Source: Branchiostoma floridae
Taxonomy: Eukaryota > Chordata > Leptocardii > Amphioxiformes > Branchiostomatidae
Reading direction: 5' to 3'
Assembly (NCBI RefSeq): GCF_000003815.2
Contig: NC_049991.1
Span: 13,245,133 to 13,309,132, forward strand
Length of the DNA stretch: 64,000 bases
The notes below the pieces were generated by a model, which saw nothing but the letters and a program-made list of their open reading frames with translations, was not told where the DNA came from and searched no databases. Position 1 is the stretch's first letter. Each line of letters starts with the position of its first letter. A program made the translations under genes and the position numbers. Positions 1 to 64,000 of the stretch are shown in pieces.

Positions 1-1003
1 ACCCCCTACAACAGAACCTCCCACCAGTGTACCCCCTACTACCGAACCTCCCACAACCGAACCCCCTACTACAGAACCTCCCACCACTGTACCCCCTACT
101 ACAGAACCTCCCACCACTGTACCCCCTACCACAGAACCTCCCCCAACTGAACCCCCTACTACAGAACCTCCTACCACTGTGCCCCCTACTACACAACCTC
201 CCACCACTTTACCCCCTACAACAGAACCTCCCACCACTGTACCCCCTACTACAGAACCTCCCACCACTGTACCCCCTACTACAGAACCTCCCCCGACCGA
301 ACCCCCTACTACAGAACCTCCTACCACTGTACCCCCTACTACAGAACTTCCCACAACCGAACACCCTACTACCGAACCTCCTACCACTGTACCCCCTACT
401 ACAGAACATCCCACCACTGTACCCCCTACAACAGAACCTCCCACCACTGTACCCCCTACAACAGAACCTCCCACCACTGTACCCCCTACAACAGAACCTC
501 CCACATTCGAACCCCCTACAACAGAACCTCCCACAACCGAACCCCCTACTACAGAACCTCCCACCACTTTACCCCCTTCTACAGAAACCCCCACCACTGT
601 ACCCCCTTCTACAGAAACCCCCACAACCGAACCCCCTACAACAGAACCTCCCACCACTTTACCCCCTACTACAGAACCTCCCACAACCAAACCTCCTACT
701 ACGATACCTCCCACAACCGAACCCCCTACTACAGAACCTCCCACGACCGAACCCCCTACTACAGAATCTCCCACCACTATACCGTCTACTACAGAACCTC
801 CCACCACTGAACCCCCTTCTACAGAAATCCCCACCACTGAACCCCCTACTACAGAACCTCCCACAACCGAACCCCCTACTACAGAACCTCCCACAACCGA
901 ACCTCCTACAACAGAACCTCTTACTACTTCACCTCCCACTACAGAGCGTGTGACAACGAATCCTCCCACAACAGCACCCCTCACTACCGAACCCGCCACT
1001 ACA
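1..1003 (+). repeat. 30-bp coding minisatellite ([10 protein letters not shown] type)
   Basis: About 33 near-identical 30-bp units of the form accccctactacagaacctc plus cc-accactgt encode the decapeptide [10 protein letters not shown]. It is the distal part of the mucin domain. The same periodicity creates long open frames in other frames and on the other strand; these are artefacts. Confidence 0.9.
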
Positions 1004-4000
1004 TAAGCACCCACAACAGAACTGCCAAGTACTGTACACCCTACCTCGAGGGCTGTTACCACAATCCCATCTACCACAAACCCTGTAACCACAGAATCAC
1101 CTACCACTGAACCTTCCACCACATACCCTCCTACCACAGAGCCTCCTATCGCAACTACGGTCGCAACAACTGAAGCGTCGGCAACTGCCATGACGACAAC
1201 ACAAGCCCCTACCACAGAGTCAGCTACTACACAGCCTGCAACAACTGTACCCCCTTCTACTGCTCCTTCTACTACTGTGAGTCCTACTACTGAAGCTCCT
1301 ACTACAGCCAGCCCAACTACTGAAGCTCCTACTACAGCCAGCCCAACTACTGAGGCTCCTACTACTGAAGCTCCTACTACTGAAGCCCCTACTACGGCCA
1401 GTCCAACTACTGAAGCTCCTACTACTGAAGCCCCTACTACTGCCAGCCCAACTACTAAAGCTCCTACTACGGACAGTCCAACTACTGAAGCTCCTACTAC
1501 GGCCAGTCCAACTACTGAAGCTCCCACTACGGACAGTCCAACTACTGAAGCTCCCACTACGGCCAGTCCAACTACTGAAGCTCCTACTACGGACAGTCCA
1601 ACTACTGAAGCTCCTACTACTGCCAGTCCAACTACTGAAGCTCCTACTACTGCCAGTCCAACTACTGAAGCTCCTACTACGGACAGTCCAACTACTGAAG
1701 CTCCAACTACGGAAAGTCCAACTACTGAAGCTCCAACTACTGGCGCTCCAACTACGGAAGCTCCTACTACTGCCAGTCCAACTACTGAAGCTCCTACTAC
1801 GGGCAGTCCAACTACTGGAAGTTCCAAATACGGACAAGCCAACTACTGAAGCTCCNNNNNNNNNNNNNNNNNNNNNNNNNNNNNNNNNNNNNNNNNNNNN
1901 NNNNNNNNNNNNNNNNNNNNNNNNNNNNNNNNNNNNNNNNNNNNNNNNNNNNNNNNNNNNNNNNNNNNNNNNNNNNNNNNNNNNNNNNNNNNNNNNNNNN
2001 NNNNNNNNNNNNNNNNNNNNNNNNNNNNNNNNNNNNNNNNNNNNNNNNNNNNNNNNNNNNNNNNNNNNNNNNNNNNNNNNNNNNNNNNNNNNNNNNNNNN
2101 NNNNNNNNNNNNNNNNNNNNNNNNNNNNNNNNNNNNNNNNNNNNNNNNNNNNNNNNNNNNNNNNNNNNNNNNNNNNNNNNNNNNNNNNNNNNNNNNNNNN
2201 NNNNNNNNNNNNNNNNNNNNNNNNNNNNNNNNNNNNNNNNNNNNNNNNNNNNNNNNNNNNNNNNNNNNNNNNNNNNNNNNNNNNNNNNNNNNNNNNNNNN
2301 NNNNNNNNNNNNNNNNNNNNNNNNNNNNNNNNNNNNNNNNNNNNNNNNNNNNNNNNNNNNNNNNNNNNNNNNNNNNNNNNNNNNNNNNNNNNNNNNNNNN
2401 NNNNNNNNNNNNNNNNNNNNNNNNNNNNNNNNNNNNNNNNNNNNNNNNNNNNNNNNNNNNNNNNNNNNNNNNNNNNNNNNNNNNNNNNNNNNNNNNNNNN
2501 NNNNNNNNAAGCTCCTACTACGGCCAGTCCAACTACTGAAGCTCCTACTACGGCCAGCTCCAACTACTGAAGCTCCTACTACTGAAGCCATTTCAACTAC
2601 TGAAGCTCCTACTACGNNNNNNNNNNNNNNNNNNNNNNNNNNNNNNNNNNNNNNNNNNNNNNNNNNNNNNNNNNNNNNNNNNNNNNNNNNNNNNNNNNNN
2701 NNNNNNNNNNNNNNNNNNNNNNNNNNNNNNNNNNNNNNNNNNNNNNNNNNNNNNNNNNNNNNNNNNNNNNNNNNNNNNNNNNNNNNNNNNNNNNNNNNNN
2801 NNNNNNNNNNNNNNNNNNNTACTACGGGCCAGTCCAACTACTGAAGCTCCTACTACAGCCAGTCCAACTACTGAAGCTCCTACTACGGCCAGCCCAACTA
2901 CTGAAGCTCCTACTACTGACGCTCCTACTACTGAAGCTCCCACTACGGCCAGTCCAACTACTGAAGCTCCTACTACGGCCAGCCCAACTACTGAAGCTCC
3001 GACTACGGCCAGTCCAACTACTGAAGCTCCTACTACGGCAGGTCCGACTACTGAAGCTCCTACTACAGCCATTTCTACTACTCAAGCTCTTACTACAGCC
3101 AGTGTAACTACGGAAGCTCCTACCACAGCACCTGTCACTACCAAACCAGTGACAAGCGTACCACCTTCCACTTCTGCTCAAACTACTGACTCTCCCACCA
3201 CAGTCATGTCAACTACTGAGGCTCCCACCACAGAATCTCAAACTACCAAACATGTAACAACCGCGGTTCCAACAACGGAATCACCTACGACAAGCAGTTC
3301 AACTACCCAGGCTGTTACCACAGATTCAGCTACAACTCAGCCTACAACGACTGCACCGCATTCCACGGCAGGAGCAACAACAGAGTCTCCCACTACAGCC
3401 GTCCCAACTACAGAGGCACCTACCACGGAATCTCCAACTACCGAAACAGCAACAACTGCCCGTCCAACAACGGAGTCCCATACTACAGCTAGTCTGACAA
3501 CTGAGCCTCCCACCACGGAATCACCAACAACCAAATCTCCCACCACAGCCATTCCAACTACCCAGGCCCTTACCACGGAGCATCCAACGACCAGAGCCGC
3601 TACAACGGAATCACCAACGACGGCCGCTGCAACTACTGATGCTCCTACCACTGAGTCCCTAACCACGAAACCAGCAACGACCGCACCCTCTTCCACTGCA
3701 GCTCCAACTACTGTGTTGTCCACCACAGCAAGTCCAACAACTGAAGCTCCCACGACGGAGACCCCAACCTCAAAACCTGCGACGACTGTGCCGCCTTCCA
3801 CTGCAGTTAAGACAACCGAACCCTCTACTACAGCCAGCCCAACTACTACAGAAACAACAGTCAGAACAACTGAGCGATCTACCACGACCACCAAGCCAGC
3901 AACAACTGCTGTTTCAACTACGGAATCACTTACTACTCAGGCACCTACTACAGAGTCTCCAACTACAAAAGCTGCAACAACTCTACCGCATTCAACTACA

Positions 4001-5538
4001 ACGGACTCAGTCAGTCCGACTACCCAGGCCCGCACCACAACCACGAAGCCTGTATCAACTGTACAAACTACCGAATCTCCAACAACGGTACGTCCTACTA
4101 CCCAGGCTGCTACCACAGCAACATCCTCAACCGCAGCTCACACCACCCCATCGCAGACTACAGCCCGGACTACTTTGACGTCACAACAGTCCACCATTAG
4201 ATCGACTGCTCAACATACAACAAATGCAGCAACGAGTACCGAGCAAGACAACTCAACTACAACAGGTATTGTTCATTAGGTCTACACCAATGGGTGATTT
4301 CTATATTTTCTATTGCTAGGCCATGATATTATCTGCAGAATAGATTGCCAGTAAGTATTCTATGCCAGATAGTTTCTTTTGAATGTAAAGACGGGTATTT
4401 GGTCCCGAAATCGTCACACTTTCAAAAGAGAGCAAAAGACTTTTGTTGTATAAAATTACGTTTACACTAATACCCATTAAAATCTCTGTTGTAACAGCAG
4501 TGCCTACTACATTGACGACGTTAGCGTCAACAACAAGAAGAGGAGGAGTGCCTGCATTTGGTAATTCACTTTTTCGTCAATAATGGTTTTAGTCAAGGTA
4601 CATTACATCCCATGCTTAGTAATGTTACATGTATTTGATGTTACATTTGGATATATGCTAACACAAGAAAAGCAGATGTAGATCATTAAGGAACGTTATT
4701 TTTCTAAAGAAATGCGGTGCAAAGAAAGTTGTTACAGTAAGGCTTTATAAGCATGACCATGATCTGAAAAAATGAACCTTACTTGTAGGCTTGTTGTATA
4801 GTTAAGATTAAACCAGTACACTACCATTTTCCACAGCATCTTCAACTAACATTTACTCGGATAAGTGATATGATACGACATCTCAAAAACACTAACAAGC
4901 TCTCATACTTTGTTATAGTCTCCGACCTGGTGAAGTCCAAAATCAGGATCACGAACAAAGTCTTCCAGTCGGAGTTTGCAGACAAAACCTCCGAGGAGTA
5001 CCTGAACATAACCGGGTCTATAAAGACAGTGGTACGTGTATCTTTATTTTGTTGTACAAGTTTAACTGCGGGGTATTAGACACTTTGAGATTGCTATGTA
5101 CATAAGCAGGAAGTGTTGAAATAAAGGCGTTTGTGGGCATTCTATTCCACATGTATGTAAACTCGAAAATGATAATAATGTGACCGGTGTGACAGCGATC
5201 TCGCCCCCCCCGCGATCTCGCCCCCCCCGGGGGGCGAGATCGCTAGCGTTTTCGCCCCCCTCTGGCGTTTTCGCCCCCCCCCCCCCCCCCCCTGGGGTTT
5301 GGCCCCCCCTCCCTAGGGATATCCTTCCCGTTTNNNNNNNNNNNNNNNNNNNNNNNNNNNNNNNNNNNNNNNNNNNNNNNNNNNNNNNNNNNNNNNNNNN
5401 NNNNNNNNNNNNNNNNNNNNNNNNNNNNNNNNNGCTCTTAATCCTATTGCTGTGATAATGATTAGCACCTGTCTTGTTACCTACTTTTGTATATATATAT
5501 ATATATATATATATAACTTTTGTATATATAAATAAATA

Positions 5539-5615
<77 letters not shown>

Positions 5616-8567
5616 TTTTGTATATATATACCTACTTTTTTACATAGCCTTAAGATACTTAACTTGCAGCTTGTTACTTCATATAAATCGAGCTACCTGG
5701 AACAATATGGTACTTGGATGTCACGTATATAGTGTGTTACCTGGTATCTATATATACGTGACACCTTAGTATGTTAAGATGAGATACAGTACCTGTGAAG
5801 CCGATCCTACCTGGGTGGGTGCAAGCACACTTTGCATTGAAATAAAACAGATACATTTTTGTTGTGAATTTGTGGTGACTTTTATTAACATCACGAACGT
5901 ATATTAACACATGCATATCAACACACCTGTTGCTGAGAGACACAAAATGCACGCGCTCTTGAGAGATGTATCTTTTCCACAAATACACACAGAATTCGAA
6001 ACGCTACCCAAAATATAAAGTGAAACTTCTTGGCGAACGCAACAATAGGAACAATGCACTCGTAGATTCGAGCAAAACTGCACAGTGCAGTGTGGTGATT
6101 AGGCTCTCACACATGAAGTAGAGATATTGCACGTCGCGTAGGGGGTTAACACTCTCCTCTTTGAGCACAAATTGAGGATATTTGCATCATTCTCGGAGCG
6201 AGCCTAGTATAAAATGTGTGTCTCCATTATCTATGAGATTATGTGTAAACCTTATATAATACTTNNNNNNNNNNNNNNNNNNNNNNNNNNNNNNNNNNNN
6301 NNNNNNNNNNNNNNNNNNNNNNNNNNNNNNNNNNNNNNNNNNNNNNNNNNNNNNNNNNNNNNNNTCTTGTAAATGATGCGGAATAGAACGTATTGTATAC
6401 AGAATATTTTGCACAATGGTTCTGTACCTGTGTTTGTTGGTTAGTCTGTCGACCAAAATAGCATAATGGATCCTATACTTATATCACGTCAATGGACGTA
6501 ATTGTTGGCTGACGAAATGATTTCATTCTCAAATATATTTCATAACTAATTATTTTTCATAGATGACAACATGTGCTAATTACAGATACATTTATGTAAT
6601 CTGCTTGTGTCACTGAAACAGAACTTCCCTTTTTTCTTTTTACCTTCACATACCATGATATAAGGGATAAGTGGCATGGGCTTTACGAAATGACATGCAA
6701 AAATGCAAATTAGCACATAATTCGCATGATTCAGGAGACGAATATGTAATTCTATTGTTTCCATGTTGTGACTTTAATACACGTAATCTATGTAATGTAA
6801 AGGTTATGGAAGGTGAAACATATCAGATAATGATTATGAAAATGAGATGCTGATTTGCATAATTAATGTCAAAGTACAAAAATTCTAAAGTGCAATGTGC
6901 AAATTAATTGTGCACCACTATGTATAGACTGTGCAAATGCGCAAGTCATTTTCTTAATTCAGGACAAAATGTCATCATAAAATGCAGCTAAACGAAAGTA
7001 TCTGCACACGTGTTAACTCTAACGTGTCAATTACAGCTTCATTTGCATAATGAATGAGACTAGATGACACTATAAATCTGCAAGAGCTAAAAATATTTAA
7101 TGGAGGTATGATGTGATTTGTACGAAGCAAAAGTAATGTAACTTATAGGTTTATTGGAGATGCAAATCACTAGAAGGATGCAAATCACTGGAAATCCCTA
7201 GCGATTTCGCCCCAAGAGGGTAAGGGGAGGCCAAATCATTAGCGATTTCGCCCCGGGAGGGGGGGGGGCGATCTCACTAGCGATTTCGCCCCGGAAAGGG
7301 GGGGGGGGCGAAATCACTAGCGATTTCGCCCCGGGGGGGGGGCGATATCACTAGCGATTTCGCCCCGGGGGGGGCGATATCACTAGCGATTTCGCCCCGG
7401 GAGGGGGGGCGAAATCACCAAAGGGGGGCGAAATGGGGGGGGGCGAAATCCCTAGTGATCCTGCCCCGGGGGGGGCGAAAACACTAGTGATTTTGCCCCC
7501 GGGGGGGGCGATATCACGGGGGGGCGAGAACGCTGTCACACCGGCACGACTGCAATATATCTGCATGTATTTTTAAATTTATGATAGAGAGAAATCACAC
7601 TAAAACTATCTTATCCACAGTGATCCTTCAGTGAAGCATACGGGCTATTGCAACTATATATCAATAGTTTGTATTTTGAAGAAATGTCTTATTTTCCCAT
7701 TGTAGTTGACCGATTTTCATCAGAGAGCTTTGGGCTCCAATTTCCAAAGTGTGGAGATCCTTGGACTCCTCAATGGCAGCCTGCTCGTCGACTACGTCGT
7801 GCACGTCATACTGGACAGCGGGGTGACTCCGCAGGAGGTGAAGGAGACCCTTACTGACGAGCTGCAGGCAGTCAGCTACACCAGTGGGGGCTTTGACTTT
7901 GATAGTTCAATCATTGTTTCAGGTTAGAAACATTTATAACTTTATTCATAGCTAACGGTGTCATAACGTCCAGTACAGTGGCGTTTGTGGAACTGTTGAA
8001 ATAGGTTGGTTAAACTTGAGTACAGTGCCACATTGCCCCGTCTGTCCAAAAAATAACGTTGCACTGGCTTGGAGTAGTGTCGACATGGCTTCTCTCCTTA
8101 TTGATACTTAAGTTCTCTCTTCGCTCTATCCTTCGTATTGTCGCCTACGGATGATAAATCGAAATAACAAAAATGTGAAAAGAAGGTTTCATTTGTTACC
8201 ATTTTCATCTCCCTCAGTTTTTTTACTATTGACATCTGATTTGGTCTCAACATTCGTAAAATTCTATTCACCAATACACGAGAGTTCCAGTAGCGGACTC
8301 TTAAGATAGTATCTGTACAGATTCGTACGTTCTGTTAGGTTTGCCCTGAGATTTTTGAAACAACACAGGTCTCCTAATCTAGGGCATTATTTCCCTCCAC
8401 CCCACCCGCTCCCCTCTCTACAGACCTTGATGAGTGCGCGTCATCTGATCGGAACGACTGCGGGGAACTGTCCACGTGCACCAACACGGACGGGTCGTAC
8501 TTCTGCTCCTGTCAGGAAGGGTATCGCTTCGTCTTCCAAGCTGGGAAGAAGGATGGGAATGTGTGTG
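1..8567 (+). CDS. Mucin-like protein with SEA and EGF domains (partial)
   Basis: Inferred exons are <1-4265, 4498-4560, 4919-5031, 7706-7922 and 8424-8567. Phases join cleanly (1, 1, 0, 1, 1). The first exon encodes hundreds of Thr/Pro/Ser-rich decapeptides ([10 protein letters not shown], then [10 protein letters not shown], then irregular TTES/TTKP types), the hallmark of a densely O-glycosylated mucin domain. Next come a short basic linker (STTRRGG), a SEA domain split over two exons ([15 protein letters not shown] to the strand [15 protein letters not shown]), and a calcium-binding EGF domain ([29 protein letters not shown], six Cys). In SEA mucins the domain often self-cleaves at G-SVVV; here the site reads G-SLLV. 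The order mucin, SEA, EGF is typical of epithelial mucins and IMPG-like proteoglycans. The 5' end is outside the window and no exon after the EGF was found. An in-frame TAA at 1004-1006 and a frame slip before the gap at 1856 interrupt the long exon; both may be assembly errors. Confidence 0.8.
1856..2508. other. Assembly gap (653 N)
   Basis: A run of N inside the mucin minisatellite. Its length is probably an estimate, so the reading frame across it is not informative. Confidence 0.99.
2617..2819. other. Assembly gap (203 N)
   Basis: Second run of N inside the mucin minisatellite. The base after it begins with a one-base slip (actacgggcc) relative to the unit. Confidence 0.99.
5334..5433. 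other. Assembly gap (100 N)
   Basis: Fixed-length run of N, probably of unknown true size, next to a poly-C tract. Confidence 0.99.
5492..5613. repeat. TA microsatellite
   Basis: Two long (TA)n runs, about 5492-5514 and 5541-5613, separated by ctttTgtatatata-type sequence. It lies inside the 2.4-kb inverted-repeat element. A short Tyr/Ile-rich open frame over it is not a gene. Confidence 0.9.
6265..6364. other. Assembly gap (100 N)
   Basis: Fixed-length run of N in the SEA-domain intron. Confidence 0.99.
7196..7544. repeat. G-rich minisatellite, unit ctagcgatttcgcccc plus G run
   Basis: Eight or so units of about 30-45 bp, each with (c)actagcgatttcgccccgg followed by a run of 6-11 G. Similar units in the opposite sense occur at 5194-5330. 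The G runs could form quadruplexes. The array forms the right arm of the 2.4-kb inverted-repeat element. Confidence 0.8.
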
Positions 8568-9868
8568 GTGAGTGCAGGTCTTTTGTTGTTTGTAATTCCA
8601 TTCTCAGGTTATGCGGTATGCCTTGTTTCCATCGGAAGACAAGCTGCTTCACGCTTCCACGATTGGTAGAAAGAGCCTGATAAGCGCAAGGGACATACGA
8701 AAAGACGGCGGAGCAAGCGAAGGATATTTCGTCTGTGACATTGCATGATACGTTGATGTCGCATAATGAACATCGTCTTTTGTTTATCGCATGCATTTAC
8801 ATACATTTTATGAGTGAGTGAGTGAGTGAGTGAGAGTGAATGAGTGAGTGAGTGAGTGAGTGAGTGAGTGAGTGAGTGAGTGAGTGAGTGAGTGAGTGAG
8901 TGAGTGAGTGACTGAGTGAGTGACTGAGTGAGTGAAATTGCAAAGAGTCATAGCACTGTATCTCAATACTTTTAAAGCAATTCAAATGGTACGGACATTT
9001 CAAGGCCATTTTATGGATGGATACCTCACTCGAACACGCTACTAGGGATAGGGCTTTGTTCTACTTCTAGAGTATCAATGATAAGATAGATGTTCTCTGG
9101 TGAAAACACGTGTAACCATTAAGATTTGACAGTAATGGGTTTGATTCACAAAGTTCTGACATCCGCAAGACAAAGACGCCTTTGTCAAAACCAATTATCA
9201 AGCTATATTAAAAGTACATTCGCGATGCGCAATCGCGAAGCAACGGAAACAATAAAGTCTGATCCTAACGCCACACCCGGTCCCATTGGAGTTGGGTAGA
9301 GCCACGGTTCATCTTGTTTCTCATATTGATTCTGACATTCCTCTTCAGCCTGGAGATGTCCTTGCGTCAGGACGACAAGACAAAAAGAATACTACAAAAA
9401 AGAATGCTACATGGCATTTCAATCAATACATCACTCCATTGTCTGGCCTATAGACAGGGTCTTTATTCAGTTTGACATCTTCCGGCTGTAAATCGATTTT
9501 TAATTAAGTGCTTAAGCACGCCAGACTAGGAAAAATAGTATCCAAAACAGCGGGCGTGTCCTGGATACGGCCGTGTATTTGAAAATGGATATGGTCGTCA
9601 GGGACAACATGTTAACAAGCAGACGTCATTGCGTTACTCCCTCCATTGTTAACAAACGGCCATTCAAACGCCCCGCACCTGACTGAGGTCGAGCACAATA
9701 GTCTCTGCTGCGTACAGGTTACGACATCGCTGCTTCTTACATTTGGGAGCGACCACGTTGGAAATATTTCTGTCGTTCTCAAAAGCGTTCCAACCCCTGA
9801 CCAAGATACAAGCTTGACATTTTGCGACTACAAGACATTTCTAGATCTAGCCCAGGCAACGCAGGGCG
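8568..9868. other. Intergenic region between mucin and first small membrane gene
   Basis: Apart from the (TGAG)n tract, no supported coding exon was found. The missing last exon of the mucin should be sought here. A hydrophobic reading at about 9311-9350 (ILFLILILTFLF) lacks matching splice support. Confidence 0.5.
8811..8935. repeat. (TGAG)n microsatellite
   Basis: About 30 copies of tgag with a few tgac variants. The complementary motif (CACT)n occurs at 43056-43205. Confidence 0.95.
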
Positions 9869-12826
9869 ATGTTTTACAAGACCCTCTTGGTTGTCTTCGT
9901 CGCACACCTCTGTAGAGGGCAACAACTTGCAGACGAGGCTACGCGGCACAGTGTAATAGTAACCTTCGCTGGATCATCCACATCTGAGGTAAGTTCGTTG
10001 CTTTAACATCGTCGAATAAAAAATCAGGAAAAGATTTTGACAACCGACAATTCTTTAAGCTTAAGTTTAGACTTTGTCTATTGGACTGTTATCAGCGTAT
10101 GTACTCAGTGATAACATAAACGCTACAAAGCACCTTGCAGTTATCACAACTTGAATGATACTTTTGAATGTTGTATGAACTGTCTTTGATATTATATTTC
10201 CCTGCTATATTTTCATGGTTTCTTGTATCTAACTGGTAGACACTGTTTCTTTCCAGATAAATGCAAATTCAACCGCCTTGAAAGAAGTCATCGTAAACGA
10301 AACCAACAAACTGTGTCAACAAGATGATCACAAAGCGAAGTGCTGCAAGGACATAAAGTACACAGAGTGAGTATATTTATTTTATTTAACGTTTTCTTAG
10401 TATTACTATCGTATGGGAAGAAAACATGAAGTAAAGATTCTATTGTTGTAGAATAAATACTTTCAGGGAAAAAAGACTCCAGTATCTTAACGAAAATCCT
10501 ACACGTCATTCACAGAAGATCCCCGGTAAAGGTGTATGTTGATGGAAAAGCCGTCTGCTTAACAACCATGACGTTAGTAAATGTGGTTGTCATAATAGAA
10601 CCTTGATCGTTACAATGGTATGGCTCAAATTCCATATCCCAGCGTCAGTTATAATTGACATATATTTAGCCTTGCGTGCGAATTGGCAGGGTCCGATTCA
10701 AAGACGTTTAATTATTGCAGAACCATAGGGTTTTTACACCTCAACGCAAATATTTACTTCAGATTTACACATTCCAAGGGACATGAAAAATATTCTAGAT
10801 ACATGTTTCTTGGTTCAGTTACGGTTAATTGCCCCAATAGTAACATTCAAAGACTTATATTCACAGAATATAGATGGAATACGAAATGGTGTATCTTTGT
10901 GGTCACATCGAAAGCTTGTTCAGTTCCTGGTTCTAGAGTGGTCCAATAAACATCATGCCATTTGTTTCTCATACATTTTGTCCTTCTTATCTACTTATAG
11001 GCTGGGAAGTGGAGACATCATCGTCCCAGGAACGAATCTGACGGCAGAGGACTACATTCGTTTTCTATCTGTGGCAGGAGACTCTTCAGCTAACACAACT
11101 AGCAGTGTCAAGTGAGTATTGTGTATGATGCTATTGACGACGTCTAAGAAAGTGAACTGAATTGGAATTTCAAAGCAGTAGCTTCTCCTTCGTACTTTTA
11201 AGTAAAAGGATCACGGATGTATGGATTTGTCCCCCTGTTTTGCTTTGTTGTAGACACGTCCAGGGTACGGCTTCCTAATAACAACTGTTGTATTTTTATG
11301 GACATAACTAACGAAATAACATTTATTTCCCATTATAGAGTGACGCTTGCCATCGTTGTGCCACAGGAAGCCGATGAGAATGACCTGTGCCTCGTAGAAA
11401 CACCCAGCCGCAAGAGGAGAAGTACTGCAGAAGACGTGTTCTTGAGAAGGAAAAGGCACAGCGTCACCACAGCTGCCCCCACTGCCGCACCGAACTATAT
11501 CTATCTGGATCCTGACCTGGTCAAGCTGCTGCTGAACTCCAACAGCTTCAGAGCTGCTGTGAACGTAAGCATGTGCCTTTAATGTGTTGAATATATCCTA
11601 TGATTTTCAATACCAACGATGACGAATCTCATGAAAAATTTACAATAGTGTTGTTGGCATTCGGCGTACAAAGAGACGACTAGGCCACCTAGGAATATCC
11701 GCATAACAATTGGATGTATAGTGTTACTGTCCCAAAGCAACAGTGTGCCAGTCAGCACTTAAATAACAAAAGCTACTGCATATAGCGATGATATGATCTA
11801 CATCTCGTTTGGGATAACATTTCTGAGACAGTCTTTGCTCTCAGGACCCCTCAAGGTGGTATCTGGGGCATCGGTGCACTTGGGCATCGGCGGCACGAAT
11901 TTCAGAGATAAAGAACGAATTTTCTTACGTTTTGTGTCCTTTGTTGTCGATCGTCCAAGTCATACTCTTAAGTATTACGCAATATCTTAATTAGAAAAAT
12001 ATCGGCGCAAATAACACAACAGTGCCGCAGTAAACGAACCTCGCAGTGCCGCACCGGTACCCCAAGTGCAGTGTGATATCACCTTTAGGTTGATTTTCAA
12101 AATTAGAATGAATGTTGAACCAGACCGCCATTCAGACGCTAATGAAACCACTGTTCTCTTCCCACAGTCCCGGCTCGGTCTCATCTCAGCCTCAGTCGTC
12201 AAGTCTGATGAGAAGAACTGCACCTTTGAAGACGACATCCAGCCGTGGGTCATTGCCCTCATCACCATCGCCTCCTTCCTCCTTCTCCTGCTGCTGGCTG
12301 CCACTATCATGATGTGTCACAATGGGTGCGTCAGATCTATCTCTCTATTATATATTATAATTTTAAACTGTACATTCGTACACAAAATAAAGCGCTTACC
12401 AACAAGCTTTCAGTCCTCTGATGCTTGCCAAGTTGAAATGGTCCTCCAAAGCCTATTTTATGTCGTTGATTTCAAAACTGTATGTTATATATGTTGTAAG
12501 GACTGTATTGTATTCATGCATGAATTTTATTCCCGGTTAAAACTTTATTCTTAAAGTACTAGATGACTCATATATTTTCTTGAAATTACAGTCCTTATAC
12601 GACTTTATGCTATCTATACAAGCGAAGTACTAATAAACCACCCCGTTCTTGTCGTTACAGATCAAAGAATAGCCCCTATTCCAAAGGGTCGATGGGGTCA
12701 CTCATAAGAGTGTCACCAGGTCCAGAACAAGCAGGGACTTCATACGGAACATACAACCGTGTAATCACTCCGACTTCATACGGAACATACAACCGCCCGA
12801 TCACTCCAAAACTGGCCTTTACTTAG
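9869..12826 (+). CDS. Small type I membrane protein, paralogue A
   Basis: Six exons: 9869-9988, 10257-10366, 11001-11111, 11339-11564, 12168-12325, 12661-12826. All have GT-AG borders and join in frame (phases 0,2,2,0,2) to 296 residues. Residues 1-17 form a signal peptide (MFYKTLLVVFVAHLCRG). The lumenal part has a beta-like strand (HSVIVTFAG), an amphipathic helix, the motif C-x8-C-C (CQQDDHKAKCC), several N-glycosylation sequons, then strand KVTLAIVVPQ. Two basic sites RKRR and RRKR flank the octapeptide STAEDVFL and look like proprotein convertase sites. A Thr/Pro linker and the motif YLDPDLVKLLL follow. The single membrane helix is WVIALITIASFLLLLLLAAT. The cytoplasmic tail carries a direct 12-residue repeat (TSYGTYNRVITP, TSYGTYNRPITP). 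I do not recognise the family. The strand-helix order could be a SEA- or ferredoxin-like fold, which is only an inference. The gene is first of three tandem paralogues. Confidence 0.85.
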
Positions 12827-15608
12827 AAGTAGGGCACAGGGCGCTGTTCATTCAGCTACAGTTCGCCATCTAGTGCCATTTCAATGTCATTCACATTCGG
12901 AAGGAATATCCGGGAACAACCATAACAACCGAATTGATTTCTGAAATATTATATTGAAAAACTACATATTACAGTATCTGTTTGGCGCAGAAGAAATCAT
13001 CCTACCTCACATGGCCTAGGTGGACAAATAAGTCATTATGATTCAAGACCAATCCAATGTTTAAACTTGCCACACTTACATGTGTCATGACAACAGAAGT
13101 CAGGTATCCTGTAGTTCCATCTGTCTCTCTAGGCACGTAGGATTTGCAGCGCCTACCTTTTCGACAAAACGTCTCACTGCCCCACGACATTGAACTTGAA
13201 GCACATATGTTGTGAATGAAGTTATCTGTTCTCCATATCGCCAGACATTTATGTTGAGTTGCATCATTCCTTCCATTGCTATCACATGTAAGGTATCTTC
13301 GTTGTTTAAGTTTTGCTGGTACGTGTACTAGAAACGATAGTGTAGTTACGTACAGCCGTAAACAGTAGATACTAATATAACATTTGTACATGCGGTAAGC
13401 GGAGAATAACATTGTACTACTTTTGTATCATTTCATTGCTGGAAGTACGAAGAAGTGAATATGGATAAAATGTATGAGGTGTAAACCACACGGTTACATG
13501 GCTTTTCACGAGGGCATTGTATAGATCAAGAGTTATCGCTTATTTTTGTATCAATTGAGAAATAAAGCCTCTCAACACTGTCATTTGACTGTTAGCAGCT
13601 TTCAATGTTTGCCATTGAATGGCGATGTTGTCACCGCTTGCATTTGATGTTTGACGTCAATAAAGGATGCATGAACAGCCGTATCTAAATAAGTGCCTCT
13701 TGTACTATTTTACTATTCTTTTTAAGGACCTGGTAGTCCCCATGACTCCTACGACAATGCGTTAGTTACCGTTGGAACATTCATGTCTGAAAGATTAAGA
13801 GTTGCCAATATCAGTGATAACATACAGCTACCCAGGATGATATCCTGTAATGATGGCTTAACGTTTTGCGGCAAAATGATAAAGTTGAAGCGTTTTAAGT
13901 TTACCTAGCTAGCTTTACACGTTTTCGTCCAGCCAATTACTAAACATATGAATGCAAAGCTTACTGTATCTGTTGTTTCTTCGGGTTATCATAAATTAAG
14001 TATGATATAGAGAAACGCACTTAGAATTGATATAACAATAAACAACAAAGTTTATTGGAAATTCTTGCCCGAAGGTGACAAGTGACAAAAAGATTAATTA
14101 TTCCGATGCGAAAATTTGTTTCTATATTATTTATCTTCAAATCTACGTAACAGATGAACAAATTCAATTTCGTTTTCTCCCTCAATGCCAACCTTAAATA
14201 TTAGGCTGTTTTGACAAGATCTTATGCAGTGGATGTAAGACTTTTGTGATAGAAAGAGAACCAATCAATAAGGAAGATTTATTTGACTCTAGATTTGGAA
14301 AGATGTTTTTCAATATTCGCTTCATTGGCGAATAATGCCTTAAGATATGTGTTAGGGTGTGACGCAGATGAGTTTGAATAACAAATCAAAACAACTATTG
14401 TATGTCGTCCATAGAGACCGTGTTTCTGCGGTCAGTACAATAACAACGATATCACGCAAACCCTTTGTACTTAACAAGCCACCTGCGGTCATCAATAAGT
14501 CCCTATAGCCTGTAGAGATACATATCCTGTTCTTCAGCAACAATGTATTTTCAAAGACATCATTTGCATTAATTGAAGGTTTAGAACCAGTTTCATCAGG
14601 TAATTCCAATTGGGAACCGTTTTTATGAATTTTTATTAAGAGATAAACTGCTCTACATCTCAAAATTTGGAATCGCCAGAATTTTCGATTGAATCAAGTT
14701 GAGAACAGATTATCTCTTCAAATTTTAATTCGAAAACTCAGGTGAATGTTGATGCTTTGATGAATAGTGCTGATAGTATCAGTCTTATTTTTCAAATAAA
14801 AATGATGAATATATTTTTTGTCGTTTTTGTCCGAGATTTGCAATGCATACGTGATCACATGAACTGTAATGACCAATTTATTCATTTATGAATTCTCAGG
14901 GCGGTCCCTTCAGTTAACTTGACTGATTTCGAAGTTAGCTCTTACAAAATAATATGGTGATGTTTTGTTTGCAGAGAAGGATCATGTCCATGAGATATCA
15001 AATCATGTGGCTGTTTTGAACAATAACGTGTTTTCGGGTGACGGCAAACAGCATTAGAGGCAATCTACAAGAGATTTGGGTCCTGGGGGACGTTTATTGC
15101 GTGCTTCAGCAGATTCTATAACAACGGGTGCAAACGTTCCTATTCAACGAGCTATCAAGGCAACAAAGGGATTCTTGTTCCTACAAACAGGATTATCATT
15201 GGATACGACACAAACACAAAACGAACAAAACATTTGTTTAATGCATTGAGACGGTTGTCGACTTGATATTGACAGGGATCGTGCGCTGATATGCAGAATA
15301 GATTGTCAAGGGCACTCTGACATGTACCGATCCAGGTAACTATCAACAAAAGGCGTAGCGTAGCAGCGGAGCTGTTAAAGTAGAGATGGTCTCCGCAGAT
15401 ACCAAAGATACATACAGGGATTTAAAGTCCATTGTGTGTGTTAGTGCCCCAGATTACATCTGTCTCTCAGCTTGGGCTCAAGAGCACTGAGAGATATTTC
15501 CTACCCGAGCGTGTTTTTCACCAAAAACTTTTCACAAAGTTCGAATATTGCTGTTTCGTTTTGTGAAGGAGGCGTGCTTTGTTTGGATCTCGGTTTTGTC
15601 ACGGAACG
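12827..15608. other. 3' UTR and intergenic region, no gene seen
   Basis: The first 700-850 bp are probably the 3' UTR of paralogue A. The rest, to the start codon of paralogue B, is AT-rich. I see no supported exon; open frames on the minus strand (13002-13412, 14352-14663) have no recognisable motif. Confidence 0.5.
13659..13664 (+). terminator. Candidate poly(A) signal of paralogue A
   Basis: An AATAAA hexamer about 830 bp after the stop codon, in gtcAATAAAggatgc. A second AATAAA at 13561-13566 is closer. Either could serve; no transcript evidence is available. Confidence 0.4.
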
Positions 15609-18086
15609 ATGTTTTCCAAGGCCCTCTTGCTAGTGTTTTGTGCACACGTCTGTGTCTCGGTGGAAATTCCCAAGGATAATGAGAAGAAGAGCGTTTACGT
15701 CAACTTTGCTGGCGCCGGCACCTCAACGGTAAGTGTTCTTCTCATCGTTTTAAGTACTGTAAAGGACGGACTCTTGTACATTGTAGAAAGAAATTAAACT
15801 TAGCTATAAAACTATACGTTTTTGTTAGAAATTGTGTTTATTATTATCATTCTGGTGATCCTATGAATTCATTCTCATTCAATTTTATTTACTGTTACGA
15901 TTATGCTACATTATGCTTGTAGTGAAATGTTCTACATGTAAACATGTTTCCTTGTTTACATATGACATATATGTCTATCATGATCATATTTTTATCGTAA
16001 AATATGTTATTTTTTGCAGATTCAGACAAACATATCAGACATAAAAACGCTCGTAAGGGACGAAGCGAACATCTTCTGCAATGCTACCGACTACAAGAAA
16101 AAATGCTGTAAGGACACCAAATATGAATCGTAAGTACACTTTACCACGAAGCTTTACAAGAGCATAGGATACATTCGACATTAGATGCTCATATCTTCAA
16201 GTTCGGAACGTTGAATATATCGAGGTCGTAGACTGCATAACTCTTAAATTAACCTATCTTTCTACTACAATGTAGCTTTTCATCTAAAATAGTTCCAAAG
16301 ATTCAACACAATCTTGCAAAATCTGAGGCTGCTCTTCGAACAAAACCTTCCTGACGAAACATATTATTATTATGTCGACACAACCTGTCCTCAAAAACTG
16401 TTTGTTTTCAGTTGCTACGGCTTTGTCAATTCTGAGGAATATTAAAAGTCATTCTTTGTTCCTTGTGTCACAAAAGACAATGTCCGTGCGTGTTGAATTA
16501 TGGAGCATACGTCAGAGCGAGTTATTGAGTTGTGGATGAACTTATTCATCTCCATGTGATGGTTATAAAGCTACGTGCACAAGAACAATGAACATTGTAG
16601 ACATTTCCTCAATGCCAGGGTTCAATGCGTCTGAATCATTTATGAGGGCTTTATACATGCAATGAAGAATTGTTTTCCTTATCCCCTAATGTTAATAGAT
16701 GAACACAAAGTTTATGAGTACAATCATGAAAGTTACGCTCAGTGCACGTTAACTGTCGTCCAACTTAACGTATCCGTTTTGAATTGCAGCCTTGGTAACG
16801 GGCCGATGATCGTGGCTGACAACCATTCCGCCGAAGAATATGTGTTCTTCTTGCACACGGACGGCGATGTCAACGCCAGTGCAGACAGCAACGTCAGGTA
16901 ATCATTCCGCTCTAGAAAGCAATTAAAAACTTAAGCAAGAATGTGCGTACGTTGTGTGATAAAGTTCTTTGTTTCCTTGAGCAGTTTATAAGCTTGATTT
17001 TGTTGAAAGCTAGTATTTTCTCTCCTTTGAGTCGTGTTGCTTGCGAGTAATGAGACACAGGAACTCATCATCATCATCATCACCACCATCATCACCATCA
17101 TTTCCTTCCACACCTTCCACAGGATCGAGGTCGCCATCTTAGTGCCCCAGGAGCACCATGACAACGAGCTGTGTGTGCTGGAGGATCACGCCCGCAGGAG
17201 GCGGAGTGTGGAGGCAGTCATCCCCCACAGGATGAAGAGACACCCCCACAGCACGGAGAGCCCCACCCCGGCCCCCAGCTCCGTGTACCTGGACCCGGAC
17301 ATCACCAAGGCTATCCTGCAGTCAAACAGATTCCGAACTCAAGCCGCTGCCGTGAGTGTCTTTACTAACCGCAAAGGTTGCCTTATACCCCCCTCATATT
17401 AGGCGAAAATCGATCGAACGACGAGTCTGCGAGCTCTAAATTACGAGGAGGCATGACCCTGCTGCCGACGAAGAAATGGCAGAGTTCCCCCCTTCCCGTC
17501 AGGGTAATGCCTCCTCGTAATTTAGATTTCGCAGACTCGTCGTCCGATCGATTTTCGCCTAATGTGAGGGGGGTATAAAGACAATCCCAAGTAGATCTGC
17601 AAAAGCTGCATATATTGAACCTTTAAGTCATGCTACTAGAATGTGTTAAAGTAACGTTGGTGTTTTGGATACTCAAATTTTCTTCCAAGACAACGTATTC
17701 AAAGGAATTGGTCTAACAGTCCACTGTATTCATACTTTTGTTTTGCACCTGTCCACTTTCAGAGCGGGTTTTACGTCGGCGAGGTGTCCAGGGCGGACGG
17801 GTTTGACAGCCCCTGCCGAGATGGTAAAAGAGACGATGACGTCCCGTTCCAGCCGTGGCTGATTGCTCTGCTGACCATCATGTTCTTCCTACTCCTAATC
17901 CTGTTCGCAGCAACCATCATAATGTGCTGCAACAGGTCAGTTCGTTAGTCATCAATTCTTAGGCGCTGTCAATGGTTGTCGTCTTTCCTTTCCATTCTCT
18001 CTCTTGTATCTTTGTATATAATCTCTCTCTCCCTCTCTCTCTCTCTCTATATATATATATATTTATATATATATGTGTGTGTGTAT

Positions 18087-18121
<35 letters not shown>

Positions 18122-18393
18122 CATATATATAAATATATATGTATAACTTTCTCTCTATATAGAGATGAATAGATAGATAGATAGATAGGTATATTCAAGA
18201 GAAAGAGAGAGAGAGATTGCTTTAAACCCAGTTTGAGACTGTTAATTACGTGATGCGCTTTGACTTACATAAAGCCAGATATAGCTCTTGCTTGATGATA
18301 TATGGTGACGTTTTGTCCCTTATTGTCTCTTCTAGGAAGAAGACCAAAGGCTACTCCAAGGAACTGATGGGATCGAGAGTAATTCCACAGTAA
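15609..18393 (+). CDS. Small type I membrane protein, paralogue B
   Basis: Six exons: 15609-15728, 16020-16129, 16790-16897, 17123-17351, 17763-17935, 18336-18393, in the same phases as paralogue A, giving 265 residues. The signal peptide is MFSKALLLVFCAHVCVSV. The lumenal region keeps strand SVYVNFAG, the C-x8-C-C motif (CNATDYKKKCC), EEYVFFLHTDGD and strand IEVAILVPQE. Two basic sites RRRR and RMKR flank SVEAVIPH, again exactly 8 residues. Then come SPTPAPSSVYLDPDITKAIL, one membrane-proximal Cys (SPCRD), the helix PWLIALLTIMFFLLLILFAA and a short basic tail ending KELMGSRVIPQ. The tail is about 35 residues shorter than that of paralogue A and lacks the YGTYNR repeat. The in-frame TTG at 15579 is not needed as a start, because the ATG at 15609 matches the start of paralogue A. 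Function unknown. Confidence 0.85.
17383..17578. mobile_element. Fold-back miniature element in paralogue B intron 4
   Basis: About 195 bp forming a near-perfect hairpin: arms of about 70 bp, from ttataccccc...aattacgaggaggca to its reverse complement tgcctcctcgtaattt...gggggtataa, around a spacer of about 45 bp. It lies 31 bp after the donor site of exon 4. The TA-containing ends suggest a Tc1/mariner-like target, which is an inference. No coding capacity. Confidence 0.75.
18020..18205. repeat. Compound microsatellite (CT, TA, GT/AC, GATA, GA)
   Basis: Successive (CT)n, (TA)n, (TG)n, (AC)n, (TA)n, (GATA)n and (GA)n tracts in intron 5 of paralogue B, roughly palindromic as a whole. Short open frames across it are artefacts. 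Confidence 0.9.
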
Positions 18394-21057
18394 AGTGGGG
18401 TCTTCAGCAGTTGGTCCAGTAGCAGTGCCTTCTGTATAACCTTAGAGACTCGGAGGACAGCCAAGGAAACTTGTCTTTCTATTTCACTTCAGTAATCTGT
18501 ATAATTTGCCATCTTAGTATCATAAAATCATGGGGTGTATAACAGTAATGCGAGAACAGTGTGAAAGATACAACTTAAGGCATGTCAGCTAAAATTAAAG
18601 GTTTAAGGATTTACAAAAACCTATCCTTTGTTGTATGGAGATCACGTGGGGTTCGACAGATTGGCATCTGAGGAAAGGACGATGAAGAAAGCGAAGGACT
18701 CTAACGGTGTATGTAAACTGGGTGGGCGCTTTGGGACTGATGTTTGATCTGCAATGACCACATGGAGCAGAACTGAATGATACTTAAGCGACCATTCCTT
18801 AAAGAAGAAGGAAGCTTTACCATCTTGGTGTGACTTTGATATTAGGCTGCTGCAAGCTGAATTCCTAGTCATTGAGATCCCATACTTGAAAACAATTTGA
18901 CGCCGTAATATTTCTAATTCTATATTGTATCGGGACATGCACAATAACCAACGTTATCGATTTATCGTGGAGAAATGAGATGAAACGTGAAATGTTATTA
19001 TATATGTCACAGTGGAGATCACGATCCAGGAGAATCGCCGATCCTCCTAGGAGAGATCACGATCGGAGTTTCTCCTAGGAGAATCGCCGATTCTACTAGT
19101 ATAGATTGCGATCGGGATTTCTCCTAGGAGAAACTACAATAGATATAGGAAACAGATCCCGTGTCACTTCTACAATGTTAACTTCACCGAAGACTACCAC
19201 ACTTGAGTCACTTCTGCAACTTTACTCAATGCACACTTTTACTCAATGCTACCTCACTATTGTCACTTCTACAACTATACTCAAGATACCATACTGGTCT
19301 TCTTCTTCTTTCGTGTCATCACTACTGGTGTCACTACAACTATACTAAGGCAACCACACTATCATATAGTATATAGCATCATTTCAACATTACCACATTT
19401 GTGTCTTTCCCAGAACTATACTCAAGGATACAAGGAACTGGCTGGAGGGAGAAATTTGTCCTTATATGTCTTGGGGGCATGCAAACTCTGTTTGACACCT
19501 GTTTGATCACTTTACAATGGTTATTGGTCTTCAAAAGTTGTGAACTGATGCCATACACGTCTGACTAGTGAATGTACTCAATAGGTGTGAAATTGTGAGT
19601 AATATCTTGAAACTCTGCTTGATTTTTTGACACCTGTTTGACAACTTTACAGTTGTTATTGTTCTTCCAAAGCCGTGAAATTTGCATACTGACACATTGT
19701 TTGATCACCTGTTGGTGTCTTTCACATATTATAAGATTTTTGCCACTACTTTAAAAGAAATTACTTTATCAGAAATTACAGAAAACATACTCACATGAAA
19801 TTTACCATGAAAGTGATGCTATATACTATAGTGTACCTTGAGTAAAGTTGCAGAAGTGACTCAAGTGTGATAGTCTTTGGTGAAGTTAACATTGTAGAAG
19901 TGACACAAGTAGGCTTGAGTGTAGTTGGTAATGAGTTAGTAGGTTTGCATTAATACCGAATAAAATCATTGTTTATCAAAAAAATTATTGCTGTTTCATA
20001 CATCCTAGCATCGTTTGAGTTTGGATCGGAGTTTCTCCTAGGAGAAACTCCGATCGCGATCTCTCCTAGGAGGATCGGCAATTCTCCTGGATCGTGATCT
20101 CCACTGTGACATATACATACCGAGAGAAATATGTATCAGAATGTTACCTGAAAGTCAATGTGTCTTGTGTGTACGTTTGAATTTTCCAAATATGTTTGAT
20201 ATGTCTACGTATGTAATATCTACGGTAGTAACATGTTAGAATATAAGTGACAACAACACTTTGTTATTGGAACATACAGTTGCTATGGTGATTCACTCGG
20301 CACCAGTGACGCTCCTGTTTACGACGTGCTGACGTCATCACACAGTAGCAATCTGATTGGTGAATCATTATGTGCCAATCAGTAGTGTAGCCTTTTAGGC
20401 CAGAATGGTTGTTTCATCCGAAGCAACTTTGTTAATAGTACTGTAATTAAACTCTACTGCTTATACGTTATTTGAGTCCAAGTTATACATGACAACGAAG
20501 AAGCAGATTTGTTCTCTACTTGTCCTTATATACTATTTACTTTACCAATATACTTATATATAATATAAGTGATCTAGTTGTTTTCTTTATCTCTTTGTTG
20601 TGCATTTCCTGTGTATTACATCTGTAACATGTAACGGGGACAGAAAATCCTGGATGTATGTATATGACGCACTGATGACGGGAGCAAAGGTGTTTCTTGT
20701 TCATTGTACATGGAATAAACACTATACCTGCTACAAACGGATCTCATTCCATGGTCCTTATTCATCTATCTCCTCATCCGTTTGCGATTGATAGTTAGCA
20801 ATCTCTGTTGTACATATAAAATGAATACTTACGTTGGACGTCCAACAAATAAAACAGTTCCAGTTTGGACACTGAATCACAGCAATCTGTACATGTTAAC
20901 TTTTTATGAATTACATCTTTATGTACAGTTGTACATTCATTGACAATTCTGTCAGGAATAAAAGTGTGCACGCTTGGTGTATTTGTGTCTAAACTTCCCA
21001 AACTCTCACTGATTTTTGTGATAAAGGTGATTATTCTTGTATATCGTTGCTTTGCAG
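18394..21057. other. Intergenic region between paralogues B and C
   Basis: Contains the presumed 3' UTR of paralogue B (an ATTAAA at 18594-18599 is a possible poly(A) signal) and the 1.1-kb fold-back element. It probably also holds the unidentified signal-peptide exon of paralogue C, for which no convincing candidate was found. Confidence 0.5.
19005..20111. mobile_element. 1.1-kb fold-back element
   Basis: The ends are inverted copies: TGTCACAGTGGAGATCACGA at the left and its reverse complement TCGTGATCTCCACTGTGACA at the right, flanked by TATA on both sides. The subterminal arms hold several CTCCTAGGAG palindromes and GCGATCGGAG-type blocks. Inner arms are also inverted (acttctacaatgttaactt near 19165, its complement near 19890). 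No open frame of note. It looks like a large non-autonomous fold-back DNA transposon. Confidence 0.75.
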
Positions 21058-24022
21058 CAAAAGAGTCGAGCAAGGACAGGACGCACAGCGCCCGATTGAA
21101 CATTGTGGGCGCGGCCATATCTAAGGTACGTTCACTGGCACAATTAAGTCAAGAAAAACTGCAAAATGTTTCATACGTGGTCAAAAGCTTGTATGGTTGA
21201 AAGCCATCACCCTTACAAGGTTTTCATTCTAACTCATTTGCAGAGAATGGTATATATTAAAGTGGACACCTTCTTGTTGAGTGTAATCGTTAGATATCTT
21301 GTTATAGCACTGTATATTATGTGAACGATGTGAGTAACAGTGATTGCGATGGCTTTGCACTATCCAAAAACATTATTTGTGTGCTGCAAAGGAATATTAC
21401 AAGACATGGAGACATGGTATGAAGTTACCCGATCTTTTCCACCTCTAGATTGGTCCAAAGAAATCCAGAATCAAGGAACTCATAAGGGATTCGGCCAACG
21501 AGTTTTGCAAGAATAGCGAAAACGCGGAGAGCTGCTGTAAGGGTATCAGCTATGTCAGGTACTAGGACTTCATTTTCAACTGTACAGAAAACATGTTGTA
21601 GGCATACATTTTACATGCATTTACACTTTAAACTGAAACCATTTACGTTCATATCTAAATACATTATACACTTAAACCTTACACCATTTGCGCAGATATA
21701 ACATATCTAATATCAATATAATATCTAATATCTTTGATATCTAATATCTAATACCAGCCAAACGATAGATAACAATAAATACGATTATCAATATGATTGA
21801 TTGCATCATGTTTGAACTTCCAGTCTGGCCTCTGGCAATCTGATCCCGATAACCAGTGCCGCTGCTGAGGAGTATGTGTTCTTGTTGCGAGTGGATGGGG
21901 ACGAGAGCAACACTACCGACAACAACGTTGGGTAAGTTCCATACTGGCAATCCTCTTCACGCACATAGATGGGTGCGGTGAGGGTGGTAGGTCAACGCGT
22001 TAAGTCAGTTAACGGTCATATCTACTCTTTGAATGAGGGTTTTTTTCGTGCCGCCTTTCAACAAAACACAGAAACTGTATACTATCTAGACTTTGATGTT
22101 TACGTATACAGCTAGATCGATGTCCAAACGTCCGCACCGCGTACCTTGGAAGCTGGTACTTTTCGCCGAATGGCCGTTATACATGATACAGGATATATAT
22201 AGAGAGATACAGATACTATCGATGATACTATTAGCCTGGTTACCAAACCCCAGCCCGATCTCAAGTATCTATCGTGCAGAGGTCTGGCAGGATGACATAG
22301 GAACTCTTCTCAATTTTGCCCCTTCTAGTGGGCAAAAAACTCCACCAATAGAACAGTAGCAGGATCAGCAGGAGGCAATTACACCCTACCATGATTGGTT
22401 AAAGACCCCGAACTGTATTTTTTGAATCCATAACAGTGACCACTAAGTACCTGATTCGCTACTGTGATAGCCTGCTGATCAACTGAGGTGTGTTGTAGCT
22501 GGCTACCTGTGGTGTGAGTGGTCATCAATCCTAGGTTCTCCTCCCTCTGATCAAGGGCCTTCGAGAACCTTTCTACAGCCATCCTGCCAGACCCCAACAC
22601 GAAAGATATCTGAGGTTGGGGTATGGTATCCAGGCTATGATACTATTCGTCATGACAAACAAAATGATGTAATTTTGTACCGTCTACAGAATCCAGGTCG
22701 TCTTGGCTGTTCCCAAAGGTGGAGAAAACGGAGTTTGTGTTCAGGACAGCAGTCGTAGGAAGAGAGACGTGGAGGACAACTCCCTTCACCGGGAAAAACG
22801 TGCGGTCACCACGCCTTCGCCCACAGTGGCGCCGGACCTGGTCTTCCTCGACCCGTCACTCGTGAAGACGGTACTGGACACACCTGGTTTCAGGACAAGT
22901 ATGAATGTAAGCAACATTAAGTGGTAATGTTGCCGTATGATAACAAAGAACCTTTAGTTTGCTTTGAAATAAAGAATCGGTCTAACAAAGGTGGAACAGT
23001 ATAAAGACTGATTTCCAAGACTGACCATAAGAGAACGTGAAACAAAGAACTAAATAGCTTCACAATCGCAAAACTCACAGAAGGTTTTCTGCATTCGCTT
23101 ACGTTATCTCATATGGCAGTGATATAACGAGATGATCGCTACTATGCCAACAGAATAGCGGCTATTCGAAGCAGGACACAGTTGACAAGGCTGGACTCCA
23201 GGCTAGCCGTGGTTGAGTATTTACGTATTTGGAGAGTCAGATGGGCCCTATACCTACCAATGGCCTCAGCAATCCTTTAGTCTAACGACAGGTACATTTC
23301 TGTACTCATGTTGACTTTTTTATGACTTACCACCCTTCAGAATGATCTTGGACTGTTGGTTGGACTTGTGGCAGTCCTGGAGGAAAGCGAGTGTGAGGTT
23401 GGTGGTGACCTCCAGCCCTGGGTCATCGGCCTCATCACCATCACAGCCTTCCTCACCCTCCTGCTCATCATCGCCGCTATCGTCATGTGTGTCAACGGGT
23501 GAGTACACACAACACAGGTTATCTCTTTCTCTGTAGTGTCTCTGTCTGAGGAAAGACCGTGGTCTCGTCCTTGGAGTACAGACTATAGAAGGGTAGGTGA
23601 AAGCTAACGAAGATATAGGACTAAAGACACCACTTTCGTTTCAGCAAAATTATCATATATACGTCCCTAATATACAACGAGTTCAGCAAACGTTCTGCTC
23701 TCAGACTATATGTATAGCTTCCATATTCAGAGAATAACATGATGGTGCACTGTGCTGACTTAAGATTTGACCAGCGATGGCTGTTTGAAAACACGATTTC
23801 AAGTGTCAATTCCTGTCCCAATGTGCAAGTTGTCATCCTTAGCCAGACGTCGGCTTGGTAACACGGTATTTGTGACTTGAATAAATTGAGAGCACACGCA
23901 CCGCCATGGTATGGAGGAACACACCCATGACTTGTTTTCTTTCATGCCATAACAGAAAGAAGAACAAAGACTACAGCAGACAGTGGGCCTCCAAGACAAG
24001 AGTTACACCAGTTGCGCAGTAG
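21058..24022 (+). CDS. Small type I membrane protein, paralogue C (first exon not found)
   Basis: Exons: 21058-21125, 21449-21558, 21824-21931, 22690-22906, 23341-23498, 23956-24022; phases after the first border match paralogues A and B. The encoded chain keeps every family mark: SARLNIVGAA strand, C-x8-C-C (CKNSENAESCC), EEYVFLLRVDGD, strand IQVVLAVPKG, basic sites RRKR and REKR flanking DVEDNSLH (8 residues), TPSPTVAPDLVFLDPSLVK, a membrane-proximal Cys, the helix PWVIGLITITAFLTLLLII and the tail KKNKDYSRQWASKTRVTPVAQ. Unlike A and B, the first homologous exon begins at an acceptor (tttgcag) in phase 1. The signal peptide must therefore lie on an upstream exon that I could not identify. 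If no such exon exists, the gene would lack secretion and may be degenerate. Confidence 0.78.
22232..22637 (+). mobile_element. 400-bp inverted-repeat element, copy 1, with 9-bp target duplication
   Basis: Starts TAGCCTGGTTACCAAACCCC and ends in the imperfect reverse complement (GGGGTATGGTATCCAGGCTA). Flanked by the perfect 9-bp direct repeat TGATACTAT at 22223-22231 and 22638-22646. It lies in intron 3 of paralogue C. A second copy in opposite orientation is at 46465-46862. The 9-bp duplication suggests the Mutator-like superfamily (inference). No transposase. Confidence 0.88.
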
Positions 24023-25015
24023 GCATACCACAGCAGCATGCCGAATGTACAAGACTAGCACCACGCTAAATGTCCACTGCGGAAAGGGTGACTAATTGTA
24101 GAAGACATAGTGAACGGTGTTAAGAAGTGCTTTGTTGACCTAAAGGATGTTTTTGTGATATTTCGCAAACACATCTGAGGGTCTGGATATAGAGCGTTTC
24201 CTAGTATCGTTCACTATATTATTTTCTAAAAACACTTGTATTTTCTTAAATGGGTGAGGCCGTGTGTGATAGCATGTAGATACTACCAGCAAAATCTCTG
24301 TCCTTACATGAGAATCTCAGCGGAGTATAAGGTGTTATAAACCGTACCCTAAACTCATTCAAACCGTGAATGTATATCTAAACCACGTACGCTAATTGTA
24401 ATATATGGAAGCTGCTATACATACATGTAGAAACGTCTGGTGTTGATAGCTTAATCTATAACGCTACATGTACAGATGTTCGCTATACGTGTCAGTCTGT
24501 GAGAACGTATCAATATCATTTCTCAAATCACACCATAACGTTAAGTATAATGCATGACACATCTAAGCGCTTCAGTATAAAATCACGTGGACTTGTTTGA
24601 TAGGCTAAGATGACACTACTAGGCTAGCGTTGGCCGCCCTGCCATGTGACTTTGCTTTAACATCATTACCATGTCGGGTGAATTGCCGGACCAAGCCATT
24701 AAGTGCTTTTAACAAACAACTTAATATCCCTCACATCCTAATAATACTGAATATCAACAGCTGACTTACAGTTACAGTGGCTACGATACATTCTAGTCTG
24801 TACAACGGAAGACAGGGTACAGAAGTACAAACGGTACATAAACACATCATACGTCCCTTAGCTAGTGTCACTGCAGACAGTAGAGGACGTCCGGCACCCT
24901 AACAGAAGTGTCAAATTACTGAGCGGTTTACCTGTATCAATACAGCGTTGTAAATACCTCATCGACCTAGTTTTATGCCTAAAATGCAAAGAATGAACAA
25001 ATAAACTATTCTGTC

Positions 25016-25021
25016 AATAAA
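25016..25021 (+). terminator. Candidate poly(A) signal of paralogue C
   Basis: AATAAA followed by GT-rich agtttgtgtcttt, with another AATAAA at 25000-25005. About 990 bp after the stop codon at 24020-24022. Confidence 0.45.
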
Positions 25022-25695
25022 GTTTGTGTCTTTAGGTAGACTTATGTGCAAGAGATATGATACTGCAGGGGCAGTGATGTGATGTATAACACCGGCTGCC
25101 ACACTCAAGTTGACGAAGAGGCAAAGTTACGAAATGCATGAGCTACTAGTAGTCTTGCATATCCTCTCCATTTGTATTAGTTCTGCACAAAATCAGTAAT
25201 TGAAAATTTCAACATGCTGTAATGACTCAGGAATTGCAAAAAAACATTGAATCTCCAGTTCTGTCTTTAAAATAGAAACATACAATATTGTTGGACCAAA
25301 GATCAGTTTTTCATGTTCATAAACCATCTGGATGTGGAAGAGAATTTTCACCTGAAATACCATGCAATGTCTGTAGTGTAAATAGCTTGTTGCCTTTAAA
25401 AGCTATTTTTGAATGTGTCATCTTGTCTGTTGTAAGTGATAATTATAATTAATGTACATTGTATTGTGCATGCAGTGAATAAAATTCACAATGGTGTAAA
25501 ATGACACTAATTCATGTTTGTTTTCCCTGTATTCAAGTTGGTAGAATGACCTACATTACAGCTACATTTTGACAACAAAGGATGCAAGAGGTAAAAGCAC
25601 CAAGTTTGGAAGCACAGCACTTTGATGGGTACATTCTTTTGAGCATTAGCCTGCCCGTAGAGCATTTAAGGTCTATCCTTGGGTAAAAATAAATA

Positions 25696-25869
25696 CAGTA
25701 GAAGCTGCTTAATTGCACGGCCTATTTGCCAGCGAATTTGGTGCAATTATCCGGCTGGTGCAATAATGCGAAGTTATCTAGCTGGACCGCACCGGTTTTG
25801 GATTTTAGAATTCCGTGCAGTTAACAGAAGTGTGCGTTAATCCGTTGTGCAATTAACTGGCTTCCACTG
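25696..25869. mobile_element. TA-flanked miniature inverted-repeat element
   Basis: 174 bp starting CAGTAGAAGCTGCTTAATTG and ending with the imperfect complement CAATTAACTGGCTTCCACTG, with TA on both sides. The CAGT-type termini and TA target resemble pogo/Tigger-like elements (inference). Confidence 0.7.
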
Positions 25870-26582
25870 TACTGGTTGAATATTGTTGAAGGACAGAAAC
25901 AACATTTGGTTATGTTTTAGTTTTTCTTTTACAAGAAGGTTATCTTCAGTACAGGACAGTAAGTATGTTCCAGATGTCAATTTTTCTCCTCCATTATGAT
26001 TTTAACACCTTTCGATTTTAAACACTGTGAGTTAGCGACTTATTCAGATCATATCTCCATGAACATAAAATCTGCTACGGTAATAAAATTCTTTGATTGA
26101 AAAAAAAGGACAAAATGACGGCCAACTACGATTTGCAACAAAGATTGTGGGTGTTGCATGACAACACAACATGGACAGTGTCTTTCACAATAAATCTAAC
26201 AGATATTAGCCAGTCCCTATCAACTGAATGTTTCCCCACAATACAATACTAGTACTCTCATCTAAAGGTATCATAGTACATCTGTACCTATGGAACATAG
26301 CAAGTAACACAAAGTATATCAGCCATAAATACAAGTATGATGATTTAAACACCACTGGTTCCAAGAAATATGAAGTGAAAGTATAAACATGAATCAAAAT
26401 TTGTCATTGTTCCATCTTCTTAAACAGATGTCTATCAATGTTTACATGGAAACATCACATGTACTGTAGATACTGGATTCTGATCCCATTCTAAATCTCC
26501 TTGACATTTTCAATCATTTTACCTAGCACTTATTGTCCAGTAAGCTGCCTTCACATCAGAAAATAAAGTCACCTTCATAGAA

Positions 26583-26688
26583 GATAAAGCAAAACCAAAC
26601 AGGAAAAAGAAGAGTTCCATTCACTATTGAGAATGGATAAAGCAAAACCAAACAGGAAAAAGAAGAGTTCCATTCACTATTGAGAATG
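26583..26688. repeat. Perfect 53-bp tandem duplication
   Basis: Two identical copies, 26583-26635 and 26636-26688, of a 53-bp unit starting gataaagcaaaaccaaac. Identity implies a recent event or an assembly duplication. Confidence 0.95.
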
Positions 26689-26969
26689 GGTTTAAATTGT
26701 ATGACCCCAATAAACCAGACAACACTATAATAGAATATTTAGCTGCTATAATACTGGTAGCTCAGTAAACAGAACTTCCAGAAAATGTAACATTCAATCA
26801 TGCTTTCATTCTCCATTTGTTATTTATAGTCCATTTAAATGAACACACAAAGTTTCTACTTGCATAGAAAATAACAATCCTTCACAACAATAAACAAATG
26901 TTCAACAAATTCTACACCAATTCAAGATTCTAGAGATACATAATATCAATGAATAATCCAAACATTTTC

Positions 26970-26975
26970 TTTATT
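26970..26975 (-). terminator. Candidate poly(A) signal of SPATA20
   Basis: TTTATT on the plus strand, AATAAA on the minus strand, about 220 bp after the SPATA20 stop codon. Confidence 0.4.
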
Positions 26976-27190
26976 TACAGAAATTTGCTTCTAAATCATT
27001 TCTTGTTTCTACCTTGTCTCAAAACATTTGAATTCCATTGGCATTACAGGCAGCCAGCAAGCAATAAGCACTGTAGTTTGTTTGTTTGTTTGTTCCTTTA
27101 GCATGTCTCTGCCTTGCTCTATCCATTCAGTGTCAGTTCTGAAAATGATGTCCAAAAGTGTTGACAGGTTCCATAAATATCTAACTAGCA

Positions 27191-30100
27191 TCACTTTGAT
27201 AACAATTCATCCAGTTCCAACACTGTATTAACAGGAAGGGAGCAGGCGTAGTTCTCACATACATATGCCGTAGCTTTGCCATCAACTTTTTTGAGTGTGC
27301 TCAAAACTTTGAGTTTCTCGTACAAGTAGCCATGCTCCTTGCCATCAGCAATTATGAGGATCTTGTTGGGGTTGAAGCTGGAGTGTACACACTGTAACAG
27401 GGCCTTGGTGTCCCGGTCTCTTGGATTTCCAGCAATGATGATCTGAAAAAAACAAACCCAAAACTCATTTATCACTACTATTATAATATATCTGCTGTGT
27501 AATTTCAGTTTCTTATCAGTGTTTGCGAAAGGTAGTGGCACCTTAACCTTTTATCCATTCAAATGTGATATTACTTCATTGACTAATAGATTGACTGACT
27601 GAAAAGTTGAATATCAGAATTACTGTAAATCAATTTAGTCTTTATTTCTTTAACTAAAGTACCTTTAATGGGAACTTTCAATCTGGATAAAAGAATGTAT
27701 TCTCCTTGGTGCTGAACAGGCATCATTTGGAAAATTCATTCTTTCATTCAAAGCACCTTTACTGGAACTCAAAGTACCTTTACTGGAAACTTTCAATGCA
27801 AATCAAAAAATGGATTTTCCAAATGATGGTTGTTCAGCACCAAGGAGAGGTGCTGAACAGCCATCATTTGGAAAATTCACTCTTTCATTCAAAGTACCTT
27901 TACTGGTACCCAAAGTACCTTTACTGGAAAATTTTAATGCAAATGAAAAAAATGGATTTTCCAAATGATGGCTATTCAGCGGCTCTCCTTGGTGCTGAAA
28001 AGCCATCATTTGGAAAATTCATTCTTTCATTCAAAGTACCTTTACTGGTACCCAAAGTACCTTTACTGGAAACTTTCTATGGGAATGAAAAATGTATATT
28101 TCAAATGATGGTTGTTCAGCACCAAGCAGAGGTACTGAACAACAATCATTTGGAAAACCCATTATTTCATTCAAAGCACCTTTACTTGTACCCTAATTAC
28201 CTTTACTGGAAACTTTCAATGGGAATAAAAAAATGGAATTTCTAAATTATGGCATTTCAGCACCAAGGAGAGGTACTGTAACAATGACAGGAAAGTTGCG
28301 TAATACCCCAAATGAAGTAGACAGCTTACCTGTTTGGGTGTCTGCTGGTAGAAGATGAGAGCAGACACCATTTCCGGCAGGGCCAGGGGGATGGCTGCAA
28401 GCCGGGCTCCGAATGCCGTCATCAGCTGCACAGACTTGTTCCTCCATCCTTCATCGTCATGGAAACTGGCTAGTCTCAACAGGTTCCCAGCAGATACAGA
28501 GTTCGCACTGGGTTCTGCACCGTCCTGGTCTGGTAATAACAAGACAAACATTGACCAAATGAGTGTTCAGAATACTTTACACTTAAGATGTATCTGAGAG
28601 GGCATTAATTTGGTATTTTTCAGACATTTAGTAAAATCAGAAATTCTCATCCTAAATGGTGGACCGAATCCTTTTCACCTACAAGACCCAAACACCACTA
28701 ACGATAACCTAGGTCCTTTATCAAGCAAAAAATGAAGATGGGCTGATGGGAATGTGAAAATAAAGGTGCCAACTTATTCTGTAGCTCAACACATAATGTT
28801 TTATTACCATAAAGTAAAAACAAAGTAATATCGATCCAGTGCAGCTCACTGGAAATATATTCTTCCAATGGTTGTGACAAAGAAGATAAATGCAATGTAC
28901 AGCTTTTATAGGTTCATTGTTCTGGAGTAAACCATAGCTTAATGTCCCATCCTAAGGACTGCCGCCCATTCCAGTAGCATGCATGTCAAGTGAGCATGCA
29001 TCCCGAATCATACACACGGCTTCTACTTTCGGACGCAGTGCTGCTAACCACTGGACTATACGTGATACCATAACACACCCCCCCTCCCCATCCACCATTC
29101 CCAGTCTGTCCCTAACCTTCCTTCATCCTGATGAGTACAGAAGGATCTGCCCCCGACACAGTGAAGTAGGCCAGCCCCTCGCTGTCCCAGAACAGCTTAT
29201 CCTGCTTTCTCTGCAGCTACGCAGGGCTGCTAACCACTGGACTATACATGCTACCATACTATTCCCCCCATCCAAGATTTCCATTCAGCCCTTTCCTTCT
29301 TTCATCCTGATGAGTACAGAAGGGTCTGCCCCTGACACAGTAAAGTAGGCCAGCCCCTCACTGTCCCAGAACAGCTTATCCTGCTTTCTCTGCAGCCATG
29401 CAAGGCCACAAACCACTTGACTATGCACGCTACCATACTATCCCCACCCCCCCACCATTCCCAGTCTGTCCCTAACCTTCCTTCATAATGATAAGTACAG
29501 AAGGATATGCCCCCGACACAGTAAAGTAGGCCAGCCCCTCGCTGTCCCAGAACATCTCATCCTGCTTCCTCTGCAGCTACACAGGACCGCTAACCATTGA
29601 GCTATACACGCTACCATACTACCTCCTTCCCCCTATCCACCATTTCCCAGTCAGCCCTAACCTTCCTTCATCCTGATAAGCACAGAAGGGTCTGCTCCCA
29701 ACACAGTAAAGTAGGCCAGCCCCTCGCTTCCCAGAACAGCTCATCCTGCTTTCTCTGCAGCTGGGCAGGGCTGCTAACCACTGGACTACGCATGCTACCA
29801 TAAAAGCCCCACCCCCCAATCCACGATTTTCTGCCTGTCTCTAACCTTCCTTCATCCTGATGAGTACAGAAGGGTCTGCTCCTGACACAGTGAAGTAGGC
29901 CAGCCCCTCGCTGTCCCAGAACAGCTCATCCTGTTTCCTCTGCAGCTGTGCTGCCCACTCCACCCACTCCTCATTATAAGAAGCCTCGTACAGGTCCAGC
30001 AGCCCGCGGATCAGGAACGCATAGTCGTCTGCAAACCCGTCAATGGGGTTGGCTCTGTTAGGGAATGTAAAGTGAAAAGCACTAGTAGTATTATCAGGAA

Positions 30101-33100
30101 GGTCAACCAACAAATCCTTTGCATAGTGAGATAAGGGGAAAAGAGAGCCTTCTTGTACAGGTCCAGCAGCCCGCGGATCAGGAACGCATAGTCATCCGCA
30201 AACCCGTCTATGGGGTTCGCTCTGTTAGAGAATGAAAAGTGAATAGTGTTATTGTTAGAAAGAAAACTATGTGTTGCTCAACCAATGAATCCTTTGCATA
30301 GTGAGACAAGGGGAAAAGAAATCCTCCTTGATATTAATTCATTGATACTTAAAGGTCTTCATACATGACAAAGTCATAGTCAGATGTTACGTGTACAATG
30401 GATTTGTTCTGCAACACTGCAAACATGCTATTGCAGGTTGTTTTGCTGTCTGGACAACCAGAAAAATTTTGCAACGTCAAATGGCCATAGACTGATAAAA
30501 TGACTGATTTAGAATATTTGGTTTGCAAAGACCATACTGCAATCTCCCTTCTTACTCACATTTGCGTGACACGGTCCATCTCGGGGTCGTGGTAGCAGCT
30601 GCGCAGAAGTTTGCCCGTGCTGTCATCATACATCTTCTTCCTGACAAACTTGGCAGCCTTGACAGCCCTGTCCAGGTACTGGGCTTCTCCCAACACCTGC
30701 GCAGCACGGGCAAACCCTGAGATCATCAGACCTGCAGGAGGAAGGAAAAACAATATTTGTTATTTGAAGATTAAATTTTACATTTACCAATATGTGGCAT
30801 TTTTTCCCCACAATATACGACTATGAAGACATTCTGATGTTTTGGGTTTCACTGACTGGAATATGATGCAAGACGTCAGTTCACCATAGTCTTGCCAAAG
30901 TTTAAGGTTATACCCATAAGGGAAGCAATCATGAGGAAGCTTGTTCCATAAATATATTGTTCAAAGAAAGACGCTTTCAGTTTGGAACGTCTTCTGTAGA
31001 GGTAGAAAATGAAAGAAGAATGGATGATTGCTTCTGTCATGGTATTACATTAAGGAAAGATGAAATTAGATTTCGATGTAGATTTCTTGAGTGGCTGACT
31101 GAATTGTTGTGATCAGTAGTAAGTGGCCAGGTATCAACAGTTTCTGATATGAAATATTTACATACATTTTAAGAAAAGAAATTTACTAATTTTTGTTCTT
31201 TAATCACAATTCTATTTACAGCCCAGCTTCCTTCCTTAAAAAAAGTCCTTTGTCTTTCAAAAACTTGCTTCACCCAAGAAATCTTGGAAAACAGCTTAGA
31301 AGACAACGTTATCTGTTGTTCCTCACCATTCCAGGCTGTGATCATCTTGTCATCCCTGTGAGGGGGTGGTCTCTTCCTGCGCACTTTAAACAGGATGTCC
31401 CGACACTTGCCCAACACTTCCTCCACCTGAGCCGCCTCCAGGCCAAAGGCTTTAGCCGTGTTCTCCACGGAACCTCGCACAATGAGGACATTCTTACCAG
31501 CAAGCTCTCCATGTGGGTCCTGTAACATACACAGTCTCATTAGTAAGGCAATAAATAGTAGACTATAATAGACAAGAAAGAGAAAATGCTTGCTCTCATC
31601 TATTGATTATGCATCATGGCAGTGTCCTATGCAGGTTTAAAAGTAATAGATTTATGACAAGTGCTCATCTTTACAATATAGAGGCCACTTTAGGTGAAGA
31701 AGTTAAACCTGTGCATACTAGTACACTTAAGACTTTGTTGTCTTAGTTACTTAGTTAGTATATATCACAACCTCACACAAATTGTACTAAGAATCACTAG
31801 GAACTGTACTCTATCCTCCTTGACCTGTACTTAGCTTGTTAGAGAGCAGAAACGTACAACAAAGGCCTTCAATATCTTTATCATTCTATAATTGTGTGTG
31901 AAAACAGTATAAGCCAGTACATGCCACAAACAATACACCATCCCACATATGCCCCCTCCCATCACCTGATCAAATGCCACATTGCCACTCCTGTTGATGT
32001 TGTAATGCTTGGCAAAGAGGTCAGCAAAGGTCATGTCATCGTAGTGCGGCAGTTTCTCTCCCAGGAGGTTGCGAATCTCGTCAGCTTCCCACACACAGAA
32101 AGCGCCTTCCTTCTTGGTCTTGTGCCCAGGGTTGGGCAGGGAGTCGGCATCCTCTGCACTGTAGAAACCTCCTTGCTGTGTGGGAAAATAGGAATCAAGA
32201 AAGGAGTGAGATTTGGTATGTTTGCAAAGTCTGTATTTGTCAAGTCAAGTGGAACAGATTTTCTATATACATTGTAGATTCATTCAAAGTTTTTTCAGCA
32301 ATAGTTTAAAGGCCAGAAAATCACAGCAGAGATTATACATTCAGTTTAAAAAATACTACCACTTCCTGTAACCTTTCAAGACTGAATAAAACACTCTACT
32401 TAACATTTAACCATTTAAATGGTTTCACTCATGTGGAAGCTCATCCCTCGTAAAGATTTTATCACGAATATTCACATGACCATGACTATCAATGACATTC
32501 TACAACCTTCTGATTTAGCAATGACATTTATCTGTAATTGGTTTTCACAATGGCACAAAATACTGTCCCTAAAGGCCATCAATGATTAAGATTACAAAGG
32601 CCAAAGTGCATATATACTGGCAATCCCTTGTATCTCTAAATTACCTTATGTTCACTGCGAACAAGTACATCCTCCATAGGATGGGAAAGAAACATCAGTA
32701 ACATCATAAAAGTCCATAGAACGTCTGATCTTACTTTAGTGTATTTTATGTAGTGATAAATAATACTGCATGAATCATTTTTAGAAGATTATCACCACAC
32801 CCTATCGCTGAGGTCCCTGGACACATACAGCAGAATATCTCGAGCGATGTCAGCAAAGATCGGGTCCTTGGTGATCTGGTAGGCATCACAGTAGGCTACA
32901 GCCAGCTGGCCCTGGTCATACAGCATCTTCTCAAAGTGGGGAACGTGCCAGGTGCGGTCAGTGGAGTAACGATGGAAACCCTGGTGAAAAGAACAGGTTT
33001 ACAAACATGATGAAAGACATATATATCTGTGAACAATTTCATCAATTTGGTAAGTCACTGGACAGTTGTTTAGAAGCCAAGTTTTTACCTAGATGATGTT

Positions 33101-36100
33101 TTGGTGAACATCTGGTAAGTTGGTAAGTCACCGGACAAAAATTATTTGTTTAGAACTAAAGGTTTTACCTAGCTGATGTTTTTGTGAACATCCGGTTAAA
33201 GGTACAAAAGAATCATTTGCTTACAATACATTGAAAGTTACAACCAAAGTTTTTCCCTAGCTGATGTTTCGGTGAACATCTGTCATCTTCTAATGGCTGG
33301 CTCTACTTTACATTGCAGCAGAAACACCTAGTACAATGGGTCAGTACTGCTCTGAGGAAGGTGACAGATGATCACCAAAATGTCCACTAGGTAAATACTT
33401 TGGCTGTGAACAAAGAACTTTGGAAAAAGGAGAAGTATACCAACCTGTCCAATGTGGTCATACATGCCTCCTTTGGCCATGAACCTGAGTGTTTCCAAAG
33501 CCATGTCCAGTGCCCTCTGGGCCTCGGGAGTACCCTTCATGCTGGACCACACTCTGAACAGGAAGTTGAAATTCACTGCAAAACATGACAGGAACATGAA
33601 GAAATACAGGGCATGTCTTGTACTTTTTTTGCTTTCCCTGACACAACAGAATCAAGCCTAACCTACAGAAAAAGTGCATTGCATGACTAAATGTGATTGT
33701 AACACCTAGCTTTTGTCCTAGGTTAGAAAGACGTTTTTTTACCCACTGATGGTCTCAGTGTTGTCAAGTTTAACTTGGATAATCCAAACCCAATCAGACC
33801 AACAGATGTATCTGAAGACAACTCTGCGTAAGGTCACTAACCTGGCTGAGGAAACTTTGGTGCATGCCCAAACCCTCCAAACTCCTCATCATACGAGTTG
33901 TCCAGTTGGTCCAGGCATTTCTTCACACTCTCCTGTCCAGGCAGGGTGGCAGTGCTGTCCACAGCCGACACAGACAGCTCCTTCAGGGCATCTATCACCA
34001 TGTTTCCCTGCTGGATCAACTTGTCCTTGTTGTTTTTCCACTAAAACGGTGGATAAGTAAGGGAGTAAGTTTTGGCTACAAACTTTACACTTCCTTACCC
34101 AGAAAAATTCTGCAAGGGTAACCCACTTAGGCCTTCATCGAATTTACAACCCGGGGCCCGGCCAGGTAGCTTTCGGGAACAAAAAGGAACAAATTAAACA
34201 AGACGAAAAGAGAATAGTCGTGGGCATTAAGAGGGATTCCCTCACTGAAACATGACCAAATAACTTTTACGATTCGCCTTCCGCTCTTTAAAAATAAGAT
34301 TTAGCCATTCTTCTCTTAGTTACATGTCTGTAAGAATCAATGCTTCATGATACTTGCTGACTTACAAAATACACAAGTAAACAAAGATGGTCAATATGTA
34401 AAACTAACAAGCAAGAAAAAAGATTCAGAGAAACATACTTGTTCAGAAATTCTTGTAAGGATGGTGCTGAATCCTGGTCTGCCCATGTGGTCCTTGGGTG
34501 GGAAGTACGTTCCTCCAGCGATGGGCTTCAGGTCAGGGGTCAACCATACGCTCATCGGCCAACCACCACCTCCACTGGTGGCCTAGAGGTGGGGATAAAC
34601 TTTAATATGACAAAATGTCTTGGGGTCTGACTCAAATATGATGACAAAATCCTTCCAAGAACACACTTTACAGATTCCTTCAATAATAAGAGCTGTTGTG
34701 TTATCAGCTTATTGTATCACAATTTTGATCCATCTTTGGATAACTTTCCACTCTAATGAAATACAGAAGTTATACAACAAGACTGAAAAGACATAAAAGT
34801 ATTCTTTCTCTATCAACATTTTTAAAGCCAACACTTTGTATCAACAAACTGTAAAAAAGATTAGAAGCTACCACAGAAAAGGTGAAAATAAGACTTGTCT
34901 TTACCTGTATAAAGGACATGTAGACCTTGTCTACATCAGGTCTCTCTTCACGGTCCACCTTGACGTTAACAAAGTGTTCGTTCATGATCTTCCCCACTTC
35001 TTCACTCTCAAATGACTCCCTTTCCATCACATGGCACCAATGGCACGTAGAGTAACCAACTAGAGAAACAACATGGCACTGAATACCAAAAATAGTAGAA
35101 TGTACAAGAATTGCGATGCTAGAGATGAATTATCATATATTCTCTTCTTTCAGTTTTTCTCATTCTTGCAGAGAAGGAACATCTTTGCTATTAATCCATA
35201 AATAAACCAGAGCAGCCATTGGCACAAGGTATTGTAGGCAAAGCGGAGGTAGACTGGAGTAGGCATATGTTGTATAAGCTTTCACATCTGAATTCCACTG
35301 GCTCGGATGAACTCACCTGACAAGAAAATGGGCTTGTTCTCTTTCTTAGCCTTCTTAAAAGCATCTTCTCCCCATGGGTACCTGAAAGTGTTTTACATGC
35401 AGGTTTAATACAAGATACTAGTACATACTTCTCAACCATTTACTATTTTTTAACAGCAAATGGCAGTTAAGAAAGAATATACCTGTATCATCAAATCAGA
35501 CAGGTGTGGGGAGGATACTTTTACAGCAATATTTCCTGATTGCTCAATTTTCAAGATTCTACTCTCCAAGAAATATGGAAAAATTCTACTCCTTAACATT
35601 TTCTTTGATATTGAAATTGCTAGTATATACTAGTACTCACCAGTCCACAGGGTTGTGGCAGTGTTGCAGCAGGTAAGGGGACTTCTCCTCAGCCAGCCGG
35701 TTCTTGTGCTTCCCACCCTTCCGGGAACCAGAACTTGATGCCCCGCCCGTTGCCATGGTTCTCACAGCTGTCAGAGGAGTCTGTCTGTGCGATATAGGAG
35801 ACCAAACTGAATCATCATATTCCACAAATACATGTATTTTATAAATCAAAACTGACATTACATTGAGTGTTAGATCATGCACATAGTATGCATGTACCCT
35901 GCCAAATATTTTGATATTATGCCCAAATGCTGAATGCATATTTACACCTTTAGTTGGTACTGCTTTCTTATATGATCAATATTTTCCAAAAACACACTGC
36001 AAATCTCCAGATCCTCAACCTCAACTTCCAGCTTAAACTAGGTATATTTTTCACACACACTGGATACCTGGCATTCTTTGAAAACTATGACATCATTAAA

Positions 36101-38576
36101 CCTGTTTTTTCTTCTTCTTAAATTCCATTGTGTAATTCACAGCTTTTATTTGTTCCAGAAAAACGTCTACCACTTCTACCATTTTCCAAATGAACATTGT
36201 TTTAATTACATTGTGGTTTTATGAGGTAGTAAACATTCATATATTTCATATTGATTCCATGGGGAAAACCAAAGTCATGCATATTTTATGCTAATACCCA
36301 TTGGCAATCAATTATTCGTTTATCACATTTATTTTTATTGCTGGGTACTGATTTCAAATGAAGTGAGGATGTTTTCCCTGATTTGAAGGATGACACAACA
36401 GCTGTGATTCTAAGTATTTCTGTCATATGTTTACCATATAATGGAATGTTACCTGATCTAGACTATAGGACAAGTTGTACAATGACAGGCACTTAAATTA
36501 TATCCCTGGTAAAATAATACATGTAGGAAGTACAAGTGCTCTCAGACAGAACAATTATGACAATAAGTTGTAGTTTAACATCACTGTTCTCTGTCTGTGA
36601 GCATGTGTACTTCCTATTATTTTTACAAGAAATAATTATTTATCACTCGACTACACACAGAACTTTTTTCCCATTTGATTCCAAGGTCCTTGACATGTAG
36701 TCTGGAAAGTGTTATGCTACAGCACCCTTTCTGTAATTTCCAATCTTGGGAAAACAATCTTAATGGCAAATTCATCATCATTCCTGAAAAACAAACTCCA
36801 CTCCAGGGAGACATTTGCTGTGATGCCAAACATTATAATTCATTCTCCATATGTACCTTATCATACTGTTAATGTTACATGCTTTCTTTTGTCGTTATGT
36901 TAAACAATTACACTGTGCAATACAACGATGGAGACTTACCAAAACAGGCTATACAAGAGGAATAAGCACAGTAATGTTGTTGCTACAAGTCTGTTCAAGG
37001 AGGCTCTATCTTTTAATAGAACCTCGTCGATCAGATTTAAATATAGAAAATAGTTGTGTAATGCAGTACCGGTAATTCTGAGTGTCATAACAAATATATG
37101 GAATGACGTCTAAGTTAGACCAGTTTAGGCACCAGGGACAAGATGAAGTCAGTTTGTTTACTCTTCATCTAAAATTTCCTTTGACAATCATATCCAATTT
37201 CAAATATTCCTGATACGATTTGTAAAAGTAATGACTACTTCAGTGCAGGGGTGAACAATGACCTGATATAAATATACATATGTTTAAAATGTCTGTTTGT
37301 TACTGATGATTTTTAAAGCTACATTGGCACATTGATGTTTAAGTGTGTGACCAATATCAAATATAATAAAGTTTCATATCACAGACATTGTATGGCATAT
37401 ACAACTGTAAGCAAAGAACTTATCTTCAACATGGATATCATTTGTGCAATTTTACACTGAGTAATCCGTTATGTTGTTATTTCTGCCAGACACTTAGGTC
37501 TTTAAGCTGTCATATACAGACTAGAAATGTTCAACTCAACAATACTGCCTTTAAATTATTTTCTTGAATTTTTGTTGCACTTTTAATGCAAGAAAATGAA
37601 AATAAAATCTTAATGTGTAATTCCAACATTATGTGAAGGTTTTCACTAATATACTCTTATTATGATTCTCCTTTGTAATTGCAGCCTTTTTAAAGCAGAG
37701 CCATACCCATTTATATCCATATATTCTCAACACTTTGCATGGAACATTTTATACTGCTCTCGTGGGAAATCACAGGTTCCCCTCTGGAATTTCAACGGAA
37801 GCATTTGTGGTTACAGTGCAATCTGCTGCGAATTTGCCAGCCACGCCACTTGTTTTGTTGAAACTGTTGGAATTATGTCTGTCAAGGTAAGTATGCACAG
37901 GGGACGGTGACTGTTAACTGTTAAGTGGATCAAAAAAAGCTTTTATGGATCAGAACATGTTCCTATATGATTTAGTATCTAGTATACGCCAAATCCGAAG
38001 TCATAGCATCATAAATCTGTTGAGATATTTATGATAGATGGAAATAGATCCGTATCTGTATCTGTATAGTCAGTATTGTTGGATGTTCATCGGTCTCTGA
38101 TACCTAAACTACATGCCCTATGGCACAACACACAAGCTTTTGTACCTGTATAGCCAGTATAACCGCCTTTTGGTGTAAGCAAGGATGTTAAAAAGGTTCT
38201 GGGGAAAAACGATTTTCAGAAACCTTAATTCTGAGTTGATAATTCAAAATGTAGGTCAAATGAAATCCAGTACATATACATCAGTGACATAAATCACCCC
38301 CTCAAGTTATATAATAGTATCTCCAAGAAACCTTTGACCCCAAACAAAATGAGAAAGTAGGAATTATTACGAAAATGTTAAAATGTTCCATGCAAGCGAC
38401 TGGCAGCAATTCATTGCATACACCACTTTAACCTACCTGAAGACAACGCTATTTTGACTGGCAATAGGGATGACAAGTCTGTTGTAGGCAGAAATAGAAG
38501 AAATTCCGCTGATTTTACAAAATTTCTGCAACCTCGCCCTCCCACAAGCCGATAAAACACGACATGCCAAAGACAT
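27191..38576 (-). CDS. SPATA20: SPATA20, thioredoxin-like DUF255 protein
   Basis: Fourteen coding exons, in transcript order: 38576-38437, 35784-35641, 35381-35317, 35059-34905, 34582-34439, 34040-33842, 33575-33445, 32980-32801, 32175-31966, 31519-31327, 30731-30560, 30054-29846, 28529-28330, 27442-27191. All have GT-AG borders and join in frame to 797 residues, close to the roughly 790 of vertebrate SPATA20. Residues 1-56 are Arg/Ser/Ala-rich without acids, a mitochondrial-type presequence. The DUF255 thioredoxin domain starts at [19 protein letters not shown], with CHWC at 122-125 and [15 protein letters not shown]. The C-terminal region has [47 protein letters not shown] and [11 protein letters not shown], matching the alpha/alpha-barrel, sugar-epimerase-like part of the family. 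The family is linked to spermatogenesis in mammals; the catalytic role is unsettled. An internal Met at residue 57 (35756) with a good Kozak context could give a short, non-mitochondrial form. Confidence 0.95.
27655..28278. repeat. Palindromic tandem satellite in SPATA20 intron 13
   Basis: About four units of about 140 bp. Each has an arm ggtgctgaacagccatcatt tggaaaattc, the doublet aaagtacctttactgg, and the inverted arm ttttccaaatgatggctgtt cagcacc. Every unit can fold as a hairpin. Frames across it are not genes. Confidence 0.8.
28963..29080 (-). mobile_element. tRNA-like SINE head
   Basis: On the minus strand TATAGTCCAGTGGTTAGCAG (29060-29041) fits the RNA polymerase III A box. ATGATTCGGGAT (about 29011-29000) is a weak B box 50 bp further on. 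Shorter A-box-like pieces recur near 29230, 29410, 29590 and 29775 in the neighbouring array. Confidence 0.4.
29111..29840 (-). pseudogene. Four tandem partial copies of SPATA20 exon 12 (3' half)
   Basis: Read on the minus strand, each unit of about 180 bp contains CTGCAG, about 94 bp of exon 12 coding for [20 protein letters not shown] and [11 protein letters not shown], a splice-donor-like gttag, some 45 bp of intron and a tRNA-like stretch. The approximate copies are 29111-29217, 29291-29397, 29471-29577 and 29657-29761; the true exon end is at 29846. The copy nearest the exon has lost one base (ctcgcttccc against ctcgctgtccc), so it is frameshifted. Adding any copy as an extra exon would also break frame. 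They are most likely inert duplications inside intron 12. Confidence 0.8.
30155..30325 (-). pseudogene. Partial copy of SPATA20 exon 12 (5' half) with its acceptor
   Basis: A 167-bp tandem duplication: the exon start at 30054 and its upstream intron recur at 30221 with intact acceptor (ctaacag) and about 67 bp of coding sequence ([20 protein letters not shown]). It lies upstream of the true exon in transcript order and has no donor of its own that I can see. It could act as a decoy acceptor. Confidence 0.8.
33060..33375. repeat. Cluster of direct and inverted repeats in SPATA20 intron 7
   Basis: The motif tttacctagctgatgttttt ggtgaacatc occurs three times in direct order (near 33085, 33165, 33250) and once inverted (gatgatcaccaaaatgtcca ctaggtaa near 33365). 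It looks like the remains of one dispersed element; the class is not certain. Confidence 0.5.
35785..38436. other. SPATA20 intron 1
   Basis: A 2.65-kb intron separating the presequence exon from the DUF255 exon. No repeat or nested exon was recognised. Confidence 0.7.
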
Positions 38577-39743
38577 CGCAAGCAGATCGTAGCTTATTTG
38601 GAATGCATAGTCCACGACAGTTCATGCATGGTCATTCTGTCCCTCCTGACAACGTCTGAAAAGCTTGTACAAGTTACTTTTGCAGCGAATTTTGCTGGAA
38701 AACTTGGAAAATTACTATTATTCTGCAGCAGCCGACGTCTCCTGATGTCACTCTTCGGGACGTCCACCGGGAGAACAGTACACGCTCTGTGATTGGTCTA
38801 ATCAGATATCTCGCTATGTTACAGGCTCGCCCATTGGTGAAAATATTTGGAGCGAAATTTGTACACATGCGCAGTTTTACTAGCTTGCCAAGACCCAATA
38901 CGCAAGGGTATCTAATCCTGAGCATAAACTATATTGAATATTTCAAACAAACAAAAAAATTCTATAAACGTCATATGTTTATTTATAACTTCCAATACTG
39001 TTTTACCGTGGTCTGGATCAATAAATTGTGCAGCGATAGAAGCACTACTTTGAACGGTAATGGTGTGTATCTAATTAGGGACACCATTATTTGGTATGTA
39101 TGGGGTCTTGGAAATCAGCACAGTCCCGGGAGAGTCGGAAGGTAGAAAGTGTTTTCCCTTTGCCCTTCGCCGTAGAAAATTTATTTTGCCTGCGTGTTAC
39201 TCCGCGATGTGACACCGCGCGGGGCTTGGCGGCTACCTGGAGCTCCAACCAAGGCGTCCGTGTGGATTTATCTGACGATCGATACTCGAGGACAGGCGTC
39301 TGGGACAAAAATCAAAGTAAGCGCTGCCTGTATGATCGTCATTCGCGACAGCTGCTGCCTTTTTGTATCTGCCTAGTGGGGAGGGGGGCAACGTGAAGTT
39401 TTGCTTCTCCGTGTTTCGTTTTTACAGATTCTTGTACGATTGCGTCTCTGTTGGAAAACTTAAGTGTTGACAATGTTTTGATTCAGCACAGACTCACAAC
39501 AGACGATTGATACTTCATCTGGCGTGTTGGCCACATCTTCCGGTGTCCTCGAGACCGGACGTGGACGGAAAAAGTTTTTTGTTGACGTTTTTCTGCGAGA
39601 GTGGAATTGAAAGGGCACCGTTATACACGGGGCTACAGCTGGGACCCATCTTCCACATCTGGAACGTTTCGTAGCATTTCTCCAACGTTGGAGCATCCAA
39701 GAGCGAAGGGAATTGGGTAAAGTTGGAACTAAGAGCAGCAACC
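38577..39743. promoter_or_regulatory. Divergent SPATA20/caskin promoter region
   Basis: The start codons of SPATA20 (minus, 38576) and caskin (plus, 39744) face away from each other across 1,167 bp. On the SPATA20 side, inverted CCAAT boxes lie at about 38794 (gattggtc) and 38831 (cattggtg), and a CATGCGCA element at about 38868 resembles an NRF-1 half site. The caskin side, 39180-39300, is CpG-rich and is probably its 5' leader. No TATA box stands out. A donor-like gtaagc at about 39316 could mark a 5' non-coding exon. Confidence 0.5.
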
Positions 39744-42700
39744 ATGGGAAAAGATCAGGAACTTTTGCAGGCCGCCAAAAACCAGGACGTGGTGACTATG
39801 CAGAGGCTGGTGGCCAAGGCGAGAGCAGCCAAGCCCAGTAAGTACACCTCACCCTTCTCCCGATTTTTTTCCGAAAGCTGTAAAAATTCACACACCACAG
39901 CTTTCCCTGGCACCCTGTTTATGGTGAGAAGTAATCGTTTTTCCACACAGGCTGGTGTAGTTTATATCTAGTGACCTGAGAGTATTTCAGCAAGCCTGCT
40001 ACTTACGTAAACAATAGTTTACACTGGCACAGTTATGTCAAAAATCTACACGTGAGGGAAAGCACCTTTCCCACAGTAGGGATGACTACAATAGAAATCA
40101 TGTCATCAACTTATTTAGATTTTAAGCACCTCTGGTTCTATTGATTTTTGATAAATTTCTACCTGCTAAAAAGGTTATGGAAATGAGCAGTACTGTAAAT
40201 AGTGTTATGGTTTGTTCTTGACTAATACAAATTCATGACACCTATTGATATGCATGTATTCATAGTAAAACATCAGCACACATCCACCATTGACCGACAA
40301 CAGACATACAGTATGCTACGCAAATGTCACAAGTACACGCACCACCAACCAACGGCAGACTAATCATTGCCTTGCTGACAACAGTACACCATCATCTATT
40401 CAAACGTGGAGAACCACTGCCCATGATAATGACATGTAATGCAGTCTATATAACCCTTTTTTCAAAGTGTACTGGTATTGCTGATACTAGTGATAGCTGG
40501 TTTGATCTGTTTGATAGTGGGTCATACACCGGTTTGATCTGGGTTATTTCGAAGTGATTTTTTGGGGTACCGCTGACTTGGCTGTTTTATTTATTATAGT
40601 ATTATACATGTACTTGTAGTAAATAGTACATTTTCTGGCTGGCTATAGTAACTGTGGATACCTGAGCCTGAGGCAGATTTCTTTACATGTTACCTATCTA
40701 GAAAGAGAGAAAAAAGGAACACTTCCCCTCAACTTGAGCCAACGTTTGTGATTCTGGCGGTGGGCAGTAAGATATCAGATAGATAGTACGTGCGAATGTT
40801 CCGTAGATTCTACAATATCATTAATTTCAATATGTACCTGGTATACTCTACTCAACACTAATATGTCCCAGACGGACTAACAGAAGAATTAACACAAAGC
40901 ACCATAAGGCCAGCATTAATACTTGTTTTGTCAATACAAGAGAAACAAACGAGTCTCAAATGGGAGGTTTAAAATCAGGGATTTCGGAGAAAGCAATGGT
41001 GGATTGCCTGCAGCAATCTTCCTGTCAAAAAAGAACATGATAAATAGGTTTGAAATGATTGGATTTTGCATTGCTATATAGGGTAAGACCCCTGGCCTGG
41101 GGCATAGACAGGTAAACTGTAGAAAAGGCCCTTTGTCTTCCTCCCCAGGCTCCAAGGGCCACTGTATGATTGGTGCAACACAACACCTCAGCTTCACTAG
41201 GCTACATCATGCTTGGAATTTCTACCTCTTTGTAATGTGATTGATTTGTTGGACAATTTTGTAAAGGTTGAGGGACTCGTGTACAGCACGTCCTTCAGAA
41301 GCCTACTCCCCCCTCTCCGAGGGCAGATCAGCACCCGACGCACTAGACAATCCAACGAACTTGATGTGATAAAAACCAGAACTGAAAGATTCAAAAAAGT
41401 ACCATCCCGTACATTGTAAGACTATTAAACGAAAATGTCCTCTAATGACGTCATGACACAGCTACCTAAAGACCACTTACCGGCATACTTTGTTTTTATG
41501 AAATCATGTGCAATATCCGTTTTAGATAAGTGTTAAACTGTTTTTATATATAATGTTAAAGGTAATTCGGTTCAGCAATGTAATTCTTAACTGTGTATAT
41601 AGTATTTTTAAAAAATTGTTCCCGTATCTTTTTTAAATGTAACACGGCAGCACAATTCAGGGTCTTACTGACCCTGCTACCTGTATCGTGCAGTTGGATA
41701 AGAAATAAACCATTATGATGATGATGAAATTAACTCAATTTCCTATGATGTTATGCATGAGCATAGCAGAACAATATTCATGATTAGGCCTTGTGGTGTA
41801 TTCCAAGATGTGGTGCTGCAACTAGGTCAAAACTTCTGAAGGTTACCGGTAGTACTTAACAATTTCGCATAAAGACAGGAAGTCATGTAATGATTGAAAT
41901 ATGCTGTAGTTACATATGTATGTCCTAGAATCCTCTTTAAAAGTCAGTTACCTTTATATCATCATCGCAATACAAGCTACGGATATGTCAGATTTCACCT
42001 TTTGCTTTAGCAATCATTATAAATTTATATTATTTTGTAATGACATAGAGTGCAGGATTCAGTATTCATGACTGTTTTCATTGTCTTGTAGCAACAATCA
42101 GAGGTACATTTTGATTTTCAATATGCTTATCTAACACATACGTATGGAAATTACTTCTAAGTGTACATTTTAATAGAGTTTAAACATTGAAAATTTTTCT
42201 CTCCTTCTCTCAAATCAATGTCATCCAAGCAGAAAAGAATATGACTGATTTCTTTTTGATATGAAAAATCTCAGTGTACCCATAGTCACTGTATAGCAGG
42301 TACACAAATATTGAAATAAGAATGGATTACCTCATTTTGAAATGTCAGGTGCTTAGTGTTTGGTAAAATTTGACCCAGATCAGTGACTTTTCAAGTGTAC
42401 TTATATAGTAGTGCTGGCCAGTATGACCTGTACTGTCCATAGTCCAGAATGTCCCTGTGGGGATAGAGTCCCCACTTTGTTTACCTTTTCCTTGGTCCAA
42501 ATGGTGTGAATCCTCCAGGTCAGTCCATCCCACTGCCTCCTGCATATGTATGGCCTCTAATTAGGGGAAAGGGAAGGAAGAAAACACAGTGTGGTATGTT
42601 GGTGTATCTGAGAAACAAGTGCCATGAGAATTATCGGCATACATGCTTCAGGAACTGGGTATGTTGACACAATACCTGTGGAGAGAGGCTACTGACTATC

Positions 42701-45700
42701 CAAGCCAAGGGCAGTGTTGTCTACACAGTGCTGTGCGGACAATCTGGACTTGATTTTACATTGGGTGTGGTAGAGAAGACCAAATGTCACCACCAACAGT
42801 AGGAGGATGACTCAGACATGGTTGGGCTGGACCTGTAAGATCTAATCTCAGCCTGTTAGGCAGCTCAGCGTATTTGTGGTAGGGAAACAGAAGCTTGGGG
42901 GATTTTGGATGAAGATGCATTGAGATGTAAGCACTTCGAGTTGGAGTGTAAGTTCTACAATTAAACTGAATGCCACCAGGAAAGCCTTTTGTATTTTAGT
43001 GTCCTTGTGGTCAGTGTGTATAAAGAATTCTATGTGCTAAAGAATTTAATGTTGGTCACTCATTCGCTCACTCACTCACTCACTCACTCACTCACTCATT
43101 CACTCACTCACTCACTCACTCACTCACTCACTCACTCACTCACTCACTCACTCACTCACTCACTCCATTCACTCACTCTATTCACTCACTCATTCACACT
43201 CACATGCTCACTTTCTCAGTCACTTTCTCACTCACTTATATTCTACTTTTAAGTGTCTTGTTATTGCCATTCATTGATTTTCAACCGCATAAATGTATGT
43301 ACCATTTTGAATATGCAATTTGCCTTTCCTTCTCTAGCACCTTGTACATTTAGCACAGTCCAGTCCCTAGGGCCACCTTATCTCTTCTCAGAGGAAGTTT
43401 TAGATTTGTGTAATCAGAAGCTGGCATCTTCCTGACCAAATGGAAGTTGACATGAATAGTTGGGGAAGACTTGTGACCAGTTTCTGACAGAATAAGGGCA
43501 GGCCCTACTGCCTCAGTGGGTGCACGTCATATCTTATTTATCAGCAAGTTAATTAGAACAATAGATCTGTATCTTAAACTGACTTAAGGGCTATTTTTGA
43601 ATAGTGGACTAATGGGACATGGTTGGAAATGTCCTAATTATGCCAAGGCAGACCTTACATTATCAACTAGTCCCAGATGTTGTGAAGGAAGCTGCTACCT
43701 TTCTTGCCAAGACTACATTTTGTAATCTATATGTTGTTGATATTAAAGAGCATCCATGCAAAGGTACATTGTAACACTAACAGGTACAATTTTATGTCTG
43801 TCATCCTTGCACTCAAAGATCCTGTTAGTGATAATTGACAAGACAATAATGTATCAATGCAGTCAATATTTGAGAAGAAGCCATGATAAATTTTGTAGTG
43901 CCAGCAACATGGATTATGCTGAAGGCCTAACCACCCCCCTTGGCCTAACAATTTCCATCTGGGTGAAGTTCATGTGATATAGTTGACATGTTTTTACATG
44001 CCAGGTCCTGCCCTTTCCTATGGAGGAATGTGTGGGGGAGGGTTCTATCAATGAGGTACAGATGTGGAGAAATGACAACTTGCATGTGTCTGCAAAATAT
44101 GTCACAAAACTACAGAAAAGGTGTTGATGCAGTATGGGTACGCTGAAAGTGAATACCAATGTTACGGTTTTGTTCTAGAGATTGTGCAAGTAACAAAGAA
44201 AGCAATGTAAGTAATAAAGTTCCGAGAGAATTTTAATCTTATAAATCTGGATGAAACACAGGCTAGATAGTAGCTAGATATTGGAAATTCCACATTACAT
44301 GGACATTGCTAAGCAAAGATTAAACTTTGAGAGAAGTATCCGACAGAATAGGAATATCAGAACATCTTGCCATTAATATATTTGAAGCTAATTCAAGTCG
44401 GCAATGAACGTTCTACCTCACTTTGCAATGTATGTTTACAGGTAATGTCTTTTCTTTGTGAAAAAAAGAAAATGTGTATGTTGGCTTTACATAATACATA
44501 CCTTGGGTAAAGCCAGGACTTTACACGGATACAGCAGGTGAGCAACTTCAAACGGTAAATCACACCTGGGAGGTGAGAAGAAAGGTGAGCTGCCAGGATG
44601 TGGAGCTCTTCGTAAATACGATAATGCTATGTTATGACATCAGCCATTGTGCACTAACTCTAAGCCAGCAAGCCCTAAACGTCACCCTCTAACCTATTAC
44701 ACAGAGCCAGTGGCCAATGTTAAGCCTATAATGTCTCTTAACTGCGAGGTTCACTATAGCCAGTAGCACCATGTTTTGGATGGAATGCCGCATGCATAAC
44801 ACTCTACTACTTATTCGGTAGCATTCTTGGTATGCTTGTGGTTGACTAGGTTTGGCACCGAACTGTTTATTGGGTCAAGTTCGTGTATACTCATAATGAG
44901 CTTGGTTGTTGTGGTTCCTTTTCTTCCCTTTGCTCGACTGTATGATGGTAATCAGCTGTGCAGCCCGCATCTTTCAGAAATCTCTGAAACGGTTCAAGGA
45001 AAGTATTTACATTATGGAATCGGACACTAGGATAGAGGTGTTTGAAAAAGAGCAAGCGGGCATAGAGCAAGATTTCGATTCAGGAAAATAACCAAAGCTA
45101 GAGAAAGATGTGTAGTAAAAGGTGTGTGTATTGCCATGAGAAGTGTTTGATTTTTGGTTGTTTGTAGTCTGCTGACTGAAGATAAAATTAATGTAACCTT
45201 TGAGTGTTGAAGTGACATTTTTTATGACATTAGGGAAATGCATCAGCATACCAATATGTATTCCTGAGTAATTATTCTGACCATAGAAAAGCCATACAAA
45301 TTTATTTATGAAGGAAACTGTTTACTGAAAGTAGGTTAAGGCCATTTATGATCATCAAATGTAATCAAATATCATAATGAGTTATTGCCCTCAGGCCTAA
45401 CCTTGGTGTGTATCCCTGGATACAGTATGTACTATGTAGTCTTGGTTCTGTATTATACTATTATACATAGGTATTTGTAATGTCTGAATGTGATTTTATA
45501 ACAGCTGCCAAGATTACCTTCTCTTAAGGGTAGAAAAATCATGCATGTAGATGGTTTGCAGTCTACGTACTCATACATATTGGATATATATTCCTGCTAA
45601 TGTACTCTCTGCAACTTCTTCCCGGTTCAGGGTCATTCATGGGTCACTTCGGTATATCAGCACTCCAGTACCCAAATAACATTGCAATATGTGAGACAGT

Positions 45701-48700
45701 TATGGGCCTATAAATAACACCAACGTTGTCAAGGAAATGACCTCCTCCATGTGACCACTCAATATATAATACTAATGTTGTAATGCATATCTGTAACCTA
45801 TGGGACCAGTGTGCTTGTCACTAACACAAAGACCATGTCTTTGCACATATATCTAGATAATCAGAGGCTATAGATTAGAACTTGCTATCTTTTTTACTTC
45901 CTCATCTTTGATTTATTTGCAAAGAAAATGAAATGTAATCTATAGAAAGAAATGGCCTTTGCTATGAAGAGATATAGCATGGATATAGAATTTTCTAGAG
46001 TTACGTAATGAAGATATCATATTGGATGATAGCAGTATTATATGGCATGTTGAGTATGTGTTCCTGTGGTTTTCCTTTGTAAAGAGTGTAGACAGTGAAA
46101 ATAAGACATCCTGTGAGGGATAAGAAATATAGATGTAGACATGAAAGAAAAGGGAGCAAGATTTGCCATTGTCATGAGAGAATTGAGAAGAAAACTTTAG
46201 AATCCAATCTTCAAAAACTCTGGATGGAATTGAAACTGTTCTTTTCTTTGTATAACAAGCTTCTCTCGAAAAAGCACAAATTAATTCAAGGTGTAGACCT
46301 GGAAGACTGGAATAAACCACATTATACTCCATTTAGAATGCAGGGTCTGTAGTCTTGGCCTCTGGGTTCACATACATACAGGGTGCTATGGGACAGACAT
46401 GCAGAATTTGTTACTTGTGTAATGTGAACAGGGATTTGGCTGTTATAGGAAACAGTAGTTTTGTTAGCCTGGATTCCATACCCCAACCTCAAGATATATC
46501 TTTCGTGTTGGGGTCTGGCAACATGGCTGTAGAAAGGTTCTCGAAGGCCCGTTGATCAGTGGGAGGAGAACCTAGGATTGATGACCACTCTCACCACAGG
46601 TAGCCAGCTACAACACACCACAGTTGGTCAGCAGGCTATCACAGTAGCGAATCAGCTACATTATGGATTCAAAAAGTACAGTTGGGGGTCTTTAACCAAT
46701 CATGGCAGGGGTGTAATTACCTCCTGCTGATCCTGTGTTGTTCTATTGGTGGTGTTTTTTGCCCACTATAAGGTGCAAAATTGAGAAGAGTTCCTATTCC
46801 ATCCGGCCAGACCCCTGCACGATAGATACTTGAGATCGGGCTGGGGTTTGGTAACCAGGCTATAGTTTTGTAGGAAAGCATACTGATTCACTGGCTGACT
46901 CATTCCTGGAATAGATATTCTCTCCCTATCAACAGTATCGTAAAATGTGATAAAGTCTGAAAGGATTTTATAACTATAAAGTTATCGGAGACTTTCTTTC
47001 TGTGAATTGAAGTGATATTTCTGCCCGTTTTGCTGGAGTGATGACCAAAATATGATTAGAAAGTTTTCAAAGGATACAATCATGTAGTTTTTATCTGCAT
47101 AGTTTTACCTACTTAATTTTCTGTTAAGAAGTATATATAGATGTACATGTGGGGTATTAATTGATAATGAGTGAAAATAGAAACCTGTATTCACAAGTGT
47201 CAATGTAGCTGTATGAATAATGATCCCCCATGCAGTGTGGCTAACAACCCATGATGCTCCCACACCTGTCTGTAATGCATATTTTTGCATGCATGTTGGT
47301 AATAACATATCCATATACAAACCTTTTACTGTATGTCACAGTCAGATTTCAAGGATAAAGAATTTGTCTTCAAGAATAAAGATGACGAGAAACTCCATAA
47401 CCACCCCTTGGTACATAAACAAGTTCTACCCCTCATGGAGACATTGATAAATGTAATATTTTGGCTCAAAACCACATGCCGGAAAAGCCTTTCAGAGAAG
47501 ATTAGGATATAGATATGTATTTTGGAACCAGAGGGCCACCATGTATTATTGTGTTGGGTGTCTCCAGTGATCACATCAGTCACTGATTCAAGTGTCTACA
47601 AGTGTGCCACCAGACAGTCAGCAGACAGATGGATCATTGGAAACAGAAGGCTCAGAAGCTCCTGGCATTCTGTAGGGAAGAGGTAGAACTGAAATAGGAA
47701 GCTGTGCCAGACCACATAGGAAAAGATGTTTCCTGTATGAACTGCACTTTGACAAAGCTAATTTGGAATGTTATATTTTTTTCTCAGAAAGTAACAGGCG
47801 TTGTTGAATATGGTACGAGAATTGTAGCAGAAGGGAATTTATTGCACTAGTGGAGGCAGGGATGAGAAAATTAGCATTTTGAAATGAGACACTTGGTCAT
47901 TGGGGTATTCCTCTTGTAAATTACTTGATTTGTCAGGCTGTCATACTCATAGTATTGTTAGGATACAGGCACTACATCATGCAAATGATGCTGATAAAAT
48001 TATGAAAACTTGGAAAATAATATTTTCTTCTCTGTGGTAGGCCAGGCAGTTGTTTTAGTGGGAGAGTGAGTGAATAATTCCTTTTTTTAGTACCATATGT
48101 CATCATCATTACTTTGCGTAATAGCTTGACCACATGACCACATGTGAATCAGAGCAAGGAGGTTTTAACCTCCTTGATCAGAGCATATTAGATCTACTGC
48201 ACTGTCATTCAAAAGCAATATTGATATCCAGGTCTTGCAGGAGTAATTTGTGTGGTATCTGCCACAGGTAATGCCTGGGTGATGTCAGAAAGCCAGGCTG
48301 TCTAAACCTGACCCATGGTTCACCTGACAGAAATGGGACACTGTGGGGCTAGGTCACAGCCAGCAAGCCATTTGTCAAAACTGCTCTGGTTCAGAGAAGC
48401 TTGATGTGTCTGTCCTACAATATGCAAGGTGTAATACTCTCAGTTGCTGTGAAAATGCTTTTATTTTGTAGATTAGCTTTTTAGTTTAGAATAACTTATG
48501 ATACGTGATCTACCAGAATGGCAAGGGATTTATTTTAGTGATTATACATTTTCCTGATTTGTGTACCCATATGGCCAAATGTGCAGCTAGATTGACTTTG
48601 TTAATTGGAATGAAAGCCTCCAATTCTGTTTAATACAGTTTTAAAGGTTTAGATTTGCAGTGTTTTTTAGCACACTCCATATAAGGTTCATTCCAGTATG

Positions 48701-51700
48701 GCTTAGCCACCCAAGCACTGCTTTACGTTTCTTGAATATACACATGTAGGACTGTAGCGCTTGATCAAAGTCAAACTTTCTTGTTGGTATCCCAAAGTCT
48801 TCATTGTCAAGTACTTGGCCCAAACAAGCAGAATCCCCTATGGATGGGGGCTTAATGGTGTGGTAGGTATCTGATTTCTGGAGTTCCCCATGTTGGTGTT
48901 TTCAGTATGCTGAAGGGTCCTTAGCTATGTAATGCCCATTGGATCTCTTTCAACACTGCATCCTTATTAACAGGAAATCCTGGCTTGAAGTGGCAATCCT
49001 CGACCCTCAGGCTTCCTGCTTCGGTGACCTTGGACTTGTGTTATCCCTACCAAGTTCACTGGAGAAAGGGCTGGTCTAATCAAAGACTAATGAAAACCCT
49101 ATAGAAATACACTTCTGCCCTTTCATGTTTTCTCCTATATCTACAGACTGACATTCAGTAAGTCTTCAAAGGACACTTCCTTGTAGATTTATTTGATTCA
49201 TTAATAGAAATAGAAAGGATGTGAAAACTTAGTTCTACTCCAGTTGTTTCCAATTTTTTGTGCAAATGAAAACAGACAACAACAGTTTCCATCTATTATG
49301 GAATGAAAGATGTTTTCTACTACAAGATGTTTGTCTTTGGCGGCCATATTATACACTGGTGTAATTAGCAATTTGATTCTGAAAAGTTGTTATTGCCTAC
49401 TCTTGGACAGTCCAAACAGAGGTTGGAGGGGAAGATTGTGACCATATCATATGCCATGTTTTTGTTTCCTATCCACCAGGGCGGCCTGAAGAGCAGTTAT
49501 TGCCTTCCCCATGAAAACATGAAGGCCACTCAATTACCAAGATAATTAATCCTGCCGTGTTGACAGATCATTAGACACAGGGGTGTGAATTAGCCTACCA
49601 AACACTTGTGTGGTTGACTGTTGACTGTTGTGGCTTCACACGTTGGTGTTGATGTGCAGGGGGTTGATTTGCCCATTTCCTATGGGTTAAAGAGAGTTCG
49701 CACCAGCTCAGGTTGTATGTAAAACATGTGCTTCCTTTCCAACTGATACAGAAACCAAATTTTTACTGTCTGCAGTTTGTAATACATGTAATGTATGTAC
49801 ATGGTTGAGATAAATGACCTGGAATATCAGTTTTAATGGTGTGGAAGACTGGTGAAAAATATGACAAGGAGTGTGTAGGCTGATGTCTTTCTTCAAAATT
49901 GAGGAGAGAGTTAATTAATCCCCTTGTCCCAATCTTCCAGCAACGAAGTACAAATTTTTACATGTATGTGGGAAAAGATAAATGTGATTGAGAATTACAA
50001 ATGGAATAGTTTATATCCTAACATGTACCAATAGGCACACCTAGAGTTACATACCTCATAGTACTTGCACTAGTCAGTTTGAAAACACTTCAATCCTTGT
50101 TTGAAGTATTGATATGTTAAACCACTGTCCCACTTACCCATCCTTTCTTCTATGGATTTCATGGTGATTATAGGCCAATTGTTATCTCTTCAGTACTACA
50201 TGGAAAATCTTATCACTCTAGCTGGGACAATTTGCGGCTCAGAATATAGAGTTGCTTTGAAGCTATTTGTAATTATCTGAAGCTATTTGTAATTATCGGT
50301 ATTCACGCATTATTACAGGCTTCTCCATTGTTGTAAAAGCAGCGACCCTCTTTGAGATGAAAATATGGATTGTGCTAAACACAATATGCGTGGCCTATTT
50401 TCTATTTAAAGATGAGTACAAAGGGTAGGCATTCCATAATAATATAGAGTCAGAAATCTATTGTTATGTCTGTGTCCACCCAGGTGTGAAATACAGCAAT
50501 CTGCAGTTTTTTTCCAGTCATATGCATCAGAGCGCACACAGGTGGTGGTGATAGCTTATTTGTACTTCCTCACCTGGGGATGTCCAGGTAACAATGATAC
50601 AGCAGTTAGTGAGTTACTGCTATCTGAGATGCCTCTGCTATTATGTAAACTACAACAAACATATTCCCCAATGGCCTGGCATACAATGTTACAGTCCTTA
50701 TACAATTTTCTTTGTGATGACTGTTAGTACAAACAAATAAGTTACAACATCAATGTAAGTGCAGCCATTTTAGCCTGTAATTCAATCTGGAGAGTTCAAA
50801 GCGTGTGTCCCTCAGTGACGTCTGTACCCTGCTTTGTCGGGCTTCTCCGTTAGACTTTTCACAACATTCACAACAGAAGATGTGTGCTTGAATACAGAAA
50901 GCAAAGGACTACAAATAAGCAGAATCCAGTGGCAAACTGGCAGCAAGAACTAGGAAATTCTGGTCTCTTTGAATTTGAAGGCTCATTTACTGAACATTTT
51001 ACCTTCTTACTAGAAATCTAAATGTATAGTAAAATCTGAAAAATTATTCTTTTGAAAATGTTCTTCAATAGACCTACATTGTACATGTCATTGCCATTTT
51101 GTGGTATCTTTATTTTTGTGCTAACATACATAGTGGTAACAGCATTGTGAGTATGGCTCCCAGGGTACATTGTGAAGGGACCAGTGCTAGCATTACACCA
51201 CACAGTTGTGGGATTTTTAATGGGGAGGGGGGCAGTTGTCCAGAGTGGAGTGTACTCAGCTGGACATTCCTCCGGCCACCTCACACTGCCCGCCACATTC
51301 CTGCATCTCTTGACCCTGGCTGGAGCAGATGTGAACCAGTCACAACACCAAGGCTACTGATGAGCAACATTGGGTCTTCAACTGAATCCCAGTATAAATT
51401 GTGTAAATGTAAATTGCTCAGAAATGAAATTGGACAGGTAAAAATACAAATGTACAATGTAGTTGAGATTATATGTACATGTAGATGTTGCACAGGTAAT
51501 GTAATATGAGAACCAATTTTGGCTTATATGCATGTGCACATACAATGTACATGTACATACACATTGTTGTACACATTATTGTATACAACATGTACTTGAA
51601 TATGCATATATGAGCAGAGTGATATATATGTATGTATGTTTAGAGATATCTCCAAATGGTTACATTGTTTGTACTGTAAATTATACAACTTACTACAAGG

Positions 51701-54700
51701 ATATGATGAGAGAACGTGTATACTGGTAAAACCGTCCATGGTCGAGTGGCACTTGACTTGTATGCAAACATACAAAGATGCAGAAGCAAAATGCCAGGCA
51801 ACCACAATATCCAGGTTCTAGTTCCTTAAGTGAGATTGTTGTTGTTTCTTTGAAAATGAAAGGTGCTAAACTTAAAGCATGGTTGTTATGATCTGATGTT
51901 GCTGAATTCCTGAGGCAAGCGACCTGCTAAATGGATGTAAACAACTGTCTGGTTTTACTGTGTGGGTCTATTTTGGTCCTGTTATCTTCATGTTACTCTA
52001 CTGTCTGTACTGACTGTAACTTCAAAATCTTTTACAGAGATCTTTTACAGAAATTGTGCAAATGCATTTTTTCGAGTTTGAGGTTAGAGGCCATGAAAAA
52101 GTATTAAATGTAAAACAAGTAATAAGTAACATTTTGAATTAGTTTCAGTCCATTCACAAAGGAATTTTTCTAGGAGGGCAGAGGGCTGAGAATGTTAACT
52201 AGCCAGCCCTAATGATCATAAAAAAATTATTGTAGTATTTACATGCATGTATCTTGTTGACATTGATAACACCAAGAAGGTCGAACCTCCTTGATAACAC
52301 GTTGTAACTCACTTCAATCACGATTTTCCCAGTCTATTTACTGTCATTCTGCTACTTGTGCAAATCAGTTTTTTTCTCCATCTTCTCATACATTGTATAT
52401 GCCATTTACATCCCTACTTCTACATTTAAGCCAAAAAGCAGTTACTCAAGCAACTGGATATCACACACAACTAGATATGATTTTGGAAAATCATATCCAG
52501 TTGCTTGAGTTACTGCTTTTTGGCTAATACTTCTACCTTTGTTTTATTTAGATTTCCATTAATGTTACAGCATTTTGCCATCCTTCCTACTAGAGTCAAC
52601 ATAAATTAAGTGCAAAGAAATGAAATTTAAAACTTATATAACAATACAGAAATTGAACATAATCAAATGTGGTGAACATAAAAGTGAGTGGAGGTCACAG
52701 GTCAAAATAACAAGTATGAGCTGGGTATTGTTAGCCAGAAAACCTTTGATTCACCATAACCTCTTCACCAACCACAGAAGAATGTTCAATATTACATTGG
52801 ACATAATCAATAGTGGCTGTCACCCATAGCTTTGGTAATCACATTATCAAGACCTTGTTCTGTGCAATATCTTTTCTTCATCTGCGGCTACATTCCCCAA
52901 GGGACCCGTAACAGCCAGCAGGAATATTGTGCTAATGCCAAGAACGGATGTCCAATATCTACAGTTGTATTCAACAGCGGCTGGCCTTTTTTTGTATGCA
53001 AGGGTGGGAGACAAACCAAATGTCAGCACAACACTCGACCCTTTCTCTATTTCAGTTTGCTTGATGTTTGTCACAGAAGATTGGCCAGCTGTATATATGA
53101 GATAGAAAATGTCATGTAAGTATAAGTGTTTGTCTGGCTTTTACATGCAGTAAAGACAGTTCCCTGGGCCAACATAGCAGACAATTTTCCACTGGTAGTC
53201 AAGCAACAGGGTCAACAGGGCACCGCCTTCTGTCACCTACATGACATTCGCTGACCTCTAAAATATGGTGAAGCTTGATCAAAGTCCCCGAGAGTCATAT
53301 AACTGTGCATTTAGTAACATGTCTCTAGTAGTAAAGGGTGTTTGGCCTAGAGAAAGAATGGTATGAAGCATTGTCTGGAATTGTTCAAAGACATGACAGT
53401 CCCCTTGCCAGTATCACACCATTTTCTTGTGTTTAGACCTACATTTTTTTGTAAATTATTATTGTGAACACCAGTGTGGCAAAGAAGAGCTAAACAAATT
53501 ATACTTTTTTATAGTTCTGGACAAAGTTAATTAATGGTACCAACACAATGACATTGGAATTTTTGTGCCAGAACCATTGTCCACTTTTGTGAAGAAACTT
53601 TTATCCTTAGACAATATCGTTTATCGTTACATTTAATTTTCACTTAAAGACTGTTCTTTGAATTCCTTGTGAACTACAATGGATGATCCTTGCAGACTGC
53701 CAAGTCCATAAGCAGTAAAGATGCAGATTTTCACTCAGGCATCTGTGCCCTTCTGATAAAGTATGGTGCAAAGGTCTCGGGGGGTGCTTCCACAAATTGT
53801 CCCTGTGAAAGTGCAAGGCAAATTGTGATCTATGACTCTCCAATTCTCATCTGCAATTCTGGACCTCTGCCAAGATACATGGACATAGGTTGTAGCATGT
53901 TGGCTGGCCCTCTTTGAATGCCCTTTTATTTATGCCAACGACCTGGAATACACTGTGCTAAAAGATGCTATAAGAATGTTGAAAGTCACTGTATAAGTTA
54001 TAACACTAGACGTAGAAGTCACCTTGAACTTGAAATGTCTTTGCTGGTTGTATTAGCAGGGAAACTTCACTGATTTGATTTTGTTGCAAGTTGTCTGCAT
54101 TCATCATGGTATGTTCTTTATCTCTCTAACATGGTACTATGATTTTTTGTTGGCAAGGTTGGTAGTTTTTTTTAGCTTTGTTATATTCATTGTACGTAAT
54201 AAAGATTCTGTCATTTCAGACTTGGTAATCACTTATTGGCATGAGATGAGCTTTTCTTTAAGTGATGGAAAAACTGCATCTTTTGTGTCACCTTTGGTGA
54301 CAAGAAAAGGCGACAAGAATGAGAAATTAGACTCTAATAACTGGTTTTAAATTTTCTCATCCCTCCTTATAGAGTCCTATCGTCCGTCGGCAAATTAGAG
54401 CTAGTTAAGATGCACTGAGGCTATTACAGTGGGAGTGTCTGAGAAGAGGCTTAGAAAATAATTGAGGCTGCTTGATTTAATTGTATTGAAGAGCTTTAGA
54501 CCGGCCAGGTAATCAGCTATGATGGTAAATTGTGTCCAGGGACAATCACAGGTTTCCACCCCTGTAAAATATGTGAGTTAGCTGACGATGCTTTATATAT
54601 GGTAATGAATAGGTAGAGGTGACACTTGAAGGGATGATAACTGCTTATAATAATAGCCTTCAGACTAAGATGTTTTGGACCATCATAAAATATTTATGGG

Positions 54701-57700
54701 TCATCCTCAGAGCTAAATGCATTTTATCAGTTTAACACTCATGGAATCTTTGAGCAAGAAGATTGCACTTTACCAGGCTTTGTGTAAGTAGCTTTGGTAT
54801 GTTTTCCCCATGCCTCTCAAAGACTTTTGGTATAGAAAAAATGTTAACCCCAGAATAAAGCCAAACACACCAGGTGTTTCAAACTTTAACAGAATGCTGA
54901 GCATTGTGTATTACAAGTAGGTGAGATCTCAGGAGAGCTGTATCAAGGCACTAAATGTTCATCCTGCCTCAGTGTAAAATCTTGCACTGATATTTTACAA
55001 CGTACGACTTAACTGGATAATGGCATGGTAGTAGGAGCAATTTCGACTCCTCCTGGTGAACTGTCCATTAGCCAACAGCTCAGAGGACAACCTGAGAGTA
55101 CAAGGTGCCATTAGCCTACCTTTCAGTGGATCCTTTGTTTCCATGGGGACAGTTCTAAGTGGTTGAGAACTTGTGTTATCTCCATCTGTGGAGCAGTTGG
55201 GAATGAAAAGTTCAGTTGTCAAGGCCATTGGGAGAAATGTGGGTTAAATGTTTGAAAACCTGTCCATTTTCAAAGGATGCCTCGAAGACTTCAACTCAAG
55301 AACTCAAGTCAGCATTTGCTCTAGTAGAAAAATTCTATTCTAGATGTCACAAGTTCTTTGTTTTCTATGAAAAAAGTTCTTCTTCTAACATTTCAAAACC
55401 TGTCCATTTTCAAAGGATGTTTTCAAAGACTTCAAGAAAGCAAATGAGCATTTGCTGTGGTAGAGAGATTGTATTCAACTCAAGAACTCAAGTCAGCATT
55501 TGCTCTAGTAGAAAAATTCTATTCTAGATGTCACAAGTTCTTTGTTTTCTATGAAAAAAGTTCTTGTTCTAACATTTCAAAACCTGTCCATTTTCAAAGG
55601 ATGTTTTCAAAGACTTCAAGAAAACAAATTAGCATTTGCTCTAGTAGAAATATTTTATTCTTGATTTCACAAGTTCTTTGTTTCCTATGAAAAAAAATTC
55701 TTGTTCTATTATATCTAACATGTCTGATTCTAACCAAATTACATATTGTACCAGCATGTCTGACCATGACAGCCATTCACATATCACTCTGCACCTGTAG
55801 AGCACAAACAATAGACCAGGTGTGCTTTTATTCTCTTACCTGCCCAAATCAGAAAGAGAACAAATCCCACACTTCCATTAATAGTATCAGGTTTAGACAT
55901 CAAAGGATGTAGGGGAGACAAGGGAAAGGCAAAACCTACAGGTAGATTTCTATCACTGTCTGATCAAAGGCAGCCATACATGTAAGTGTTCTCTGTCAAA
56001 ACAACTCAAGAACATTGGTAGGTTTTCTTGCTGGGGGAGCATTCTCCTACCCATGTGAAACATGCAAGTGCATGTTTATATAGGATGCTACATTATATGT
56101 AATACATTTAGTGGTATACTTTTCTATCATTTTTCCCTTCGTGTCATGTTTACAATTCAAGTCACAGACAGTACTAAGAATGGCAAATGTCACCATTGGC
56201 AAGAAGATACCATCAGATTTCTCTGTCAGGAGACAAGAGATACATGTTATTTTTGTCTCCCTGTACAAATACTGGTCCAAGCATTATTCTGATGTATATT
56301 TAAGTCATCACTCCACATTGAGAAGCTGGGACAATGAGATGTTTTTCTTTTGGTATCAGTTTTCCAGCAAGTGAATGATAAAGTCAAGAGGTCATTGACA
56401 TATGTACGTGTTACATGTAAATACATCACATAAATACATACTATATACAAATATTGACTTTAATATAAAACCTACACAATGACTTGACTTATATCATCAA
56501 TTTATTTCAGTCCAAGTTGTCTGTTTGACTTTCATCTTGCACGGGCATCTTTTGAAACTGCTAGAGTAGATGGTTAACCATTCAGGTGGTTGACCTGTTC
56601 ATCCTTGCTCATGGTATAAATGGCTCGTATTTTCCTTGCCGCCAAATAATGACAGGCCTTCCTTACAAAATGGGCGAAATTACTAGCTAAACACATCCCA
56701 AGTGGTCGTTTGGAAATGTCACACAGGGTAATGATGGGGTGCTGCTCTGTTCAAAGCATGCCCTGTAAAACGAGCGAGATACTGCCATGGTTGAGATGTA
56801 GGTCTTCCAGCCAAGCAAGAAAAGCGATGAAAGGAAAAGTGGAACGTAAACAGAAACATTGATCAGAATTAGAGTGATTAGTCTTTGCAGATAAATTATA
56901 GTACTTGAAACTGATTTTTTTTTATATCTTTGTTTATAGTAGGTAGCCTTCTCAAGGCTATGTATTATATTCAAGACAGTCTTAAAGATCAATTTATGAT
57001 GAACAAACAAATACATCAGTACATCAGTAGAAAAATGTCATACTTGTAATGTACTTTGTAAAAAATTGTTACATCAAATCAGTATGTAGTGAATTGTATT
57101 GCCATAAAATCAAATTAAATTCTTCATAGAAGACAGGATTTTACAGAATAAGCCCTATACGACTTACTTCTCTGGTAAAGAGCATCTATGAAGGTCGTAT
57201 ATTGCACCATAATGCCAAGGTCAGGCCTACCATTAGTATGGCAATCAGCTGACGGCATCAGTGTAATAGGCTTTATACTGCCGTGGGATCATCCGATGGT
57301 GAGCATATTGCTTTTAGGGCAACTGACAGGATTACCATGGCCAATTGTGTAGAAAATGATTATGCTGCAGCGTGTGCTATTGTGTACAGCCTAAGGTGCT
57401 ATGCTACAAGTTCTATCTATGACTATGAGATACATGTAGTAGGAAAAACAGAAGAACCTACCAGATTGAACTGGTAGTCCTGTTTTGGCTTGCAAGTTTC
57501 TACAGATTTTCTATAACTTAAGCCCTTTCACAGAGATCAGAACGCATGTGTGGCGACAGGAATTCTAGGTAATATGTCAAAGGTAAAGTCCCTGGAAAAG
57601 AAAACAGTCCTTGTCGTGACCATTGTTTCGATTTGCATATAACAACGCCCAAACGGGTTTTGCTTTTTTTCAAGGCCTTTACCTTTGGCATATTACCTGG

Positions 57701-60700
57701 AATTCCTGTCGCTGCACATGCGTTCTGATCTGTGTGAAAGGGCTTCTTATCTAGTACATGTATTTATTTACCCAATGTTTGGATTACAGGGGAGGTTCAG
57801 TGTTCAGTGCTATTTCTTTTTTTTGCATGGTAGCAGTTTTACACAACTGTGTAATTACCTATTGATATTATAATTGCATGACATGCTGTACTAATTGTAT
57901 ATTATGAGACATTCCTGCTGTTTATCATGGTGTGAAATTAGACCACAGCTTGGCACCATTTCCTATATATAAACATACATTTACATCAAAATGTATCTAT
58001 TATAGTATTAGACTGCCAATTATGTAGTTAGGCAATTGAGCCATTTGATAATGGGCAGGAATACTGTAAATGCAGAAATGTTCGCGGTGGATTAATGTTC
58101 GCGGTTTTCGCGGTGACCACTTCACCACGAATTTAAAACCGCGGCGAACATTTTTCTATAATGATATTAGATTGCAGTCTGTGGTGTTACTGCGAACTTA
58201 AATCCACCGCGAAAAGTCCTTTTTCCCCGCTACCGCGAAATTAAATCCCCGCGAAATTAAAAACATTTACAGTATAATAGTAAGCCATAGATTGACAGAA
58301 TAAAAACATTGATTGGTTCAATGTTGTGCATGTTATATATACAGAAACAATCATCATATGCACCTATGCTGTATATTCCTATCCTGGAGGTAACCAAAGA
58401 CATCCCATTATTTACGGAGTGACATTGACCTTGTTTGTTGACCTTTGTGCTCTCGCAGTCACCCATGATAGAAGTTCTTATTCAAGGTTTGACCTGGGCA
58501 GGCCTCTATGAATATTATTATTGGTAAGCTGTCACCAGCTGTTGTCCTCAGTATGTCTACATGTACTAGCTTTTTAACCATGATATATTTCTTCTATTAG
58601 GTCAGGATGATTACCTTGGAAAAGCTATACATTTGAGTGTATATTAGCAAATAATGCACTGTCTAAGGTATCAGTTATAAAGTCTTTTCTATAACACCAA
58701 TCACTATCATACAAACTCTTATAATTGTTCTTACCAAGGAGGAGTCATTGCGCAATACAAGTGACCATTGTGTTTATGTTAGATTTGTTCAAAATCTTGC
58801 AGATTGAACATGACTGTGAGTTATGCATACAAAGTCTCTTCCATATGGTTTATTGTATGTCCATTCCTGGTATACGTTTGTAAACTTTGGGGTCATCTGA
58901 GAAAAGGTTTTGCAAATATCTATCGTAATTTCAATGTCATTTACCATACGTATTTACCTGAATGTATTAACGTACATTGTGTATGAACAAAAGAGAGAAT
59001 AATCCCAATTATGCAGTATTGTCGACCATGTATAAAACAATAGACATTAGTACCATGGTGGAGCAATGAGTTATCACCAGCAAAGCTCTCAGAAGAGCAG
59101 ATTATGAAAATTTAAAGATGGCAGACTCTCACTTGTCTAAGCAGGGATGTAAAAGTCGTAAATGCTCGCACCGATGAAGTAATATGTCAGGGTGTGAGAT
59201 CAAGGCGGCCAATTAGGCGATGGCTTCTGAATTTTGGAGGAGAGGAGACAATCGTGGCGGGCGCGGGACCATTTTATGGTTATGAATTGGTTCAATCTTT
59301 TCCTGTCGCCAGAGATGGTGGAAATATTGATCATGATATGGTAACAAATGAGGTGAAATAGCTACGTGTAGGAAAGAGCATATGAGGTGTGTCTGCTCCA
59401 CAGTCTGTCGGTGAATATCTGGAAGGTTAGAATCTTGCTGTTTTGAACAGATTTAATTTCTGTATCTTAAATGATGGATATCGGGAAACTTACAGAATGG
59501 GTCATGTCAGGCAAAAGATAATAATAATAATAATATCTGGTGTATTTTGCCAGCCAGTAGGTACCCAGTGTGTTGAATAATGAGGCTGATTAACGTGGTC
59601 GATCCAGAAATTTTTTTTTTTGATGGTTGATGCAGAATGCATGCATCACTAGAAAGGATACACAGGTTGAATCCCCAGGGAACAGTCTATATCTATACAT
59701 GTGTAAGAAGCACATTCCTCTGCAGGCCACTGAACTGTATTGACTTGCCTGATTAGCTGGGTCAGAGAGCTCAGGTAAGATCCTGAATGGTCCAGGTAGT
59801 AACCAGGTCAGCAACTGGGGCTGACCTGGCTGACCCTGTAAGGTTGTGGGCTGGACCAGTCTGCCCCCCTCCCCCATAGGAATTTGTCAGTTCATTAGTT
59901 TGAGAAGGAGCCTTGAACTTGAAGAGAAGATGTAGCATCCTTGCATACACACTTGAAGTAATGGGCATGCTGTTATAGTCAAGTCGTAAAATAAGTCAGC
60001 CCTACCACTTACGAAACTAAGTACTAGACAAAATCAATGAGGCCATACTCTCAGAAGTATGGGGCACATACACAATGTACAGCAATGGTATAAACCGTTG
60101 GTTAAGATTTATTACCATGAAAAATCCACTTATTGAAAAGGTCATCTGATACCTGTGTTTATCTGTGAAACAAAGGAGTTGTTAGTGGTATGTACACAAC
60201 ACCTGTTTGTTGGTAACTCAAGGACAGGTCAAGATATTTCACATAGCCTTGAGCTGAATGATAAGTTAAGTGTTGAGCAAACATAATCTATATTGCAGAT
60301 GAAAAACAGGTGAACTGTACTGTAGTGATAGATGGATAGGCTCACCTGTGTCCTCATTGGGTAATTGATCGCAGCAATTAGCACCTGGTCCCTTGGGTAT
60401 GAGGTCTATTGATTACTGTCATGACCTGTTACCAGTGTGACAGAATAGGATGCGCCAATGTGTGGTTTTGACAAGTGACCTTGCTAAGGTCTTACAGTGT
60501 AGGCCTTAGATCTAAGTGATCGACTCTAACTTTTGAGTTATCTGAGAAAAAGTATTGCAAATATGTATCAAAATTTCATGACCATTTATGATAGGATATC
60601 AGGTCTACTGATTACTGCCATGAACGGATGAATTGTCACCAGTATGGCAGAAGGATGCACCAATGTGTGGTTTTGACAAGTGACCTTGCTAAGGTCTCAC

Positions 60701-63700
60701 AGTATAGGCCTTAGTTCTAAGTGATTGACTCTTGTCTTCCGAACAGAGCATGACCCAGCTATCCAATAGATGACATGGGCGCCAAAGTCTTGATTTTCTC
60801 ACAGGCTAATCATTGACCCTTTTCAAGTAGATGTGCATGTTTAGTTGAGTGAACTAAAGCCAGACAAGACAGGTGTATTAAAGTAATAGGACTGATCTAA
60901 ATGTTAGATGACATATAGGAAGACCAAAAATGTTACCAGGGGTTAAAAAGAAGGTAGAAATATGAATTGAATGATTACCCACATGTGTAATCCTATCAAG
61001 AATTTATGGTGAACAGAACTGAACACATGATGGATACACAAGTCAAATTTTCTCCTCTTCTATAGATTTGTGGACATGAAAAAAATCTTTCTGCAAAAGT
61101 CAGCAAAAAATTAAGAGAAATGGGACGGTTCCAAAGTTAAACGATAACCAGAACTAAATCTTCATTATCAATATCAGTGATATATAACGTTAGATAGTAG
61201 AAGGGGAGAGTAGTTTCCTAGTTCTTAATTTTGCATAGGACAGTCATCAATTCCCTTGATGTAGCAAGAATTGGAAACTTTTCTTGCTTCTATTTGTCCT
61301 GTTTTCATGTGTCATTCTGTTGAGTTGATGAAGTACAAGGGGTGCTTAGATTTCAGTAGAGCATGTCTGTTGTCAGCTTGACACATTAAAGATAACAGCC
61401 CAGAAGACATTGATTGACACACCAGTCCCTGCCTTGTGGCAGGTGATCCTTTATAGGACCCCAACTTGTCTGGAGAATCACATTATGGGGCCACTTGGTA
61501 GTGGGGTACACTTTCAGGCAAACATAACGAAATGTCAGACAACTGGCATAGTTGACAGTAGTGCTGATGTTCTTTTCTTACTATTTTTCAGAACTACTGG
61601 GATCTTCCAAGAGGATAAATCTGAACTTCCAAGACCAGGATGGGTAAGAAAATGCTTGTACCTGCATTATTTCATTTATGCCTCAAATCGTCATTGCTAA
61701 CACCCTAGTAGGCATCATGGATACTGGTTAAAAGCACCAGATCCTTGCACCAATGAGCCAAACCAAATGCTGTAACAGTGAAAGTAAAAAAGTTCCAGCT
61801 CTCCTGTTGTTCCCAATTTCCCCACCGTGTAGTAGCAGGTGTTTCAAATCTCCCTGCATCAACCAACTGATAATTGCCAACCCCAACCAGAACAACACTT
61901 GTCAAATTAGATTTCACACTTTCTGCCACTGCACCATTCATGTAGAGCCCATGAAACATTTGCCCAGTGTTTTAGCCTGTTTTACATGCCGACCACTGGG
62001 GTATGGCTATAAATTCTGTATTGTTTCCCTGCCATGGAGGCTGAGTTACAGGAGTAGTAGGCAATATCAAATATGGTCGTTAATCTACATGTCTGTTCCT
62101 GCCACTGCTAAGAGATTTTTGCAAGAATGGTTGATCTTCAGTAGACTAGAGGACTAAATAATCAGTGAGTATGATAAAATTTGTGGTGATTTATTTGGTC
62201 CCTTGTTTAAAAAAAAATCTTATTAGGGATTTATTCATCATGGAATATGAATTTAAATTGAGTGAACTGCGCACTGAATATCACACAAAAAGATGTTTAT
62301 GCAAAAATTAGTGAATGAAATCAGATGGATTTTGTTATTTTCTCTACCTTTTTTGTTGTAAACTGTGAGAGGGTTTCTTTTCCCTGGAGCCTTGGTCTCC
62401 TGCTTGACAACAGGGGAAACCACAGATAGACAGTCTTTGTCAGGTACAGAATTGATTCTCTCCACCAGACCAGAAAGCAGACAGTCTGGTCCCACCCTGT
62501 CAGGGGTAGGAAGTCAGGGAAGCAGAAGTGAAACACCTTTGATGAGGACAAGAGTGATGTATCCTGGGTCTCTTGGCTTGGCCTCACCAATGAAGATCAT
62601 CTATCCTGGGTACAGCCATGTCAAATGGATAACTGAAACTCTAGGTAGCTGATGTTTTAAGGGAAAGGAATTCTTCCCTGTGGTCAGCTAGAAAAACAAG
62701 ATGAAAATATTTTGGTTTCACGGTTGCATGTTCTGAATGTTCTGAATTTTGAGCTGCAGTTTTAAAGGAAGCAGCAAGGGGGCTCCGAAAATACCCTTGG
62801 GCAAGGTCAGTATCCTGAATTGAAGAGCAGGCCAAACTGGAATGGATACTCCTACCGGACTGAAACAACTCTACTCTACTCTACTCTAACATTCATAGTC
62901 AAATAACAGACAGTGGAACACAATTCAGAGTTTTCCTGATGACAAATAGACACTGCTGCAAATTTGTCAGAATTTGAGATAATCAAAGGAATAAGAGTTT
63001 GAACAGCTGTCTTGCACTGAAGAGGAAGACAAGTGTAAAAGTTAGTGAAAGCCGACATTCCTGCCCTCCCAGTGAACAGTTAAACTATGGGACAAAAGTG
63101 AGAGTGCCCCAGTACAGAACAGATGGGAGGGGGTACCCCAGGGAGAGGAATGGGGCCATGAGTGAGTGTGCTTGCCCTCCCCTTTATCCTTTCCCTTTCA
63201 TGTCTGTTGGTCCAGAAAATCTCCCATTGACAGGGTACAGCTGACCAGCACATGCCGATTTAAAGCTCTCTAACCCCACATGGATTCCTGAGCCATGGTT
63301 ATTTGGTCATGGCAATATCAAAGTACTGTGCATAGCACCAGCATCCTGCATTTGTCTCAGTGATTGGAGTCCTTCCTTGTTGTGATGTTCGTATACTGTA
63401 GTCTATAGTTACATCAGGATGCTATACTTTGGAACACATAATAGTTTCAAACAGAAAGTGTCTCTAACTTTTAAATGTAACTCAATAACTGCAATTCTGC
63501 ATGAAAGCTCATCTGTGTTGATATACTTCATATTGAATACGAGGTGAGCAAATTTTGTGTTGTATGACAGTTGGAAAACTTCAACATAAACTGCAATTCT
63601 GATTCAAATTTACCTTCTTTATAATACACATGACCAGTTAGTCAAGGTGAGATGTTTATACAGGTCTACAAACACCCTATTTTGAGTCTAATTATTTTCT

Positions 63701-64000
63701 TACATTTGTATGCTCTCTGACAAGAAACATTTTCATGCTCTGACGTGTGTAACAAAGGGAGCACATTCTGCAGACTATGTATCCTACTGTCACATACTCT
63801 ATCTGGTGATTTACTTGAGATTAAAGGTTACTCTCTGGGAGACAGGAAACAGTTGTACAAACCTTGACTCCCCTGGTGCTTCAAGGGCAAGTTCAAGCTG
63901 CCTAGCCACATTGAAGAGTAAGTGTTAAGCCCTGAAGCCTAAAGGATTACTAATGCCCTGCAAATAACTCGCTCCTGGCCACAAGAACCAAGGCCAAATG
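39744..64000 (+). CDS. CASKIN: Caskin, scaffold protein (first two coding exons)
   Basis: Exon 1 is 39744-39837 (phase 1 out) and exon 2 is 61592-61643 (phase 2 out); the gene runs past the window end. The ATG sits in an ideal Kozak context (caaccATGg). Exon 1 encodes MGKDQELLQAAKNQDVVTMQ and RLVAKARAAKP. Joining it in frame to exon 2 adds KLLGSSKRINLNFQDQDG. This matches the start of vertebrate caskins (MGKEQEL, then KLLGS-KK-NVNFQDPDG) that leads into the first ankyrin repeat. Caskins are neuronal and endothelial scaffolds with ankyrin repeats, an SH3 domain and two SAM domains, and CASKIN1 binds the CASK kinase. The in-frame join of two independently found exons makes the call strong, although the ankyrin, SH3 and SAM exons lie beyond the window. 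ANKS1 proteins start similarly but diverge after residue 10. Confidence 0.88.
41207..41730 (+). mobile_element. 3' end of a non-LTR retrotransposon (5'-truncated)
   Basis: The plus frame reads DLLDNFVKVEGLVYSTSFRS, then RTRQSNELDVIKTRTERFKK, a typical C-terminus of LINE reverse transcriptases. After a one-base frameshift near 41395 the next frame gives TIPYIVRLLNENVL and a stop. The 3' UTR holds the hairpin cagggtcttactgaccctg at 41658-41676 and ends in AATAAA and a short (ATG)n tail near 41713-41727, as in CR1/L2-like elements. It is dead: truncated and frameshifted. Confidence 0.65.
43056..43205. repeat. (CACT)n microsatellite
   Basis: About 30 copies of cact/tcac with tcatt variants. The complementary tract is at 8811-8935. 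Confidence 0.95.
46465..46862 (-). mobile_element. 400-bp inverted-repeat element, copy 2, with 9-bp target duplication
   Basis: Same element as 22232-22637 in the opposite orientation: starts TAGCCTGGATTCCATACCCC and ends GGGGTTTGGTAACCAGGCTA. Flanked by the perfect 9-bp repeat TAGTTTTGT at 46456-46464 and 46863-46871. It sits in caskin intron 1. Confidence 0.88.
52424..52527. mobile_element. Tiny hairpin element with 9-bp target duplication
   Basis: Two arms of about 33 bp (agccaaaaagcagttactca agcaactggatat and its exact complement) around a spacer of about 30 bp, flanked by TACTTCTAC at 52415-52423 and 52528-52536. No coding capacity. Confidence 0.8.
55252..55705. repeat. Three tandem copies of a 140-180-bp unit
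   Basis: Units start aaaacctgtccattttcaaa ggatg near 55255, 55396 and 55578, and contain agcatttgctctagtagaaa plus gtcacaagttctttgttttc. Copies are 90 percent or more alike by eye, with one inserted stretch in the second. Confidence 0.85.
57520..57745. mobile_element. Miniature inverted-repeat element
   Basis: Arms of about 65 bp: agccctttcacagagatcag aacgcatgtg...ggtaatatgtcaaaggtaaa at the left, and its complement with few mismatches at the right (tttacctttggcatattacc...gtgtgaaagggct). The spacer is about 90 bp. Confidence 0.75.
58064..58272. mobile_element. TA-flanked miniature element with TTCGCGG motifs
   Basis: Starts CTGTAAATGCAGAAATGTTC and ends AAACATTTACAG, with TA at 58062-58063 and 58273-58274. 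The inside holds many cgcggt/accgcg motifs in both senses. Confidence 0.75.
60402..60734. repeat. Spaced duplication of about 130 bp
   Basis: Copy 1 is 60402-60532 and copy 2 is 60601-60734; both share caccaatgtgtggttttgac aagtgaccttgctaaggtct. The spacer (atctgagaaaaagtattgca) resembles 58888-58945, so this is a dispersed repeat. Confidence 0.75.
61644..64000. other. Start of caskin intron 2
   Basis: From the donor GG-gtaaga at 61644 to the window end. No exon matching the first caskin ankyrin repeat was found, so exon 3 lies beyond the window. A short (CTCTA)n run is at about 62870-62887. Confidence 0.6.

Follow-up and report, generated by a model that had tools for sequence, protein, structure and literature searches.

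Three neighbouring genes of Branchiostoma floridae encode small membrane proteins with a probable cut into two chains

MAP17 (PDZK1IP1), an auxiliary subunit of the glucose transporter SGLT2, combines a short extracellular stretch with a single transmembrane helix and a C-terminal PDZ ligand. In ACE2, the collectrin-like domain is preceded by a peptidase domain. According to the titles of structure entries, ACE2 has been solved in complex with the transporters B0AT1 and SIT1. In the excerpted text of PMC10803289, the MAP17 helix packs on TM13 of SGLT2, with the outer and inner ends of the protein not visible, and MAP17 forms part of a fixed scaffold that stabilizes the transporter; SGLT1 is likewise bound by MAP17 (excerpt of PMC9616851). 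A second set of precedents comes from SEA and SEA-like domains. The membrane-adjacent domains of PCDH15 and CDH23 are termed SEA-like in the excerpt of PMC6586460, and the excerpt of PMC6954182 describes cuts between strands 2 and 3 in MUC1 (by autoproteolysis) and in Notch2 and GPR126 (by furin), with the SEA halves of Notch, mucins, and GPR126 staying joined after furin or autoproteolytic cutting.

We analyzed a 64-kb window (the whole stretch of DNA under study, 64,000 nucleotides) of Branchiostoma floridae, in which three neighbouring genes on the + strand, referred to here as A, B, and C, code for small membrane proteins, each probably cleaved into two chains. The initial annotation had proposed three tandem paralogues with identical exon phases, and our exon models agree: each gene has six mapped exons with end phases 0,2,2,0,2 (3/3 genes), GT and AG border all 15 introns between mapped exons, and the proteins are 39% to 46% identical to one another over the alignment. 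Gene A (9869..12826, the stop codon included; 296 aa), modelled from GT/AG borders and phases, comprises exons 9869-9988, 10257-10366, 11001-11111, 11339-11564, 12168-12325, and 12661-12826; gene B (15609..18393, the stop codon included; 265 aa) comprises exons 15609-15728, 16020-16129, 16790-16897, 17123-17351, 17763-17935, and 18336-18393. Gene C (21058..24022; exons 21058-21125, 21449-21558, 21824-21931, 22690-22906, 23341-23498, and 23956-24022) is mapped over 241 aa without a signal-peptide exon and is incomplete at its 5' end, as indicated by the AG acceptor that precedes its first mapped exon; a search of 18394-21040 for the signal-peptide exon returned no candidate above the thresholds. 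Inspection and hydropathy support a type I membrane architecture, with a signal-peptide-like start encoded by exon 1 of A and B, and uphold the earlier description of the products as membrane proteins. The last exon of gene A contains a 36-base tandem duplication (12736-12807, 88% matches) that makes its cytoplasmic tail longer than those of B and C.

No further copies emerged in the window when we ran a profile of the three proteins against all six-frame open reading frames (ORFs) of at least 18 residues: the 18 ORFs above the inclusion threshold were the 18 mapped exons used to build the profile. In IMG/VR, 38 stretches fit a pattern, none of which encodes a relative. Our family-level verdict covers three paralogues in one genome.

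The surrounding sequence is varied. Upstream of gene A, positions 1-4276 hold long + strand ORFs of Thr/Pro/Ser-rich, mucin-type repeats (e.g., TTEAPTT), in which 30-base units recur in tandem arrays, and a calcium-binding EGF exon lies at 8424-8567 (+ strand; Pfam EGF_CA, 1e-9). Its splice signals make this exon phase 1-1, and it probably belongs to the upstream mucin-like gene. We considered whether gene A might form the 3' end of that mucin/EGF gene and rejected the idea, because a phase 1-1 EGF exon cannot be joined in frame to exons 2-6 of A, with entry phases of 0, 2, 2, 0, and 2, and because exon 1 of A has its own ATG and a signal-like start matched by exon 1 of B. Between B and C, at 19006-20113, inverted pieces of one sequence, atgtcacagtggagatcacgatcc and its reverse complement, flank approximately 900 bases (identified by eye), a layout reminiscent of a small non-autonomous mobile element. 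Farther downstream, ORFs at 27197-35975 on the - strand look like exons of what we take to be a SPATA20-type thioredoxin-domain protein. Of four such ORFs scanned against Pfam, one (35643-35975, - strand) matched Thioredox_DsbH at 6e-4, under the cut-off of that profile, one gave a chance-level match to Ogr_Delta (0.15), and two gave nothing. A 184-base tandem repeat in five copies occupies 29033-29947.

The feature singled out by the initial annotation is a pair of basic sites in the ectodomain of each protein, with eight residues between them. All three pairs are present on the + strand: RKRR-STAEDVFL-RRKR in A (11409..11456; sites 11409-11420 and 11445-11456, octapeptide 11421-11444), RRRR-SVEAVIPH-RMKR in B (17193..17240; sites 17193-17204 and 17229-17240, octapeptide 17205-17228), and RRKR-DVEDNSLH-REKR in C (22754..22801; sites 22754-22765 and 22790-22801, octapeptide 22766-22789). 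Across the six frames of the window, the motif R-X-[RK]-R-x8-R-X-[RK]-R occurs three times, always in A, B, or C, and it is absent from 60 first-order Markov windows of equal size. The R-X-[KR]-R consensus of proprotein convertase substrates fits all six sites in the three paralogues. Among ungapped ectodomain columns holding any basic residue, all three genes have a basic residue in 7 of the 8 columns within the sites, compared with 4 of the 30 columns elsewhere (Fisher p 1.9e-4; the test is post hoc, and the three sequences are related). At three of the kept arginines of the sites the codon changes family, from CGN to AGR or the reverse, and NG86 estimates among the genes are 0.49-0.59 for dN and 1.6-3.0 for dS, with synonymous sites saturated; that the arginines are kept despite the codon-family switches and the high dS argues for selection on charge. 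Conservation of the basic residues therefore looks real at the level of the sequences, with the reservation that A, B, and C are paralogues and represent one origin kept in three lines rather than three independent cases.

The same does not hold for the spacing, which the initial annotation had taken to be conserved along with the sites. The ectodomain alignment contains only 8 gap events, so that a gap-free stretch is expected with a probability of approximately 0.69 over 8 columns and approximately 0.47 over 16. The exact eight-residue distance is thus weak, uninformative evidence, and we rejected its interpretation as a molecular ruler, since few indels suffice to account for it.

Could the basic clusters serve something other than cutting? 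They might form a kept charged patch that binds glycans, lipids, or a partner, or only one site might be cut, the second being a relic. The P3 and P2 positions do vary (RKRR, RRRR, and RRKR at site 1; RRKR, RMKR, and REKR at site 2), and Met or Glu at P3, as at site 2 of B and C, may weaken a convertase site. Nevertheless, all six sites keep Arg at P4, Lys or Arg at P2, and Arg at P1, a pattern that follows the furin rule and is not that of a loose patch, and both sites of each pair are placed within a predicted disordered loop (see below), so we regard the patch or relic as improbable.

The residues between the sites behave differently. None of the eight octapeptide columns is invariant, in line with the earlier impression of poor conservation, but 41 of 170 columns are invariant in the rest of the ectodomain and the difference is not significant (P 0.10); the octapeptide appears to drift, yet not provably faster than the remaining ectodomain. 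Release of a small peptide was one of the outcomes foreseen by the initial annotation, and a bioactive, prohormone-like octapeptide would fit the convertase sites on both sides. However, pairwise identity among the octapeptides is only 0.12, 0.00, and 0.38, none has an amidation Gly ahead of site 2, and each occurs as a single copy in a membrane protein. Unconserved and without that Gly, the octapeptide is very unlikely to be the product, and we rejected it as a hormone on conservation.

To place the sites within the ectodomain, we relied on AlphaFold models made with A and C as queries. Both models (2/2), at low confidence, predict one SEA/ferredoxin-like domain with the order strand-helix-strand-strand-loop-helix-strand. 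The loop is predicted to be disordered (residues 124-165 of A, pLDDT <50, and 104-144 of C) and to include both sites, which in A span residues 138-153, past the end of strand 3 (112-123) and ahead of helix 2 (starting at 172), with a like arrangement in C. Projected onto the + strand, the low-confidence model of A assigns the signal-like start, strand 1, helix 1, C60, C69, C70, and strand 2 to exons 1-3 (9869..11111), whereas exon 4 (11339..11564) would encode most of strand 3, C131, the disordered two-site loop, and most of helix 2. The exon 4 layout is repeated in B (17123-17351, by alignment) and C (22690-22906, by model). Exon 5 of A (12168..12325) would contribute strand 4, followed by C207, the MAP17-like IQPW motif, and the transmembrane helix; exon 5 of B (17763..17935; strand 4 by alignment, likeness to MAP17 by the shuffle test described below) carries a juxtamembrane Cys, FQPW, and the helix, and exon 5 of C (23341..23498) carries strand 4, a juxtamembrane Cys, the MAP17-like LQPW, and the helix. 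Five ectodomain cysteines are kept in all three proteins, four ahead of the sites and one behind, making an inter-chain disulfide possible, for example C131-C207 of A.

Comparison of the models with known structures points to membrane-adjacent domains as the closest predicted fold, and several of the nearest solved structures are SEA-like. PCDH15 MAD12 ranks first, with Z scores of 9.7 for model A (105 residues, rmsd 3.0) and 9.2 for model C, followed by Nup54 (8.8 and 8.9), ACE2 residues ~611-727, corresponding to the collectrin-like domain (8.1 and 7.9), CDH23 MAD28 (7.6 and 7.0), CELSR1 (6.9 and 7.0), Gpr126 (6.2 and 6.5), and IA-2 (6.8, model C); a family absent from these neighbour lists, such as the MUC1 SEA domain, is not thereby excluded. 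A 2017 paper by Pei and Grishin reportedly treats nucleoporin 54 together with divergent SEA domains. The PCDH15 and CDH23 domains show 8% to 12% identity in this comparison and are preceded by cadherin repeats, and we know of no convertase loop in them; the ACE2 domain shares 8% to 10% identity, and none of the three proteins matches the Pfam collectrin profile. The Pfam SEA profile matched neither the three full proteins nor the three loop-deleted ectodomains, although divergent SEA-like domains can escape profiles. A Foldseek search with the low-confidence models gave no significant match, and the loop-deleted ectodomain had no PDB match up to E 10. We treat the ectodomain as SEA/ferredoxin-like by low-confidence prediction.

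The SEA domains of MUC1, Notch2, and GPR126 have a ferredoxin-like sandwich, as the low-confidence models predict here, and a loop cut in it would leave two interlocked chains. In A, B, and C, however, both sites are predicted to follow strand 3 and precede helix 2, unlike the strand 2-3 cut in those proteins. At the start of strand 3 the three proteins read TSSVKV (A), DSNVRI (B), and DNNVGI (C), and the GSVVV-type autoproteolysis motif is absent; its absence bars only the self-cutting class of SEA domains, since Notch and GPR126, in the PMC6954182 excerpt, are cut by furin instead. The two-chain product put forward by the initial annotation is the most likely outcome. After cutting, the N-terminal chain (strands 1-3) might be shed as a soluble product, with the second site ensuring release. 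Convertase-type sites and the Thr/Pro-rich linker behind site 2 would suit such shedding, and in the SNAPS assay, as excerpted from PMC6586460, most receptors with juxtamembrane SEA-like domains are robustly shed and MUC1 and IA-2, whose SEA or SEA-like domain lacks a structured neighbour, are highly cut unstimulated, making later shedding of A, B, and C a fair rival. On the other hand, the loop splits one sandwich in both low-confidence models, so that a released half would be incomplete, and the furin-cut SEA domain of GPR126 resists separation (PMC6954182, excerpt). On balance, shedding seems unlikely to us.

The transmembrane exon resembles MAP17. Pfam MAP17 (PF15807) matched full protein C at E 8e-6 (26.3 bits) and the transmembrane exon of C alone at E 5.5e-6 (26.9 bits), both under the curated cut-off of 29.6. 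Protein A matched at E 0.037 (14.5 bits), with DUF6644 scoring better (0.0053), and its transmembrane exon alone at 0.0036 (17.8 bits), again behind DUF6644 (0.00086), while B gave no MAP17 match either as full protein or as transmembrane exon alone. When the profile of all three genes was compared with 177,635 distinct PDB sequences, the top three matches were MAP17 sequences (E 4.9e-4, 0.002, and 0.0024), the only ones below 0.01, the next being desmoglein-2 at 0.21. Gene A alone produced four weak matches, the best being a ribosome biogenesis protein (0.23), with MAP17 third (1.1). The match begins ahead of the juxtamembrane Cys, takes in Gln-Pro-Trp, and continues into the helix; MAP17 and the three proteins share a Cys shortly ahead of QPW-x2-[AG]-L-[IL], with Cys-x5-IQPW in A, Cys-x10-FQPW in B, Cys-x5-LQPW in C, and Cys-x6-LQPW in MAP17. 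When aligned without gaps to a MAP17 segment of 25 residues, A scored 59, B 51, and C 65, values that none of 20,000 shuffles per gene reached. The shuffles preserved the composition of the juxtamembrane and transmembrane parts, and the segment had been picked after the match was known.

Beyond the anchor, the likeness to MAP17 ends. No resemblance was found outside the transmembrane exon. The MAP17 chains in the PDB are 56 to 114 residues long and their match begins at residue 7-8, whereas A, B, and C have approximately 180 residues ahead of the helix, indicating that MAP17 lacks a folded ectodomain and a convertase loop; conversely, the C-terminal residues KLAFT (A), RVIPQ (B), and TPVAQ (C) do not form a PDZ ligand of the MAP17 kind. 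With scores under the curated cut-off, a long ectodomain, and no PDZ ligand, the family is not filed as MAP17, and its anchor is only MAP17-like. The earlier label "unrecognised" is only partly right, in view of the MAP17-like exon and the predicted SEA/ferredoxin-like ectodomain.

The resemblance might instead be convergence of a short hydrophobic segment, silent on ancestry and function, in which case the split SEA-like part would still stand. Just 25 to 44 residues are compared, all within the transmembrane exon, B is not found on its own, A fits DUF6644 better, and other anchors are weakly matched, namely Epiglycanin_C by the transmembrane exons of C (0.021, second after MAP17) and A (0.081) and DAG1 by protein B (0.05). 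Set against this are the exclusiveness of MAP17 below 0.01 in the PDB comparison, the extension of the match into the pre-membrane stretch, and the shuffle result, with the segment chosen post match. We see convergence as a serious alternative, at somewhat less than even odds.

Taking these lines together, we favour, with a probability of approximately 0.5, the reading that A, B, and C are convertase-nicked, two-chain SEA-like domains on a MAP17-like anchor. The signal-like exon 1 of A and B would direct the protein into the secretory pathway, where the membrane-adjacent SEA/ferredoxin-like sandwich would fold; the MAP17-like transmembrane helix follows it in the chain, and the tail behind the helix is short. 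A furin-type convertase of the trans-Golgi may then cut the strand 3-helix 2 loop at one or both sites, as the fit of all six sites to the convertase consensus leads us to infer. Chain 1 would consist of strands 1-3 and helix 1, and chain 2 of helix 2, strand 4, and the anchor; because both belong to one sandwich, they would probably stay together, held by the sheet as in the SEA precedents, and reach the surface as a non-covalent, possibly disulfide-linked heterodimer. The octapeptide would be waste, its loss making the nick efficient and irreversible. A partial parallel exists in the alpha and gamma subunits of ENaC, which are two-transmembrane channel subunits with a domain unrelated to that of A, B, and C and with a longer tract. 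Insofar as excerpted sources describe it, these subunits lose a short, inhibitory extracellular tract by proteolysis, and a similar excision is proposed here.

The split domain may respond to force or to a ligand, and the MAP17-like helix hints at a partner with several membrane spans, on which it may pack. The parallel with ACE2 and its complexes makes a transporter the first guess for this partner, and a role as receptor would be no likelier than one as accessory or scaffold subunit. A bolder and rather doubtful proposal is that A, B, and C are domain-bearing relatives of MAP17, i.e., transporter auxiliary subunits joining a SEA/collectrin-like ectodomain to a MAP17-type helix, with convertase cleavage at two points dividing the ectodomain in a loop that is not the one cut in MUC1, Notch2, and GPR126, and that vertebrate MAP17 is the remnant left after loss of the ectodomain. 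Literature searches for MAP17 or collectrin in amphioxus, lancelet, or invertebrates yielded nothing on the subject among the matches listed, nor did those linking PDZK1IP1 to SMIM24, or the SEA domain to MAP17 or collectrin, yield anything relevant among theirs, neither result being proof of absence. If true, this proposal would explain how a class of small helper proteins arose and how it works: MAP17, which serves glucose transporters, and ACE2/collectrin, which serve amino acid transporters, would be united in a single architecture, and the SEA-like sandwich would have another position at which a protease yields a stable two-chain protein.
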